A stretch of DNA of 53,552 bases from a virus. The notes beneath the pieces were generated by a model that worked only from the letters and a program-made list of their open reading frames with translations, was not told the DNA's origin and did not search any database. Positions 1 through 53,552 of this stretch are shown piece after piece (the stretch's first letter is position 1; every line of letters begins with the position of its first letter). The stretch is from IMG/VR virus record IMGVR_UViG_3300046656_000217, positions 1 through 53,552 of that record; one strand, written 5' to 3'. The translations under genes were made by a program, and so were the position numbers.

Positions 1-437
1 GGAGCGTCGTGGGTGCCGGCCCCGTAGGTCGGCGTGCCGGTCGTGGTCAAAAGGACGTACATGAGCGGGGATCCGCCGCCCGTCGCGGGGATGTCGGTGT
101 ACCCGCCGACCGAGTACGCGGTCTCGGCGATCGACACCGCGTTCTGGGTCTTGTACGTCGCCGCCAGCACTTCCACCGACGCGACGAGTAGTGCCGCCGC
201 ACCGGTCCCGAACGAGAGGGCGGCTTGATCGGTGTACGTCCCGGCCGGCAGACTCGGGAAGAAGTGGGCCATCAACTGAGCGCCTTGGTTCGCCAGGTCG
301 ATGACGTACAGGTTCTTGAGCACCCACTGACCGCTGCCCGACGGGTACGGGATGGGCAAGAGCCCGCCGACCACGTTGCCCGCCGAATAGGCGTTGGCGG
401 TCGTCGGCACGCCGTACTGGAAGTAGCTCGGTCGCAT
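1..437 (-). CDS. Virion-associated protein, C-terminus cut by window edge
   Basis: An open frame starts with ATG at 437 and runs off the left edge, giving at least 145 residues (start MRPSYFQYGVPTTANAYSAG). The start has AGGAGAG four bases upstream. The protein is rich in Gly, Ala, Thr and Val, with alternating hydrophobic and small residues typical of beta-rich virion proteins. No family is recognised. It is the last visible gene of the leftward block after capsid and two small structural genes, so a head or tail accessory role is inferred from position only. The true C-terminus and the next gene are not visible. Confidence 0.7.
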   Translation of the reverse strand, partial: MRPSYFQYGVPTTANAYSAGNVVGGLLPIPYPSGSGQWVLKNLYVIDLANQGAQLMAHFFPSLPAGTYTDQAALSFGTGAAALLVASVEVLAATYKTQNAVSIAETAYSVGGYTDIPATGGGSPLMYVLLTTTGTPTYGAGTHDA

Positions 438-454
438 GGGCTCTCCTAACGAAA

Positions 455-481
455 CCGCCCGCCCGAAACTCGGACGGGCGG
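455..481 (-). terminator. Hairpin between two structural genes
   Basis: CCGCCCG and CGGGCGG form a 7-bp stem, extended by three more pairs after one mismatch, around a 5-nt loop. On the minus strand the stem is followed by TTTCGTT, a weak T-tract. It lies between the stop at 503 and the start at 437, so it may attenuate transcription into the next gene or stabilise the upstream mRNA. Confidence 0.5.
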
Positions 482-502
482 CTTGGAATAATGCACTCGC
501 CG

Positions 503-1270
503 CTACGGGATCGAGATCGTCATCGTCCCGATGAAGGTCGATCCGCTCAGGGTGACCGTCGCCCCGTTGAGGGCGGCTTCGATCTCCGCGGTCGTCGCGT
601 TCGGCGGAAGGATCGTCACGTAGTCGCCGGTGGCCGACGTGAAACCGGGGTTGCCGACCAGAGTAACCGTCTTCGACGCCCCGGTGTAATCGAGCACGAC
701 GCCGATCGAAATCTGACCCGGCGTCGTCTGGTCGCGGGTGATGAGGATGCACCCGTTGTAGGCGTCGTCGTCGGCCGAGCCGGCGGTGAGGGTGAAGGAC
801 GTCTGGCTCGCCCGGGTGGCGATCGTCGTGTTGTTCACGACCATCCCCGAGTTCCCGTTCACCATGTTGTTGATGCCGGTCAGCAAGACCTTGATGTCGG
901 TCTGCTCGGCATCGGCCATCGCGAGCGACGTGATGTTCAACTCGCGGGCCCCGGCCACCGCGAACCGGGCGTCGGCGAGCGACAACTGGTAGACGCCGGG
1001 GTTGTTGGTGCCGTCGACCGCGACGAACCGGGCTTTGGTGGCGGTGGGGGCGACGTAGGCGCCTACCGCCGCCTGGGCCTCAAGAGTTGAAGCCCCCGAT
1101 GAGTAGACGACGGGGACCGCCTCGTTGTCGGTGATCGTCGAGAATGCGATCCCGGACGTATCGAACGCGAGCCCCGTCTTGCCGGCCCCGTTGTTGGACG
1201 ACAGGTCGCGGATCTTGAACGTCAAGATGACGGACTTGATCCCCCAGGGAAGCGCGAGTGTTTCGTCCAC
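503..1270 (-). CDS. Phage structural protein, fibre or baseplate-like
   Basis: 255 residues, starting MDETLALPWGIKSVILTFKI. Residues 15-110 (FKIRDLSSNNGAGKTGLAF, later NNPGVYQLSLAD) resemble the N-terminal beta domain seen in many phage fibre or baseplate-type proteins that read 'KTGLAF..SG...PGVYQL'. The middle has an amphipathic stretch (ADAEQTDIKVLLTGINNMV), and the C-terminal half is Thr/Gly-rich beta sequence. It lies 39 bases after the 1310-1927 gene in the head gene cluster. A virion protein is likely, but its position in the particle cannot be told. Confidence 0.6.
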   Translation of the reverse strand: MDETLALPWGIKSVILTFKIRDLSSNNGAGKTGLAFDTSGIAFSTITDNEAVPVVYSSGASTLEAQAAVGAYVAPTATKARFVAVDGTNNPGVYQLSLADARFAVAGARELNITSLAMADAEQTDIKVLLTGINNMVNGNSGMVVNNTTIATRASQTSFTLTAGSADDDAYNGCILITRDQTTPGQISIGVVLDYTGASKTVTLVGNPGFTSATGDYVTILPPNATTAEIEAALNGATVTLSGSTFIGTMTISIP

Positions 1271-1309
1271 GGACTGACTCCGAAAGAGGGCGGGAACCGA
1301 CCCGGGGGA

Positions 1310-1927
1310 TTAACCCTTGGTCATGTCGACCGTAATGGTCACCGCTCCACCACCGGACGAAGCCCGGTCAGCGGTCGCACGGGCACGGGCGTTCTTCAAC
1401 GCCTGCCAGTAGTTGTAAGCCGGCGTCCCGGTCGTCGGGACGAGCGAGAAGTCGAAGATGTTCACCGTCCCGTCCGTGGTGGCGTCGGCGATCAGGTAGT
1501 CGCCCGCCGTGATGTTCGCGGTCACCGTCGCCGCGGTCACCACCTTGCACAACCCCTCGACCACCACCCAGAAAATCGCGTCGTCCGGTACACCCGCGGC
1601 CGGGAGGAATTCGTCGGCTGGGAAGTACCGGTCGGTGTAGTCGCTGGTGAGACCGGTCATCGAACCCGGGGTCAACGGGCTCGGCTTGCAAAGGGCCTTG
1701 GGCAGAATCGCCGACCCCGAGTCATTCCGGGCCAACATGCACATGACCTTGCCGCTCGACCGGCGGTCCGGCGGACCGTTCGCCCCGGTGTTCCAAAGCA
1801 AGTCGTCGAACTCCCAGAACTGACCGAGAATGCCGGCGAACGGCATATTCGTATCGGTCTGGTCCGACGCCTGAGTCTGGTACTGGCCGCGTCCAAAGGG
1901 CGGCTCATTAGTAGTCGGGTACGGCAT
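1310..1927 (-). CDS. Putative capsid-associated (decoration-like) protein
   Basis: 205 residues. It follows the major capsid gene by about 60 bases, the usual place of head decoration or head-completion genes. The segment ITAGDYLIADATTDGTVNIF is a compact beta motif like those in small head-decoration proteins of the DUF2190 type, with which I see similarity but no firm match. The N-terminus is polar and proline-rich, and the C-terminus (ADRASSGGGAVTITVDMTKG) looks flexible. Function is inferred mainly from location. Confidence 0.5.
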   Translation of the reverse strand: MPYPTTNEPPFGRGQYQTQASDQTDTNMPFAGILGQFWEFDDLLWNTGANGPPDRRSSGKVMCMLARNDSGSAILPKALCKPSPLTPGSMTGLTSDYTDRYFPADEFLPAAGVPDDAIFWVVVEGLCKVVTAATVTANITAGDYLIADATTDGTVNIFDFSLVPTTGTPAYNYWQALKNARARATADRASSGGGAVTITVDMTKG

Positions 1928-1986
1928 GACTCACTCCGACGGTGGAAGGTTCCGGGCCTGGGGTCAATGGGGCGACGCCCCGGTTA

Positions 1987-3120
1987 TCACGTACCGGCGG
2001 TCGACCGGACCGAGCACTGAGCCCGCGGGTTGATCCGAAGCTGACCGTAGTACCCGCAGAAGAACAGGTACGCTTGGAGCAACGTGTTCCAGACCGGCCC
2101 TTCCGTCTTGAAGAGCATGTCGTCGTTGCAAAGCATCTGCATCTCGTCGAAGTTGAACCCGTACCCGCGGTTCACCGTGACGTCGAACTCCTGGGTCACT
2201 TCCACGCCGTCGTGGTAGAGCACGCCCGGGAAGCCCATCGAAGTAAGCGTCCCGCCCGCCGTGTCCATGATGACGCCGGCCTGGCCCGTGGTCGAAGCCC
2301 CCCGGCTGACTTCGTACCGCTGGCGGCTGCGCTGGAAGGCCATGAACTGTCGGTACAGTTCCCGGTCCAGCATGAAGCAGTCGAGCATCCCCTGGCGACC
2401 GCCGTTGCGGTGCGAGTGGATGATCGCGAAGGACAGAACCTCTTCGCAGTCGTTCGACCACGCGGCGGTCGAACCGAAAGACGTGTTGTCGTACAGGACC
2501 ACCGGCGGGGTCCAGAAATCGTAGTCGACCGAGCCCGAGCCCCGCGGCCAAGTGTTCGAACCGCTCGACTCGGTCCACGTTCCGCCGAGCGCCCCGAGAG
2601 CCGTCGACAGGCCGGCGTACGTGTCGTTGTTGATCCCGACGTACCCGTTGGTCGCGGCACCCGAGATCGACATCATCGACTCGATGCCCTGCAACTTGTT
2701 CTCGTTCCCGCTCGCGTTGCCGTCCACGTACGGCTGGGAACCGAACTGCTGCTTCATTTCCTTCGCCAGCAACTCGGCCTTACCGGACATGAGGCTGACG
2801 ATCGCCTCGGGCGCCTGGTTGGCCAGAGTTTCCAGCTTCGTGACCGACTCGGGGAGTTGGTACGCGATGTACTGAAGGGTCGGGGACTGGTACCGGTTGA
2901 TCCGGTCGAACACCGGAGTCTGACCGTCCACGTAGGTCTGCATCTGCTTCTGCTTGAACTGAACCTTCCACTCGAACCGGGTGCCACCCTGGTTGTACAG
3001 GATGTTCCCCTTCGACTGAAGCAGCGCGAGGAACTGTTGGAACCGGATCGTGTTGTCCGACACTTCGCGCATGTAATTCGCGATGGTTGTCTGGACTACA
3101 CCTTCCCAGGGCGCTGCCAT
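1987..3120 (-). CDS. Major capsid protein
   Basis: 377 residues, with start GGAG-ATC-ATG. It follows the scaffold gene, as expected for a podovirus-type head module. The sequence has the look of a phage coat protein: an N-terminal helix (WEGVVQTTIANYMREVSDN), a charged segment, a long region of aromatic and Gly/Ser-rich beta sequence, and a late GVLYHDGVEV / NFDEMQML section typical of capsid folds. Size fits an HK97-type coat protein (about 300-400 residues). No other protein in the window is a better candidate. The exact capsid family cannot be fixed without a profile search. Confidence 0.75.
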   Translation of the reverse strand: MAAPWEGVVQTTIANYMREVSDNTIRFQQFLALLQSKGNILYNQGGTRFEWKVQFKQKQMQTYVDGQTPVFDRINRYQSPTLQYIAYQLPESVTKLETLANQAPEAIVSLMSGKAELLAKEMKQQFGSQPYVDGNASGNENKLQGIESMMSISGAATNGYVGINNDTYAGLSTALGALGGTWTESSGSNTWPRGSGSVDYDFWTPPVVLYDNTSFGSTAAWSNDCEEVLSFAIIHSHRNGGRQGMLDCFMLDRELYRQFMAFQRSRQRYEVSRGASTTGQAGVIMDTAGGTLTSMGFPGVLYHDGVEVTQEFDVTVNRGYGFNFDEMQMLCNDDMLFKTEGPVWNTLLQAYLFFCGYYGQLRINPRAQCSVRSTAGT

Positions 3121-3148
3121 GATCTACTCCGATCGAGGTAGGGCGGCT

Positions 3149-4285
3149 CTAGCCCGCCTGCTGGTGAGCCATCGGCAACCGAGAGCCGGGCGTGTAACCC
3201 GCGGCGAGCAAATCCTGAAGCATGGCTTCGCGGATCGACAACTTGTGGGTCGAAGGCGTCGCGCTCGTAGTGGGCGGGACGACCGTTCCCGGCAACGCAC
3301 CGGCGACCCGGTTCAAGAACGCGGTCTTCAGGTCGACCGTCGGCTGCGGTTGGGCGCCCTGCGGAGCGGCCCCGACCGGCACGACCGCCCCGGCGACTGG
3401 CGCCGCGGGCGCCGTCTGCTGGGTCTGGGCCTGGGTCCACGCCCACCGGTGGGCGTAGCTCTTGGCCATGTCGTCGATGAGGACCGGATCCGTCATCCCC
3501 TGATTCATCATGTGCTGTGCGGCCTCGGCCCACTTGTCGCCGACTTCGGTCCGCTTCCGGTACCGCTGGCCCGTGAGGGGATCGGCGACCACGACTTCCT
3601 GGCCCTGGGCGTCCTTCGCGAACATCCACTCGGCATTGCTCTGCATGATCTGCGCGGCGACCGCGGTGTTCCGGGCCTGGGTCTGCTGCTCGGTGAACGC
3701 CTTCTGTGCCTTCTCGGTCGCGGCGGCTTCGTACTTGGCAAGGATCGGCCCGAGAGCCCCTTCCGGATCGGTGGCCAACTTCTTGATCGCGTTGGCCATC
3801 GCCCGCCGGTAGGCGATCACCTGGGACGCGGCACCCGGCGGGGCGCCGGGGATCTCGACCGTGTTACCGTTGGCGTCGGTCTGAACCCACGATTCGAGGT
3901 TCGGATCGATCTCGGGGATGCCGAAGGCGTTGACCTTCGGCGGCGCCGGCGCGGGCGTTGCCGGAGTCGCCGGTGCGGTCTGCTGGGCCTGGCTCGCCCG
4001 GTACCCGAGAGCCGCGTACGGCGTGAGCCGGGCGACTTCCGCTTCCAGCCGAGCCCGGTCCGCCCGGATCTGCGTAAGCTCGGGCGATTCCACCGGTGCC
4101 GCGGGAGTCGGCGGAACGACCGGCACTGTAACCGCCGGGGTAACGGCCGGGACGACCGCTACCGCCGGGGGCCCCGACGCGCCAACGGCGGGGGGGATAA
4201 CCCCCGGCGCTGGCTGGGGTGTAGGAACGACGGTAACCGGTCCGTTGACCGGGGTCGAATTCGTGGTAACAGGGTCCATCGGCAT
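3149..4285 (-). CDS. Capsid scaffolding protein
   Basis: 378 residues. The first 70 are Pro/Val/Thr-rich and disordered. Residues 70-90 (LTQIRADRARLEAEVARL) form a coiled coil, followed by a charged helical region, another Pro/Gln-rich linker and a helical tail (KLSIREAMLQDLLAAGY). This disordered-coil-helix layout, directly upstream of the capsid gene and 28 bases from it, is typical of podovirus scaffolds that shape the procapsid and are then removed. The start has GGAGA ten bases upstream. No protease gene was seen next to it. Confidence 0.7.
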   Translation of the reverse strand: MPMDPVTTNSTPVNGPVTVVPTPQPAPGVIPPAVGASGPPAVAVVPAVTPAVTVPVVPPTPAAPVESPELTQIRADRARLEAEVARLTPYAALGYRASQAQQTAPATPATPAPAPPKVNAFGIPEIDPNLESWVQTDANGNTVEIPGAPPGAASQVIAYRRAMANAIKKLATDPEGALGPILAKYEAAATEKAQKAFTEQQTQARNTAVAAQIMQSNAEWMFAKDAQGQEVVVADPLTGQRYRKRTEVGDKWAEAAQHMMNQGMTDPVLIDDMAKSYAHRWAWTQAQTQQTAPAAPVAGAVVPVGAAPQGAQPQPTVDLKTAFLNRVAGALPGTVVPPTTSATPSTHKLSIREAMLQDLLAAGYTPGSRLPMAHQQAG

Positions 4286-4384
4286 TGGTCGGTCTCCGTT
4301 TGGCGCGTCGAACGGGGACCAACCTAAGCCGGGATCCGGAATTCACTGACAACTCGGGTGTGACACCCTAGTTCGTGTCGGTGA

Positions 4385-4403
4385 AATTCTCGCTTTGAGA
4401 ATT
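4385..4403. promoter_or_regulatory. Palindrome before the scaffold gene, related to the dispersed palindrome
   Basis: 7-bp arms AATTCTC and GAGAATT flank GCTTT. The centre CTC-x-CTTTGAGA matches the core of the five-copy palindrome found elsewhere in the window, while the outer bases differ. It lies in the 210-base gap (4286-4495) upstream of the scaffold and capsid genes, about 100 bases before the scaffold start. An operator or an RNA hairpin controlling late structural genes is possible. Nothing else was recognised in this gap beyond a weak TTGTCA-like -35 box on the minus strand. Confidence 0.4.
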
Positions 4404-4495
4404 CGATGCGCGGAAGCAAACGAGCGCACGGAAGGGAAGATGAGAGAAAGACTTGCGACGAGTGAAATGAACCGCGCTCGGAAGCATCCGCGCGC

Positions 4496-4939
4496 CTATT
4501 TGCGAACGTTATTATTTTCCGACTTTTTGTTTGCCCGCATCACGATTTCCATCTGATCCGGCACCGGTCCGCCGCCCATCTTGTCGGCGGCGGCGAGTAG
4601 ATCGAACGCCTCTCCCTCCATTAATAAGGAGGGTGCGCACCCGTGCGGGCATCGCATCATCTCGGCGTCGACCTGGCCCCAGAGTCGGCAGATCACCGGC
4701 CGGATGTCGTGGTGCTGGCACTTCCCCTCCATTAAGAAGGGGCAGTCGTGCTCGCCTCGGGGGACCGGGATCTTGCCGTGCCGGGCGACGAGCCGCTTCC
4801 ACTCGAACTCGGACATGGGGACGTACCCGCACGAATCCTGGCAGAGACCCTTGCACTCCATGACCGGGATGCGGGCGTAAAGCTGGTCGAAAGCGGTGAT
4901 GAGTTGGAGCGGAAGGCGGATCGATTGGGCCCGTTTCAT
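4496..4939 (-). CDS. YkgJ-type cysteine-cluster protein
   Basis: 147 residues, with start ATG 4939 overlapping the sigma-factor stop as ATGA. It carries a YkgJ-like pattern: CKGLCQDSC, then a W-containing helix, then DCPFLMEGKCQHHDIRPVICRLWG and MRCPHGC. In that family these cysteines are thought to bind zinc or an iron-sulfur cluster, and biochemical functions are mostly unknown. The RP..CR motif is the strongest match. Translational coupling to a sigma factor suggests a joint role, for example a redox or metal-dependent partner or anti-sigma protein, which is inference only. Residues after about 120 are charged and probably flexible. Confidence 0.65.
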   Translation of the reverse strand: MKRAQSIRLPLQLITAFDQLYARIPVMECKGLCQDSCGYVPMSEFEWKRLVARHGKIPVPRGEHDCPFLMEGKCQHHDIRPVICRLWGQVDAEMMRCPHGCAPSLLMEGEAFDLLAAADKMGGGPVPDQMEIVMRANKKSENNNVRK

Positions 4940-5571
4940 GACACCCTCTTCAGGATTCGTTCGAACGCCCGGATCTCGATCTGGTGGACACGCTGTCGTT
5001 TGATTCCGAGTGCCGCAGCGACTTCCTTGTGCGTCATTGGCACGCCGTCTAAACCGTACCGGAGTCGGAGGACGAGACGTTCCCTCGGGAGCACGTACCG
5101 AAGGTAGCGGCCCACCTTGTCGACGGCGTCGATCACCACGTCCAGATCCACGTCCTTTGCCGCGCGTTCGTCGTCCTTGTCTTCGTCCGGTTGGAAAGCC
5201 CCGTTGCCAGGGAACCGCATCGCCCGACAGGCGTAGGCACACCACCAACAAACGACGCCCCGCATCTTTTCGAGTGCGTACGTGTCGAACGTCGCGATTG
5301 CCGGGTTCCACGTCCGCGTCGCCCGGATGACGCCGAGACAACAGGTCTGGTTCAGGTCTTCGAACGTGGCCCCGAGCAAGACCGCTTTCCGGTAGGTCGA
5401 CGGGTAAACGGTGATGACCGCCTGGAGCGGCTTCGGGTACCGCTCCATGTACTCGGCGGCGATCGCCTTCTGCTCGGGGGTGAGCGGAAGATTCGCCTGG
5501 TCCTGAAGGCGGGCGAGATCGGCACCGCTGTAGACGTGTTTGCGCGTTTTCACGCCGGTTGGACGAGCCAT
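4936..5571 (-). CDS. Phage RNA polymerase sigma-70 family factor
   Basis: 211 residues. The start at 5571 (MARPTGVKTRKH) has AAGGCGG upstream and removes an unlikely N-terminal extension. Residues 70-98 (EDLNQTCCLGVIRATRTWNP then FDTYA) match sigma region 2.2, the core-RNAP-binding helix. Residues 159-208 (LPRERLVLRLRYGLDG, then HKEVAAALGIKRQRVHQIE) match region 4 with its helix-turn-helix, which reads the -35 element. Region 3 is replaced by a short acidic linker (DEDKDDE). It sits upstream of scaffold and capsid and probably redirects host RNAP to late phage promoters, so one would expect a shared late promoter motif. Confidence 0.85.
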   Translation of the reverse strand: MARPTGVKTRKHVYSGADLARLQDQANLPLTPEQKAIAAEYMERYPKPLQAVITVYPSTYRKAVLLGATFEDLNQTCCLGVIRATRTWNPAIATFDTYALEKMRGVVCWWCAYACRAMRFPGNGAFQPDEDKDDERAAKDVDLDVVIDAVDKVGRYLRYVLPRERLVLRLRYGLDGVPMTHKEVAAALGIKRQRVHQIEIRAFERILKRVS

Positions 5572-5996
5572 CCGCCTTGTACCCTCCCGACGAACCGGAT
5601 CAATTCTACCCGGCCCCCGATCCGTGCATACGACACGACGTCCGGGGCCGGCGATCGGTTCGAACTGCACGGCTTGAGTTCCTGGCCGAGTATCCACACC
5701 ACCGCCGTTTTCTTGAGGTACTGTCGTCGCTTCGTGCGACCGCCTGGGTACTGCGGGACCGGCCGGCGGATGCGGCCACACGGCTCGGCGAACGACACGA
5801 CCACTCGCTCCCGACCGCCTTCCCACCTATTCTCGACCTTGCACAGTTTCTCGGCCTGCAACCTTTTGATCGCCCGTTCCAGATCCGGAACGACCAGACC
5901 GTACATGTCGCGAAGGTACACCCGCGTCCCGAAGGCGCGGCGTAGGCGGGAACACAACGCCCGCGGGCCGTAGAGTCTGGCGTCGATCTTCTTCAT
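5550..5996 (-). CDS. Hypothetical protein, possible small helix-turn-helix
   Basis: 148 residues, starting MKKIDARLYGPRALCSRLRR. ATG 5996 overlaps the previous stop (ATGA), and the C-terminus overlaps the sigma-factor start by 22 bases, so the genes are translated as a chain. Residues 27-55 (RDMYGLVVPDLERAIKRLQAEKLCKVENRW) look like a winged-helix pattern, with a helix, a turn, a recognition-like helix and then charged residues. The protein is strongly basic. DNA binding is plausible; no family is recognised. Confidence 0.55.
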   Translation of the reverse strand: MKKIDARLYGPRALCSRLRRAFGTRVYLRDMYGLVVPDLERAIKRLQAEKLCKVENRWEGGRERVVVSFAEPCGRIRRPVPQYPGGRTKRRQYLKKTAVVWILGQELKPCSSNRSPAPDVVSYARIGGRVELIRFVGRVQGGWLVQPA

Positions 5997-6316
5997 GGTT
6001 TGCAAAAGTCGGGGAACCAGACGACGTCGAAGTTCTCTTTGTCCTCGAAGACGATGCCCAACATGACGCCGTCCTTGTCGAACGACACCGCGCAGATCCG
6101 CCCTTCCAGATCTTGAATGTGGTCGACCTTCGCCGCTTCGACCATCGCCAACGCGATCTGCGAAATGTGCCGGGGCTTCATCCATTCGGCCCCGAGACCG
6201 TACCCGGTCAGACTCGGCGGTCGCCGGTCTGCCGGGTAGGTGAACCGAAGGACCATCGCCCGGTCGGACAGGACGACCGATTCGATCCGGGCTTGGCAGG
6301 TAGTACCAGTCTTCAT
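5993..6316 (-). CDS. Hypothetical protein
   Basis: 107 residues (MKTGTTCQARIESVVLSDRA). It is a mixed alpha/beta protein with a helix around ISQIALAMVEAAKVDHIQ and a C-terminal beta hairpin ending in VVWFPDFCKP. It is coupled to the upstream gene by a 4-base overlap and to the next by ATGA. No family is recognised. It belongs to the run of small late accessory genes before the sigma factor. Confidence 0.6.
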   Translation of the reverse strand: MKTGTTCQARIESVVLSDRAMVLRFTYPADRRPPSLTGYGLGAEWMKPRHISQIALAMVEAAKVDHIQDLEGRICAVSFDKDGVMLGIVFEDKENFDVVWFPDFCKP

Positions 6317-6672
6317 CCCAGGTCCGGTGCGGTGAGAGGATTCGGGCTCGGGGACTCGGGGATCGGCGGTGCGGCCACCTTCAGCCTAGCCCACACTCCG
6401 GTCGTTTCCTTCCCGTCGTTCCGGAGAGTGCGGGTGACGATCTCAAACTCCGGAAAGGCGTCCTTCAGGTTGCGGACCATCTGGGTCGCGTTCGGGTGCT
6501 GAAGGATGAGTGCCGACTTGCCGGCCAACGCCCGAACCTTCTCCATGATCGGAATGAACGGCACGGTCGGCTTGGCCTTGTCCACCGGTCCGACCTGATA
6601 CTTCGGGATCTCCGATTCCTCGAACACCGGGACGATCGGCGGAATCGCCTTGGGCTTTGTTGGCTTGGCCAC
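6313..6672 (-). CDS. Hypothetical protein
   Basis: 119 residues, with a Pro/Lys-rich N-terminus (MAKPTKPKAIPPIVPVFEE), a short globular core (MEKVRALAGKSALILQHPNA, EFEIVTRTLRN) and a proline-rich tail. The core has the alternating pattern of a small alpha/beta fold. The start has AAGGAGAG upstream (GGAGAGTAAGCCC before ATG). The stop overlaps the next start. No family is recognised. Confidence 0.6.
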   Translation of the reverse strand: MAKPTKPKAIPPIVPVFEESEIPKYQVGPVDKAKPTVPFIPIMEKVRALAGKSALILQHPNATQMVRNLKDAFPEFEIVTRTLRNDGKETTGVWARLKVAAPPIPESPSPNPLTAPDLG

Positions 6673-6701
6673 GGGCTTACTCTCCTTGTTGGGGGATGGG
6701 A

Positions 6702-7226
6702 CTAGAAGGGCAAAGTATCAGACAGTCTCGACTCGGACGCACACGCGGCGATCATGTCGCCGTCTTGCGATCGGACGCCGTAGGTGCCGTCGGGATTGTG
6801 GAAGCCGACGACGAGCGTCGCCTTGTCGTCGCCGTCGAGGAACACTTGGCATCCGACGGAGTACTTCATCTTGGGTTTCGCGGGCGTAACGCCCTCGGCC
6901 TGCCGCTTCATCGCGGTCATCTCCTCGTAATACTGGTTCGCCCGATCGATTTGTTGGTCGAATCGGCTGTCCAAGTCCTGATTGGCAGCCGTCAGTTCGT
7001 CGATCGTCTGCTGCTTGTTCTCGCACTCCGGACACGACCGGATCCCGCCGGTGACGTTCTTCTCAAGTTGGCACTCGCGGGCCTGCCAGGTCCAACACTC
7101 GCCGGAGTGACGCACGAACGTCACGAACAGGATGTGGCCCTCGGACCCGTAGTCGATGACGAAGTGGGCGTCGGCCGGGCCCTTGGGCGTGTCGAGCGGG
7201 AGCGGCGGGTTCAACTGAAGCATCAT
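6702..7226 (-). CDS. Coiled-coil protein with a CxxC pair
   Basis: 174 residues if started at ATG 7226 (MMLQLNPPLPLDTPKGPADA), which has GAGGA seven bases upstream. The longer frame to 7421 would run through the palindrome and the neighbouring small gene and is not credible. Residues 1-65 form a beta-rich domain, followed by CPEC and a heptad-rich segment (NKQQTIDELTAANQDLDSRF) and a C-terminal beta domain (VGCQVFLDGDDKATLVVGF, GTYGVRSQDGDMI) that resembles a small SH3-like barrel. The dispersed palindrome lies just upstream at 7250-7270. Function is unknown. Confidence 0.65.
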   Translation of the reverse strand: MMLQLNPPLPLDTPKGPADAHFVIDYGSEGHILFVTFVRHSGECWTWQARECQLEKNVTGGIRSCPECENKQQTIDELTAANQDLDSRFDQQIDRANQYYEEMTAMKRQAEGVTPAKPKMKYSVGCQVFLDGDDKATLVVGFHNPDGTYGVRSQDGDMIAACASESRLSDTLPF

Positions 7227-7249
7227 TGGCGCGTCCTCGGTTTTGGGGT

Positions 7250-7270
7250 TTGCTCTCAAAGTGATAGCAA
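7250..7270 (-). repeat. Dispersed palindrome, copy A (upstream of start)
   Basis: Read on the transcribed (minus) strand: arms TTGCTATCA and TGAGAGCAA with centre CTT, one mismatch in the stem, followed by AACCCC. It is preceded on the same strand by CCAAGGGGCAAAC, which is shared with copy B. The palindrome ends 23 bases before ATG 7226 and just upstream of its GAGGA ribosome site. Confidence 0.85.
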
Positions 7271-7285
7271 GTTTGCCCCTTGGAT

Positions 7286-7432
7286 TTACGTTGTTTTTTC
7301 CGCCTTGTGTTCCTCCAAGGCGTCGGCGATCCGGCCGAGTTCTTTCTTGATTTCCCACAAGGCGGTCACGCCTGAGACGAATGCGATGAACGTGGCAATC
7401 CCGATCGGTGCTACGGTACAAAAATAGTCCAT
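7286..7432 (-). CDS. Small single-span membrane protein (48 aa)
   Basis: 48 residues, starting MDYFCTVAPIGIATFIAFVS. One hydrophobic span (about residues 5-25) is followed by a charged amphipathic helix (EIKKELGRIADALEEHKAEK). The start has GGAGGGCAAGTAG directly upstream and follows the previous stop with no gap, as in a tight operon. The topology fits a small holin-, antiholin- or spanin-like protein or an inner-membrane regulator, and none of these is proven. It is short enough to be missed by length filters. Confidence 0.7.
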   Translation of the reverse strand: MDYFCTVAPIGIATFIAFVSGVTALWEIKKELGRIADALEEHKAEKTT

Positions 7433-8293
7433 CTACTTGCCCTCCACAGGCGGGGCGTTGAGGGAGAGGACGAAGGCGTCCGACAGGATTCGCATATCAC
7501 GCGAGAGAAGCAACATTGCTTCGTCGTTCTGGTTGAACGTGCCCATGTAGTAGGGGCTGTCGGCTTCGTCCTTGCGTTGTTGATGCTTTCGCCATCGGTC
7601 TACCGCCTGTTGCACTTTCTCCGGCACCGTCCGCCCGGCGAGTTCGCGTTCCAGTCGGGCGACGTCGGCACGGGCGGTGTCGCGTTCGGACCTGGCCTCA
7701 GCAACCTTGGCTTCTTCTAGGTTCAACTGCCTACGATAGAACCTCTTGTCTATTTCCGAAGCCACCAACTCCCCCTCCACCGATTCCACCCGGGCGGCGA
7801 GGCGGGGATAATCATCGGCGACGGCTTTCAGGTCGGCCACGTACCTGTTTTCCAGCATCCGGTACATGAAATCGTCCATCTCCTCGTCATCGAATTCGTA
7901 GACGGCACGCTGCCGTTCGCCGGCCTTGATCCGGGTCAGGTTGCGTAGAGCCAACGCCAGCCGTGTCGCGTCGGCGTCCCCCGGTCCCGCCGGGGGTATG
8001 GAGATTGTCTTGAACACATCGCATGATGGACTGTGAATGCCATTCCCTTCGAGTTGTGGAATCAGGCAGTTGCATGGCAATTCGGCCGGCGGGGGCGGCG
8101 GGAGGGAGCACCGCCGTTCGAGGTCGGCGATAAGTTCAGCGATGCCGGGTATGGGGACGGCGACGAAGGTCTCGCGTACTTGGGCGTCCCTAGTCCGCAC
8201 CCGGTCGATGATGACTTCCACGATGTCCCGCACGCTCATCCGGATCAGGTCCGCGTCGGGCGGTGCGGCGGGGGTCACGTCGTCGGGATTCAT
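7433..8293 (-). CDS. Hypothetical protein with long coiled coil
   Basis: 286 residues. The N-terminal part (about 1-110) has an NCLIP segment and scattered Cys/His (CNCLIPQ, HSPSC) of unclear meaning. Residues about 165-235 are strongly heptad-like (VESVEGELVASEIDKRFYRR, then a Glu/Arg-rich coil). The C-terminal stretch (NQNDEAMLLLSRDMRILSDA) is amphipathic. It overlaps the next gene by four bases. No family is recognised; an oligomeric scaffold or regulator is possible. Confidence 0.6.
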   Translation of the reverse strand: MNPDDVTPAAPPDADLIRMSVRDIVEVIIDRVRTRDAQVRETFVAVPIPGIAELIADLERRCSLPPPPPAELPCNCLIPQLEGNGIHSPSCDVFKTISIPPAGPGDADATRLALALRNLTRIKAGERQRAVYEFDDEEMDDFMYRMLENRYVADLKAVADDYPRLAARVESVEGELVASEIDKRFYRRQLNLEEAKVAEARSERDTARADVARLERELAGRTVPEKVQQAVDRWRKHQQRKDEADSPYYMGTFNQNDEAMLLLSRDMRILSDAFVLSLNAPPVEGK

Positions 8294-8577
8294 GGGGACT
8301 CCTTCGTGGGGGCCGGGGGGAGGAGTGCCAGATGGTCGGCCACAAGGTTGATAACCTGCCGGGGTGTCAGGTGCGTCGGAATTCTCTCGACGTGTGCGAT
8401 CTCCCGGATTCGGTCAATGCACTCCCGCCGGGCGAACGCGGCGGCGGCGTCCAGTTCGGCGAAGAACATCGCCTTGGGGTCGGCATACGCCGTAGTCGCG
8501 TCCCGATTGATTTCGTCCAGCAACCGCTCCCACGCCCCATCCCGGTCGTACTCCCGGTCCGCATCGGTCGGGTTCAT
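8290..8577 (-). CDS. Hypothetical helical protein
   Basis: 95 residues with start ATG 8577 (MNPTDADREYDRDGAWERLL), overlapping the stop of the preceding gene by four bases. It is almost wholly helical, with a segment PTHLTPRQVINLVADHLALL. Several neighbours open with the same MNP-D start, so local duplication of the 5' end is possible. Residues about 20-60 (LLDEINRDATTAYADPKAMF, AAAAFARRECIDRI) suggest a helical bundle. Function is unknown. Confidence 0.6.
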   Translation of the reverse strand: MNPTDADREYDRDGAWERLLDEINRDATTAYADPKAMFFAELDAAAAFARRECIDRIREIAHVERIPTHLTPRQVINLVADHLALLPPAPTKESP

Positions 8578-8789
8578 GATTCGATCTCGATAGGTTCCTG
8601 AAACACCACGGGCTCGTCTGCCGGTATAAGCTCCAACCGGCCGTACGGCGACACCAACTCGCGGCCGTCGTCGTACCGGACCGCGACCGAGCCCGGCGAG
8701 ACGCGGGCCCGGGCACACACCGTACCGGTCTTTCCGGTCTTCCGGTGCCGGACCCGCTCCCCGGGGTAGAAGTGCAACGGCGGCGTCAT
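8574..8789 (-). CDS. Small SH3/KOW-like protein
   Basis: 71 residues. The sequence FYPGERVRHRKTGKTGTVCA, then GSVAVRYDDGRELVSPYGRLEL, has the G-x-x-V-x-x-x-x-x-G-x-x-G-x-V rhythm of a KOW or SH3-like barrel and resembles the repeats in the 9173-10441 protein. It overlaps its downstream neighbour by ATGA. A protein- or RNA-binding adapter is plausible; the role is unknown. Confidence 0.6.
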   Translation of the reverse strand: MTPPLHFYPGERVRHRKTGKTGTVCARARVSPGSVAVRYDDGRELVSPYGRLELIPADEPVVFQEPIEIES

Positions 8790-8795
8790 GACCTG

Positions 8796-9140
8796 TTACT
8801 GTTGGAGGGAGTAAGCCACCGCGTCGTCCATTTCCTGTTGGCTGATCGGCGTCTTCTTGTTCATGTTGAGCCACCGCTGCACCAAGTAGACCAACAGTTG
8901 TTGCATCAGCCAAATCCAGTTCGCGAGCGCGATCGGGTTCGGCAGGTTGAAGTCGATCTTGCGGATGCCGAACACCCGCTCGACCCGTTCCGGAAATTTG
9001 AAGTCCTTGAGCACCGGGTCGACTAAAGGGGGGTCGTCTTCCGCCATCTCCGGCGCCCAACTAATCAACCGCTGGATGAAGTCGTTGAACTCCTCCGTGT
9101 AGATGTCGTAGTTCACGGTAATTGAGTACGTGACTGCCAT
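8796..9140 (-). CDS. Hypothetical protein with hydrophobic segment
   Basis: 114 residues (MAVTYSITVNYDIYTEEFND). Residues about 70-90 (IALANWIWLMQQLLVYLVQR) are strongly hydrophobic and could form a membrane-associated helix; the rest is acidic and mixed. There is GGAG upstream of the start. A small membrane protein in the lysis or host-interaction class is possible, but polar residues inside the span (N, Q, Q) make a buried amphipathic helix just as likely. Confidence 0.55.
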   Translation of the reverse strand: MAVTYSITVNYDIYTEEFNDFIQRLISWAPEMAEDDPPLVDPVLKDFKFPERVERVFGIRKIDFNLPNPIALANWIWLMQQLLVYLVQRWLNMNKKTPISQQEMDDAVAYSLQQ

Positions 9141-9172
9141 TCGACGATCTCCATTAAGAAGGAAGGGATGGT

Positions 9173-10441
9173 CTATTCGAACGACGTCCGGAAGTCTTCA
9201 CGGCTCACCACCTGTTCGTGCTCGCCGACCGAGACCTTGATGGGCTCGGTGCCGTTGAGCATGGCCGCGGTGTAGATGTCGACGAACCACTTCGGCATCG
9301 GCCGGGCATTCTTCGGGGCCCCGATCATCGCATTCGCCAAGGCCGGGTCGGACAGGTAAGGATTCGGCCGCGGGTCGTACCCGACGGGGACGCCGCTCAT
9401 GTGCTTTACGGCGTCCGGCGAGTTGTCCCAATACTCCTCCTTCGCCATCTGGATCGCGGCCAGGCTCACCCCGCAGATTATGCACCGGCCGTACTCGATC
9501 CGGTGGCCCGGACACTTCAAGGGGACCGGGGGCGTCGCCCGCAACGAATCCTCGGCCGACTGGATCCGCGACTCCTCCAAATGGACCTGCCGGCCATTTT
9601 GGTGTGCCAGGTAGACGCCGTCGCCGAGCGGCTTGACGATCTCGTAGACCATGTTCGGCGGGTACCCGGTCACCAAGTCCCCCTGCTTGAACTTGTCCTT
9701 CGGCTTGTCGGCCTTCCTGACGATTTCGAGGATGCCCACTTCGTTGACGTACCGCTCGCCGTTCGGGCCCTCCAAGGCCACCTTGTCGCCGGGCAAGATC
9801 TCCCGGACCGGCCAATACGCCGCGTCGTTCCTCGATCCTTTGGCCCGGACCCAATCCCCTACCTCAATAGAAGGGAGGGCCTTCGACTCGTTCGACCAGA
9901 GCGTCGTCGGCTCGACCTTGTCGAACTCGGAGATCGGGCCGTCGACCGTGTTGCCCGACGTGCTCATCGCCTTCACCCATTGGTTGTCGAAGCTCATATC
10001 GATCACTCGGTAATCGACGCCCGGCACGCCCGAGCGACGCGGCCGGACCATGTCCCCTACCCCAATAGAAGGGAGCGGCGTGTCGACCTTCTCGAAGCGG
10101 TCGGGCGGACCGCTGGCCCTCCCGCCGTGCTCGGTCACCGCCGAGATCAAAGCGTCGCCGACGTCCGTTACCCGGTACGCGATTCTCGACCCCCGCGGCC
10201 GGACCAAGTCCCCCCGGCGAAATTCCGGTTTGCTCTCACTTTGAGAGCAAAATGCCCCTTGGTTTTCCGTCGGTTTTGACGGTGACACCGGACCGTCAAC
10301 GGGCGTCACCCACTCCTCGTTGAACAGGTGCAACCGGCCGTCGTCCGTCGACACGACCACGACGTCGTCGTACCAGACGTGGGCCTTCCCTCGACCCGCC
10401 GGGGTCATGACCTCAACCGGCGGTTTCGGCATCACCATCAT
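9173..10441 (-). CDS. Multi-repeat SH3/KOW-like protein with zinc-knuckle motif
   Basis: 422 residues. At least four repeats of about 50 residues have the core GDxVRPRGS...YRV (GDLVRPRGSRIAYRVTD; GDMVRPRRSG then VDYRVID; GDWVRAKGSR; GDLVTGYPP then VYEIVK). This pattern suggests tandem SH3/KOW-type barrels. A CPGH...GRCIICG motif (about residues 305-325) could bind zinc. Copy B of the dispersed palindrome is translated in frame as CSQSESK in a linker at about residues 64-70. The tail resembles a separate helical domain. Ligand and role are unknown; protein or nucleic-acid tethering is likely for tandem SH3 barrels. Confidence 0.65.
   Translation of the reverse strand: MMVMPKPPVEVMTPAGRGKAHVWYDDVVVVSTDDGRLHLFNEEWVTPVDGPVSPSKPTENQGAFCSQSESKPEFRRGDLVRPRGSRIAYRVTDVGDALISAVTEHGGRASGPPDRFEKVDTPLPSIGVGDMVRPRRSGVPGVDYRVIDMSFDNQWVKAMSTSGNTVDGPISEFDKVEPTTLWSNESKALPSIEVGDWVRAKGSRNDAAYWPVREILPGDKVALEGPNGERYVNEVGILEIVRKADKPKDKFKQGDLVTGYPPNMVYEIVKPLGDGVYLAHQNGRQVHLEESRIQSAEDSLRATPPVPLKCPGHRIEYGRCIICGVSLAAIQMAKEEYWDNSPDAVKHMSGVPVGYDPRPNPYLSDPALANAMIGAPKNARPMPKWFVDIYTAAMLNGTEPIKVSVGEHEQVVSREDFRTSFE
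10230..10250 (-). repeat. Dispersed palindrome, copy B (inside a gene)
   Basis: A perfect inverted repeat on the transcribed strand with arms TTGCTCTCA and TGAGAGCAA, centre AAG, followed by ACCGG and preceded by CCAAGGGGCATT. It is read in the frame that gives CSQSESK within a linker of the 422-residue protein. Confidence 0.85.
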
Positions 10442-10967
10442 GGGCTTCTCCTCGTTGATAAGGTCGGAACGGGTTTCTCATCCACCACAAGATCGCCGGG
10501 TCGTAGAACCCGGACTCTTCGAGCACGTCCGCCGCCGGACCGAGACCCGCCAGGTCACCCTCGGCAAGCCCGGCCAGGATCTCCTCGAACGCGGGCGGCG
10601 GCGAGCCCCCGCGGTTCGATACCCCCCACACGATCGCGTCCCGCAGATCGCCGAAGGCCCAGCGGTCCACCGGCTTCGGACGCGGCCTGCCCGCGTACGG
10701 AACGTCCTCGTACAAGCCCCACCCGATCGAGACCAAGCCCCGAGCCAGGGCCCGACGCTCCTCGATCGTCGCGATCCGCTTGAAGCCTTCCAGCATAGCC
10801 CGCTCCAACCGCAACCGAGATGCCGTCCACTCGGCGTACTCCCGGTAACGGGCACCCGCCAACTCACGAAACGTCTTGGAAATCAAGGCGTTCAACGAGT
10901 CGGACGATTCCGGCTCGACGGGCAAAATCGGGCTTTCGGGCTCAGATGTGTTCGCTTTCGACAACAC
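10413..10967 (-). CDS. Hypothetical helical protein, start uncertain
   Basis: About 184 residues from GTG 10967. The open frame continues to 11303 through low-complexity, non-protein-like sequence, so a start close to 10967 is preferred, but no clear ribosome site fixes it. Confident protein-like sequence begins near SSDSLNALISKTFRELAGAR. It is helical with a conserved-looking WG/GWGLYEDVPYAG segment and a C-terminal ILWWMRNPF. It is the first gene of the leftward block and overlaps the next by 29 bases. No family is recognised. Confidence 0.55.
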   Translation of the reverse strand: MLSKANTSEPESPILPVEPESSDSLNALISKTFRELAGARYREYAEWTASRLRLERAMLEGFKRIATIEERRALARGLVSIGWGLYEDVPYAGRPRPKPVDRWAFGDLRDAIVWGVSNRGGSPPPAFEEILAGLAEGDLAGLGPAADVLEESGFYDPAILWWMRNPFRPYQRGEAHDGDAETAG

Positions 10968-11671
10968 TGCACCGTTGGCGCGGTTTCGACAGGTTAACAC
11001 CTTCAGGTCCGGCAGCAAGCGGAAAAGCCGACCCCCTGCAAAACCGATGTTTTTCCCTGAATTACGACGATCGGGGCACCGGCGACCACCCTGGGACCGG
11101 CCCGACAAGACGCTCGACGCACGGGCTTCCAGGCTCTCATCCGATGGGACGCGGGCCTTCAAAAAGGGGGAAGAAGGCAGGTGAATCAAATGCGGGCGCG
11201 CCGGGGGGCCGGGCCGGGCCGGGTCTGGTCCCTGCCCATTTCCCCCTTGGTTTCCTAGTGCTTTCCCCCCTGTCTGACTGCGAGCGTAGGACGCAAGGCG
11301 CAACTTGCCCCGAGCCCCATCGGGTGCAGGTGCCGCGGGGCTTGTCCCTCATGGGAGGGGGAGTTCATCGGCTCGGGCGGGCTCGGGCTCGGGTGGCGAC
11401 GGGTGAAGGTGCTCGGCTCGGGTGCTGTTGTCCTGTCTACTCTGGGTATCGGGTGTCATCTTGTCCGGTTTCCCTGTCGTTCCGGGCTCGGGAGGGTGTT
11501 AAGCCTGGTTAACAAAGCGCGACTGACATTGTGTTAAGCCTGGTTAGCGCGGATTGTGAGAACGGGAAAGATTGTCCGGGGAATTGCGGGAGGGTGCTCG
11601 GGTGGGAATTACCGGGGAATGCGGTTCGCTGTCTGGTCAATTCCCACAATCCCATTTTCCAAGGTGCTGAG
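10968..11671. other. Divergent intergenic region, likely control region or origin
   Basis: About 700 bases between leftward and rightward transcription blocks, with no convincing gene. It contains a direct repeat (11496-11548), several GCTCGGG-type repeats (11360-11600) and G/C-skewed runs. Divergent promoters are expected here, but I could not fix -35/-10 boxes. By position it is the best candidate in the window for the early control region and possibly a replication origin. Confidence 0.5.
11496..11548. repeat. Direct repeat in the divergent region
   Basis: GTGTTAAGCCTGGTTAAC at 11496-11513 and the same sequence with one change at 11531-11548, with starts 35 bases apart. GTTAACAAAGCGC from this region recurs at 15617-15629. 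Spacing and length fit iterons or paired operators. Confidence 0.6.
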
Positions 11672-12028
11672 ATGACAACGCAAGAGAACGAACAACGGAT
11701 TAATGAGGCAGTTTCCGAGCATGCGCGATTGAAAGCGGACCGGGCTCGGGAAGTGAACTTGGCTCGGGAGTTTTCCAAGGTGCTCCGGGAATGGCTGACA
11801 CCCTCTCAGATGGCGGAAGTGATTCGGCGAAACGCTACTCCCGAGTATGCCGACGGGTTGTGCTGCGCGTCCCACGATTTTTGTGATGCGAATATGGCGA
11901 TGGACGCGGCGCTACGGGTTAACTATGCCGACCGGATGACTGGCGATTGGGTGACTGAAGACGACGAACTACGGGGATTGTGGAATTCCGCTTGGGATAT
12001 TGCCAAGTCTAACGGGTTCACGGTCTGA
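11672..12028 (+). CDS. Hypothetical protein, first gene of rightward block
   Basis: 118 residues (MTTQENEQRINEAVSEHARL). ATG 11672 is chosen because AAGGTGCTGAG lies upstream and the 5' extension is not protein-like. The first half is charged and helical; the second half has ADGLCCASHDFCDAN, with three cysteines and a histidine that could bind metal or form a disulfide, and ends in GLWNSAWDIAKSNG. Codon use is less GC-rich than in flanking structural genes. It may be an early host-takeover protein. Confidence 0.65.
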   Translation: MTTQENEQRINEAVSEHARLKADRAREVNLAREFSKVLREWLTPSQMAEVIRRNATPEYADGLCCASHDFCDANMAMDAALRVNYADRMTGDWVTEDDELRGLWNSAWDIAKSNGFTV

Positions 12029-12108
12029 CCCGGCCCGTCCTAGTTTCCCCGGTGCTATCGGCCGGGGAATTGTTGGGACGTGCCGATTTCCGGCCCGTTA
12101 ACTCTTGT

Positions 12109-12120
12109 GAGGGTCTGACG
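12109..12120 (+). promoter_or_regulatory. Shared translation leader, copy 1
   Basis: GAGGGTCTGACG directly before ATG 12121. GAGGG is the likely ribosome site; the following TCTGAC is conserved across eight genes in this block. Confidence 0.75.
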
Positions 12121-13506
12121 ATGAACTTTGCCGATTTAGTTGCAAGCGCTCCGCGGATTACCTTGGATGGGCGCCCCGTTGTGGTTTCCGAGAATCACGA
12201 CATGTCGTCGATTAACTGGGTCGCGGGATTATCCGACCCCGGGGAAATGATCGCTTGCGGCGCCTACCAAGAATTGCGCCGTTTGACGGGTGAGAACGAC
12301 GGGGATTATGCCAAGCGCCTTGTTCCCCTGATTGCTTCCCTCCCACCCGAGCACCGGGAACGGATAACCCGGGCCGGAATCGAGAGCGCGACAAAACGGG
12401 CGGGTCTCAGCATGACGAACGGGCGGGTCGCGGTTATGACTAGCGGGAATATCTCCCCCTGGCATGCGCTCGGAACGCACTTCTCGGGTCCGGTTTCCGG
12501 GGATATGGTCCTAGTTCCTTCCGGTACCAATTTCGACGTTGCCAAGCGGGAATTGGCCTACGAATTCCAAGGGAAGACAATCGCTTCCAAGTGTGCGTGG
12601 TCAATCGTCCGGACCGATACCGGGTTAGAACTCGGTTCGGTCGGGTCGAAATACAAGGTAGTCCAGAATCGGGAAGTGGTCGCGCTTGCCGATTCAATCG
12701 TCGGGGAATTCGGGGCTCGGTTTGAGACCGCGGGCGCCTTAGATGACGGGGCTCGGGTTTGGTATCAAATTGCCTTACCTAAACAGTCGTTCGCGCTGTT
12801 TGGTGGGAAGGTGCGAAATGAGGCAAGCGCCTTGTTTTCGTCATCTCATGACGGATCGGGAGCGCTGCTAGTCGTGCCGACAAGCGAAAACGTGGTTTGC
12901 AAAAATACCCATCGAATCGCGCTGAATAAGGCGCGCGGGAAAGGGATTGCAATCCGCCATACGGGAGACCCCCGAGCGAAAATCGAGGAATGCCGAAAGG
13001 CGCTCGGTTTGGTTGTGAAAGGTGCTGAAGTCTACGCGCAAACCGCCGACGCGCTTTCCCGGGCTCGGCTCGGAAATGAGCGCGTCTACTTCGGGTCGAT
13101 TTTGGATGAGGTTTTAACCGCGACGGAAGCGCAATTGGCCACGGGCCGGGAAGTGTGGGCTCGGTCCGATTCCGACGCGCTTGCGGGTATCATCGGCTCG
13201 GAACAGTCGAAGTATTTGGAGAAGCGCCGGGAAGAATTCGACGGTTTGGTAGAACTCAGGACGACGCTATTGGATGACATGTTGAACCGGTTTAACAGTG
13301 AAAACTGTGGCGCCGGTGGGATGCGGGGAAGCGCGTTTTCTGGGTATATGGCTGTCACGGAAAGCGCCGACCACGGTTTGCTCGGCGGACGACGACAGGG
13401 AAGCGAACGCAAGCGCGAGGAAACGCGGTTTGATTCTGTCACGGTCGGGAAGGCAGACGACATAAAGCAAATTGCTTTCCGGAACGCTAAGACCCTTTCG
13501 GCGTAG
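12121..13506 (+). CDS. DUF932 / TIGR03299 phage-plasmid-like protein
   Basis: 461 residues, start at ATG 12121 after the shared leader. It matches the TIGR03299 (DUF932) pattern: SPWHALGTHFSG around residue 115, a central YKVVQNREVVALADSIVGE and a later FALFGGKVRNEASALFSSSHDGSGALLV, then CKNTHRIALNKARGKGIAIRH. Family members are common in phages and plasmids, and their biochemical role is not established. Length fits. Codons are less GC-rich than in virion genes, and GCTCGG is frequent here (often coding Ala-Arg). A strong terminator follows at 13531. Confidence 0.85.
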   Translation: MNFADLVASAPRITLDGRPVVVSENHDMSSINWVAGLSDPGEMIACGAYQELRRLTGENDGDYAKRLVPLIASLPPEHRERITRAGIESATKRAGLSMTNGRVAVMTSGNISPWHALGTHFSGPVSGDMVLVPSGTNFDVAKRELAYEFQGKTIASKCAWSIVRTDTGLELGSVGSKYKVVQNREVVALADSIVGEFGARFETAGALDDGARVWYQIALPKQSFALFGGKVRNEASALFSSSHDGSGALLVVPTSENVVCKNTHRIALNKARGKGIAIRHTGDPRAKIEECRKALGLVVKGAEVYAQTADALSRARLGNERVYFGSILDEVLTATEAQLATGREVWARSDSDALAGIIGSEQSKYLEKRREEFDGLVELRTTLLDDMLNRFNSENCGAGGMRGSAFSGYMAVTESADHGLLGGRRQGSERKREETRFDSVTVGKADDIKQIAFRNAKTLSA

Positions 13507-13530
13507 TTCACCCGAGCCCGAGTTAACCCG

Positions 13531-13564
13531 AGCACCCGCGGATTTCCCGCGGGTGCTTTCTTTT
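13531..13564 (+). terminator. Intrinsic terminator after the DUF932 gene
   Basis: AGCACCCGCGG and CCGCGGGTGCT form a perfect 11-bp stem around ATTTC, followed by TTCTTTT. It is 25 bases after the stop of the DUF932 gene. Confidence 0.9.
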
Positions 13565-13847
13565 GCGCTCGAGTGCTCGGGCATTCCCCGGGCTCGGTAA
13601 GGTGCTCGGCAATCGCCCGGGAACCGAGCCGAGCCCGAGCCCGGCGGGTGCTCGGCATTCCGTCGGCTCGGAATGCGAGCCCGAGCCCGAGCCCGGGAAA
13701 TGCGGTTTAATGCGCTCGGGTGCTCTCCGGGAATTCCCGCGGGTGCTCGGGTGCTCGGGTCGATTCCCCTGGTCAACCGCCGGTGTGTGTCGGCCGGAGA
13801 TGAACGGCGCGGCGGTTGCTTTACGTCGGCCGGGTCTATTTCCTCAT

Positions 13848-13858
13848 GAGGGTCTGAC
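13848..13858 (+). promoter_or_regulatory. Shared translation leader, copy 2
   Basis: GAGGGTCTGAC directly before ATG 13859. Confidence 0.75.
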
Positions 13859-14074
13859 ATGACGACGGAAGCAAGCAAGCCGCGCGGTGAATTCGACCGG
13901 TCAGTCTGGAAGGATTCAGACTTCGCGCTGATCTTCAGCTATTTCCGGGAAACTCGGGAGATATTCAAGAACTGTCCCGAGAGGGCCGGGGAATTCGCGT
14001 CGGTCATGTTGGACGATTGCGAGAGGGCCGGGTCTGCTCTGCTCTGTATCATGCGGGGTTGCGGCGCAGTCTAA
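13859..14074 (+). CDS. Hypothetical small protein
   Basis: 71 residues (MTTEASKPRGEFDRSVWKDS). It is helical with aromatic residues (FALIFSYFRETREIF) and three C-terminal cysteines (DDCERAGSALLCIMRGCGAV). It is flanked by the shared leader upstream and a terminator hairpin 25 bases downstream, so it is a self-contained cassette. No family is recognised. Confidence 0.65.
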   Translation: MTTEASKPRGEFDRSVWKDSDFALIFSYFRETREIFKNCPERAGEFASVMLDDCERAGSALLCIMRGCGAV

Positions 14075-14089
14075 CGGCACGTCGGTTGC
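14075..14089 (+). repeat. Post-stop repeat, copy 1
   Basis: CGGCACGTCGGTTGC just after the stop of the 71-residue gene. A 13-of-15 match (CGGCACGTCTCTTGC) lies at 14885-14899 in the same place after another cassette gene. Both precede a terminator hairpin. Confidence 0.5.
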
Positions 14090-14098
14090 ATCGATGCG

Positions 14099-14131
14099 AG
14101 CCCGGGGCAATTCCGCCCCGGGCTTTCTTCT
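14099..14131 (+). terminator. Intrinsic terminator between cassettes
   Basis: AGCCCGGGGC and GCCCCGGGCT form a 10-bp stem with loop AATTCC, followed by TTCTTCTTT. Confidence 0.9.
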
Positions 14132-14136
14132 TTACT

Positions 14137-14148
14137 GAGGGTCTGACG
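14137..14148 (+). promoter_or_regulatory. Shared translation leader, copy 3
   Basis: GAGGGTCTGACG directly before ATG 14149, only five bases after the upstream terminator tract. Confidence 0.75.
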
Positions 14149-14421
14149 ATGACGAATCCCATCAATGCTATTGGTGCGATTGACCAATTGACCGGAGAAG
14201 TGGCGCGGCTGTCGTCATTTCTGCGGAATGAGGCGGACGGGATTAAGGACCAGTGGGAAGGACTGAAGCGGTGCGGCGGTGCTCGGGAAGATCATGCGGC
14301 CGAGATTCTGGCCAGACTGCGCATGATCCTGGACGACCTGGCCAAGTTCTGTACTCGCACGTCGGCCGAGATAACGGCCATGAAAGCCGATCCTTTCGAG
14401 CGCAAGCAGGAAGCGGCGTAG
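14149..14421 (+). CDS. Hypothetical helical protein
   Basis: 90 residues (MTNPINAIGAIDQLTGEVAR). It is predicted to be almost all helix (LTGEVARLSSFLRNEADGIK; AAEILARLRMILDDLAKFCT), as in a small helical bundle. The start follows the shared leader; the terminator at 14431 follows the stop. No family is recognised. Confidence 0.65.
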   Translation: MTNPINAIGAIDQLTGEVARLSSFLRNEADGIKDQWEGLKRCGGAREDHAAEILARLRMILDDLAKFCTRTSAEITAMKADPFERKQEAA

Positions 14422-14430
14422 GGGATTACT

Positions 14431-14465
14431 CGGGGCGCCTACTTCGGGCGCCCCGTTCCTTTCTC
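14431..14465 (+). terminator. Intrinsic terminator between cassettes
   Basis: CGGGGCGCC and GGCGCCCCG form a 9-bp stem around TACTTCG, followed by TTCCTTTCT. Confidence 0.85.
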
Positions 14466-14468
14466 TCT

Positions 14469-14481
14469 GAGGGTCTGAACA
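14469..14481 (+). promoter_or_regulatory. Shared translation leader, copy 4
   Basis: GAGGGTCTGAACA before ATG 14482; one base longer than the other copies. Confidence 0.7.
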
Positions 14482-14883
14482 ATGCGGCGAATCTGTACAA
14501 GTTTTGAGACGGTAACGCCGGAGAGTGCGGCCGAAGGTGATTTCTCGGATAGTGGCTGGACCGACAAGGACGGCGAAGAGCTAGACCCGTCGGCCGACGA
14601 TGTGGCCGAGCACGGGACCGAAGAAGCGGCGGCGGTTGTGCTGGCCGTTCGCTTCCTTGAGGACCGGGGATCGGTCGAGCCGTCTAGTTCTCCAACCTGG
14701 CACCCGCGAGTCTGGTACTCGACAACCGATCCGAACATGGACTACGCGACCGGGGCGGAAACTCGCCACTCGTTTCATCTCAAGGGTTATTCAGAGAAAG
14801 AGGAACGGGAGATATACCGGGTGCTGACCCGCCCGCTGGCTGACAAACTACGGGACGCGGGCCGGGCGATCCGCGGAGAGTAA
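14482..14883 (+). CDS. Hypothetical acidic protein
   Basis: 133 residues. The N-terminal 60 are acidic (DKDGEELDPSADDVAEHGTE). The later part (WHPRVWYSTTDPNMDYATGA, then a helical GYSEKEEREIYRVL) is globular-looking. Strong acidity would fit a DNA-mimic or inhibitor, but that is speculation. The shared leader is upstream and a terminator downstream. Confidence 0.65.
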   Translation: MRRICTSFETVTPESAAEGDFSDSGWTDKDGEELDPSADDVAEHGTEEAAAVVLAVRFLEDRGSVEPSSSPTWHPRVWYSTTDPNMDYATGAETRHSFHLKGYSEKEEREIYRVLTRPLADKLRDAGRAIRGE

Positions 14884-14884
14884 G

Positions 14885-14899
14885 CGGCACGTCTCTTGC
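14885..14899 (+). repeat. Post-stop repeat, copy 2
   Basis: CGGCACGTCTCTTGC, 13 of 15 bases identical to 14075-14089 and in the same position between stop codon and terminator. Confidence 0.5.
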
Positions 14900-14907
14900 T
14901 TCACACA

Positions 14908-14936
14908 AGCGCCCCAATCCGGGGCGCTTTCCTTTT
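14908..14936 (+). terminator. Intrinsic terminator between cassettes
   Basis: AGCGCCCC and GGGGCGCT form an 8-bp stem around AATCC, followed by TTCCTTTT. Confidence 0.9.
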
Positions 14937-14947
14937 GAGGGTCTGAC
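14937..14947 (+). promoter_or_regulatory. Shared translation leader, copy 5
   Basis: GAGGGTCTGAC directly before ATG 14948, immediately after the terminator T-tract. Confidence 0.75.
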
Positions 14948-15655
14948 ATGATGGAACGACTGATCGACAGGCTACGGCCGAAATCCTGGGAGGAAGTAAT
15001 TGGTCAACCGAAAGCGGTGGCCGCTTGCCGGGGATTCGCACGGGCCGGCGTCGGTGGCCGCGCGTTCTGGATTACGGGCAAGACGGGGACCGGTAAGACG
15101 TCCCTGGCTATGTTGCTGGCCGGGGAGTTGGCCGACCCCCTCTGCATCGAGAGCATGACCGGCCGGAGTTTGACGGGGCCGGGGGTCAAGGCGCTGGCTG
15201 CTCATTCGAGGTATATGGGTGTCGGCGTGAAGACGGGCCGCGTATTCGTGGTGAATGAGGCGCAAGGGTTGAAGCGGGAAGCCATTGAAGAGCTACTAGA
15301 AACCCTGGACACGGGGGAGATTCCCCGACATGTGTGCTGGATATTCACGACGACGATTGACGGGCAGGAAAGGCTATTTGACGAATCGATAGACGCTCAC
15401 CCGCTCTTGTCCCGGTGCTCGGTTATCCCTCTCACGTCTCAGGGGTTAGCTAAGCCGTTCGCGTCCTACTTGGAAACGGTCGATCCCCTCGGCCCTCGGC
15501 CGGCGAAGTTCTACGCTCGGTTGATTGAGGACTGCCGCAACAATCTGCGGGAAGCAATTTCGTGGTTAGAGAACGACGCATTGACCGCGGCGGGTGCCGA
15601 GCCGGCGATACCCGAAGTTAACAAAGCGCAAGCTGACACTGTTACTGCTTCTTAA
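14948..15655 (+). CDS. AAA+ ATPase, clamp-loader (DnaX/RFC)-like
   Basis: 235 residues. The opening RLRPKSWEEVIGQPKAV is the classic clamp-loader/RuvB N-terminal box. Walker A is GKTGTGKT (44-51). The Walker B position reads VFVVNEAQ (99-106), with Asn replacing the usual first acidic residue and Glu kept. Sensor 1 is likely in IFTTTIDGQ (about 135-143), and LLSRCSVIPL matches the Arg-finger/sensor region. It probably remodels DNA or replication complexes, for example loading a host sliding clamp. Several clamp-loader parts, such as the collar domain, are missing at this length. It has the shared leader. Confidence 0.8.
   Translation: MMERLIDRLRPKSWEEVIGQPKAVAACRGFARAGVGGRAFWITGKTGTGKTSLAMLLAGELADPLCIESMTGRSLTGPGVKALAAHSRYMGVGVKTGRVFVVNEAQGLKREAIEELLETLDTGEIPRHVCWIFTTTIDGQERLFDESIDAHPLLSRCSVIPLTSQGLAKPFASYLETVDPLGPRPAKFYARLIEDCRNNLREAISWLENDALTAAGAEPAIPEVNKAQADTVTAS
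15617..15629 (+). repeat. Second copy of a divergent-region 13-mer
   Basis: GTTAACAAAGCGC is identical to 11508-11520, and both copies are followed by a CTGACA two or three bases later. Here it lies inside the end of the AAA+ gene. Confidence 0.35.
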
Positions 15656-15674
15656 CACTAACCATTAAATCCGT

Positions 15675-15685
15675 GAGGGTCTGCA
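15675..15685 (+). promoter_or_regulatory. Shared translation leader, copy 6 (variant)
   Basis: GAGGGTCTGCA before ATG 15686. It differs from the other copies only in the last bases. Confidence 0.65.
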
Positions 15686-15898
15686 ATGCTTCAGTTCAAG
15701 GACATTCACCTAGACCGGCGAATTAAGAAGCGGGCGGTCATGTCCGCCTCTCCGGTGCTGAAGGACGGGACGGCTTACGTTAAGTTACCTGACCAGCCGG
15801 GGGTTGTATTTGAGTTTGAGATGAAGGGTTCCAAGTGGCGGTGTGTCGGCATGGGCCGTGCGGACCACTCGGCTTACCGTGGGCTATTTCCTGGATAG
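15686..15898 (+). CDS. Hypothetical small basic protein
   Basis: 70 residues (MLQFKDIHLDRRIKKRAVMS). It is a basic beta-rich sequence with aromatic residues (AYVKLPDQPGVVFEFEMKGSKW). It could be a small nucleic-acid-binding barrel. The shared leader lies upstream. Confidence 0.65.
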   Translation: MLQFKDIHLDRRIKKRAVMSASPVLKDGTAYVKLPDQPGVVFEFEMKGSKWRCVGMGRADHSAYRGLFPG

Positions 15899-15972
15899 GT
15901 GCGACGCGCGGAAACCGGCCCGGGTTTGGCCCTGGCCGGATTCCCTGCGCCGGCCGGTGCGGGATTCCTCAA

Positions 15973-15983
15973 GAGGGTCTGAC
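15973..15983 (+). promoter_or_regulatory. Shared translation leader, copy 7
   Basis: GAGGGTCTGAC directly before ATG 15984. Confidence 0.75.
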
Positions 15984-16838
15984 ATGAGCGCGGTTAAGAC
16001 GTTGCCGGTGCGACTGCACCACTACCGTACCTTTGTGGACGAGCCGGCGTACGCTGCCGTCCTGGCCGAGATTAAGGCGAACGAAGTACCTGGCCGCGGG
16101 CATCCGATGCACGCGATTGCTGACCCGAAGAATAACGCCGACCGGGTTCACAACCACGGCGACGTCGAGGAGATCGAGATCGAGTTAGATCACCTGTTCG
16201 GGAACCAGTTAAACACGACCGACGGGCGGCGAGTGTTCGATTGGTGGGAAGGAATCGTCTACGTCAACGGTCATCGTGGCCGAAGCCGGTGCGGTCATTG
16301 GGTCGAGGTCACGCCGGAACTCGCAGAAGCCCGGATGGATTGCTGGAAGTGCGGGTATTGCGGGGAACGCTACGGGCCGAACCACAAGCCGCTACCCGGT
16401 GGGGGATTCTGCCTTGCTTGCATCGGTTCGCCGTACCTGAAGACGGAAGACATGTACCTGTTGCGATTGCTGCCCGTCATCGAGCCCGAGCCGAAGCGGG
16501 AACCGTTGACCGATGACGAGAAGGCCGCATTGATGCCGGTCTATCTGGACAAGCAGACGAAGCGGACCGAGCAAGAGGCGGTCAAGCTGCGGGTGAAGAT
16601 TCTTGACGAGTATTCGACGGCGATTCAGAAGGCAACGACCGAGCGGGATGGGATGATCTGGCTGTTGGATCACGGGTACAACGCGGATAACGTCATCTAC
16701 TACAACCATACCGGCCGGTTCGGGTTCGGCTGGCGGTCGAAACTCTCGGCCGAAGTGAAGGATAAATTGCTGGATTTGCTCTGTGAATTCCAGTTCCCGT
16801 ACACGATCGAATGGACGGGAGGGAAGATCGAAAGCTAA
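15984..16838 (+). CDS. Hypothetical protein with zinc-ribbon segment
   Basis: 284 residues. A cysteine cluster around residues 110-155 (CWKCGYCGERYGP then FCLACIGSPYL) resembles two CxxC knuckles and probably binds zinc. Upstream are HNHGDVEEIEIELDHLFGNQ and a WWEGIVYVNGH beta region. The C-terminal half is helical (RDGMIWLLDHGYNADNVIYY). No enzyme family is recognised. It begins after the shared leader and is followed by a GC-rich hairpin. Confidence 0.7.
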   Translation: MSAVKTLPVRLHHYRTFVDEPAYAAVLAEIKANEVPGRGHPMHAIADPKNNADRVHNHGDVEEIEIELDHLFGNQLNTTDGRRVFDWWEGIVYVNGHRGRSRCGHWVEVTPELAEARMDCWKCGYCGERYGPNHKPLPGGGFCLACIGSPYLKTEDMYLLRLLPVIEPEPKREPLTDDEKAALMPVYLDKQTKRTEQEAVKLRVKILDEYSTAIQKATTERDGMIWLLDHGYNADNVIYYNHTGRFGFGWRSKLSAEVKDKLLDLLCEFQFPYTIEWTGGKIES

Positions 16839-16855
16839 GGGGTGCGACCATCCCG

Positions 16856-16881
16856 CCCGGCCCGGCTTGTTCCGGGCCGGG
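16856..16881 (+). terminator. GC-rich hairpin after zinc-ribbon gene
   Basis: CCCGGCCCGG and CCGGGCCGGG form a 10-bp stem around CTTGTT, without a T-tract. It is in the place where other cassettes have terminators, so it may be a weak terminator. Confidence 0.5.
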
Positions 16882-16915
16882 TAGGACGGCCGGCTTTTCG
16901 GTTGTCTATCCTCTT

Positions 16916-16927
16916 GAGGGTCTGACG
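16916..16927 (+). promoter_or_regulatory. Shared translation leader, copy 8
   Basis: GAGGGTCTGACG directly before ATG 16928. It is the last clear copy before the operon becomes more compact. Confidence 0.75.
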
Positions 16928-17668
16928 ATGCCGGAACCAACTGCGCACCTGCACAAGTACAAGTGTGACGAGTGCGGCGACGAGTGGGAAACGACCAGTG
17001 AGTACGACGACGATGCCGAGTGTGGCGAGTGCGGCCATGCTCAGGAGTGTACGGAAGAGTCGATTCCGTTGTACGCCGAAGAGCCGGCGGCAATCGCGGC
17101 GCTGCGGGCGTTATTCGAGCATTGCGCGATGACGCACAAGCATTGGGGCGACGGCTGCAACCGGAAAGAGGCTAACGCCGCGGAGAAAGCCGGCCGGGAT
17201 GCGCTGGCCGCATGGGATGCGGGAAAGGCGGTGGCCGAGCCCAAGCCGGTCGGTGTTCGATGCGCCGGGTGCGACGAAGTTCGGCCGGTGTTTACCTGGG
17301 TGCCGGGTAGCGACGGGTACGAACACTTCCCGGCGTGCTCGGCCGAGTGCGAAGCGGCGCTGAAGGCTGCCGGCGATCCGGACGACGAAGATGACAAGCC
17401 CTACGCGGATTCTCTCTCTGGCCCTGTTACGGCATTTCACCGGTCGTTAGGCCGCGCCATGGTCTGCGAGCCGATCCCCGACGATTACCCCGTCCGACCG
17501 CTGGACGTGGACGAGCCGGCGAAGGATCGCAAGACCTGCGGATATTGCGGCTGGTCGTGGGATGACGCGATTGTCACCGGCATGACACCGGCGCCGGGTG
17601 CCCGGTGTCCGTTCGAGTCGTTCCACCGGCCCGAGATGGTTGAGGCGGGGAAGGCGGTGCGGTCGTGA
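16928..17668 (+). CDS. Multi-zinc-ribbon protein
   Basis: 246 residues with at least three cysteine clusters: KCDECGDEW...CGECGHAQEC (about 13-42), CAGCDEV...CSAEC (about 112-140) and CGYCGWSW...RCPFESFH (about 203-235). Each fits a zinc ribbon. Between them are helical and acidic linkers (GDPDDEDDKPY). Such modular ribbons often bind nucleic acids or proteins. No family is recognised. The shared leader is upstream, and the stop overlaps the next start. Confidence 0.7.
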   Translation: MPEPTAHLHKYKCDECGDEWETTSEYDDDAECGECGHAQECTEESIPLYAEEPAAIAALRALFEHCAMTHKHWGDGCNRKEANAAEKAGRDALAAWDAGKAVAEPKPVGVRCAGCDEVRPVFTWVPGSDGYEHFPACSAECEAALKAAGDPDDEDDKPYADSLSGPVTAFHRSLGRAMVCEPIPDDYPVRPLDVDEPAKDRKTCGYCGWSWDDAIVTGMTPAPGARCPFESFHRPEMVEAGKAVRS

Positions 17669-17865
17669 AACGCGCCATCACAATCCCGACCGTCCTTTAC
17701 CGTCGGCTGATCTGGGTATCCCAGCAAGCCCGCGATACGCTCGACAACCTACAAGATGTTGGGTTGGACAGGAACGAAACGACTGGCAAGGAATTTGAGG
17801 ACTGCCGTAAATTGAGGAAGGCACTCGAAGCCTTGGACAAAGTCCGTAACGCGAAAGCGGTCTGA
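17665..17865 (+). CDS. Hypothetical small helical protein
   Basis: 66 residues with GTG start overlapping the preceding stop (GTGA), so likely translationally coupled. It is basic and helical (LYRRLIWVSQQARDTLDNLQ; CRKLRKALEALDKVRNAKAV). It could be a small DNA-binding or regulatory protein. Function is unknown. Confidence 0.65.
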   Translation: MKRAITIPTVLYRRLIWVSQQARDTLDNLQDVGLDRNETTGKEFEDCRKLRKALEALDKVRNAKAV

Positions 17866-17875
17866 TACTCGTAAA

Positions 17876-17963
17876 GCTCGGGCCGATCCTTGGAGGGGTG
17901 ACGTCAGACCCCATCCCCCGGGGCGCCGCTTGTTGCGGCGGGAATCGGACCATCGGCCCGAGC
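17876..17963 (+). ncRNA. Candidate structured RNA (three-way junction)
   Basis: An outer 12-bp perfect stem pairs GCTCGGGCCGAT (17876-17887) with ATCGGCCCGAGC (17952-17963). It encloses two hairpins: GGGGT/ACCCC with loop GACGTCAG (17895-17912) and CGCCGC/GCGGCG with loop TTGTT (17924-17940). The 88-nt element lies between genes and is followed by CTCTTT. It could be a small RNA, a cis-regulatory leader of the next gene, or a branched terminator. No known family is recognised. Confidence 0.5.
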
Positions 17964-17993
17964 CTCTTTAACCTCCACCCTCTTAGGTGATGA

Positions 17994-18224
17994 ATGAACG
18001 CGAATTACACTGGTGAACACGGCAACAGGACTAAGCCGCGGATCACTAATGATCTGTTCGATTACCTCCAAAAGTGGAAGGGTTGGGTCGGCGCGGATGC
18101 CGTCAGCCGGGCGAAGTTCGACCGGGACGTATCGGACCAATTCGGGCTATCCCTGTCCGATGCGTCCGCTGCCGTGGCTGAAGTGTTCGGGGCGAACTAC
18201 GCGAGCCCGACGGTGGAAGGATGA
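17994..18224 (+). CDS. Hypothetical protein
   Basis: 76 residues (MNANYTGEHGNRTKPRITND). The C-terminal half is helical (FDRDVSDQFGLSLSDASAAV) and looks like a small helix-turn-helix-type bundle (SDQFGLSLSDASAAVAEVFG). The start lies 30 bases after the branched RNA element, so that element may control it. The stop overlaps the next start (ATGA). Confidence 0.6.
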   Translation: MNANYTGEHGNRTKPRITNDLFDYLQKWKGWVGADAVSRAKFDRDVSDQFGLSLSDASAAVAEVFGANYASPTVEG

Positions 18225-18457
18225 CCAAAGCGGAATTCGTGCGGGCTGCGATCCCGCAGCCTATCGCCCTGGGTGGTATGCCGCTGTCCGCCGACCCCCG
18301 GCTCTTCCCGGCCGGGTCGTGCGGCTGGCGGTGGAACGGCTCTCTGTACGTCAAGGTCGGCGGCGACTGGCTGTCCGTCCTGGCTGCCGTCCAGATGACC
18401 GTCATCGGGTCGAGAAAGTGGGAAGCTGACATTGCCGCGATCAGGACGACCGCGTAG
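18221..18457 (+). CDS. Hypothetical protein
   Basis: 78 residues, coupled to the preceding gene by ATGA. It is a small mixed protein with aromatic-rich CGWRWNGSLYVKVGGDWL, perhaps a beta hairpin. No family is recognised. Confidence 0.6.
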   Translation: MTKAEFVRAAIPQPIALGGMPLSADPRLFPAGSCGWRWNGSLYVKVGGDWLSVLAAVQMTVIGSRKWEADIAAIRTTA

Positions 18458-18486
18458 ATTCGATTCCGACGCATGGAGGTTAGCGT

Positions 18487-18684
18487 ATGCTAGTTCTCAG
18501 CATGTCTGAACATTCCGGCGGCGACGACGACATCATCCTAAGAGATGCGGCGACCGGCCGGATTATCTGTGAAATTACACTCGTCGAGGTGCGCGGGAGC
18601 AAAGCCCGGTTGGGCTATGCCGCGCCCGACGACGTCGAACTCAACCGGCGGGCAATCGATCAAAAGAAGCACCCCGCCGGGTGA
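18487..18684 (+). CDS. csrA-like: CsrA-like translational regulator
   Basis: 65 residues, the normal CsrA length. The C-terminal part VEVRGSKARLGYAAPDDVEL, NRRAIDQ aligns with the CsrA beta4-beta5-helix region (E. coli [26 protein letters not shown]). It keeps the Val and Arg equivalent to V40 and R44, which contact RNA. The N-terminal strand reads MLVLSMS, not MLILTRR, so the two RNA-contacting arginines (R6, R7) are Met and Ser, and there is a small acidic insert (SGGDDD). CsrA dimers bind GGA motifs at ribosome sites. This copy may compete with host CsrA, regulate phage mRNAs or have altered specificity. There is GGAGG upstream of the start. Confidence 0.8.
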   Translation: MLVLSMSEHSGGDDDIILRDAATGRIICEITLVEVRGSKARLGYAAPDDVELNRRAIDQKKHPAG

Positions 18685-18714
18685 CCTGTCCTTTCTTTCT
18701 CTCTGAGGATTCCC

Positions 18715-19851
18715 ATGACGACCGACGCGCCCGATGGGGTGGAAGCCCCGTCAATCCACATGCCGGTGGTGAAGTACAGCCCGGACGACGCGGCGATTGC
18801 CGTGCTCCGGAAAGAGTGTGCCGAGTTGTTGGCCGATCCCGCTGCGGCGGTGGCCACGGACGAAGGGTACGAGCGGGTAAGGTCGGCCCTACAGATCACC
18901 CGGAAGTGGCGGGGTGAGATCGAGCGGAACCGGGTGAGCCTGAAGGCCGACGCCTTGGAGTTCGGCCGGCTGGTTGACCTGCGGGCGAAAGAGGCGCTGG
19001 CCAAGGTGACCTCGATTGAAGACCCGCTGAAGGCGGCGAAGGATGCCAAGGACGACGAGAAGAAGAAGGCCAAGGAAGCCGCGGAGAAAGCCGAGCGGGA
19101 AGCCCTGGAAGCCGCGGAGCGGGCCAAGGTCGAGGCCGAAGTTGCACGGCTGAAGGCGATTCGGGACGCGGAGCAAGCCAAGCTGGACGCGGACCGGGCG
19201 GCGCTGGCCGCGGAACGGGCGGCGATGTTGGCCGAACAGAAGGCCGCGGACGACCGGCGGCGGGCCGAACAGGATGCCGCGGACGCCAGGCGGAAGGCCG
19301 AACAGGACGAGCGCGATCGCGCTGCCGCGATTGAGGCGGCGAGAGTTGCGGCAGTTAACGCGGAAGCCGCCCGCATCCTGAAGGAATCCTCGGACAAGCT
19401 GGAAGCGGAGCGGGCCGCGCTGAAGGCCGAAGCCGATCGCCAGGCGAAGGCCGAAGCCGATCGACTGGAAGCGATCCGGGCGGCGAAGGAGAAGGAAGAC
19501 CGGGCCGAGTTCGAGCGACAGACGAAGGAACGGCTGGCCAAGGAAGCGGAGATGACGGCCGCGCGGCTGGCCAAGGAAGCGGCCGACAAGGCTGAGGCCG
19601 AGCGTCTGAGGGCCGAAGCCGCTGCTAAAGCCAAGGCGGAAGCCGATATGAGGGAACAAGCCCGGTTGCTGGCCGCTGCACCGGACGTCGAGAAGCTGAA
19701 CAAGTTCGGCGAGATGTTGTTGGAGTTCCTGGACGACAACAAGCCGAAGCTGAAGACGGCCGACGCGAAGGGGATCTTCGAAGTTCAGTTCAAGATCATC
19801 ACCGATTCCGCTATCGCCTTCCAGAATTACCGGGTCGAGAAGAAGAAGTAA
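18715..19851 (+). CDS. Long coiled-coil protein of the recombination cluster (DUF1351-like)
   Basis: 378 residues. After a short N-terminal region, residues about 50-90 (ITRKWRGEIERNRVSLKADA, then KEALAKVTSIEDPLKAAKDA) resemble the DUF1351 phage family. Residues 100-335 are an almost unbroken Ala/Glu/Lys/Arg coiled coil, which automated annotation often mislabels as TolA. The C-terminal 45 residues (KLNKFGEMLLEFLDDNKPKL) are globular. Members usually sit next to annealing proteins and exonucleases, as here, which suggests a structural role in recombination. Confidence 0.7.
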   Translation: MTTDAPDGVEAPSIHMPVVKYSPDDAAIAVLRKECAELLADPAAAVATDEGYERVRSALQITRKWRGEIERNRVSLKADALEFGRLVDLRAKEALAKVTSIEDPLKAAKDAKDDEKKKAKEAAEKAEREALEAAERAKVEAEVARLKAIRDAEQAKLDADRAALAAERAAMLAEQKAADDRRRAEQDAADARRKAEQDERDRAAAIEAARVAAVNAEAARILKESSDKLEAERAALKAEADRQAKAEADRLEAIRAAKEKEDRAEFERQTKERLAKEAEMTAARLAKEAADKAEAERLRAEAAAKAKAEADMREQARLLAAAPDVEKLNKFGEMLLEFLDDNKPKLKTADAKGIFEVQFKIITDSAIAFQNYRVEKKK

Positions 19852-19880
19852 CCTTCCATCTCCAACTCAAGAGGACTGCG

Positions 19881-20099
19881 ATGAGCAAGCACAACAGGGA
19901 ACGCCGGAAGGCCGGGGTCGAGCGGGCCAAGCTGATCGCGGCCGGCAAGATCAAGCCGACGCCTCGGGTGCGGGACACCCGGAAGGTGATCTACAAGGAC
20001 ACCGAAGCCGGTCCGTCCCGCCACCGGGAAACGAAGCACAACCCGCCGTGGTGGATCACGCCGAAGGAACCGTTGACCGCTACTGTTTCATCTCTCTAA
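19881..20099 (+). CDS. Small basic hypothetical protein
   Basis: 72 residues, very basic (MSKHNRERRKAGVERAKLIA). The mid part PSRHRETKHNPPWWITP suggests a mostly disordered nucleic-acid-associated peptide. The ribosome site is AAGAGGACTGCG before ATG. It lies between the coiled-coil and ERF genes. Confidence 0.6.
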   Translation: MSKHNRERRKAGVERAKLIAAGKIKPTPRVRDTRKVIYKDTEAGPSRHRETKHNPPWWITPKEPLTATVSSL

Positions 20100-20111
20100 C
20101 AGGGGCTCACC

Positions 20112-20837
20112 GTGGTAGAAGAAAGCGCACTGGCCACCTTCAACCCGCAGCCTTTGTTGGCTGCGGCGATCGAGGGGAAGGCGACGCCCGAGACGTTGGC
20201 CAAGCTGACCGACTTGATGGAACGCTGGATGAAGATGCTGGCCGAGAAGCAGTTCAACGAAGCGATGAACCGGGCACAGATCAACGCCCCGACCGTCGTC
20301 CGGGATCTGAAGAACAGCGAGACGGGTAAGGGGTACGCTCCGGTCGAGACGGTCCAGACCTACATGAAGCCGGTGTATACCGTCGAGGGGTTCGCCCTGT
20401 CGTTCGGCACCGACGTCGGCTCGGGTGAAGGACTGACGCACGTCTGGATGGACACCCGGCACGTCGGGGGTCACACCGCCCGTACCTGGCTGCACAACGT
20501 CCCTCTCGACGTGGCCGGTCCCAAGGGCGGCAAGACGAAGAGCGACATTCAGGGGCTCATGTCCAGTATCAGCTACGCCCAAGGCCGGCTGATCCGCATG
20601 GCGTTCAACGTCACGGTGGCCGACGAAGATCGCGACGGGCAGATGGACGTCATCTCCGATGAACAGGTCGAGGAGATCGAAGGCTGGTTCACCAAATGCG
20701 AAGAGGCCGGCAAACCGGTCAGTCAAGCTAGGATGCTGCACTGGCTGCGGGTCGATTCGTGGGACCGGCTGCCGCTCAAGAAGTACCCGCTCTGCATTGA
20801 CGAACTCACCCGCAAGTTCAACGAGAAGAAACAATGA
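20112..20837 (+). CDS. erf: ERF-family single-strand annealing protein
   Basis: 241 residues, GTG start preceded by AGGGG. The central region YTVEGFALSFGTDVGSGEG, HVGGH and GLMSSISYAQGRLIRMAFNV, with VADEDRDGQ, follows the ERF superfamily pattern. ERF proteins form rings and anneal complementary strands in recombination, often with a partner exonuclease. The next gene is exactly such an exonuclease, joined by a four-base overlap (ATGA). The C-terminal helix (RMLHWLRVDSWDRLPLKKYP) probably mediates partner contact. Confidence 0.85.
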   Translation: MVEESALATFNPQPLLAAAIEGKATPETLAKLTDLMERWMKMLAEKQFNEAMNRAQINAPTVVRDLKNSETGKGYAPVETVQTYMKPVYTVEGFALSFGTDVGSGEGLTHVWMDTRHVGGHTARTWLHNVPLDVAGPKGGKTKSDIQGLMSSISYAQGRLIRMAFNVTVADEDRDGQMDVISDEQVEEIEGWFTKCEEAGKPVSQARMLHWLRVDSWDRLPLKKYPLCIDELTRKFNEKKQ

Positions 20838-21457
20838 GACACATCCCCTGTGAACAAGGGTCTCAGGAATGGTACCTGGCCCGCCGGGGGATCCCCACGG
20901 CGAGCCGGTTCGGGGAGATCCTGACCCAGAAGACGTTGCGGCTCTCCGAGTCGTGCGAGGGTTACATCGACGAGTTGATCGGCGAGCGACTGGCGACGAT
21001 GCTGCCGGAAGGGGTCGAGAACTACACGTCCCGGGCGATGCAATGGGGACAGGCCACGGAAGAGGACGCCCGCCGCTACTTCAGCCTTCAGACCAACTAC
21101 GACGTGAAGAAGTGCGGATTCCTCATCACCGACGACAACAAGTTCGGGGCGAGCCCGGACGGATTGGTGTACGACGGCGAGACCCTGATCGGTGGGCTCG
21201 AACTGAAGTGTCCCCAGCCGAAGGCCCACATGGGGTACGTGCGGAAGAAGGTTCTGCCGGACGATCACCGGGCCCAGGTTCACGGCGGGATGTTCGTGTC
21301 GATGCTGCCTCGGTGGTGGTTCCTGTCCTACTGTCCGGGCTGCCCGCCCCTGTTGAGATCCGTGGTCCCCGACTCGTATACCCGGATGCTCGGGGAAGCG
21401 TTGTTCGAGTTCGACAAGCGGCTTCAAGACGCAATCGCCGCACTCCGCGACGGTTGA
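20834..21457 (+). CDS. YqaJ/lambda-type 5'-3' exonuclease
   Basis: 207 residues. It opens with QGSQEWYLARRGIPTASRFGEIL, the standard YqaJ start, and has GASPDGLVYDG followed by LELKCPQPKAH, giving the D-(E-x-K) catalytic core of the PD-(D/E)XK nucleases. Family members resect one DNA strand so that the annealing protein can act. Overlap with ERF by ATGA indicates coordinated production. Length fits the family. Confidence 0.85.
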   Translation: MRHIPCEQGSQEWYLARRGIPTASRFGEILTQKTLRLSESCEGYIDELIGERLATMLPEGVENYTSRAMQWGQATEEDARRYFSLQTNYDVKKCGFLITDDNKFGASPDGLVYDGETLIGGLELKCPQPKAHMGYVRKKVLPDDHRAQVHGGMFVSMLPRWWFLSYCPGCPPLLRSVVPDSYTRMLGEALFEFDKRLQDAIAALRDG

Positions 21458-21480
21458 TTTAACCCTTTCAGGATGCGCCA

Positions 21481-21789
21481 ATGGCTAAGGCCAAACCGAA
21501 GAAGAAGAACGGTCTCACCGCGAAGGAGAAGGAGCAACCGCCCATCCCAGGGGCGGAACAAGACGACAAGATTCAGGCGATCCACACCGCGGCGGTCGCG
21601 TACAAGCAGACCCAGCAAGAATTCAGCGAAGCCGGCGGGGAGTTGAGTGAGGCTAAGATCCGGCTGATCGAGATCATGAAGCAGCACGACAAGACCCACT
21701 ACCAGCACGGCAACGTCGAGGTCGATCTGAGGGCCGGCAAGGACCGGATCAAGGTGAAGATCCAGAACGCCGAGAAGGACGAGAAGTAA
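21481..21789 (+). CDS. Hypothetical charged protein
   Basis: 102 residues: Lys-rich start (MAKAKPKKKNGLTAKEKEQP), a helix (YKQTQQEFSEAGGELSEAKI) and a beta hairpin (YQHGNVEVDLRAGKDRIKVK). This small fold often travels with exonuclease/ERF pairs in phages. An accessory recombination role is inferred from position. Confidence 0.6.
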   Translation: MAKAKPKKKNGLTAKEKEQPPIPGAEQDDKIQAIHTAAVAYKQTQQEFSEAGGELSEAKIRLIEIMKQHDKTHYQHGNVEVDLRAGKDRIKVKIQNAEKDEK

Positions 21790-21803
21790 TCCCCTCCCCC
21801 TAT

Positions 21804-21828
21804 CCCCTCTCCCCCTCGGGGAGAGGGG
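21804..21828. repeat. REP-like palindrome
   Basis: CCCCTCTCCCC and GGGGAGAGGGG form an 11-bp perfect hairpin around CTC. It lies between a stop and the next start, with no T-tract. Similar C/T-rich palindromes are widespread bacterial repetitive elements, so it may have been inserted. Confidence 0.55.
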
Positions 21829-21844
21829 CCAATCGAGGACCATC

Positions 21845-22141
21845 ATGAACGCCGATGGGATTGGGGATACGTTCGCCGGCCAGCGAATCGACAAGGCCCG
21901 TCTGTCCGCGAAGCGTCGGGCAATCGCCGTTGCGATCTTGGAGCGGGAAAAGATCTGTTTCGAGTCTTGTGCCAATGGCAAAAGACTGTTCGTTCTCTAC
22001 TCGATAGACTTTTGGCCCGGGTCCGAATTGTGGGTCGACAGACACACAAAGCAACGCGGTCGTGGCGTCGCGTCTTTGATTCGCCACATTGACACAACCT
22101 GTCCGTCGGCACGACGGGCGTTGGAGGAATGTTGTGGCTAA
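21845..22141 (+). CDS. Hypothetical protein, likely acquired separately
   Basis: 98 residues (MNADGIGDTFAGQRIDKARL). A short alpha/beta protein with central beta strands ICFESCANGKRLFVLYSIDF and a Cys-containing tail. It follows the REP-like palindrome and has GAGGA before the start. Its stop overlaps the start of the ParB-like gene. Codon use is slightly less biased than in neighbours, so a separate arrival is possible. Confidence 0.55.
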   Translation: MNADGIGDTFAGQRIDKARLSAKRRAIAVAILEREKICFESCANGKRLFVLYSIDFWPGSELWVDRHTKQRGRGVASLIRHIDTTCPSARRALEECCG

Positions 22142-22919
22142 GCTCAAACAACTCAGGCCGAAGATCGATCCGGAGATCTGCGGGTTGCTCCCTCAACCCC
22201 ACGCGGAAGAGCGGGCGCAACTGAAGGCCGACATTGAGATGAACGGCTTGCTCGACGAAGGGATCGTCTGGAAGGAGAACGGCATCCTGTTGGACGGTCA
22301 CACCCGGTTCAAGATCTGCGAAGAGTTGGGCATTCCTTTCCGGTACCAGACTCTCTCGTTCCCGGACCGGCAAGAGGCGATCGATTGGGTCTACAACAAC
22401 CAACTCGCGCGGCGGAACGTGGCGAAAGACGAACGGGCAGTCTTGATAGCGAAGCGGGTGAAGATCCTCAAGGCTCAAGCCGAAGCGGAAAAAGCACTGG
22501 AAAAGCAGGGCGAAAGTTGCTCTCAAAGTGATAGCAAACCGGCCACCGTGCGGGAAATCGCGGAACGTGTAGCGGCCGAGAAGAAGGTGTCGACGGCCAC
22601 GGTTTACCGAGCCGTCGCCAAGGTCGATTCCAACTTCTGCGACCGGTGCGTGCGGACCGGGATGCCGGCGAAGAACTGTCCGAAGTGTGCCGAGAAGCGG
22701 GCCGCGAAGCCCAAGCCGAAGAAGAAGGCGCCCGACAAGGGAAGGGTGCTCATCGACTGGCCGAAGTTCAAGAAGGCATTCCCCGCGGTCGTCCAACTCT
22801 CCGACCACATGCACCGCCACTATCCGAAGGTGATGGAATCCGGTGAGCGGAAGGAGTACGAACGCCACATCGCCGCCATCACCGCCCTGTGGCAATCCTG
22901 GGAGAAGAAGATCAAATGA
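22134..22919 (+). CDS. ParB/Srx-fold DNA-binding protein
   Basis: 261 residues from GTG 22134 (GGAGG seven bases upstream). Residues 45-90 (ILLDGHTRFKICEELGIPFR and later DWVYNNQLARRNVA) match the ParB N-terminal (sulfiredoxin-fold) domain seen in phage ParB-like proteins. Next is an HTH-like segment (TVREIAERVAAEKKVSTATV, YRAVAKVDS). A zinc knuckle CDRCV..CPKCAEK follows, then a Lys-rich linker and a C-terminal domain. Copy C of the palindrome encodes the CSQSDSK linker between the first two domains. It could regulate transcription, partition DNA or target a methyltransferase. The stop overlaps the helicase start. Confidence 0.75.
   Translation: MAKLKQLRPKIDPEICGLLPQPHAEERAQLKADIEMNGLLDEGIVWKENGILLDGHTRFKICEELGIPFRYQTLSFPDRQEAIDWVYNNQLARRNVAKDERAVLIAKRVKILKAQAEAEKALEKQGESCSQSDSKPATVREIAERVAAEKKVSTATVYRAVAKVDSNFCDRCVRTGMPAKNCPKCAEKRAAKPKPKKKAPDKGRVLIDWPKFKKAFPAVVQLSDHMHRHYPKVMESGERKEYERHIAAITALWQSWEKKIK
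22517..22537 (+). repeat. Dispersed palindrome, copy C (inside a gene)
   Basis: Arms TTGCTCTCA and TGATAGCAA with centre AAG (one stem mismatch), followed by ACCGG as in copy B. It is read in frame as CSQSDSK inside the ParB-like gene, in the same frame as copy B. Confidence 0.85.
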
Positions 22920-24466
22920 ACGACTGGCCCCACCAAACGAAAGCCGTCGCCGACGTCCTGGCCGCGATCGAGGCCAAGCATCGGCGGATCTGTGTGACGA
23001 GTCCGACGGGCGGCGGCAAGTCCCGGATCATGGGCTTGCTGGCCGAACACTTCCAAGATCAGGGTGTCGTTCTCTACACGAACCGCAAGCTACTGGTCAA
23101 CCAAACCTCGGGGGTGTTCTCCGGGTTTGACTTCGAACACGGGGTAAGGGCTGCTGGCCATGAAGAAAACAAGCACCACAAAGTCCAAGTCTCTTCGGTC
23201 CAGACCGAAGACGCCCGGGTCAACAAAGGGAAGACGTGGCAACTCCACGAAGCCAAGATCGTCCTTGTCGACGAAGCCCATCTCATCAAGGCCGATGTCG
23301 CCAAGGGGATCTTTGACAGTCACATTGAACGGGGTGCTACTATTGTCGGCTTCACCGCTACCCCGCTCGATCTCGAAGAACTCTACGATCACCTTATTGC
23401 CGCCGGGCGACCCTCCGAACTACGAGACTGTGGGGCCCTGGTCTCGGCGTCTCATTTCGGCCCCGACGAACCCGATCTCGCCGCCCTCAAGAAGCTCAAA
23501 AAGAAAATCCCCGCCGAAGGGGAAGAGTGGTCCGAGAACCAAGTCAAAGCCGCGATGATGAACCCCTCCCTGTTCGGTCGGGTGTGGGACTGGTTCGGCA
23601 AGCTGAATCCCGAGCGGAAGCCGTCCATCCTGTTCGCCCCCGGCACTCAGGAATCCCTCTGGTTCGCCGAGAAGTTCTTCCAGAACGGAGTCTCGGCCGC
23701 TCACCTGGCCGCGGGGCAAGTCTGGTTCAACGGCGAGTGGCTGCACGACCGCGGCAAGGGCGACGAGCAAGAGGCGAGACAGAAGGTGCTCGCCGTATCC
23801 AAGGCCGGGAAGTGTACCGTCCTCTGCAACCGGTTCCTCTTGCGGGAGGGGATCGACGCGCCTTGGCTCGAACACGGGATCTTCGCCACCATCTTCGGCA
23901 GCCTGCAACCCTACCTTCAGTCCGGTGGCCGTTTGCTGCGGTCGTCGTCTTCGACCGGAAAGACCGGGGCAACCATTCAGGACCACGGCGGGAACTGGTG
24001 GCGGCACGGCAGCCTCAACGCCGACCGTGAATGGGATCTGCACTACTCCGCGTCGATGGTCGCACAAATGCGGGCGGAACGGTTCCGGGAGAAGAAGGAG
24101 AAGGAACCCTGGCGGTGCCCGGGGTGCGGCCAGATCCGCACCGGGAAGACGTGCGAGTGCGGGTACGTCCTCGGCCCCAAGGCGAGCCGGCCGGTGGTGA
24201 CGATGGACGGCGACATGAAGGAGATGGTTGGGGACATTCATAGACCGCGCCGGGTGGATACGAGACTGGCCGGAGTGCAACTGTGGGAGAAGATGTACTT
24301 CCGGTCGCTCCGCGGGAAGGGGATCAAGTCGTTCGCTCAGGCTCGGGCTCTCTACGCCTACGAGAACAACTGGCTGTGGCCCGACAAACGGTGGCCGCTC
24401 ATGCCGATGTACGAAGAAGACTTCTACCGGCTGGTCCCCGACGTCCCTCGGGAGCGGTTGCGATGA
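22916..24466 (+). CDS. Superfamily 2 DEAH-box helicase
   Basis: 516 residues, ATG 22916 overlapping the previous stop. Motif I is TSPTGGGKS (28-36), motif II DEAH (119-122), motif III TATP (147-150), motif V REGIDAP (310-316), motif VI QSGGRLLRS (335-343). A zinc ribbon CPGC..CECG (401-416) follows, then a C-terminal domain rich in Trp/Tyr. This resembles restriction-type or phage DNA helicases such as RapA- and UvsW-like types. It probably unwinds or remodels branched DNA during replication or recombination. Confidence 0.85.
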   Translation: MNDWPHQTKAVADVLAAIEAKHRRICVTSPTGGGKSRIMGLLAEHFQDQGVVLYTNRKLLVNQTSGVFSGFDFEHGVRAAGHEENKHHKVQVSSVQTEDARVNKGKTWQLHEAKIVLVDEAHLIKADVAKGIFDSHIERGATIVGFTATPLDLEELYDHLIAAGRPSELRDCGALVSASHFGPDEPDLAALKKLKKKIPAEGEEWSENQVKAAMMNPSLFGRVWDWFGKLNPERKPSILFAPGTQESLWFAEKFFQNGVSAAHLAAGQVWFNGEWLHDRGKGDEQEARQKVLAVSKAGKCTVLCNRFLLREGIDAPWLEHGIFATIFGSLQPYLQSGGRLLRSSSSTGKTGATIQDHGGNWWRHGSLNADREWDLHYSASMVAQMRAERFREKKEKEPWRCPGCGQIRTGKTCECGYVLGPKASRPVVTMDGDMKEMVGDIHRPRRVDTRLAGVQLWEKMYFRSLRGKGIKSFAQARALYAYENNWLWPDKRWPLMPMYEEDFYRLVPDVPRERLR

Positions 24467-24768
24467 CCACCAAGCAGAAGGCCGAGTTCCTGAAGAACGA
24501 AGACGGCTGGTTGACCGGCACGTTCTGCCCGCATTGCGACGGGGACATGTTCGAGTTCGAACCCTACCGGAATCGCGCCCTGAAGAACCCGCTCATCTGC
24601 ATCGACTGCGGGAAGCGGATGGGACACGACGCACCGGTCGCCTGGCCCGGGACCACAATTACGGCGGTCGATTACGAGCGGGCGATCTGGCAGCACCAAC
24701 AGGACAACCGGGTCGTGCTCCTCGGCGACGTGGTGGATCAGGTACTCGATCGGCTGGGTGTCACATGA
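24463..24768 (+). CDS. Small zinc-ribbon protein
   Basis: 101 residues from ATG 24463, coupled to the helicase by ATGA. It has CPHCDGDMFEFEPYRNRALK and LICIDCGKRMG, a two-CxxC zinc ribbon. The rest is helical (DRVVLLGDVV-type C-terminus). It may be a helicase cofactor or a separate nucleic-acid binder; the tight coupling favours a joint role. Confidence 0.65.
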   Translation: MTTKQKAEFLKNEDGWLTGTFCPHCDGDMFEFEPYRNRALKNPLICIDCGKRMGHDAPVAWPGTTITAVDYERAIWQHQQDNRVVLLGDVVDQVLDRLGVT

Positions 24769-25100
24769 TGGGAAAGACCGTCTACCGTTTGCCACTAACC
24801 GCCGTCGTGCGGGAGTGCTGGGTCAACCCGGACAACAAGCGGATTTCTCAAATAGAGCCGAAGGTCGGTTGGATCCATGCGATCGCAATCGAGTCTATCT
24901 TTGTTGCGAGAGAACGCCGACAGGGACACGCCAAACGATTCATCGACGAACTGTGCCGGGATCTCCGGTTCGACATGGTAATCGTCGAGATGGTCCGAAA
25001 CCCGTACCTCATGGACGCACTTCACCGGTGGGGGTGGGAATGCGATCCGGGGGTGAGTGATTTCTTCAAGAGGACTGAACGTGGACAGACCGTCGTGTGA
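24765..25100 (+). CDS. GNAT-like acetyltransferase
   Basis: 111 residues (start ATGATG, first ATG used). The segment ESIFVARERRQGHAKRFIDE is the GNAT motif A (R/Q-x-x-G-x-A acetyl-CoA loop), followed by LRFDMVIVEMVRNPYLMDAL, the usual beta5-helix pattern, and WGWECDPG. It is short because the N-terminal strands are compact. It may modify a host protein, the phage transcription machinery, or a toxin; the target is unknown. It overlaps the next gene's start by 20 bases. Confidence 0.7.
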   Translation: MMGKTVYRLPLTAVVRECWVNPDNKRISQIEPKVGWIHAIAIESIFVARERRQGHAKRFIDELCRDLRFDMVIVEMVRNPYLMDALHRWGWECDPGVSDFFKRTERGQTVV

Positions 25101-25581
25101 CAACTGCCGATTCTGGGTGGGGGAAGATCCAGAAACCGACCATTCGCCTGCCAACGGAGAATGCCGCCGCCACTCACCCCGGATTGTGCTCGATCAAGTG
25201 CCGAATTATTTCAAGTGCATTACTCGGAAGGGAGGTTTCGTACCAGCCGAAGAAGATCGGGAAGAGGATGCCCGTAACGCGGTCTGGCCGCGGACCCTCT
25301 CGTACCATTGGTGCGGCGAGTATTTACGGATCAGAGATCCAAAGTGGGATTCCCCGCTCGACCTTTCACACACTTCCGTCCGCCTGAAGAAAGTCCTTCA
25401 CCGAATCACAAACGACGATTACGATCCGCGAAACATTGGGACGGCTGCTGAATTAGCAGACTTGTCGCGTAGCGAATTTATGCTGTATCGGGGTTCGGGG
25501 GCTACTACAGCCAAGGAAGCCGCTGACTTACTTCGGAGATACGGTCTGGCATTCAAAGGGGAAGTAGCTGATGCACAGTAA
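25081..25581 (+). CDS. Zinc-finger protein with RpoA-CTD-like helix-hairpin-helix
   Basis: 166 residues from GTG 25081 (AAGAGGACTGAAC upstream). Residues 1-70 have CDNCRFWVG and GECRRHSP, with a later WCGEY, a probable zinc cluster seen in several phage proteins. The C-terminal 45 residues (NIGTAAELADLSRSEFMLYR, then AADLLRRYGLAFKG) align in pattern with the RNA polymerase alpha C-terminal domain, which binds DNA and activators. A role as an RNAP-alpha mimic or transcription factor, beside a phage sigma factor, is plausible but unproven. Confidence 0.65.
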   Translation: MDRPSCDNCRFWVGEDPETDHSPANGECRRHSPRIVLDQVPNYFKCITRKGGFVPAEEDREEDARNAVWPRTLSYHWCGEYLRIRDPKWDSPLDLSHTSVRLKKVLHRITNDDYDPRNIGTAAELADLSRSEFMLYRGSGATTAKEAADLLRRYGLAFKGEVADAQ

Positions 25582-26002
25582 AGCCAAAGGCCCGACGAAG
25601 GCCGAGCGTAAGCGGTGGGATCTCTTCCGCGAGATCGGCTGTGTCTACTGCCGGATCTTCCTCGGTCACCGCGGCATGGACGCCGACGTCGGCCACATAC
25701 TCGACGACGGGGCCCGCCGCGCCGGCCACGACGTCACGGTCCCGAGTTGCCCCTGGCACCACCGGGGCGTGTTGCCGGCCGGGTGTCCGGACGTGAAGAC
25801 GGCGGTCAAGGATCTCGGCCCGTCGCTCACCCACGGCACGGTACCGTTCCGGAAGCGGTTCGGGACGGACGACTACATTCTCCGATTGGTCAACCAACTT
25901 CTTCAACAGGTGCAAGATGAAGGTCGAGGAACTAGCCCGAGCGGTGAGGGAGATGCGAGACGCCCAAAAGCACTTCTACAGCCTCCCGAAAGAATCGCCT
26001 GA
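25571..26002 (+). CDS. Ref-type RecA-dependent nuclease, HNH-like
   Basis: 143 residues; the first about 115 are conserved-looking. RWDLFREIGCVYCRIFLGHR, GHILDDGARRAGHDVTVPSC, PWHHRG and later GPSLTHG..FRKRFG follow the Ref family (recombination enhancement function, PF16786-like), with Cys/His residues forming the HNH metal site. Ref proteins cut DNA within RecA filaments in other phages. The C-terminal tail reads through the start of the next gene and looks less conserved. Its place among ERF, exonuclease, helicase and RusA-like genes supports a recombination role. Confidence 0.8.
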   Translation: MHSKAKGPTKAERKRWDLFREIGCVYCRIFLGHRGMDADVGHILDDGARRAGHDVTVPSCPWHHRGVLPAGCPDVKTAVKDLGPSLTHGTVPFRKRFGTDDYILRLVNQLLQQVQDEGRGTSPSGEGDARRPKALLQPPERIA

Positions 26003-26102
26003 GAAACAACCGGCCCTTCGGGAATCAAAGGGGCTGGAAGGTAAAGTCGATCGTATGCTCGACGACGTGCTCGGGTCCAGTCTCGCCGCCCTCTTCCACT
26101 AG
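25917..26102 (+). CDS. Small helical protein overlapping the Ref gene
   Basis: 61 residues (MKVEELARAVREMRDAQKHF). ATG 25917 has AACAGGTGCAAG upstream and lies in a different frame within the last 86 bases of the Ref gene. It is helical and charged. Both frames could be real because the Ref C-terminus beyond this point is not conserved-looking. The next gene starts 7 bases after its stop. Confidence 0.55.
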   Translation: MKVEELARAVREMRDAQKHFYSLPKESPEKQPALRESKGLEGKVDRMLDDVLGSSLAALFH

Positions 26103-26108
26103 GACGCC

Positions 26109-27074
26109 ATGACGCGGGTGTATTACAACGAGTTCGATCGCACCGCCGCAGAATGGTTGCGGCAGTTGATCCGTGACGGGCTCATTCCGGGAGGATGGGT
26201 GGATGACCGCAGTATCGAAGAAGTCCGACCGGAAGACATCGAAGGGTACGACCAGTGCCACTTCTTCGCCGGCATCGGTGGATGGGCTTACGCTCTTTCC
26301 CTGGCCGGATGGACCGGAACCGTCTGGACCGGTTCCTGTCCGTGCCAGCCGTTCTCGGCGGCGGGCAAAAGGCTCGGGAATCGAGACGCCCGGAATCTTT
26401 GGCCTGAGTTTCGACGACTCGTCGCTGAGTGCCGCCCTTCAGTGGTCTTTGGAGAACAGGTTGCAAGCGAGGATGGGCGCGACTGGCTCGCCGGAGTACG
26501 GCGTGACGTGGAAGCGGTGGGTTATCGGTTCGGGGCTGCCGATCTGTGCGCTGCGGGCGTGGGAGCGCCCCACATCCGACAGCGGCTCTATTGGGTGGCC
26601 GACGGCCACAGTACGAGACGCCCGGGGGGTGGGTTCTCCTGCAAGAACGGCTCGACTAAAAGCGAGAGGCCACATGCCGTCCATTCTCTGCGAAGTGGCA
26701 GAAATGGCCGGCTGGGCGACGCCGACCCCTCGGGACGCGAAGGACGGGGACTGCACGGACGCGGACGTGCCGACCAACTGTCTGCTGGGCCGGCAAGCGG
26801 TGCGGCTGCCGGCGGGGGGATGGATGACACCGAAATCAGCGGAGCATCAGACGACCACCAAAAGGGGATCCCCCACACTCTACGGTCAAGCCATTGGGAC
26901 GACTGCTACCTCATCCCCTGCACCGACGGGAAGGCGCGGCGTTCTGGATCCGGAGTTTTCCCGCTGGCTCATGGGGTACCCGGCCGCGTGGGGCTTATCC
27001 GGGGCTACGGCAATGCGATCGTGCCGGCTCTCGCGGCGGAATTCGTCCGGGCGTACCAAGAGGCGATAGCGTGA
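26109..27074 (+). CDS. dcm-like: C5-cytosine DNA methyltransferase (Dcm-like)
   Basis: 321 residues. Motif I FAGIGGW (53-59, SAM binding), motif IV GSCPCQPFS (75-83, catalytic Cys79), motif VI GEQV (115-118, the usual ENV), motif VIII-like RQRLYWVA (about 157-164) and motif X YGNAIVPALA near the C-terminus are all present. The region between motif VIII and X (about residues 167-285) should hold target recognition and contains WDDCYLIPC..KARR and PLAHGVPGRVG, typical of phage Dcm proteins. It may protect phage DNA from restriction. Nearly the whole gene overlaps a second reading frame (26203-27069). Confidence 0.85.
   Translation: MTRVYYNEFDRTAAEWLRQLIRDGLIPGGWVDDRSIEEVRPEDIEGYDQCHFFAGIGGWAYALSLAGWTGTVWTGSCPCQPFSAAGKRLGNRDARNLWPEFRRLVAECRPSVVFGEQVASEDGRDWLAGVRRDVEAVGYRFGAADLCAAGVGAPHIRQRLYWVADGHSTRRPGGGFSCKNGSTKSERPHAVHSLRSGRNGRLGDADPSGREGRGLHGRGRADQLSAGPASGAAAGGGMDDTEISGASDDHQKGIPHTLRSSHWDDCYLIPCTDGKARRSGSGVFPLAHGVPGRVGLIRGYGNAIVPALAAEFVRAYQEAIA
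26203..27069 (+). CDS. Overlapping-frame protein within the methyltransferase gene
   Basis: 288 residues in the +1 frame from ATG 26203, which has GGGAGG about eight bases upstream. The sequence is protein-like: SSLSAALQWSLENRLQARMG, SPEYGVTWKRWV, ICALRAWERPTSDSG, GWATPTPRDAKDGDC and PEFSRWLMGYPAAWG. From memory, WPTPTxxD and FSRWLMGYP segments recur in proteins linked to phage cytosine methylases, so I think this frame is translated, probably as an accessory or target-recognition partner. It ends 5 bases before the methylase stop. Confidence 0.55.
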   Translation: MTAVSKKSDRKTSKGTTSATSSPASVDGLTLFPWPDGPEPSGPVPVRASRSRRRAKGSGIETPGIFGLSFDDSSLSAALQWSLENRLQARMGATGSPEYGVTWKRWVIGSGLPICALRAWERPTSDSGSIGWPTATVRDARGVGSPARTARLKARGHMPSILCEVAEMAGWATPTPRDAKDGDCTDADVPTNCLLGRQAVRLPAGGWMTPKSAEHQTTTKRGSPTLYGQAIGTTATSSPAPTGRRGVLDPEFSRWLMGYPAAWGLSGATAMRSCRLSRRNSSGRTKRR

Positions 27075-27598
27075 CCAACGAAGAGTTCTATCAGGCGATG
27101 AAGGCCAAGGGCCAGGTCATCGACGAAGGCCGACCGGTCGGGCTGGCGCTGATTGCCGACGAGCGGAAGAAGAACAACAAGAAACCGCCCCGGAAGCTGG
27201 TCGAGCCCGCGTTCAAGGTCGGGTACGACTCGGTCGAGTTCCTTGTCCCGCTCGCTCTTGAGCCGGCGACGAACGGACCGGCGCTCAAGAAATGGCTGAT
27301 GGGCGTCGCCGCCAAGCACCGGCGGATCGTCACCCGGGCGATCGTCGGCCACCTGCGGGAAACCCTGTTCCTGATCGAAGCCGCCCAAGCCGGCAAGCCG
27401 CTTGTCTGCAAGATCTGCCGCCTCGGCCGCTCGATGGACGACGACAACATTCAGTACCCGGCGAAGTGGGTCCGGGATTCCGTGGCCCTCATGTGCGGAG
27501 TCGATGACAACCTGAAGGGCGTCATCCGGTGGGAGTACGCGCAAGAGCCACGGGCGGTTTACGGCGTGCGGATCCGCTTGTCCCTAGGGTCGCCATGA
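27071..27598 (+). CDS. RusA-like Holliday-junction-resolvase-family protein
   Basis: 175 residues, GTG start overlapping the methylase stop. The C-terminal 65 residues (GRSMDDDNIQYPAKWVRDSV, CGVDDNLKGVIRWEYAQEPR) follow the RusA pattern DDDN..K..RD......GVDD, whose acidic residues bind metal in junction cleavage. The N-terminal part (ADERKKNNKKPPRKLV, then PLALEPATNGPALKKWLMGV) is extra. Typical RusA proteins are about 120 residues, so this is longer. It probably resolves branched DNA before packaging. Confidence 0.7.
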   Translation: MTNEEFYQAMKAKGQVIDEGRPVGLALIADERKKNNKKPPRKLVEPAFKVGYDSVEFLVPLALEPATNGPALKKWLMGVAAKHRRIVTRAIVGHLRETLFLIEAAQAGKPLVCKICRLGRSMDDDNIQYPAKWVRDSVALMCGVDDNLKGVIRWEYAQEPRAVYGVRIRLSLGSP

Positions 27599-27891
27599 TC
27601 GAACGCATCACCCGATTCATTGACGGCGAGCCGGTTAGCCGGGAAGTCGTCCTTCGCCGACGGACGCCGATGGAAGAGCGGGAATACTGGTACCTGAAGC
27701 TCGGCCAACTCATGAACGAGTTGCGGGACAAGGACCGGGTGATCCTTGCCCTGGCCGAGCGGATCTTCCTTCAACACGAATTGCTAATGGCCAACAGCCT
27801 TCGCCGCCATCTCGATCAGGAAGACGATGAGACCCCAGCCGAGCCGGAATCCCATGCCCACGAAGATCGCCCAAATGAACGTGCCGAGTAA
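27595..27891 (+). CDS. Hypothetical helical protein
   Basis: 98 residues from ATG 27595 (ATGA overlap with the previous stop). Residues 25-65 are helical (MEEREYWYLKLGQLMNELRD). The C-terminal 35 residues are acidic low complexity (DQEDDETPAEPESHAHEDRP), and this half lies opposite a hydrophobic minus-strand frame (27784-27933), so one of the two may be an artefact. Confidence 0.6.
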   Translation: MIERITRFIDGEPVSREVVLRRRTPMEEREYWYLKLGQLMNELRDKDRVILALAERIFLQHELLMANSLRRHLDQEDDETPAEPESHAHEDRPNERAE

Positions 27892-27933
27892 GCCGGTGAG
27901 GCTGGTCGACTGTTGCGGAATGTTATCGGGCAT
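27784..27933 (-). CDS. Possible small membrane protein, antisense
   Basis: 49 residues (MPDNIPQQSTSLTGLLGTFI) with a long hydrophobic span (WAIFVGMGF, GWGLIVFLIEM). The start has CCGGGAG seven bases upstream. It is antisense to the acidic end of the plus-strand gene, and hydrophobic frames opposite acidic ones can be artefacts. The ribosome site is the main argument for it. Confidence 0.4.
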   Translation of the reverse strand: MPDNIPQQSTSLTGLLGTFIWAIFVGMGFRLGWGLIVFLIEMAAKAVGH

Positions 27934-28348
27934 GAAACGACTCCCGGAAAAGTGGGGCGACGTTAGCCGAATTGTACTCGCCGCGCGGTCCGGAGTTGGA
28001 TAGAGTCTTAAACGCCGAAGGCCCGGGTGCTACCCCGAGCCTTCGACTTGGTTCGAGTCGGCCGATACCCGACATGAACCCGCCGAAGTGATTTAACCAC
28101 TTTCGACGGTTCACGTCTAGTTAGCCAACCCGAATCTTCACAAGTGAGGCAAGCAGCGGGTGAGGCCCGCGTGCGGCTTCAGGATTGCCCCACCGGGCAG
28201 TAGGCTCATGGCCGAGCGCCTGAAGCATAGCCCACACCCTGACCCCGCGGGGGGTAGGGGGGTAACGTACCTGTGCAGTTCATCCGGCGCATGCCGGTGA
28301 ACGAATCGAGAACAGCCAACAGCCGAAAGGCACCTACGAGGGTAAGAA
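27892..28348 (+). ncRNA. Structure-rich intergenic region, candidate RNAs
   Basis: 457 bases with no convincing plus-strand gene. Hairpins include CGAAGGC/GCCTTCG with extra CGGG/CCCG pairs (28016-28045), CGACT/AGTCG with loop TGGTTCG (28044-28060, overlapping and mutually exclusive with the previous one), CGAAGTG/CACTTTCG (28084-28106), GCGGG/CCCGC (28156-28170) and CCGGC/GCCGG (28284-28297). A three-way junction is drawn by GCTTCAGG/CCTGAAGC (28176-28183 with 28219-28226) enclosing TGCCC/GGGCA and GCTC/GAGC hairpins. It may hold one or more regulatory RNAs or attenuators. A true tRNA was not found. Confidence 0.45.
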
Positions 28349-28696
28349 ATGACGGAATCGACTCTCAGTGATCGGCTTGATGAACTTGCCGAGAGCAAGG
28401 CCAAGTCGTGGCTGCGGGCGGTGAAGAGTGCGATCGACGCCGCCCTGAAGCCCTACTACCGGCTCGAACAGAACGGCGACGAGTTCTTCGGTGAAGTGAT
28501 TGGGGCGATCATCGCCGAGATCTACGCCAAGCATTACCCGAGCCGGGAAACCTTCGACGAGCGGGCGATCGACCTGAGTTTGGTGGAAGCCGCCTACCGT
28601 CGACGGATCTTGGCGGAAGTTCTGGAAAAGCTGCCGCTGGTGAAGGAACTGTCCATGATGGGCCAGAACCACGTCATCCTCGAACCCACGGAGTAA
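28349..28696 (+). CDS. Hypothetical helical protein
   Basis: 115 residues (MTESTLSDRLDELAESKAKS). It is helical throughout (WLRAVKSAIDAALKPYYRLE; IGAIIAEIYAKHYPSRETF). ACGAGGG lies before the ATG. It begins a new sub-operon after the noncoding region. No family is recognised. Confidence 0.65.
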   Translation: MTESTLSDRLDELAESKAKSWLRAVKSAIDAALKPYYRLEQNGDEFFGEVIGAIIAEIYAKHYPSRETFDERAIDLSLVEAAYRRRILAEVLEKLPLVKELSMMGQNHVILEPTE

Positions 28697-28699
28697 GCC

Positions 28700-28960
28700 A
28701 TGACCGTTCTACCGATCACGATTCTGGACAAGGGCGAGAGCGACGACACGAAACTCCCGGAAGGGACGAAGGTCGTGTACGGCGAACTCGACCACGTCTG
28801 GATCATGAACGACGGCACCGAAAGCGGGAAGCCGGCGGTCATGCTCCGGACGAAGTTGCCGGACGGGACGCTGGTGTTGTGCCAGACGACCGGCAACATG
28901 TTCAACATGGCCGCGGGTGCGCTGCGGGGTGCGTGCCAGCGGTGGGGCCACAAACTCTAG
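28700..28960 (+). CDS. Hypothetical beta-rich protein
   Basis: 86 residues (MTVLPITILDKGESDDTKLP), mostly strands (KVVYGELDHVWIMNDGTESG; KPAVMLRTKLPDGTLVLCQT), then a short helix (MFNMAAGALRGACQRWG). It lies three bases after the preceding stop. Function is unknown. Confidence 0.6.
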   Translation: MTVLPITILDKGESDDTKLPEGTKVVYGELDHVWIMNDGTESGKPAVMLRTKLPDGTLVLCQTTGNMFNMAAGALRGACQRWGHKL

Positions 28961-28968
28961 GGGATGCC

Positions 28969-29325
28969 ATGAGCCAGTGTCCAACCTGCGGGGAGACCAT
29001 GAAGATCCTCATCGAAGGGGAGAGGATGGGCGAGAGTGTCATATCGTGGTGCGGCCGGTGCGGAACCAGAACGACAACCTGTCACGGGGAGTCCGGCGTA
29101 GAAGTTGACATGCCGTCGCTGGTCTTCCGGTGCCGGTCGTACGAAGACACGTTCAAGTTCTCGGACTGCCTCGGGCCGACACCGCCCGGTACGAATCAAC
29201 TCGTTTGGAGATCGTTGAACATTCCTCCCTGCCTCCATGTGCCGGAGAAGGATTCGGTTCTCTTCGACGGCAGCTACCCGACGTCGCCCGTGGTCGCCGG
29301 GCGGAAGAGCGAATCGATTCACTAA
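28969..29325 (+). CDS. Small zinc-ribbon (Lar-like) protein
   Basis: 118 residues from ATG 28969 (chosen over the longer frame because it opens with MSQCPTCGE and avoids overlap). CPTCGE...WCGRCGTRT at 4-31 is a Lar-type zinc ribbon. Small Lar proteins are associated with restriction alleviation, though roles vary. The rest has FRCRSYEDTFKF and a disordered tail. Copy D of the palindrome lies right after the stop. Confidence 0.65.
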   Translation: MSQCPTCGETMKILIEGERMGESVISWCGRCGTRTTTCHGESGVEVDMPSLVFRCRSYEDTFKFSDCLGPTPPGTNQLVWRSLNIPPCLHVPEKDSVLFDGSYPTSPVVAGRKSESIH

Positions 29326-29326
29326 C

Positions 29327-29347
29327 TTGCTCTCACTTTGAGAGCAA
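29327..29347 (+). repeat. Dispersed palindrome, copy D (between genes)
   Basis: A perfect repeat with arms TTGCTCTCA and TGAGAGCAA, centre CTT, followed by ACCCAGAGGG. It begins two bases after a stop codon (29323-29325) and ends 18 bases before ATG 29366, so the GAGGG ribosome site sits just after the hairpin. Confidence 0.85.
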
Positions 29348-29365
29348 ACCCAGAGGGCGAGAGCC

Positions 29366-29584
29366 ATGCGGGTTGCAAAGTGCTATGCGTGTGGTCGTGA
29401 AGGCTGGGTGAATGCCGTCATCGCCGACCGCAACGTGGAGGACGGCGAATACTGCGCCGACTGTTTCGACAACCTTAACATCGGCCCGATTCATCGTCCG
29501 CCCGCTGGCCAGAGTGGGCCGCACCGGTTCAACAACGACCCGTGGGGCGACAACGCGGTCCGTGCGTTGGAAGAAGACCGATAA
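29366..29584 (+). CDS. Small zinc-ribbon protein
   Basis: 72 residues. CYACGREGWVNAV and CADCFDNLN form a two-knuckle zinc ribbon (residues 6-37), and the tail (HRPPAGQSGPHRFNNDPWGD) is flexible. It may be controlled by the palindrome directly upstream. Confidence 0.65.
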   Translation: MRVAKCYACGREGWVNAVIADRNVEDGEYCADCFDNLNIGPIHRPPAGQSGPHRFNNDPWGDNAVRALEEDR

Positions 29585-29601
29585 CCCCAGAGGACGCGCC
29601 G

Positions 29602-30030
29602 ATGACGAAGCCGAATTACGAGACCATCGTTTTGCAAGTCGCCAACGTCGCGGTCAGTGAAGCCATTGACCGGCGGAAGTTGCTGATCGCCCGGAATCAG
29701 GTCGAGATCTTGGCCGCGATGGAGATGATGTCCGGGAATCTGGTCGTCTACCTTCAGGCGTATCTCGCGGCCGGGGATCGTCAGCAAGTCGGGGAGGACA
29801 CGGTCACCTACCTTGCCGACTGGCGTCAATGGTTCAAGGCCCGGTGGTTCAACAACCGGATGCTGCGGTGGCTACTGCGGAAGTACCCGCTGCGACACAA
29901 GACGATCAAGGTGCCGACGGTGTGGATCACCCGGGTCTGCCCGCACTTGGCAATCCCTGTCGGCAGCAACAAGTTCGAAATCCTGAAGCCGCACTTCGAT
30001 CATTGCCTCACGAAAGACCAACCGCGATGA
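29602..30030 (+). CDS. Hypothetical basic protein
   Basis: 142 residues from ATG 29602 (AGAGGACGCGCCG upstream). The N-terminal half is helical (LQVANVAVSEAIDRRKLLIA). The C-terminal half is basic with aromatic residues (WFKARWFNNRMLRWLLRKYP). It could be membrane-associated or nucleic-acid-binding. The stop overlaps the recombinase start (ATGA). Confidence 0.6.
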   Translation: MTKPNYETIVLQVANVAVSEAIDRRKLLIARNQVEILAAMEMMSGNLVVYLQAYLAAGDRQQVGEDTVTYLADWRQWFKARWFNNRMLRWLLRKYPLRHKTIKVPTVWITRVCPHLAIPVGSNKFEILKPHFDHCLTKDQPR

Positions 30031-31094
30031 CCGAGCCCATCTACAACCAGCGGATCCGCCCCTTCACTACCCGGAGTCGGGCGGCGGACAAGCCGACCGG
30101 TACCCGGTGCTGGGGGTACATGCGGGTGAGCACCGACAAGCAAGTCGACGGGACGTCCCTCGAAAGCCAAGAACTCGACATTCGCCGCGAGTACGAGAAG
30201 TGGAAGAACACCCACACGATGATGGGCATTACGAAGGACGTCACCCCCGGCGGAAAGACCCGGTTCTGTGACCGGCAAGGCGGGCGGGAACTGCTCGGGA
30301 AGATGGTCCCCGGCGACGTGCTCATCATCTCCAAGGTCGACCGCTTCAGCCGGTCCGTGGTCGACGGGCTCAACGAGATGCGGGAGATCTGGCGGAAGGG
30401 GATCACGATCGTCTGTCTCGACATGGGCGGCGAGCCGGTGTCGTTCGGGGACAACGGCGAGATCCTGTTGTTCATGCTGCTCCTCGGGGCCCAAATGGAG
30501 AACAAGCGGCGCAGCGAGCGGTCGAAGGAATCCTGGGCCCGGGAGAAAGCGGCGGGGATCAAGCGGAAGCGAAGCCCGATCGCCAACCCGCCGTACGGGT
30601 ACGTGGGTGGGGTGATCGACTGGCACTGGCGGACGTTCGTTGTGCGATTACGCAACATGTTCGATTTCGCCTGCCGCAACCTCGGTTACTCGAAGTGCGA
30701 CACCCGGCACCTGAAGCTCGCCGAGAGGTACGGGCTGCTCTGGTGGAAGAGTTACAGCAAGACCGGGCCGAACGGTCGCCGGCCGGAAGCGATCTCGGCC
30801 GACTACTACCTGCGGTGGTTCCGGTGCGAAGACGAACTGTCCAAGACGCACCCGTTCGTGCTGAAGATCGAGACCCCGTGGGTGGAAGATTTCATCGCCG
30901 GTCGGCTCAAGCCACTGCCCAAACCAATAAACCCTTTCTTCAGTCCCATTAACTCCCCAGGAGAGAACGATGCTCTTGCAACAGTTAACGCCGACCGAAG
31001 CGGCCCGACAGATCCGGGAGAACCTACAGCGGGGGGAGGGCCGGGTGCAGACCTTCCCGGTCATGGTGCTCCCGGACAACACCCTGCACTCTGA
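30027..31094 (+). CDS. Serine recombinase / integrase
   Basis: 355 residues from ATG 30027. The resolvase N-terminal domain is clear: GYMRVSTDKQVDGTSLESQ with the catalytic Ser in YMRVST, then DRQGGRELLGKMVPGDVLII, KVDRFSRSVVDG and LLLGAQMENKRRSERSKE. The middle region includes RSPIANPPYGY, usual for serine recombinases. The last about 40 residues overlap the next gene (start 30970) and look non-conserved, so the true end may be near residue 315. It could integrate the genome at a bacterial site or invert DNA; no att site was identified. Confidence 0.8.
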   Translation: MTEPIYNQRIRPFTTRSRAADKPTGTRCWGYMRVSTDKQVDGTSLESQELDIRREYEKWKNTHTMMGITKDVTPGGKTRFCDRQGGRELLGKMVPGDVLIISKVDRFSRSVVDGLNEMREIWRKGITIVCLDMGGEPVSFGDNGEILLFMLLLGAQMENKRRSERSKESWAREKAAGIKRKRSPIANPPYGYVGGVIDWHWRTFVVRLRNMFDFACRNLGYSKCDTRHLKLAERYGLLWWKSYSKTGPNGRRPEAISADYYLRWFRCEDELSKTHPFVLKIETPWVEDFIAGRLKPLPKPINPFFSPINSPGENDALATVNADRSGPTDPGEPTAGGGPGADLPGHGAPGQHPAL

Positions 31095-31326
31095 ACCGGG
31101 CGAGAGCCTGTTCACGAAGTACGCGGCTCAGTTCATGGCGGCGTACATCACCGCCGACGACAAAGACAGTTTCGACGTCCACGCCAAGAATGCCATCGCC
31201 GCATCCAAGGCATTATTCATCGCCCTCAAGGCCAACACCGAAGAGGAGAAGAAGAAGGCGGAAGCCGAGATCAAGGCCGAGCGGGACGCCATCCCGTCCG
31301 GCATCCTCCTTAACAGGCCCGAGTGA
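30970..31326 (+). CDS. Hypothetical protein overlapping recombinase tail
   Basis: 118 residues from ATG 30970 with a strong ribosome site (CCCAGGAGAGAACG). It starts 124 bases inside the recombinase frame. The N-terminal third has amphipathic strands (TFPVMVLPDNTLHSEPGESL); the rest is helical (LFTKYAAQFMAAYITADDKD, then a Lys/Glu-rich coil). The stop overlaps the next start. No family is recognised. Confidence 0.65.
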   Translation: MLLQQLTPTEAARQIRENLQRGEGRVQTFPVMVLPDNTLHSEPGESLFTKYAAQFMAAYITADDKDSFDVHAKNAIAASKALFIALKANTEEEKKKAEAEIKAERDAIPSGILLNRPE

Positions 31327-31769
31327 TGATCCACCACCGTTCCGAAAGCGAGTACCTGAACATGGCCAACGACACGATCGACGAACTGAAGGACGCCGGC
31401 AAGCGGTTGCTGGCCCTCTTCCAAGATCAGGAGATCGACCACCCGGCCGCATTCAGCGAGTTCCGAAAGGCGTTCGGCTACGTCGAAGAGCCGATCCCGG
31501 TGCGGCCGACGACCATTACCCTGCCGGCGGACGACCAGATCTACGAGACGGTGAAGCAGTTCGAGCACAACAAACACGTCTTGAATAAGGCGTTCGAGGA
31601 CAACAAGGATTTCCGGGACAAGATCCTGGCCACGATGGGTTCGGCGGACGTCCTTCGGTTCCCGGACGGGACGGAAGTGAAGCGAAAGGTGAGCGAGCGT
31701 AAGCCGACGTCCATGCCGGCGGTGAAGTACAACACGATCCGCGTCGACTGGCGGGGTGCGAAGTCGTGA
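31323..31769 (+). CDS. Hypothetical protein
   Basis: 148 residues (start GTG 31323 overlapping the previous stop; an ATG at 31362, MANDTIDELKD, is an alternative). It has helices (DELKDAGKRLLALFQDQEID; YETVKQFEHNKHVLNKAFED) and a C-terminal beta region (GTEVKRKVSERKPTSMPAVK). Function is unknown. Confidence 0.6.
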   Translation: MMIHHRSESEYLNMANDTIDELKDAGKRLLALFQDQEIDHPAAFSEFRKAFGYVEEPIPVRPTTITLPADDQIYETVKQFEHNKHVLNKAFEDNKDFRDKILATMGSADVLRFPDGTEVKRKVSERKPTSMPAVKYNTIRVDWRGAKS

Positions 31770-32281
31770 GCGAGCCCGGCCCGAATCACGCGCACTTCAC
31801 CTGGCAGCCGAAGTTCGTTACTTGGATGCACCGGAAGTCCAGAGAAGTGCCGGCGTTCCGGGCGGTCGTCGAGGATCTGGCGCATAACCCGTGGTTCATC
31901 CGGAAGGTGAGCCCGGACGCGACGAGCCTGAATGTCGAGTTCGTCTGGCCGATCGTGATCCAAGCGGTGTGTGCGGTGCGGGTGGCCCTCCACTGGCCAC
32001 CCCCGCCGATGAACGACGACTCGATCGAGAAGTTGTCCGGGATCCCCGAGTTCGGCCGGGCGCTCGACCGGGCCGGGGTGTGCAAGCGGGACGACGACGG
32101 GATCTACGATCTGTCCGGACTGCAATCGCTCTTGATTTTCGCGGTGACGAGCAAACTCATGACGCGCCGACACAAACAAAACCGGCGACGGGAGAACAGA
32201 AAGCTCGGGCTAAGGACGACCCAACGGGGTAAGCACGGGCCACTTATACCCCTCCTCATTTGGAAACCGGAGAACCCATGA
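31766..32281 (+). CDS. Hypothetical protein
   Basis: 171 residues with GTG start overlapping the previous stop. Mixed alpha/beta with hydrophobic VEFVWPIVIQAVCAVRVALH (about residues 53-72), which could be a buried strand-helix or membrane contact, and a basic Lys/Arg-rich C-terminus (MTRRHKQNRRRENRKLGLRT). No family is recognised. Confidence 0.6.
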   Translation: MSEPGPNHAHFTWQPKFVTWMHRKSREVPAFRAVVEDLAHNPWFIRKVSPDATSLNVEFVWPIVIQAVCAVRVALHWPPPPMNDDSIEKLSGIPEFGRALDRAGVCKRDDDGIYDLSGLQSLLIFAVTSKLMTRRHKQNRRRENRKLGLRTTQRGKHGPLIPLLIWKPENP

Positions 32282-32523
32282 ACGGCGGCGAACAAACCTG
32301 GCTGGCGATCGGTGTAGTGGTCGGCCTTGTAATCGGCATGGCGATCTGCTGCGGCATGATGGACTGGCGGTATCGGAGTCTGAGCAAGGAGCGGGTCGAG
32401 ATGGTCCGCGAGTTGGGCAACTACAAGGGGATGGTCGAGCACCTGCTTATCATCCAAGAGATCGGGGCTCGGGCGCTCGACCTGGCGAACCGGGAAGTGT
32501 CACTACTCAAGAAAGGAACCTGA
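32278..32523 (+). CDS. Small single-span membrane protein
   Basis: 81 residues from ATG 32278 (GGAG six bases upstream). One hydrophobic span (WLAIGVVVGLVIGMAICCGM, residues 8-27) is followed by an amphipathic helix (YRSLSKERVEMVRELGNYKG) and more coil. This layout is like an inner-membrane spanin (Rz) or a small holin. No second spanin gene was found in overlap. A lysis role is possible but unproven. Confidence 0.65.
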   Translation: MNGGEQTWLAIGVVVGLVIGMAICCGMMDWRYRSLSKERVEMVRELGNYKGMVEHLLIIQEIGARALDLANREVSLLKKGT

Positions 32524-32524
32524 G

Positions 32525-32920
32525 ATGTCGACGACCCTGCAATACACCGATACGCTCGTCACCGAGACGTGCATTCACTGTTGGGCTCGATTCGCGATGC
32601 ACTTTGAACTCAAGAATCAGAGGAAGATCGATCACGCCCATTTCTATTGCGTCGCCTGCGGGAAGCCGATGATCTACAAGGGCGAGAGCGATGAGGAGAA
32701 GTTCAAGCGGCTCTACCACCAAGAGCAACAGGCCCACGACCAAGCCAAGGCCCGAGCCCGGGACGCCGAAGAGAAAGCCGCGAACCTTGAGCGGACCGCT
32801 AAGCGTCTTCGCAAGCGGGCGGCGAACGGCGTCTGCCCGTGCTGCAAGCGGTCGTTCAAGGAACTGGCCTCACACATGAAGACCAAACATCCGGATTACG
32901 CTGTCGCCAAACAGGAGTAA
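32525..32920 (+). CDS. Two-zinc-finger coiled-coil protein
   Basis: 131 residues. The N-terminal CIHCWARF...CVACGKPM (residues 16-49) is a CxxC/CxxC ribbon. A coiled coil follows (EEKFKRLYHQEQQAHDQAKA, ARDAEEKAANLERTAKRLRK). The C-terminal CPCCKRSFKELASHMKTKH (about 103-121) is a C2H2-like finger. This type is seen in phages with unknown function. It is separated from the membrane gene by one base. Confidence 0.7.
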   Translation: MSTTLQYTDTLVTETCIHCWARFAMHFELKNQRKIDHAHFYCVACGKPMIYKGESDEEKFKRLYHQEQQAHDQAKARARDAEEKAANLERTAKRLRKRAANGVCPCCKRSFKELASHMKTKHPDYAVAKQE

Positions 32921-32923
32921 GTC

Positions 32924-33418
32924 ATGGCGGTCTTATTCGACAATCTGAAGGTCGGCGGCTGGTACGCCATCTTCGAGCACAAGGAACAGGAAGCCGAGCC
33001 CAATCCGTACGATGCGTTCAACCTGTTCGCCAGGGCGCCTAAACGGCAGCGGTGCGACGGGATGCCGTTCATGATCCGGGCGGCGTCCTTCCCGTTCATC
33101 ACCGGGGTTGGACTGAAGGGTGAATTCCTTGCGTTCGATTTCCGAGAAGTACAGTTCGTCTCTCTCGACAAGAGGTACGTCAACGAGTGGTACAAGGCGG
33201 TGGCGTCGGCCTCGGGCCAGTTACCGCAAGGCCAGAGTTGCTTAGACGTCGCCCGGAAACACCTGCGGAAGCTGAAAAAGAAGAAAGAGAAACCGGACCC
33301 GAACACCTGCCCGCGGTGCGGCAGCCGAATGATCCAGAAGTTGCGGGACGTCAAGGACGGGTGGCGAATCGCCTGCCGCGAGTGTGGGATGGACGCCGGG
33401 CCGGCACCGACAACCTAA
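32924..33418 (+). CDS. Small zinc-ribbon protein, end of rightward block
   Basis: 164 residues. The N-terminal about 115 are aromatic and beta-rich (MAVLFDNLKVGGWYAIFEHK); the C-terminal CPRCGSRMI and CRECGMD form a zinc ribbon (about residues 128-154) after a Lys-rich linker. The gene ends convergently with the giant ejection protein, overlapping its stop by four bases. No family is recognised. Confidence 0.65.
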   Translation: MAVLFDNLKVGGWYAIFEHKEQEAEPNPYDAFNLFARAPKRQRCDGMPFMIRAASFPFITGVGLKGEFLAFDFREVQFVSLDKRYVNEWYKAVASASGQLPQGQSCLDVARKHLRKLKKKKEKPDPNTCPRCGSRMIQKLRDVKDGWRIACRECGMDAGPAPTT

Positions 33419-36400
33419 CGCGCCGTCTGCTGCTCCAACTTGGCCCGGTCCTGCACCCGCTTGTCGGTCTCCTTCAGCAAGTCCAGCAAGTAACGAGTCG
33501 TCGGATCCAACTCGCCCCGGGTCTTCAACGGGGCGTACACTTCTTCCCGCGACTTGATCCCCGTGTTGCCCCGCAGTTCGTCCTTCACCAACTGCCGCGC
33601 GGCGAGATCCTGTTGGCGGGCGGTGTCAATGTCCGTGACGCGAACCCCGGTCCCCAGGTTGAACAGGGTCGACCCGATGCTCTTGCGCGGGTCGAAGAGG
33701 GTGTCGACGGTGTGCAGCGCCCGAGCGGCCGGCGAGTTCGACGCCAACTCGGTCGCCCCTCGGGCAATGTCGTCCGGGACGAGCCCGCCGAGCCCGAGCA
33801 CGGTGGACGGCTGAAGGTCTTCCAACTTCCGGCCCGAGTAAAGCTGGGTGCCGAACGCCTGCTCGAACGGGAGTTTGAAGAGCGGGTTCGCCTGACCGAT
33901 CCCCTGTTGGAAGGTGCGCTGGACGTCGCCCTTCAGGAACGAGCCGATCGTCTTCAGCGCCTCATCCTCGATCGGCAGACCGAACGACGAGATGTACCGC
34001 TGCTGTCCTTCGGGGGCCCCGGGGATCGGAACGCTCGCCCCCTCCCCCACGAAGGACGGGACGAACTGGCCGGGATCCCGGACGCCGCCGACGAGCCGGG
34101 TCGCCGCGGAGATCTGGCCGGGCTGGGTGACGAGATCTTCGAGGATCGGCGGGAGGTTCTTCCGGCTGAAGGCGTACCACGGGAACACCCGCTTCATGAT
34201 GTTCTTCTCGAACTGAGTCATGTCGGCGTAGTCGATCTGGTACTTCATCGTGGTCAGTTTCGCCTCGGCGGGCCCCATGTCGTGAAGCATGGCCCCCAAG
34301 AAGTGAGTGCCGCGGATCCAGTCCTCGGCCGTGTTGCCCATCTTCTCGCCCTGCTTGAACGGCAGGAACTCCGACCGCGAGCCCGAGCCCACCGGCCGGG
34401 CCAGACTCTCCAACGGGTTCAACTGCTGGAAGACCTTCCCCTTCTCGGGGATGAACCCGGCGCCGAACGTGGCGAGATCCTGTTTGAGCGGCCGGGGCTG
34501 CGCGGCGCCGACGTCCGGCAGACTGCCGGGGAGGAGTCCCGGCCGGCTGACCGCCTCGATCCCGCCGATCCGCTCCCCCACCTGGCCCGATCGGGTGAAG
34601 GCGACGTTGTTGGCGATCAACAGTTCCCGGAACTTCTTGGTCGCTTCCTCCGCGGTCTGGCCGGGGAACAGTTTGGTGATCGTCTCGTCCGACAGGGATC
34701 CGCCGCGGAGCACCCGGAACATGTCTTCGCCGGCCTGCTTCGAGAGCACGCCGGCCCGGCTCATGTTGAAGACGCCGGTCATGAGGTTCCGGACGTGGAA
34801 AGCCGGGAACGGGCTGGTCACGCCGCCCTTGAACAGACTGGCGAACCGATCCCACATGTCGACGACCGGCTTCAGCGACTCGGGCGTCGTCCACGCCTGC
34901 CCGATCCGGAAGAGATCCTTGGCCACGTCCTCGGGGATCGCCAGATCCTTGAGTTGGTTCGGGTTCACCCCGAGCCCGGCCGCGATGCGCTGGTACGACA
35001 CCGGCATCCGACCGCCGACCTTCTGGGTCATCCCGGCCTTCTCCAAGGCTTCCTTGAGCGGGACGGCTCGGACGCCGGCCTGTTGGAGTTGGGTGAGCGG
35101 CACGGCTTGCTGTGTGAGCCCGGTAATCATCGTCTCGCCCGACGCCACCGTCCGGGCCGACTCTAATTGCCTGGCCCGTGCATTCCCCAAGAAGTCGAAG
35201 TTGAACAACCCTTCCTGCCGGGTCTTGTCGGGGACCGCCTTCAGGTAGTCGGCCAGCTTCTTCGCCTGCTTGTTGGCCCCCTTCCACGCCGCGTCGCCCC
35301 ACGGCGTACCGACCCACGCCGCCGGCATACCCTGCGCGGCCGAGCGGCCGGTGAGACTCTGGACGATGTCACTCTGCACCTGAAGGTCCGACTTGAACGC
35401 GGTCCGCCCGGCGCCGGCCATCGTGGGATCCTTGATTAGCCCCTCGATCCCGGCCGTGCCGCCGGGGATGCCGCGGAACATCGGCGCGCGAGCCTCTTGG
35501 AACTGACTGCTCCCGGAGAGACGGGTCGAGATCGCCCGGCCGACGTCGCCCTCTGGGTTCAACGCGGTCCGGGGGAAGTAGTCCGTCGGGAACACCCCGG
35601 CCGGGAACGGCTCGGCCAGACCGGCAGCCTTCGCCTGCTTGTTCGCCAAGAGAGCCCACTGAGGCGTGTCGGTCGCCTCTTTCGAGACGACGCCGGCTGC
35701 CCGCTCGGCGCCGAGCGTCGCCCGGGTCTCGGTCGCCACCCGGTCGCCGATCGCAAGGATGTCTTGAACATCCTGCTGGTTGAACCCGAGCCCGAGCAAC
35801 TTCCCTTGGGCGTCTTGGGTGTACCCCTCGGCGTGCTGGGTGAGAGCCGTCCCGAAGTCGAGCCGCTTGTCGACCGGGATCTGCTTGGCGTAGTCGTCGA
35901 GCGGGGTGAGAGCCGACGCGAAGCGGGCTTCCGCGTCCGCGCGGCCCTGCTTCAAGAGGGGCGTGAACTGGTTCTCGGCGAGGGTCTGGCCCACCCGACC
36001 GCCGGCCTCGGCAACGCGTGTATCGAACAACTGCCGCATTCCGAGATAAGCCTTGTCCCCGAGATTGCCGAGAGCGGTCACCGGGTTGGTCCCGATCGCT
36101 CGCTGGATCGGTCCGCCGATGTACTTCTCGGCCCCGAGTGCCGCTTGGGTCGCCGGGTAGGTCACCGGCTTCCAGAAGTTCTCGGCGATCGCCTGGCCGG
36201 TCGCACCGGTGCCGACGATCTTCCGCGGGGCCCCGAAGAGGGTTTCCTGAAGCGGGATCCCGAAGTCCATCAAGCCGGCCTGCCCCTGGGCGATCCGCTG
36301 GGACAGTTTCGGGGCGAGCGTCCCGGCCCGCGCCGCCGCCTTCCCGCCCTGGGTGAGCGGCCCGATGCCGGCGTAGGTGAGCGGGTCGGTCGCAAGCTCG

Positions 36401-36804
36401 GTCAGAAAGCCGGCTGCCTGGTTCTCTAACGAGTCGTCGCCGCGGGTGGTGATCCCCAAGCTCGCGTTGATGTCGGACCCTTGGACCGCATTCCTCTCCT
36501 GGGTGAGCCCGATCGTGTCCGATCCCGGGAGGAACGACAGGAGTTCCGACGCCGGGGTGCTCCCGCCGGCCAAGAGGTTGAGCCCCGCGCGGACGGACCG
36601 GGCCGGCTTGTCGACCAGCTTGCCGAGATAGGAAACGCCGCCTAGCGATTGGTCGAGCATCCGGGAGAGGAAGTCCGTCTGCTCCTCGGGGGACTGGCCG
36701 GTGCCGGTGTTGTTCGGATCGCCAACCTGCTGCCGCTGGTAGGCGGCTCGACGGTAGGCGTCGGCCGCGACGGGGTCGAGGTAGTCAAGGAAGTCGGTCG
36801 GCAT
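33415..36804 (-). CDS. Giant internal virion (ejection) protein
   Basis: 1129 residues. An N-terminal module (about 49-150: LVDKPARSVRAGLNLL, ASELLSFLPGSDTIGLTQER) is shared with the next two genes. The large middle is helical and Ala/Gly-rich. A late region (MKRVFPWYAFSRKNLPPILE) recalls large phage internal proteins. The C-terminus ends TTRYLLDLLKETDKRVQDRA, a motif also seen in the 368-residue protein. Size, position after tail genes and helix content fit a podovirus ejection protein that enters the host with the DNA. No enzymatic domain was recognised. Confidence 0.7.
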   Translation of the reverse strand: MPTDFLDYLDPVAADAYRRAAYQRQQVGDPNNTGTGQSPEEQTDFLSRMLDQSLGGVSYLGKLVDKPARSVRAGLNLLAGGSTPASELLSFLPGSDTIGLTQERNAVQGSDINASLGITTRGDDSLENQAAGFLTELATDPLTYAGIGPLTQGGKAAARAGTLAPKLSQRIAQGQAGLMDFGIPLQETLFGAPRKIVGTGATGQAIAENFWKPVTYPATQAALGAEKYIGGPIQRAIGTNPVTALGNLGDKAYLGMRQLFDTRVAEAGGRVGQTLAENQFTPLLKQGRADAEARFASALTPLDDYAKQIPVDKRLDFGTALTQHAEGYTQDAQGKLLGLGFNQQDVQDILAIGDRVATETRATLGAERAAGVVSKEATDTPQWALLANKQAKAAGLAEPFPAGVFPTDYFPRTALNPEGDVGRAISTRLSGSSQFQEARAPMFRGIPGGTAGIEGLIKDPTMAGAGRTAFKSDLQVQSDIVQSLTGRSAAQGMPAAWVGTPWGDAAWKGANKQAKKLADYLKAVPDKTRQEGLFNFDFLGNARARQLESARTVASGETMITGLTQQAVPLTQLQQAGVRAVPLKEALEKAGMTQKVGGRMPVSYQRIAAGLGVNPNQLKDLAIPEDVAKDLFRIGQAWTTPESLKPVVDMWDRFASLFKGGVTSPFPAFHVRNLMTGVFNMSRAGVLSKQAGEDMFRVLRGGSLSDETITKLFPGQTAEEATKKFRELLIANNVAFTRSGQVGERIGGIEAVSRPGLLPGSLPDVGAAQPRPLKQDLATFGAGFIPEKGKVFQQLNPLESLARPVGSGSRSEFLPFKQGEKMGNTAEDWIRGTHFLGAMLHDMGPAEAKLTTMKYQIDYADMTQFEKNIMKRVFPWYAFSRKNLPPILEDLVTQPGQISAATRLVGGVRDPGQFVPSFVGEGASVPIPGAPEGQQRYISSFGLPIEDEALKTIGSFLKGDVQRTFQQGIGQANPLFKLPFEQAFGTQLYSGRKLEDLQPSTVLGLGGLVPDDIARGATELASNSPAARALHTVDTLFDPRKSIGSTLFNLGTGVRVTDIDTARQQDLAARQLVKDELRGNTGIKSREEVYAPLKTRGELDPTTRYLLDLLKETDKRVQDRAKLEQQTAR

Positions 36805-36831
36805 GAGATCACCCCCGGGGATGGGGAGATC

Positions 36832-37938
36832 TTACCGCTGTTGAGAGGTTTCCGGGATACCGAGAGTGGATCCAAGCTGCATACCCGACCGGCCGAGCCG
36901 TTTCTGGTACTGCGGGGCCGACTGCCCGATCGCCAGCGCCTTCCGCATTTCTTCCTGCCCGCCCAACAGGTCGAGGAGGTACCGGGTCATCCGGTCCGGT
37001 TCCTGCACGGCCACCGACGGCGCCATCTGGCCGGCGAACGCGGGGATCGGCTGGTTCCGGGCTGCCATCGACGCGAACGGGGCGTCGTGCGTCGTCACCG
37101 CCCCCGGGTCGATCACCACCGGTCGGCCCTGGTACATGCCGACGTTGCCGGCGTGCCTGTCGAAGAAGTCGAGCCCGCGGGTGGCCATGTCCTGCTGCAT
37201 CCCGTGGTAGGCGTCGCGGACGCCCGGCATGTTCACAAGGGGAGTCGACGTCGACTCGCCGAAGGCCGGGGCGAACGGCGTGCGCTCGACGCGAAGGGCG
37301 TTCTTGTACCCGCCGCTGCCGGCGATGTCCGCCGTGCGGGTCGCGGGGAGGACGGCTTGGTCGATCGGCCGGGTTTCGCCACCGAGCGGGGAGAAGGACA
37401 TTCGAGACACGTCACCGCCGGGTGACCGGAACGCGACGGCTTCCGCGCCGCTGCCGAGATACTTGCTCCCTTCCGGGATCTCCTGCAACGCCTTCTCGAA
37501 CCCCGGGTGATTGGAGAGGGTGAGGAACTTGTCCCGGCCGAACTCCGGAAGGCTTTGGAAGAGTTCGGACCGCGTCGTCGCGTACCCGGGTCCGCGGGCG
37601 GCTGCCGCCGCTTCCGCCCCCTTGCCGAGTAACCGACCGCCGAGCCGGCCGGCGAAACCGCCGAGATACGTCGTCGGATCGGTCAAGATGCCGGTCGCGA
37701 GCCCGGCCAGTTCGTCGCCCGTCTCCGAACCAGTCGAGCCGATATGCCGCTTGAACAGGTCCGTACTCGAAATCGCGTTCTGCTGGTGGGTGGTCCCCAG
37801 CGTGTCGGAGAACGGGAGGAACGAAAAGAGTTCGGACGGGTCCGTGCCGCCGCCGCCCAACATGTCGAGCCCGGCCCGAGCCGCGCGGCCCGGCTTGTCG
37901 AGCACGTCACCGATCCAGCCGAGTGCTTCATCGAACAT
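36832..37938 (-). CDS. Ejection-type protein with kinase-like domain
   Basis: 368 residues. Residues 1-95 repeat the shared module (MFDEALGWIGDVLDKPGRAA, ELFSFLPFSDTLGTT, DELAGLATGILTDPT). Residues 157-281 look like a protein-kinase-like fold: Gly-rich loop LGSGAEAVAF (161-170), catalytic loop DRHAGNVG (260-267), metal site VVIDPGAV (274-281). The usual beta3 Lys is not obvious; an Arg (VSRMSF) is near. The C-terminus carries MTRYLLDLL like the giant protein. It could phosphorylate, or otherwise bind nucleotide to act on, a host target on entry; activity is inferred. Confidence 0.7.
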   Translation of the reverse strand: MFDEALGWIGDVLDKPGRAARAGLDMLGGGGTDPSELFSFLPFSDTLGTTHQQNAISSTDLFKRHIGSTGSETGDELAGLATGILTDPTTYLGGFAGRLGGRLLGKGAEAAAAARGPGYATTRSELFQSLPEFGRDKFLTLSNHPGFEKALQEIPEGSKYLGSGAEAVAFRSPGGDVSRMSFSPLGGETRPIDQAVLPATRTADIAGSGGYKNALRVERTPFAPAFGESTSTPLVNMPGVRDAYHGMQQDMATRGLDFFDRHAGNVGMYQGRPVVIDPGAVTTHDAPFASMAARNQPIPAFAGQMAPSVAVQEPDRMTRYLLDLLGGQEEMRKALAIGQSAPQYQKRLGRSGMQLGSTLGIPETSQQR

Positions 37939-39316
37939 TGGGGAATCCCTCTCTCGCCGTCTGGTAACTCGCGAGCATCCCGAGCCGGGATGCCGCCGCC
38001 CGCGCCATGGACGGGGCCGAGACGTTGGCCGGGATCGGTGCTTCCGGTGGTGCGATCCACGGCGAGTAGATCTGGTTCTGGTCGAAGACGACCCACTGAC
38101 TACCGGTCGATCCTTCGTGCGGAGCGATCACCGAGTCGTACCCGTGTTCCTTCAGGGCAGCCAGGTACTTCTCGGCCGTGCCGTACGGCGCGTCGGGATG
38201 CGGCTTCGAAAACCGTTCCTTGAGAATGTCGTACGGTCGGTTCGGATCTGGCAATCCCATACCTTCTTGGAGTTTGGTGAGGACCGGGTGCAAGTTCTCC
38301 TCACCGTATCCAGTTCCCCGTAGGTCGAGCGGCTTGCGAACGTCGAGGTATTGCGTTCGCACGCCGGCCGGGTTTTTTAACATGTCGTCGAGTTGCTTCA
38401 TCGCGATCGAACCACGCATCTCCGGGTCGTGCTTTTTTCTGAGATCGTCGATTTGGTAGTAGAGATTTCTCCTGCGGGAGTCCAACAGACCCTCTTGTTC
38501 GGCATGGGCCGGATCGATCGTCGAAGAATACCCGTACCCGGAATCGTGTGGGGTTTTGACGAACTTGGGATTCTCGTAAAGGTACCGCAAATCGTCGGTC
38601 GTGACGCGGTGTTCATGCCAAAGCCGATTCACCGTGTTGTTGGCTTCCTCTGCCGCCGCGTCCATTGCTTCACGCGATCCGCCGAACGCTTCGAGTCCGG
38701 GCTTCGCCTTCTTCAACATGTAATCGACTTGTTCAGACGATGGTCCGGCGTAGCTGCTGGCAAGCTCGGCGTCCGGGGTGACGTAGTACCCGGGGCCGAG
38801 TGTTGAAGCGTCCGCCGTCCCGGCCCTGGCGAAGTCCACCGGCCCTTCGAACGCGGTCTTGGTCCCGTGGTACATCTTGACCGGGTTGCCCGCCGCGTCC
38901 TTGGCGAACGTCTGGCCGGCGATCTCGGCCGGCATGGCACCCTTGGCCAACAGGGATTCCCGGAGTGCGTTGACCGCCTTGGCGCTGGCGATCGCCTCTT
39001 CGTTGGTCTTCACCGCCCTGGAAGCCACCCGGGCGGCTTTCCCGGCCGCACCGAGCCCGATGAGGTTGGTCGGGTCGAGGGCCATTTCCAGCCCGAACCC
39101 GGCAGCCTGGCCGCTGGCGTCCTCGGGCGACAAACCGAACCAGTCGTGTGCCAGATTGGCACCCGAGACCCGGCGGGACGGGTCGGTCAGACCCATAGTG
39201 TCGGAAAACGGGACAAGTGCCGCCAATTCGTCGGGATTTCCGCCAAGTAGACCCCGGAAAGCCCGGCCGGGCTTGTCCAAGGCGTCGGAAAGGTATGAGA
39301 GGGCTTCGTCGAACAC
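37928..39316 (-). CDS. Ejection-type protein with ADP-ribosyltransferase-like domain
   Basis: 462 residues. The shared module occupies residues 1-90 (MFDEALSYLSDALDKPGRAF, ELAALVPFSDTMGLTDPSRR). From about 145 it has an ART-like pattern: PVKMYHGTKTAFEGPVDFAR (His of YHGT at 150), then GPGYYVTPDAELASSYAG (GYY at 176-178) and, near residues 405-430, GYDSVIAP and WVVFDQNQIYSPW, which resemble ART domains of phage polyvalent proteins. Phage T4 carries virion ARTs (Alt) that modify host RNA polymerase; a similar role is inferred. It overlaps the kinase-like gene by 11 bases. Confidence 0.75.
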   Translation of the reverse strand: MFDEALSYLSDALDKPGRAFRGLLGGNPDELAALVPFSDTMGLTDPSRRVSGANLAHDWFGLSPEDASGQAAGFGLEMALDPTNLIGLGAAGKAARVASRAVKTNEEAIASAKAVNALRESLLAKGAMPAEIAGQTFAKDAAGNPVKMYHGTKTAFEGPVDFARAGTADASTLGPGYYVTPDAELASSYAGPSSEQVDYMLKKAKPGLEAFGGSREAMDAAAEEANNTVNRLWHEHRVTTDDLRYLYENPKFVKTPHDSGYGYSSTIDPAHAEQEGLLDSRRRNLYYQIDDLRKKHDPEMRGSIAMKQLDDMLKNPAGVRTQYLDVRKPLDLRGTGYGEENLHPVLTKLQEGMGLPDPNRPYDILKERFSKPHPDAPYGTAEKYLAALKEHGYDSVIAPHEGSTGSQWVVFDQNQIYSPWIAPPEAPIPANVSAPSMARAAASRLGMLASYQTAREGFPNVR

Positions 39317-39408
39317 GGGCTTTGCCCTCCAAGGCGTCTATAAGGCCGGCTGGCGCGTCGGAAGTTTTGACCCGGCGGATGGTCCCCGGGGCCGAGATCG
39401 TGGCTTGG

Positions 39409-40890
39409 CTAACGAAGGCCGAGACCGAACGCCTTGTAGACGGACGGGTATTTCGACCGCCGGAGTTCCCGGGCCCGGTCGAGTTCGGCCTGGGACTGGC
39501 TGAACGGGTTGAGCGGGTTCGACTCGTTGCCGCCGGCCCCGAACGGACTGGCTGCCCCGATGTCGAGTTCCGGTCCCTCTTTCAACTGCACCTTCCGGTA
39601 GGGGTCCGAGCCAACCCCGAGCGGGATCCTGCCTTCCTTGGCCAGATAGTTGAACGGCGTACCGGCCAGCGTGAACGTGCCCGGGATCTGGCCCTGTTGG
39701 TTGAGCGGAACCCCCCACTGAGTAGGTCCGTTCTTATTCGCCGACCGGTGCGCGGACATTTCGTCGATCGCGGCTTGCTGAAGGAGTGCCTTCTTGACGT
39801 TCGCTCCGGCCGGGCTGGCTTGGATCCGATTCAGAATGGCGTCCATTTCGTCGGGTGCCAGGTTGGCATCGGCCATCGCCTTCAGGAGCGGAGAGGCGTT
39901 CTGCTGCTGGAAGTCCTGAACGCCACCCTTGGCACCGGGGATCATCTTGCGGTCGGCCCCGAGCCCGCCGCCCATCTGCATATCGGCCGGCAGGACACCG
40001 GCATTTGACGAGAGGAACTGTTCGATCTTCGACAACTGCGCGAGCGACGGCTGGCCCGGGGCCGGAGCACCGCCCTTGTCGACCGTCATGGACTGGTTCG
40101 GTCCACCCAGGTTGAGGAAGTTCCCCGCCACCGAACTACCCGGGAACGCGCTCCGCACTTCCTTCGAGGCGGCGAGAGCCTGTTGAATGCTGGTCGCGTC
40201 CAGCCGGCCGGATCCGCCGAGCGCCCCGAGCAACGTGAGCAACGTCTGGCCCTGCATCGCGTCCGGGTGGAACTTCAGCGAGGCTTCCTTCAGCCGGGCT
40301 TCGTTGTTCATCTGGGCCACGTCGCGGGCGGTCTGGCCCTGCATCGTCTCGGGCAGGATCCCGACCTGGGCCCCGAGCATCCGGTTCGCCGCGTCGCCGC
40401 CCATGTTCGGGGCGTTCGCCTGCTGGTCGAGGAAGAGTTGCCGGATCTGATCCTTCGGCGAGCCGCCGGTCGCACCCCCAACGCCCGCCGGCAGGGTCGA
40501 GCCCGCGTTCGCCATCTTGGTCCCCCAGCCCGAGTACCAGTTCCCGGGCTCGGCCGTGCCGTTCAACGTCTGGACGGATCCACCCAAAGCCGGCGACGGC
40601 GCCAGCCCCGGCAGATCGCCTCGGACGTCGTTCTGAGCCTGCGCGGTCTGATCCGGCACGTTCCGCGGCATCCCGGCGACGCCGGAGTAGGCGCCGCCGC
40701 CCCACAAGCCGCCCGGCAGCATGGACGCGGCCATCGCCCCGGTACCGGCGATCGAGGCCGGGGCGTTGAGCCCGGGACCGAAACCCGGGACGCCGAGCCC
40801 GGCGGCAGCCATCCGCTTCTTCCGCTCCTCTTCGTCGTCCGGCTGCATGAAGCCGGCGTACGGGTTGTAACCTTCGGGTCGCGGGTCCAT
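39409..40890 (-). CDS. Putative internal virion protein
   Basis: 493 residues. Low-complexity Gly/Ala/Pro-rich start (MDPRPEGYNPYAGFMQPDDE) and long helical stretches (EEERKKRMAAA; ADANLAPDEMDAILNRIQAS), ending in AELDRARELRRSKYPSVYKA. It lies between a smaller internal protein and the ART-type gene, without the shared 90-residue module. It fits a podovirus internal core protein by position and composition. No catalytic motif was recognised. Confidence 0.55.
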   Translation of the reverse strand: MDPRPEGYNPYAGFMQPDDEEERKKRMAAAGLGVPGFGPGLNAPASIAGTGAMAASMLPGGLWGGGAYSGVAGMPRNVPDQTAQAQNDVRGDLPGLAPSPALGGSVQTLNGTAEPGNWYSGWGTKMANAGSTLPAGVGGATGGSPKDQIRQLFLDQQANAPNMGGDAANRMLGAQVGILPETMQGQTARDVAQMNNEARLKEASLKFHPDAMQGQTLLTLLGALGGSGRLDATSIQQALAASKEVRSAFPGSSVAGNFLNLGGPNQSMTVDKGGAPAPGQPSLAQLSKIEQFLSSNAGVLPADMQMGGGLGADRKMIPGAKGGVQDFQQQNASPLLKAMADANLAPDEMDAILNRIQASPAGANVKKALLQQAAIDEMSAHRSANKNGPTQWGVPLNQQGQIPGTFTLAGTPFNYLAKEGRIPLGVGSDPYRKVQLKEGPELDIGAASPFGAGGNESNPLNPFSQSQAELDRARELRRSKYPSVYKAFGLGLR

Positions 40891-40931
40891 GAGTCACCTT
40901 TCCAAAAGCGGACGGATACCGGCCGGGATCT

Positions 40932-41555
40932 TTACACAAGGCCGGCGAGTTGAGCCAGCAACCCTTGGACGCCCTGCATCTGGGTCTGCCGGCGGCGGAT
41001 GTCGGTGTCTTCGCCCTGGGCCCACTGGTTCTCGGCCAAGGCGTCGGTCCGGTACGTCGAGTCGGCGTTCGCCTGGGCGTACTGCATCGGGAGTTCCCGG
41101 GTGGTCCGGGCGTTCTCCCCGATGTTGGCGATGCCGAGTTGCGTCATCTGCGCCTGCATGGCCGGGCTCGACCCGCCGAACCCGCGGCCGGCACTCGACG
41201 AGCCGAGTTGCCGCATGAGCGTCTGGTACCGGGCATCGTTCCCGGCCACCCCCGAGTTGACTTGCTGCTGGATCTGGTCCGGGGTGAAGATCGGCCCCCG
41301 GGTGATCGACGGCTGCGGCTTGGTCGCCCCGCCGACCTGTCCGAACTGCCCGAGCATCGACGTCGCGTACGGGAAGAGTTGGTTGAAGGCGCCCTGCTTG
41401 GCGGCGAACTTCGCCTTGTCCAAGTCCATCGTGTCGCCAAATTCCTTCTTCCTCTGCTGCAACGCCATGTAGGCGTCCGGATCCGAGACCGGCGTGTTCG
41501 AATAACCCATCCGGGCCCCGAGCGCCGGATTCGCCCCTTGAAACAACATCGGCAT
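40932..41555 (-). CDS. Putative internal virion protein (small)
   Basis: 207 residues (MPMLFQGANPALGARMGYSN). Gln/Gly-rich with helices (MALQQRKKEFGDTMDLDKAK; FAAKQGAFNQLFPYATSMLG) and a C-terminal coiled region (TDIRRRQTQMQGVQGLLAQL). Length and Gln/Ala content resemble small T7-type internal proteins such as gp14, but no direct match is claimed. The plus-strand gene starts 59 bases beyond its own start. Confidence 0.55.
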   Translation of the reverse strand: MPMLFQGANPALGARMGYSNTPVSDPDAYMALQQRKKEFGDTMDLDKAKFAAKQGAFNQLFPYATSMLGQFGQVGGATKPQPSITRGPIFTPDQIQQQVNSGVAGNDARYQTLMRQLGSSSAGRGFGGSSPAMQAQMTQLGIANIGENARTTRELPMQYAQANADSTYRTDALAENQWAQGEDTDIRRRQTQMQGVQGLLAQLAGLV

Positions 41556-41614
41556 GATTTACTCTCCCAGCGTTGCGGACAGTTTACCACGATAAGACAG
41601 GAAAAGGAGAAGCG

Positions 41615-42370
41615 ATGCCCGACGCCAACGGAAATCTGATCCCCGGTGACCCCACCCCGACGGCTTGCACCAAAGTCGGACTGATCGTTCCGGGACTGCT
41701 AAAGGACGACGGCGGGGTCATCGCCCGGTCGACCGCCCACCCCGAATTTCATGGCCGTGTGTGGACCGCTTCGTTCGTCCTCGGCGAGTTCCGCGACGCA
41801 CTCAAGGCGGGCGGCTTGGACATTTGCAACGAGTCGGAGATCGCGGCCGGGAAGACCTTGAGCCTGTCGATCAAGAAGTTGCCGGTCCTGGCACCCGTTA
41901 CCTACGTCACCGATTACTCCGCACAATCGGCGTCGCCGTTCCCGATCGTCCAAATCGTACCCGGCTGCAACGTGGTCGGCATGATCGGAGTCGATCCCGG
42001 GTTTCCGCCGTTTCACCTGCCCTTTTGCAAGATCAACGCGATGGGATACGCGGCTTGGCGTGTCATCAAGTCGATCAGCACGGAAGGGGGCCCGTTCGTC
42101 CAGACGATCATTCTCTCGGGGACGGTCAGCCTGACGACCGGCGAGTGTCTTGCCCTGCCGGCCAGCGTCTTCGACAGTCGCGTCGCGATCGGTGCGCCGA
42201 CCGGCTTCCTTCAGGCTTTGGTCATGTATCACGTCCAGCTTTCCGGCGACGGAACGACGTGGGACGCATTGCCGACGTCGTTCTCGCCACCGTTCCCCCC
42301 GCGCAACTGCGCCCTCGGGAGCGGCGGCGATCCGTGCCCGACGCACGGGCCCGGTAGTCCGTGGCACTAA
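41615..42370 (+). CDS. Lone plus-strand gene in the structural block, unknown
   Basis: 251 residues from ATG 41615 with an excellent ribosome site (AAAAGGAGAAGCG). All surrounding genes are on the minus strand, so it must have its own promoter or be a late insertion. The sequence is beta-rich with paired Cys (ACTKVGLIVPGLLKDDGGVI; IVQIVPGCNVVGMIGVDPGF; NCALGSGGDPCPTHG). No family is recognised. It ends convergently with the next minus-strand gene, overlapping by four bases. It could be a 'moron'-type gene. Confidence 0.65.
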   Translation: MPDANGNLIPGDPTPTACTKVGLIVPGLLKDDGGVIARSTAHPEFHGRVWTASFVLGEFRDALKAGGLDICNESEIAAGKTLSLSIKKLPVLAPVTYVTDYSAQSASPFPIVQIVPGCNVVGMIGVDPGFPPFHLPFCKINAMGYAAWRVIKSISTEGGPFVQTIILSGTVSLTTGECLALPASVFDSRVAIGAPTGFLQALVMYHVQLSGDGTTWDALPTSFSPPFPPRNCALGSGGDPCPTHGPGSPWH

Positions 42371-42915
42371 GGCAGGTAAATGGGGACCAGCATTCGGAGC
42401 GAAGTGATCGCGTTCCCGGCACCGATCGCGCACCAGACGAGACAGTGTGTTCCCGCGGGGATCGTCTCGGCCGGGTCGATCTGCCCTTGGAAGCACGGGA
42501 AGGTTCCGAGCGGCGTCCCGCTCGTCGGATCGGTGATCCAACAGAGTACGTTGTAAGTCTGCCCGCTCCCGGAAACCACGATGCCGTAGAGCATGACCGG
42601 GAACTGCGGGGCGAGCGCGGCCGGCGGGGGCGTCGACGGGAACGTCGTCTGGGCCGGCGGCAGCCCGCCCCCTCCCCCGCCGCCACCGCCGGAGAACGGC
42701 GGCACGGTCGCACCCGGGAATGGAACGATGGTAAGGGCCGGGACGTCCGGCGCCGTCTGGCGGATGGTGAGCGGCCCGTCGACCGTCTGCCCGTCGGGGT
42801 GCTCGGCCCCGAAGATCGAGATGAGGTTTTCGGCCAACCGGCGTGCGCCACCCGGCCCCGGGTACTTCTCCCGGAGAATGCTGTCGAGTTCTTCGTCGGT
42901 GAGGATCGACGCCAT
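42367..42915 (-). CDS. Putative tail accessory protein
   Basis: 182 residues from ATG 42915 (GGGTA-ATGG context; the stop of the large nozzle-like gene overlaps the ATG). A helical start (MASILTDEELDSILREKYPG) and a long Gly run (GGGGGGGG) precede a beta-rich C-terminal part (FPVMLYGIVVSGSGQTYNVL). The Gly run looks like a flexible hinge. Probably virion-attached; function is unknown. Confidence 0.6.
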   Translation of the reverse strand: MASILTDEELDSILREKYPGPGGARRLAENLISIFGAEHPDGQTVDGPLTIRQTAPDVPALTIVPFPGATVPPFSGGGGGGGGGLPPAQTTFPSTPPPAALAPQFPVMLYGIVVSGSGQTYNVLCWITDPTSGTPLGTFPCFQGQIDPAETIPAGTHCLVWCAIGAGNAITSLRMLVPIYLP

Positions 42916-44981
42916 TACCCGTTCGCCCCGTTGACCAGAACGCTTCCGATCTGAACCTGCTCTTCGTTCGACACTCCGCTCATGACGAGCCGCGCCGTGC
43001 GGCCCATCGCACCGGCCACCGAGCCTTCCCGCCAAGAGTTCTGCTGGACGAGCGTGTAACCGTCCACGCTGTCGAGCAAGATGTCTTGGCCCTGGTCGCC
43101 GATCTTCGCCTGCACGTCGGTCCGGAAGCCGCGGTCGATGTCCCACGCCATCTTCACCGGGTCCGAGAAGTCGGGGGCGAACCCGACCCGGGCCTTGTTT
43201 GGCACCCGGTTCGGCTGGAACTCCATCTCGACACTCCGGGCCATGTCGGCTTCACCCGGCACCCACCGCAGCCGTTGACTCGAATACGTCCAGACGATTC
43301 CGCCGAGACAATACCGCGACGTCTCGTCGGGCCGGACCCGCCACGGGGTATTGATGACCAGCCGCGTCGTCGTCCGCTCGACGACGTACGCCGACTGGCC
43401 CCGGCCCTTCCCCTCGGTGATCGACACCGGCGAGTTGACGCACCCGGCCGCGAATCGGGCGTTGGCGTCGGTGATGCTGACGTCGTCGGCCGACGTGACG
43501 CTGCCGCGGATGGTCCCGCCCTGGGGCGAGCCGTCGATCGCCGCACCGAGCGGGGCGTACACCCGACCGCCCGTCGACCCGACGTAATACTGCTCGATCC
43601 CCTCGGCCACGGTCCCCACCCGCCCGCCGATCCGCGAGAGCACGCTGGATGCCGCCCGGAACGGGAGTGATTCGGTCCAGATCTTCCCCAGCTTGTAGGC
43701 GAAGCAGATCATGTCCCGGGGAACGTAGTCGCCGGCCAAGGCCACGAACCAGCGGACAACCTCTTCGTTCGGCGAGTGGCACGCATGGAAGTACCGGCCC
43801 GCCGCCCAATTAATCTTCTTCCCGGTCCCCGGCTGGTTATTGAACATGTCCTGAATCGGCGTCGAGATGAGTTCACCCTGGTCGTCACCGCGGAAGGCGT
43901 GAATCCCACCGGTGTCCATCATGTAGCACGTCTCGTCCACGATCGCCCACGACCGGTTGTTGACGCACCCGATGCTCGCCGCCAGGAAGATCCGACCGTC
44001 GTTCGCCGGGTCGCTCCGGCAAATGAACCGGTAGAGATGCCGGGTTTTGACGATGTACAGGTAAGACCCGTAGTTGAAGGCGCCGACCACCCGGTCACCG
44101 TCCTCGGGGAGAACGAGCACATTCACCGGGTTCCACGCCTCGGGCTTGTCCGGCTCGGAGAACTGGAAGGCGTTGGCCTCGGCCGGGACGGGCCGCACCG
44201 AATACTCGCCCCACGGGTTCGACGTGCCGCCGTAGACTTCGGACAGGAAGATCTGTTGGGTCGTCTCGTTGACGCTGGTGATCGTGTAGTTCTTCGGGGC
44301 CCCGGTGACGTACAGGATGCGGCCGACGAACGTCTCCTTCCATTTCGTGTTGTACCCCTGGACGATCTGAGACCCGAGCGTGACCGAGCACGACCCCCGC
44401 TGGTACGGCTCGATGCCCAACAGGTACATTCGGTTCTGGTGCCAGATCAAGAACGGCTTGTAGGACGGTGGCACCCCGTTTTCGATCGCTGCTTGATCGA
44501 TGTCGACCGACTCCTGAGTCGAGAGATCCGGATCTGTACGAGTGCTGGTGAAGGTCGTTGAAACAATGTCGGTCGTATCGATGTCGACATAGGCGATGTT
44601 CCTCGTCTCGCCGGTAAGGGGATCGACCGACCCGACCGACCCGTTGGTATTGCGGATGATCTGACGCCCGACGACGTCGTTCATGAAGAAGGGGACCGGC
44701 ACGTTGATGTAGTCGATCTGCCCGTTCGCCGAAGCGCTGGCCGGCGCGGAGATCGGGGAGAGGTTGGAGAACTGCCCGCGGCTGTTGACGAACCGAACCC
44801 ACCCGTAGTACGTCCCGGTGATCGAGCCCGCCCCGGACGCCGACAGGTCGAGGGCCCCGACCGGGGCGACGACGCCGGCCGGCGCCGCCGTGGACGACAA
44901 GCCGTCCCAGACAAGAACCTGCTCGATGCCGTTGGCGATGAAGACGTTCCCGTCCGACGAACTCTGTGCGAACGATTCCAT
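42915..44981 (-). CDS. Tail nozzle-like protein (beta-propeller type)
   Basis: 688 residues. The sequence is made of repeated beta segments of about 50 residues, with blades recognisable by W/Y and D-x-D/GD motifs (GSYLYIVKTRHLYRFICRSD; TCYMMDTGGIHAFRGDDQGE; GGRVYAPLGAAIDGSPQGGT). Large beta-propeller nozzle proteins close the tail of many podoviruses and sit where this one does, before the ejection genes. Size fits gp12-type (T7) nozzle proteins (about 600-800 residues). The exact family is unproven. Confidence 0.6.
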   Translation of the reverse strand: MESFAQSSSDGNVFIANGIEQVLVWDGLSSTAAPAGVVAPVGALDLSASGAGSITGTYYGWVRFVNSRGQFSNLSPISAPASASANGQIDYINVPVPFFMNDVVGRQIIRNTNGSVGSVDPLTGETRNIAYVDIDTTDIVSTTFTSTRTDPDLSTQESVDIDQAAIENGVPPSYKPFLIWHQNRMYLLGIEPYQRGSCSVTLGSQIVQGYNTKWKETFVGRILYVTGAPKNYTITSVNETTQQIFLSEVYGGTSNPWGEYSVRPVPAEANAFQFSEPDKPEAWNPVNVLVLPEDGDRVVGAFNYGSYLYIVKTRHLYRFICRSDPANDGRIFLAASIGCVNNRSWAIVDETCYMMDTGGIHAFRGDDQGELISTPIQDMFNNQPGTGKKINWAAGRYFHACHSPNEEVVRWFVALAGDYVPRDMICFAYKLGKIWTESLPFRAASSVLSRIGGRVGTVAEGIEQYYVGSTGGRVYAPLGAAIDGSPQGGTIRGSVTSADDVSITDANARFAAGCVNSPVSITEGKGRGQSAYVVERTTTRLVINTPWRVRPDETSRYCLGGIVWTYSSQRLRWVPGEADMARSVEMEFQPNRVPNKARVGFAPDFSDPVKMAWDIDRGFRTDVQAKIGDQGQDILLDSVDGYTLVQQNSWREGSVAGAMGRTARLVMSGVSNEEQVQIGSVLVNGANG

Positions 44982-44983
44982 GC

Positions 44984-46102
44984 CTACCTCTGATACCGGT
45001 TGCCGACCAGCACGTTCGGCTCGTCGGCCAGGAACAGGTTGAGGATCGTGCCGACGTCGATGTTGTTGGCGGTGCTGTACTGTTCGACGAAGGTAACGAA
45101 CTGGTCAACGTCGATCACGTTCTGGGTCAGACTCGGGATCGACTCGACCATGTTGAGGAACTGGAAGACGTTGATGTCGTTGATCTGGGCGAACCCGCCG
45201 CCGCCCGAACTCGGGATGTCGCCGCCGGTCGCGGCCCCGGCGGTGAGGACGGTCCCCAGGACGAACGGGCTGTCCCCGATAAAGGTCTGGTCGACGACGA
45301 TGTCGTTGCCGGTGATGTAGGGCGGCGGTGCCCCGGTACCGCCTCTGGTCTTCTGCGGGATCTGCACCATCGCGATCGGGTCGTGCGTCGTCGTCCACGC
45401 CACCATCTCGGGGGCGGACAGGGCTCGGTTGAACACGGCCACCCACCACACCGATCCGTTGAGCCCGAACGTCACCCCGGCCCCGCCGCCGGTCGAGAAG
45501 CGGCCGGTCGAGGCGAACCCGGCGCTCGACGTGTTGTGGCTCGCCCCGGCCGACGTGTTGCTCGCGACTAAGACCCCGCTCTTGTAGAGCCGCATCGTCC
45601 CGGCACCGCTCGGATCGTACGAGCCCCCGAGAGTGAATTCGTTGTTGACCGATCCCGCCACGTCCCCGTCGCTGATGAACGTCCCGCCGCCGTTGCCGAC
45701 GAACCACCCGCACCCGGACGCGGCGCTAATCTGAAGCGTGCAACCATCCCCGGAAGAGACGTCGTGTGTCCCCCATAGCTGGCCGGCGGTATCGACCGAC
45801 GTCGGAAGGCAGCGGGCGATCACGGTGACCGGCCCCAGGAACTTGCCCGTCCAAGAGGTATCCCACTGGATGTAGTCGCCGTTCGACGCGGAGAAGATCG
45901 ACCCGTCGTAGCCGGTGATCGGCGAGAACGACCGGGCGAGAATCTTGGACGTGATGTCGGAACCCTTCTGGATCAGGTTCCCGGTCTCGATCGTGTCGCT
46001 GGCCTTGAGGGCGTACCGGATTAACGAGAACATCCGTAGCCCCGCCGTCCACTGATTCGTGGCGACTTGGAACGGGCGGCGGATCTGGGACGGTGCGGCC
46101 AT
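44984..46102 (-). CDS. Tail-fibre-type protein with LamG-like domain
   Basis: 372 residues from ATG 46102 (the longer frame to 46252 is not protein-like). Residues about 60-230 look like a concanavalin/LamG-type jellyroll: SNGDYIQWDTSWTGKFLGPV, GWFVGNGGGTFISDGDVAGS, MRLYKSGVLVASNTSA and VWWVAVFNRALSAPEMVAW. Such domains bind sugars or cell-surface polymers. The C-terminus (VDVDQFVTFVEQYSTANNID) is helical. Probably part of the receptor-binding apparatus. It overlaps the upstream gene by one base. Confidence 0.65.
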   Translation of the reverse strand: MAAPSQIRRPFQVATNQWTAGLRMFSLIRYALKASDTIETGNLIQKGSDITSKILARSFSPITGYDGSIFSASNGDYIQWDTSWTGKFLGPVTVIARCLPTSVDTAGQLWGTHDVSSGDGCTLQISAASGCGWFVGNGGGTFISDGDVAGSVNNEFTLGGSYDPSGAGTMRLYKSGVLVASNTSAGASHNTSSAGFASTGRFSTGGGAGVTFGLNGSVWWVAVFNRALSAPEMVAWTTTHDPIAMVQIPQKTRGGTGAPPPYITGNDIVVDQTFIGDSPFVLGTVLTAGAATGGDIPSSGGGGFAQINDINVFQFLNMVESIPSLTQNVIDVDQFVTFVEQYSTANNIDVGTILNLFLADEPNVLVGNRYQR

Positions 46103-46674
46103 TACTGGATCTCGTCGACCAGCGGGATGAAGACTTGGTTGGCTTCGACGTCGTCGCCTTCGAACGAGTCGCCGCTGTTGTTGACCAGAACGAGTTGCCC
46201 GTACCGGCTCGACGGGACGAAGTAGTTGTTCACGACGCCGTTCTGGACGCAAGCCCCGTCGTGCGTCCTGAGAGAGCCGATGAAGTCACACATGATGATG
46301 AATTCGCCGAGCGTCACCCCTCCCAAGGCCCCGTCGGGCGCCGCCCCGTCCACGCCTGAATTGCCGGCCACGTTGCCGTTGGCGGCGGTCACGCTCGTCG
46401 AGGGGGCCCAATAGTAGTCAATGTGGCCGGACGCGCCGGGCGTTTCGCCCGTGAAGTCGACGCACCCGAGCACCCGGAACCCGGCGGCGAACGTCGCCCC
46501 GAGATCCGCCTTGTCCGATTGCCGGCCGGCGGCGTCCGCGACGGATGCGAGCGTGATGAGCACGTTCGTCGGCGAACCGATCGTCCAGTCCGTCGCCGGG
46601 TCGGCCGGGCTGAACGAGCCCGAGACACAGAACCGGAGTTCCGTCCCGAGTTTGCGAAGGATTTCATTGGCCAC
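46102..46674 (-). CDS. Phage structural protein
   Basis: 190 residues (MANEILRKLGTELRFCVSGS). Beta-rich with Gly/Ala/Thr, including FRVLGCVDFTGETPGASGHI and IMCDFIGSLRTHDGACVQNG. This type (small virion protein between fibre and head-tail genes) is frequent in podoviruses. A fibre-base role is likely; no specific match. Confidence 0.55.
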   Translation of the reverse strand: MANEILRKLGTELRFCVSGSFSPADPATDWTIGSPTNVLITLASVADAAGRQSDKADLGATFAAGFRVLGCVDFTGETPGASGHIDYYWAPSTSVTAANGNVAGNSGVDGAAPDGALGGVTLGEFIIMCDFIGSLRTHDGACVQNGVVNNYFVPSSRYGQLVLVNNSGDSFEGDDVEANQVFIPLVDEIQ

Positions 46675-46678
46675 GGCG

Positions 46679-47179
46679 TTACTCCCTAATGGTCAGAATG
46701 TACGTTCCGGAGATCACGTCCAAGTTGGCGACCGCCAGGCCCGCCGGCATGACCGCCGTACAGTAGAGCAAGCCGGTCGGACTCACCGACCCCTTGGTCA
46801 CAAGCGAAGCCAGGAACGCCCCCCGGATGCTGCCGCCCGCGTTCATCACCCAGCTAAACGGTCCCGGGGTCGACATGATGCCGCCCGTCGCCGGGCCGGG
46901 GATCCAAGTCGGTCGATTCCCGACGTAGTTCGTCCACTCGTTCCAGCCGCCGTGCGCCGCGTGCGTGTCCGCGGTCAAGACCCCGGTGTAACCCGATTGA
47001 GAAATCACCCCGACGTAGTAGAGCGTCGGGGCTTGCCCGCGGAAGGCGGTTTCGAGGATCCCGTTGCACCCCTGGGTCGTCACCCCGTTCGAGATCGTCA
47101 CGCGCCACTTCTGCTTACCGGCCGGCGAGCGACAGGTCAGTTCGAACCAGCCGCCGACACCGAGCCGGTTGTGGGTCAT
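46679..47179 (-). CDS. Structural protein, tandem paralog 1
   Basis: 166 residues from ATG 47179. It shares a core with the next gene: GVGGWFELTC (here) against RVGGWFRWWE, DTHAAHGGWNEWTNYVGNRP against DTMASHGGWAEFTSYTGTTR, and a similar C-terminal strand order (GLLYCTAVMPAG against VGTLWATALQTR). The pair is clearly a tandem duplication. Beta-rich. Probably a tail or fibre component. Confidence 0.65.
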   Translation of the reverse strand: MTHNRLGVGGWFELTCRSPAGKQKWRVTISNGVTTQGCNGILETAFRGQAPTLYYVGVISQSGYTGVLTADTHAAHGGWNEWTNYVGNRPTWIPGPATGGIMSTPGPFSWVMNAGGSIRGAFLASLVTKGSVSPTGLLYCTAVMPAGLAVANLDVISGTYILTIRE

Positions 47180-47736
47180 TAGCTGCTCGGTGTGAGGGTG
47201 ATCCCGTAGATGCCCGAAAGCGTCGACCCGTTGGTCACCGACCGGGTCTGAAGGGCCGTCGCCCACAACGTCCCGACGTTACCCGGGCTCTTGTTGGCGG
47301 TGTCCGTGACGAGCGTACCCGCCAAGGTGGCGTCGGCACTGATCGCGTAGGTGAACACCGTCGAGTTCACCATCACCCCGCTCGCGGCAGCCGTCGGCGT
47401 CCACGTCGGCCGGGTCGTGCCGGTGTAGGACGTGAACTCGGCCCAACCGCCGTGCGACGCCATCGTGTCGTTGACCGACACCCCGGAGAACGCCGTGCTG
47501 TTGATGAGCCCGATCTTCCAACTGGTGATCGGCGTGCCCGAGTTGAACATCACTTCGAGCATGTAGTTCAACCCGACGTACGTCGCCGTGTTGTTGAAGA
47601 ACTGCTCGTTGATCCGCTCGCCGTTGGGGCCGTCCTCCCACCACCGGAACCAGCCGCCGACGCGCATCCGCGTCCGGCCGTTCTTCTTGCCGAGCAATTC
47701 CCAAAGCCGCTGAATGATCCGTTCACGGGGGCTCAT
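47179..47736 (-). CDS. Structural protein, tandem paralog 2
   Basis: 185 residues from ATG 47736, with an extra helical N-terminus (MSPRERIIQRLWELLGKKNG) compared with the neighbour. The rest aligns with the 46679-47179 protein in the GGWF and HGGW segments. Stop and start overlap by one base with the paralog. Two copies may form a hetero-oligomer or evolve different receptor contacts. Confidence 0.65.
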   Translation of the reverse strand: MSPRERIIQRLWELLGKKNGRTRMRVGGWFRWWEDGPNGERINEQFFNNTATYVGLNYMLEVMFNSGTPITSWKIGLINSTAFSGVSVNDTMASHGGWAEFTSYTGTTRPTWTPTAAASGVMVNSTVFTYAISADATLAGTLVTDTANKSPGNVGTLWATALQTRSVTNGSTLSGIYGITLTPSS

Positions 47737-47738
47737 AG

Positions 47739-48164
47739 CTACCTCGGGTTCTTGCGACGGCTGATCGTGCCGGCGTCGGTACTGGTGAGAAGGTAACGGG
47801 CGTCCGGACGGGCGACCGCGAACATCGAAATGATCGTCCCGGCCGGCTTCCCGCCGCCGACGAGTTCGAACGAGCCGGCGATGAGTTGGGGGTCGCCGTC
47901 CTGATCCGTCCACCGGACGAACACGAAATGCCGGCCCGCGTTCGGGTAGAGCGTTCCAAGGAACTCGACGTACCGGAAGACGCCGTGAGTCACGGTCGGC
48001 TGGTAGGACGCCATCAAGGCGGACAGGAGTTTGACCGGCGGGGTGCCGTCCCGGAAGATCTCGATGCGGGGACGGAGATCGGGCCAGTCCGGCACGTACG
48101 CACTGTTCGACGTGCGAATCGTGACGTTGAGATTCATCCCTTGCTGGAACCGGCCACAATACAC
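47739..48164 (-). CDS. Phage structural protein
   Basis: 141 residues if started at GTG 48164 (GGAG upstream), which is better than the long extension. A beta-rich protein with FVRWTDQDGDPQLIAGSFEL and FRYVEFLGTLYPNAGRHFVF, similar in rhythm to phage BppU-type N-terminal domains that read 'FRDGTPPVKLLSAL'. Probably a fibre- or baseplate-side virion protein. Confidence 0.55.
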   Translation of the reverse strand: MYCGRFQQGMNLNVTIRTSNSAYVPDWPDLRPRIEIFRDGTPPVKLLSALMASYQPTVTHGVFRYVEFLGTLYPNAGRHFVFVRWTDQDGDPQLIAGSFELVGGGKPAGTIISMFAVARPDARYLLTSTDAGTISRRKNPR

Positions 48165-48205
48165 GACGGACTCCGGGTCCGTCGTTGGCGCGTCGGTGGC
48201 TGATT

Positions 48206-48739
48206 CTATCCGACGATGAACTGGAAGGTCTGCTTGTGGACCACTGAGGATTCGGCCCACGTCACGTCGGCGGTGTAATTCTGGCCGCTTTCGAGCGCCG
48301 CGACAAGGTTCGGCACGGTCGCGAGCGTCAGATCCAGCAAGTACAACCCGGCCGTCATCCACGTACCGCCGCCGCTATAGGCCCCGTTCCCGTTGGCGTC
48401 GAGTTCGGCGGTCGTCACGGTCAGGACGTCGATGATGTGCAACCCGTTGGCGTTCGTGTTGCCGCCGACACCGGCGATCTGAATGGCCGTTCCGTCCGAA
48501 AGGGTGGTGTCCGCGTTGAAGGTCACCACGATCGGCGACGTGTTCGTCGCCCCGGTGAGCGTCCCGGATTCGAACGGGGCGAGCGTGACGTCCCCCGTGT
48601 TGACTAGACCCTCTTGCCCGTAGATCCGGCAGACCGGGTTGTCGTCGGGATTCGCCGGAAGGCCGGTCGAAAGGTTGACGAGACCCAGGGCGAACCGGGT
48701 ACCCGCCCCGACCGGCAGGTAACCCAAGAAGTCATTCAT
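48206..48739 (-). CDS. Phage structural protein
   Basis: 177 residues (MNDFLGYLPVGAGTRFALGL). Beta-rich, with GTLTGATNTSPIVVTFNADT and a repeated Gly/Asn/Asp pattern (IAGVGGNTNANGLHIIDVLT). It may be a receptor-side virion protein between the DD-peptidase-like protein and other tail genes. No family is recognised. Confidence 0.55.
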   Translation of the reverse strand: MNDFLGYLPVGAGTRFALGLVNLSTGLPANPDDNPVCRIYGQEGLVNTGDVTLAPFESGTLTGATNTSPIVVTFNADTTLSDGTAIQIAGVGGNTNANGLHIIDVLTVTTAELDANGNGAYSGGGTWMTAGLYLLDLTLATVPNLVAALESGQNYTADVTWAESSVVHKQTFQFIVG

Positions 48740-48740
48740 C

Positions 48741-50558
48741 TCATTCCCTCGGGAACTTGGTCGAGTATAGCGTGTAGGCGTCCGCCGTGTAGCGGGCGAC
48801 GCCGATGGTCACCCGCAAGTCGTCCGTCGATCCCTTGGGGCCCTTCATCGCTTCGTTCGATCCGATCCCCACCGGTGCGGTCCCGTCGAACGCCGTCGCC
48901 AAGGAGAACGTGGTCGGCTGCCGCTCGCCCATGAGGTAGAGGGCCCACGTCGAGCCCTCTTTCACGATCGCCAAATGCCGGGGGGCCCCGTTGTAATAGC
49001 ACAGGGTCTCGTTCGACCCGATCGTCGTCTGGGCGAAGGTCACCGCCGTACCGTCGGCACTCGCGTTGATGAAGAAGTTGCCGAACCCGTCCGTCGACAA
49101 AGCCCACTCCCGGTTGTTCGTGCTTTCTTCCCATTTGACAATGTGCCAGATCGACCCCGGGTTGACCCCGATCCCGGCGAACCAGACTTCGGCGGTCATG
49201 TCCCCGCTGCCGACGGTCAGACTCGGGGCGTCCGCCGCGGTGAGGTAGTCCATCTTGAAGGCGACGAACAAAGCCCCCTCGGTCGCGTTGACGGGATCGC
49301 CCATCGTCACCCCGCCGTTCGTCAAGGCTCGGGCGGCGTTGCTCTCGTCCACGATCGACCCGTCGGCCCCGATCAGGAGTTGCACGTCGGTCCAATTCGG
49401 ATCCGGGCCGGCTGCCAGGTCGAGGTACGGGAAGTCGCGGGGCATCCCGTAGATCAGCCCCCGGGCGTCGAGCATGATGCAGTAAAGAGACTTCGACCCC
49501 ATCGTCGCGACGACGCACTCGACGCCGGACGGCGACTCCCAGATCACCGCACACGCACCGGACGTAATCGACGTGAACCCCGGGGCCCAATACCCCTGCT
49601 TGCCGGCGAGCACGCCCGTGTCGCGGATCCCGGCGGGGGCGGCGATCGGCATGTTCGCCCACCAACTGAAGTTGGACATGGTGATGGTCCGCGGGTTCAA
49701 CCCGGTGACCGGCACGCCGACCGACGAGTCGGACTGGATCGTCCGAAGGGCGGCACTCGCGTAGGCGGCGACGCACACCGTTGCGAGATCCCGCGTCGAC
49801 ATGATGTTCCAACTGGTGTCGTACGGCGGCGTCGTCGGGGTGAAGCTGCCGCCGAACGGATCGACGAAGGTCGAGTTGGTCATGCCGAGAATGGTCGCTT
49901 CGGTGTTCATGGTGGCGACGAACGCGGCCATGCCGCCGGCACCCGCCCCGTCGCTCCCGATCACCCGGGCGATCGCCTGGGCGGCGTCGAACCCGCTTGC
50001 GATCAGCAACCCTTGGAGCAACCCCCGCCACGTCACGATGTCGCCGGCCTGGAACCCGGCGGACGTCGAACCGCCGCCGAACGGATCCGTGACGTCCGCC
50101 GTGGTGATCGTCACCGTCTCGGTGTCGAGCACGCCGCTCTTGTACCCGATCGCCAAGTGGGCCGTCATCAACTTCACGGTCGAGGCCGGGAAGTCGTTCG
50201 GGGTGTCCGAGTCGAGGTCGTACAACTCGTAGTCGTTGTCCGTGTCCCGCGCGTAGCCGAACGCCTGCTGACCGCCGGGGATCCCGATCGGAAAGTCAGT
50301 CACGGGTGTCGGAGCGGGGGGTGGGACCGGCGGGACGGGAGGTACGGGAGGGGGCGGCGGACTTGGAGGTTCTTCCTCCTCGTCGAACCGGACGGGTTGA
50401 AGGCCGGGGCGCGTCGCAAGCTCGCCGGGTTTCGTCGCCTGCACGTTGTTCTGGACTTCGGCCGTGCCGGCGGGGCGTCCGCCGGTCGACGGGCCCGAGT
50501 TGGTGTACAACCCGGGCCAGTCGTCGATCGCCGCTACGCCCTTGGGATCTGGTTTCAC
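48741..50558 (-). CDS. Virion protein with DD-peptidase-like and LamG-like domains
   Basis: 605 residues. Residues 1-60 (VAAIDDWPGLYTNSG) look like an anchor to the tail; 62-85 is an acidic, proline-rich linker (EEEEPPSPPPPP). Residues about 95-365 match a DacA-type D-alanyl-D-alanine carboxypeptidase: SxxK as STVK (126-129); the SxN site reads SGF-DAA (188-190, normally SGND); KTG reads KQG (320-322). Residues about 430-600 resemble a LamG/concanavalin-type jellyroll. It may cleave or bind peptidoglycan at entry; substitutions at two motifs may reduce or alter catalysis. Confidence 0.8.
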   Translation of the reverse strand: MKPDPKGVAAIDDWPGLYTNSGPSTGGRPAGTAEVQNNVQATKPGELATRPGLQPVRFDEEEEPPSPPPPPVPPVPPVPPPAPTPVTDFPIGIPGGQQAFGYARDTDNDYELYDLDSDTPNDFPASTVKLMTAHLAIGYKSGVLDTETVTITTADVTDPFGGGSTSAGFQAGDIVTWRGLLQGLLIASGFDAAQAIARVIGSDGAGAGGMAAFVATMNTEATILGMTNSTFVDPFGGSFTPTTPPYDTSWNIMSTRDLATVCVAAYASAALRTIQSDSSVGVPVTGLNPRTITMSNFSWWANMPIAAPAGIRDTGVLAGKQGYWAPGFTSITSGACAVIWESPSGVECVVATMGSKSLYCIMLDARGLIYGMPRDFPYLDLAAGPDPNWTDVQLLIGADGSIVDESNAARALTNGGVTMGDPVNATEGALFVAFKMDYLTAADAPSLTVGSGDMTAEVWFAGIGVNPGSIWHIVKWEESTNNREWALSTDGFGNFFINASADGTAVTFAQTTIGSNETLCYYNGAPRHLAIVKEGSTWALYLMGERQPTTFSLATAFDGTAPVGIGSNEAMKGPKGSTDDLRVTIGVARYTADAYTLYSTKFPRE

Positions 50559-50758
50559 TTCGGGGGTCTCTCGTACACGTTATAGCGGATCCACCCGTCC
50601 TCCTGCACCGGTTCGACGACCACGATCGTCTGGTCCCCGATCTTGTGTTCGCCCGGCTTCATGATGTCGGTGATCTGGCCGGCGAACTGGTTCCGCTCCT
50701 TCTGGCCCATCGCGTGAAAGTGACTGTAGAGAAGGTCGGAAAGGGCCTGGTTAATCAT
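50555..50758 (-). CDS. Hypothetical small protein
   Basis: 67 residues (MINQALSDLLYSHFHAMGQK). Helix, then strands (IKPGEHKIGDQTIVVVEPVQ). It overlaps the start of the DD-peptidase-like gene by four bases, so it may be an assembly partner or be cotranslated for it. Confidence 0.6.
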   Translation of the reverse strand: MINQALSDLLYSHFHAMGQKERNQFAGQITDIMKPGEHKIGDQTIVVVEPVQEDGWIRYNVYERPPK

Positions 50759-50765
50759 CGCGTCC

Positions 50766-51938
50766 TCAACTGGTGGAGTACGGGAGAGAGGGAACGTCGA
50801 AGATGGTCAAGAGCGGACGCCACGGGGAACACGCCTTGTACCCGGCGTACCGGTCGTCGGCGTCCTTGGCCTGGTTGAGACACCGTTGCCAGTCCGCGGC
50901 CTCCCCGGCGATCGCCGGCACCCGGGCCATCGTCCGGTACTGCCGCTGGCACTCCCGGAACACGTACTCGCGGGTGGCGTTGGGCTCGACGTCCAAGAGG
51001 GAGGAGATCACGTACTTCCCGCGGTTGACCGATACCGTGGGGGCGGTCTGAAGGACGAGCGTCGTCCCGTCGGTGACCGAATCGATCACCCCCTCGAAGT
51101 AGGGGGGATTGTCGCCTTCGATGCCGGTCGGGAGGGCCGTGTTGCCCCCCTTGCTCACCCGCAGCACCGTCCCGGCCATTCCCGATTCGAACGCGGTCCC
51201 GTTGCCGTTGACCGTCGAGTTCCCGGAAACGATCGTCACGTCGCCGTCGACCACCTTCCGGTACTGCGGTTTGACGAGATCCGCCTTGTAGCTGAACAGG
51301 ATCGAATATTCGCCGTTCGGGGCCGGGTAGAACCGCGCCGCCTGCCGCTGCGGGACGGTCAGATCTTGGGTGACCGTGAAGATGAACGGGTAGCTCTGAT
51401 TCAGGTAGTAGTCCCGGCCGTACGCCCATTGCGCGATCGGGACGTATTCGAGTTTCTGGCCCGACGGCTGGACGATCGCGTTGAACGCCTCGAAGTAGTC
51501 GGGCGGAAGCGGGTAGAGATCCCGCGGCATCTGGTACGCCTGCGGGTCGGTGATGTCGGCCCCGGGGTTGTTGAACTCGGCGAGTTGAATGACCGACGTC
51601 GAGAACCACTTCTGGACTTGGTACGTCTTCATGGCGATCTGGACGTACCCGTACGCGGCCCACGTCGGGAAGGATCCGCCGGTCAAGGTGATCTGCCGCT
51701 CGCACGTCGCCCCGCCGGTGTGGTCGTACGTGACGGTCCCGGTCGAGTATCCGGTGTTCGTCGGGATCGAAAACATCCGCTTGTAGAACGACCAATCGTG
51801 CATCCGCACGATCCCCAGGTACGCGGCAACCGCCGCCCGGTTCGCGTTCTGGGTGTTCTGCGTGTTCGGATTCTGGCCCGAGTACGCAATGATCGAGTCG
51901 ACCAGATCGCAGTAAGCCATCAGGGAATTTGCGGGCAC
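50766..51938 (-). CDS. Head-tail connector / tail tubular-like protein
   Basis: 390 residues from GTG 51938 (GAGGA six bases upstream). N-terminal helices (YCDLVDSIIAYSGQNPNTQN) are followed by a beta region (YVQIAMKTYQVQKWFSTSVI) and late VFRECQRQYRTMARVPAIAG. The order portal - zinc-ribbon - this gene - fibre resembles podovirus gp11-type tail tube (gatekeeper) proteins, which are commonly 200-400 residues. The role is inferred from order. Confidence 0.55.
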   Translation of the reverse strand: MPANSLMAYCDLVDSIIAYSGQNPNTQNTQNANRAAVAAYLGIVRMHDWSFYKRMFSIPTNTGYSTGTVTYDHTGGATCERQITLTGGSFPTWAAYGYVQIAMKTYQVQKWFSTSVIQLAEFNNPGADITDPQAYQMPRDLYPLPPDYFEAFNAIVQPSGQKLEYVPIAQWAYGRDYYLNQSYPFIFTVTQDLTVPQRQAARFYPAPNGEYSILFSYKADLVKPQYRKVVDGDVTIVSGNSTVNGNGTAFESGMAGTVLRVSKGGNTALPTGIEGDNPPYFEGVIDSVTDGTTLVLQTAPTVSVNRGKYVISSLLDVEPNATREYVFRECQRQYRTMARVPAIAGEAADWQRCLNQAKDADDRYAGYKACSPWRPLLTIFDVPSLPYSTS

Positions 51939-51957
51939 GGTTCGTCCTCGGGATAGT

Positions 51958-51978
51958 TTGCTCTCACTTTGATAGCAA
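51958..51978 (-). repeat. Dispersed palindrome, copy E (overlapping a stop, upstream of next gene)
   Basis: Transcribed strand: arms TTGCTATCA and TGAGAGCAA with centre AAG (one mismatch), followed by ACTATCCCGAGGA. It supplies the last residues and stop of the zinc-ribbon gene (LLSK then TGA) and ends 19 bases before GTG 51938, just ahead of its GAGGA ribosome site. Confidence 0.85.
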
Positions 51979-52542
51979 ACGGCGTTTGGCCTTGATGATC
52001 CGCTTCCCGTTCCGTGGCGCGTGCGCGTTGACGACGTCCTCGACCACCCGCGAGACCTTCTGCCCCGGGTCGACGACCATCCGTTCGTGGACGAGTTCCC
52101 GGACGTTCTTCGCCGAGATCCCGGCCTTCGGGGTGTCGGTGTTGACGTCGCCCTTGGCCTTCACGTTCACCTTCCCCTTGATCCCGAGATTGCGGTGCTC
52201 GGCCACCTGGCGGACGTCGGAGTCTGACCCGACCCACGCCTTCGGATCGCCGGGGAAGCTGGCCAACTGCGGGTCGTACACCTTGCCCGTGACGTTGACG
52301 CCGTGCTTCTTGGCTTGGGCGAGATGGAATTCCCTCATCGCCTCGGACTTGAACTGTCGGCCGAAGTCGGTGGCTTCGGAGTTGTAGACGGTGCAGTCCG
52401 ACACACAGGCCGGTGGAAGAAACCTCCGCGGCGAGTGGATCCCGCAGTCCGGGCAGGTCTGGGGCAGCGCGGCCCCGGCCATCGGCGCCATCTTCTCGAA
52501 GACGACGTCGCACCGGGGGCATTCGTAGGCGTACAGCGGCAT
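51964..52542 (-). CDS. FmdB-type zinc-ribbon protein
   Basis: 192 residues. MPLYAYECPRCDVVFEKMAP and CPDCGIHSP (about 29-38) form the FmdB/CxxC zinc ribbon typical at the N-terminus of regulator-like phage proteins. The rest is basic and mixed (FHLAQAKKHGVNVTGKVYDP). It lies between a head-tail gene and the small gene next to the portal. Possibly a head-completion or assembly factor. The stop lies in the dispersed palindrome. Confidence 0.7.
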   Translation of the reverse strand: MPLYAYECPRCDVVFEKMAPMAGAALPQTCPDCGIHSPRRFLPPACVSDCTVYNSEATDFGRQFKSEAMREFHLAQAKKHGVNVTGKVYDPQLASFPGDPKAWVGSDSDVRQVAEHRNLGIKGKVNVKAKGDVNTDTPKAGISAKNVRELVHERMVVDPGQKVSRVVEDVVNAHAPRNGKRIIKAKRRLLSK

Positions 52543-52551
52543 GTCGATCTC

Positions 52552-52836
52552 CTAAACGACCCTGCGGACGGAAAATCCTACCGGTGCGTCCTCGTCGAGT
52601 GCGGAAAGAACTTCGCCTCTTGGTGCCACCGCGAAACGCCCCTCCTCGGCATTGACCGACGTGCAAGCGCCGTTGAGGTCCGATCCGGCCGGCAATCCGA
52701 TAAATCGAAACGGCGTCCCGCACTCGACGCACTTTATCCGCACGTCGGCCTGCCATCGTTCGACGGGACCGCCTTCGCCCATCTGGATACGGTTGACGTC
52801 CACTTCGGCGGCGAAGTTCATGTGCGCGCACTTCAA
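52552..52836 (-). CDS. Conserved small phage protein with CxxC
   Basis: 94 residues from TTG 52836 (AGGAG seven bases upstream). KCAHMNFAAEVDVNRIQMGE, then IKCVECGTPFRFIGLPAG, is a pattern I recognise from small proteins near phage portals or methylases; the CAH/CVEC residues may bind zinc. Its position next to the portal fits a structural or DNA-packaging helper. No firm function. Confidence 0.65.
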   Translation of the reverse strand: MKCAHMNFAAEVDVNRIQMGEGGPVERWQADVRIKCVECGTPFRFIGLPAGSDLNGACTSVNAEEGRFAVAPRGEVLSALDEDAPVGFSVRRVV

Positions 52837-52845
52837 GGAAGACTC

Positions 52846-53552
52846 CTACGCGGCCATCGCGGGTTGGGGTGTGCCGCCCTTGGCGCCGCCCTTGCCCGGT
52901 TCCGGGGCCGGCGCACCCGGCGGCAGGGTGGGCCCCATGCCGGGCATCATGAGCGGGGCGAAGTTGACGAGCGACTGATCGATGTCCATCGACTTCTTCC
53001 AGAGGGCGAGAATCTGGTTCACCGCGTCGATGTTCCCGGTCATCTGGAAATACTGAATGGCGATCGGCATGACGTTCTGCATGAGTGCCGTCGCGTTCTC
53101 CGCGTCCCGGCTGCGGTTCGGCTTCCGGATCGAACCGGCCTCGACCCGGTATTGAAGATCGTACAGCATCGACGCCGGATCCTGATTCACCACAAGCATC
53201 TGCCAGAGGGCGGCGCCGGGCTTGCCAAGGAACGGCATGACGTCGTTGCCCTGAAGGTGCCACCGGCTCGCGAACGCCTCCCGGCGGGCGATGAGCGATT
53301 GCCAGTCCTCGACCCGGTTCGCCATGTCCTCGGGGCGGATGTTCGCCTGGTCCTTCTTGATCTCGGCTTCCGCGGCCGAGCGGTACTGCCGGTTCGACTG
53401 GCCGTACATGAGTTCCGACAGACCCGTCGCCTTGTCGAACCACCCTTCCAGCATCTCGATGATCTGCCACATGTCGGTGTTCGCCGGCATCTGTTGAATG
53501 AACTGCACCGCTTCCCGGGCGTCCTTGTACTCCTCGGTCAGTTCCAGAAGCG
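52846..53552 (-). CDS. Portal protein, C-terminal part (5' end outside window)
   Basis: About 235 residues are visible, and the frame runs past the right edge. The sequence has the helical, acidic Q/E-rich character of a podovirus portal C-terminus (QFIQQMPANTDMWQIIEMLE, ATGLSELMYGQSNRQYRSAA) with IARREAFASRWHLQGNDVMP. It is the first gene of the leftward tail block. The end (PTLPPGAPAPEPGKGGAKGG) is a flexible tail. The terminase gene, expected nearby, is not in the window. Confidence 0.7.
   Translation of the reverse strand, partial: LLELTEEYKDAREAVQFIQQMPANTDMWQIIEMLEGWFDKATGLSELMYGQSNRQYRSAAEAEIKKDQANIRPEDMANRVEDWQSLIARREAFASRWHLQGNDVMPFLGKPGAALWQMLVVNQDPASMLYDLQYRVEAGSIRKPNRSRDAENATALMQNVMPIAIQYFQMTGNIDAVNQILALWKKSMDIDQSLVNFAPLMMPGMGPTLPPGAPAPEPGKGGAKGGTPQPAMAA

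What the first reader, a model, noticed from the sequence alone, without database searches (positions are those of the whole stretch)
33415..39316. Shared N-terminal module on three ejection proteins, two with enzyme-like payloads
The giant protein (residues 49-150), the kinase-like protein (1-95) and the ADP-ribosyltransferase-like protein (1-90) share DKPxRxxR...ELxxxxPxSDTxGxT and later AG...DP(L/T)T. Two of them also end with TRYLLDLL-type tails. Enzyme domains are inserted behind a common 'address' module. This fits a virion cargo-loading and delivery signal that could be swapped between effectors, which I do not know to be described for this family.
Basis: partly seen in the sequence, partly recalled or inferred. 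Interest (0 to 1): 0.85.

Follow-up and report, generated by a model that had tools for sequence, protein, structure and literature searches.

The report
Swappable enzyme cargo behind shared module
A family of uncultured phages puts the same ~100-residue helical start piece on one giant late (ejection-like) protein and on several smaller proteins whose back halves are different enzymes, and those enzymes come and go at the same places in related phages, which looks like a reusable delivery tag for injected effectors (delivery itself is not yet shown).

Summary
Three adjacent minus-strand late genes share a ~100-aa N-terminal module: giant residues 49-160, kinase-like 1-93, ADP-ribosyltransferase (ART) 1-101 (pairwise BLASTP E 2e-19 to 1e-11). 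Neighbouring proteins lack it.

It is not a local oddity. The most conserved part of the module (GFxx[DE]x3DPxTY) begins long late proteins in more than 100 IMG/VR contigs, usually once per phage. In the subfamily nearest the window, 12 of 32 records carry two or more module proteins. Their C-termini differ: ART-PolyVal, exoenzyme-type ART plus an HExxH motif, kinase-like, HExxHG zincin-like, unknown.

Exchange is supported. One zincin payload occurs behind two module subtypes, and one subtype precedes both zincin and kinase-like payloads. Kinase-like and ART genes occupy the same p390-p688 interval in two phages. A syntenic relative (G087) keeps the kinase-like and giant genes but lacks the ART gene.

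Virion packaging and delivery are inferred only from late-gene position and ejection-cassette-like order. The kinase call is motif-level, and the shared tail is not established. Closest known ideas are polyvalent proteins, T4 capsid-targeting sequence/Alt and MuF toxins. The module matches no Pfam, PHROG or PDB entry. New variant of a known kind.

The parts
33415..36804 (-). Giant late protein (1129 aa), ejection-type by position; module at residues 49-160
   Evidence: homologues in ctEqG8, Shocker, DS1 and many IMG/VR records; no Pfam or PHROG match
36325..36660 (-). Shared module in the giant (residues 49-160)
36832..37938 (-). Module + kinase-like protein (368 aa)
   Evidence: full-length orthologue in G087, 44%, E 2e-89
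37660..37938 (-). Shared module in the kinase-like protein (residues 1-93); AF2 model all-helical
37084..37491 (-). Kinase-like payload core (residues ~150-285): LGSGAEA loop to DRHAGN ... VIDPG
   Evidence: Motif conserved in G087; no profile match
36964..36987 (-). TRYLLDLL of the kinase-like protein (residues 318-325)
   Evidence: weak
33475..33498 (-). TRYLLDLL of the giant (residues 1103-1110)
   Evidence: weak
37928..39316 (-). Module + ADP-ribosyltransferase protein (462 aa); overlaps the start of the kinase-like gene by 11 bp
   Evidence: absent in syntenic relative G087
39014..39316 (-). Shared module in the ART protein (residues 1-101)
38027..38899 (-). ART-PolyVal payload (residues ~140-430; Pfam match 140-206 as best stretch)
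   Evidence: 41.3 bits, cut-off 31.2; homologous module+ART protein in G063
39409..40890 (-). p493, medium late protein upstream of the module genes; no module
40932..41555 (-). p207, small late protein at the head of the putative ejection cassette; no module
42915..44981 (-). p688, conserved late landmark; in other phages small module genes lie just upstream of it
   Evidence: weak PHROG match to internal virion protein
50766..51938 (-). p390, conserved late landmark

Best explanation
The ~100-aa helical module is the N-terminal element of a family of giant, ejection-type phage late proteins. In one phage subfamily it has been reused as a common tag on smaller late proteins that carry exchangeable host-modifying enzymes (ART, kinase-like, zincin-like). 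Most likely (inferred) the module binds a common partner in the head or ejection assembly, such as the portal, an internal core protein or the giant itself. Proteins with the module are then loaded into the virion and leave with the giant and the DNA, to act on host proteins before phage genes are expressed. Shown here: homology of the module, its recurrence, different payloads, recombination at the module, shared genomic slots, and presence/absence of a cargo gene. Inferred: virion location, ejection, the module as the loading determinant, and catalytic activity.
For: Module homology, absent from neighbours. It begins long late proteins in more than 100 contigs. 12 of 32 records of the subfamily have two or more module proteins (plus the window). 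Payloads differ: ART-PolyVal, ADPrib_exo_Tox plus HExxH, kinase-like, HExxHG family. Swap: G054 zincin payload matches G055 (E 4e-51) while the N-terminal half of its module matches the kinase-like protein of G059 (E 1e-22). Slots relative to p390, p688 and giant. The ART gene is missing from syntenic relative G087. Precedent: T4 Alt, an ART, is packaged through a shared targeting sequence (PMC5694885, PMC5512222).
Against: No virion proteomics and no cultured close relative. Modules are only marginally closer to their own giant than to others (p 0.07), so no phage-specific partner matching is seen. Some small module genes lie far from the giant, upstream of p390. Kinase and zincin assignments are motif-level.
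Confidence: 0.6

Rival explanations
1. The module is mainly a structural or membrane-acting element of the ejection conduit, or an oligomerisation domain. Small proteins carrying it are extra conduit subunits whose enzyme domains act in the envelope or on other subunits, not cargo carried by a loading tag.
For: It is always on the giant, alone in most phages. It is all-helical, and two Gly/Ala-rich variants reach hydropathy 1.7-1.8 over 19 residues.
Against: Window copies have low hydropathy (0.81-0.86). ART and kinase-like payloads are more easily read as acting on host cytoplasmic proteins. A cargo gene can be absent from a syntenic relative, so it is not a core conduit part.
Confidence: 0.25
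2. The small proteins are late-expressed enzymes acting in the producing cell (maturation or superinfection control). The module only tethers them to assembling particles and they are not delivered.
For: Only late-gene position is known. Zincin-like peptidases could process other virion proteins, as proposed for polyvalent proteins (PMC5512222).
Against: Precedents for ARTs encoded beside virion genes (T4 Alt) are injected (PMC5512222). Sharing an N-terminus with a giant ejection-type protein is not needed for a purely intracellular role.
Confidence: 0.12
3. The similarity is generic late-protein composition and carries no information.
For: Late proteins here are Ala/Gly-rich.
Against: Composition-adjusted E-values down to 2e-19, 23 invariant columns, no match in p207 or p493, and profile E-values down to 1e-46 in unrelated contigs.
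Confidence: 0.02

Closest known systems
Phage polyvalent proteins (Iyer et al. 2017, PMC5512222)
   Same: Late-gene location, predicted virion inclusion, ART-PolyVal domain, kinase and zincin-type activities; one Verrucomicrobium locus there has small ORFs with such domains beside the large one.
   Different: There, many activities are joined in one large polypeptide. Here, separate small proteins with mostly one enzyme each share an N-terminal module with the giant. That module and the Kinase-PolyVal match were not found in the Pfam set.
T4 capsid-targeting sequence of internal proteins and Alt (PMC5694885)
   Same: A common N-terminal element on several head proteins, one of them an ART, which addresses them to the head and allows foreign proteins to be packaged.
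   Different: The T4 element is a 10-20-residue propeptide removed by a prohead protease. Here it is a ~100-residue helical domain, also carried at residue 49 of a giant protein; cleavage is untested.
MuF polymorphic toxins of temperate phages (PMC5576092)
   Same: Phage-structural N-terminal domain followed by exchangeable C-terminal enzyme domains.
   Different: No MuF domain is detected. Several module proteins per phage, shared with a giant late protein. No integrated prophage carriers were found with the pattern used.
P22 gp7/gp20/gp16 and T7 gp14/15/16 ejection proteins
   Same: Order small, medium, giant at the end of the structural block (p207, p493, giant); also seen in podovirus ctEqG8. 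The comparison with P22/T7 order is from my own knowledge.
   Different: No detectable sequence relation. Extra enzyme-bearing module proteins sit between the medium and giant genes.

Membership tests
Polyvalent proteins | Two or more domains of disparate activity in one polypeptide | tested here: not met
   Pfam finds one enzyme domain in the ART protein and none in the kinase-like protein or the giant; the G062 protein with ART plus HExxH would meet it
Polyvalent proteins | Encoded near late virion genes | tested here: met
   Late block with p390, p688, p207, p493 and major head protein
Polyvalent proteins | Carries a domain family of the class (ART-PolyVal) | tested here: met
   41.3 bits, cut-off 31.2
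Kinase-PolyVal (PF18762) | Match to the family profile | tested here: not met
   No match at E <= 10 in G000, G087, G059, G004, G063
T4-type capsid-targeting sequence | Short (10-20 aa) N-terminal propeptide cleaved by the prohead protease | tested here: not met
   Element is ~100 aa and lies at residue 49 in the giant; cleavage not tested
T4-type capsid-targeting sequence | Directs the protein into the prohead | not testable with these tools
   Needs virion proteomics or fusion assay
MuF polymorphic toxins | N-terminal MuF domain | tested here: not met
   No Pfam match of the module proteins to MuF
Ejection proteins of P22/T7 type | Sequence relation to known ejection proteins | tested here: not met
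   No Pfam or PHROG ejection-protein match for giant, p207, p493
Ejection proteins of P22/T7 type | Present in the head and ejected with DNA | not testable with these tools
   Gene order only

The most novel reading that the evidence does not exclude
A previously undescribed folded 'ejection address' module, ancestral to giant ejection-type proteins of many phages, which one subfamily uses combinatorially to deliver a polymorphic, exchangeable set of small effector enzymes from recurrent late-gene slots.
Probability: 0.5. Interest if true: 0.78.

Novelty: new variant of a known kind. Interest (0 to 1): 0.68.

Why it matters
If the module loads and delivers proteins, it is a sequence handle for recognising injected phage effectors by their N-terminus, whatever enzyme follows, across a large set of uncultured phages whose giant proteins have no annotation. 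It would also give a second, structurally different answer, besides the short T4 targeting peptide, to how phages choose which proteins travel with the DNA, and one that a simple fusion can test.

Tried and rejected
(1) Generic composition: rejected. (2) Recent duplication of the giant's N-terminus within each genome: rejected for the window (third-position identity 0.44-0.49) and not supported in general (p 0.07). (3) Shared C-terminal tail as a second module: the 8-residue match is above chance (2 of 2000 shuffles), but in kin it belongs to a C-terminal stretch conserved in its orthologue; not established. My first motif pattern was off by one base and gave two hits of no use; one search corrected it. 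(5) Genome-collection scan with a stringent PFSDT pattern: none. (6) Structure: the whole kinase-like protein gave a poor model (pLDDT 39). The module model (pLDDT 76.5) has no PDB match and one viral match, an unnamed 1303-aa protein (E 0.002, TM 0.63). (7) Kinase family assignment by profile failed.

Full report
OBSERVATION. The window is a 53,552-bp IMG/VR viral record, 63% G+C. Its minus-strand late block includes a major head protein at 1987-3120. BLASTP with composition adjustment aligns the giant (49-146) with the kinase-like protein (1-93) at 44% identity (E 2e-19), the giant (49-160) with the ART protein (1-101) at 35% (E 1e-11), and the two small proteins over their first ~115 residues at 38% (E 4e-18). 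The upstream neighbours p493 and p207 give nothing. Twenty-three columns are invariant. A search of the whole record finds exactly these three copies. Codon third positions agree at only 0.44-0.49, so the copies diverged long ago.

PAYLOADS IN THE WINDOW. The 462-aa protein carries Pfam ART-PolyVal (41.3 bits, cut-off 31.2). The 368-aa protein has no Pfam, PHROG or PDB match. Its orthologue in record G087 (44% over the whole length, E 2e-89) conserves a GxGAEA loop and a D-x-H-x-GN ... VIDxG motif typical of phosphotransferase active sites (the reading of the motif is mine). I therefore call it kinase-like, not a kinase.

THE MODULE ELSEWHERE. In the loci read it lies in the N-terminal part of ORFs that are mostly very long (other complete ones 443 to 3056 aa, most over 1000). 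Giant homologues in Podoviridae sp. ctEqG8, Microbacterium phage Shocker and Cellulosimicrobium phage DS1 carry it too. In 50 records searched with a module profile, 48 had one copy only.

THE SUBFAMILY WITH SEVERAL COPIES. Records closest to the window were collected from the motif scans and searched in full with module profiles. This gave 31 records with a strong match, plus the window. Twelve of these 32 have two or more module proteins. Some records are partial or near-duplicates, and in G065 both proteins are giants. The small ones carry four kinds of payload besides unknowns. First, ART-PolyVal in G063 (718-aa frame, shorter gene inside). Second, an exoenzyme-type ART plus an HELGH motif in G062. 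Third, kinase-like domains in G004, G059 and G087 (clearest in G087; G004 and G059 share the N-lobe-like part). Fourth, a conserved HExxHG family in G055, G067, G057 and G054, whose metallopeptidase reading is by motif and has no Pfam match.

EXCHANGE. The zincin-like payload of G054 is 47% identical to that of G055 (E 4e-51). The first half of its module, however, is a Gly/Ala-rich subtype shared with the kinase-like protein of G059 (47% over 120 aa, E 1e-22) and not with G055. In whole-protein alignments the homology with G055 begins at residue 77 and that with G059 ends at residue 107, so the switch lies inside the module. Profile searches for two late landmarks, p390 and p688, show a conserved late order across these phages. 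Relative to it, small module genes occupy three places. One is the interval before p688: kinase-like in G004 (one small ORF between it and p688), ART in G063 (adjacent) and an unknown in G059 (adjacent). The second is directly before the giant: ART and kinase-like in the window, kinase-like in G059 and G087, ART+HExxH in G062, unknown in G001. The third is upstream of p390: the HExxHG genes of G055, G067 and G057. The most informative comparison is G087. It is syntenic with the window from p390 through p688, p207, p493, kin and giant at 34-60% identity, but its p493 is followed directly by kin: the ART gene is absent.

WHAT WAS NOT FOUND. Modules of small proteins are only slightly closer to their own giant than to other giants (0.338 against 0.319, permutation p 0.07), so a phage-specific lock and key is not shown. 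AlphaFold2 of the module with 26 sequences gives an all-helical model (mean pLDDT 76.5, best over residues 1-60). It matches nothing in the PDB and one 1303-aa viral protein (E 0.002, TM 0.63). The TRYLLDLL match between the giant and kin is above chance (2 of 2000 shuffles), but a shared tail module is not established, because the kin tail is simply conserved in its orthologue.

MECHANISM. My best reading is that the module is the docking element of giant ejection-type proteins, and that in this subfamily small effector enzymes borrow it to be loaded and delivered with the DNA. Shown: homology, recurrence, payload diversity, recombination, slots, presence/absence. Inferred from late-gene position, ejection-cassette-like order (small, medium, giant, as in ctEqG8) and the precedent of T4 Alt: packaging, ejection, and action on host proteins. 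The main rival is that the module is a structural or membrane-acting part of the ejection conduit. Two Gly/Ala-rich variants are hydrophobic enough to suggest it, but the window copies are not.

COMPARISON. Polyvalent proteins (PMC5512222) already predict virion-borne ART, kinase and zincin domains near late genes. T4 internal proteins and Alt share a short cleaved capsid-targeting sequence (PMC5694885). MuF toxins (PMC5576092) use a phage structural N-terminal domain before variable toxins. The present system works like a combination of these, but fails defining tests of each: mostly one activity per polypeptide, no 10-20-aa propeptide, no MuF domain, no Kinase-PolyVal match. I found no paper describing this module. 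The paper library is partial, so absence there is weak evidence. I rate it a new variant of a known kind.

Noticed in passing
window 48741-50558 (-): p605 carries a Peptidase_S11 (D-Ala-D-Ala carboxypeptidase) domain at 112-266. In syntenic relative G087 only its first 59 residues are conserved (68%), followed at once by the p177 homologue, so the enzyme part looks like a lineage-specific addition to a short late gene.
   Followed up: partly
window 44984-46252 (-): p422 has a weak concanavalin A-like lectin/glucanase (Laminin_G_3) match, as does a similarly placed gene by eye in G004; possibly a host-binding tail protein.
   Followed up: no
window 12052-13506 (+), 20834-21457 (+), 22889-24466 (+), 29829-31094 (+): Plus-strand genes with DUF932, YqaJ-type recombinase, ResIII/DEAD-type helicase and serine-resolvase domains.
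   Followed up: no
L170 3030-5327 (+), record G062: 766-aa module protein with both an ADPrib_exo_Tox domain and an HELGH motif further on: two enzyme-like parts behind one module.
   Followed up: partly
L045 828-2156 (-): A complete 443-aa frame with the broader DPxTY module, much shorter than other carriers outside the PFSDT subfamily; C-terminus not examined.
   Followed up: no
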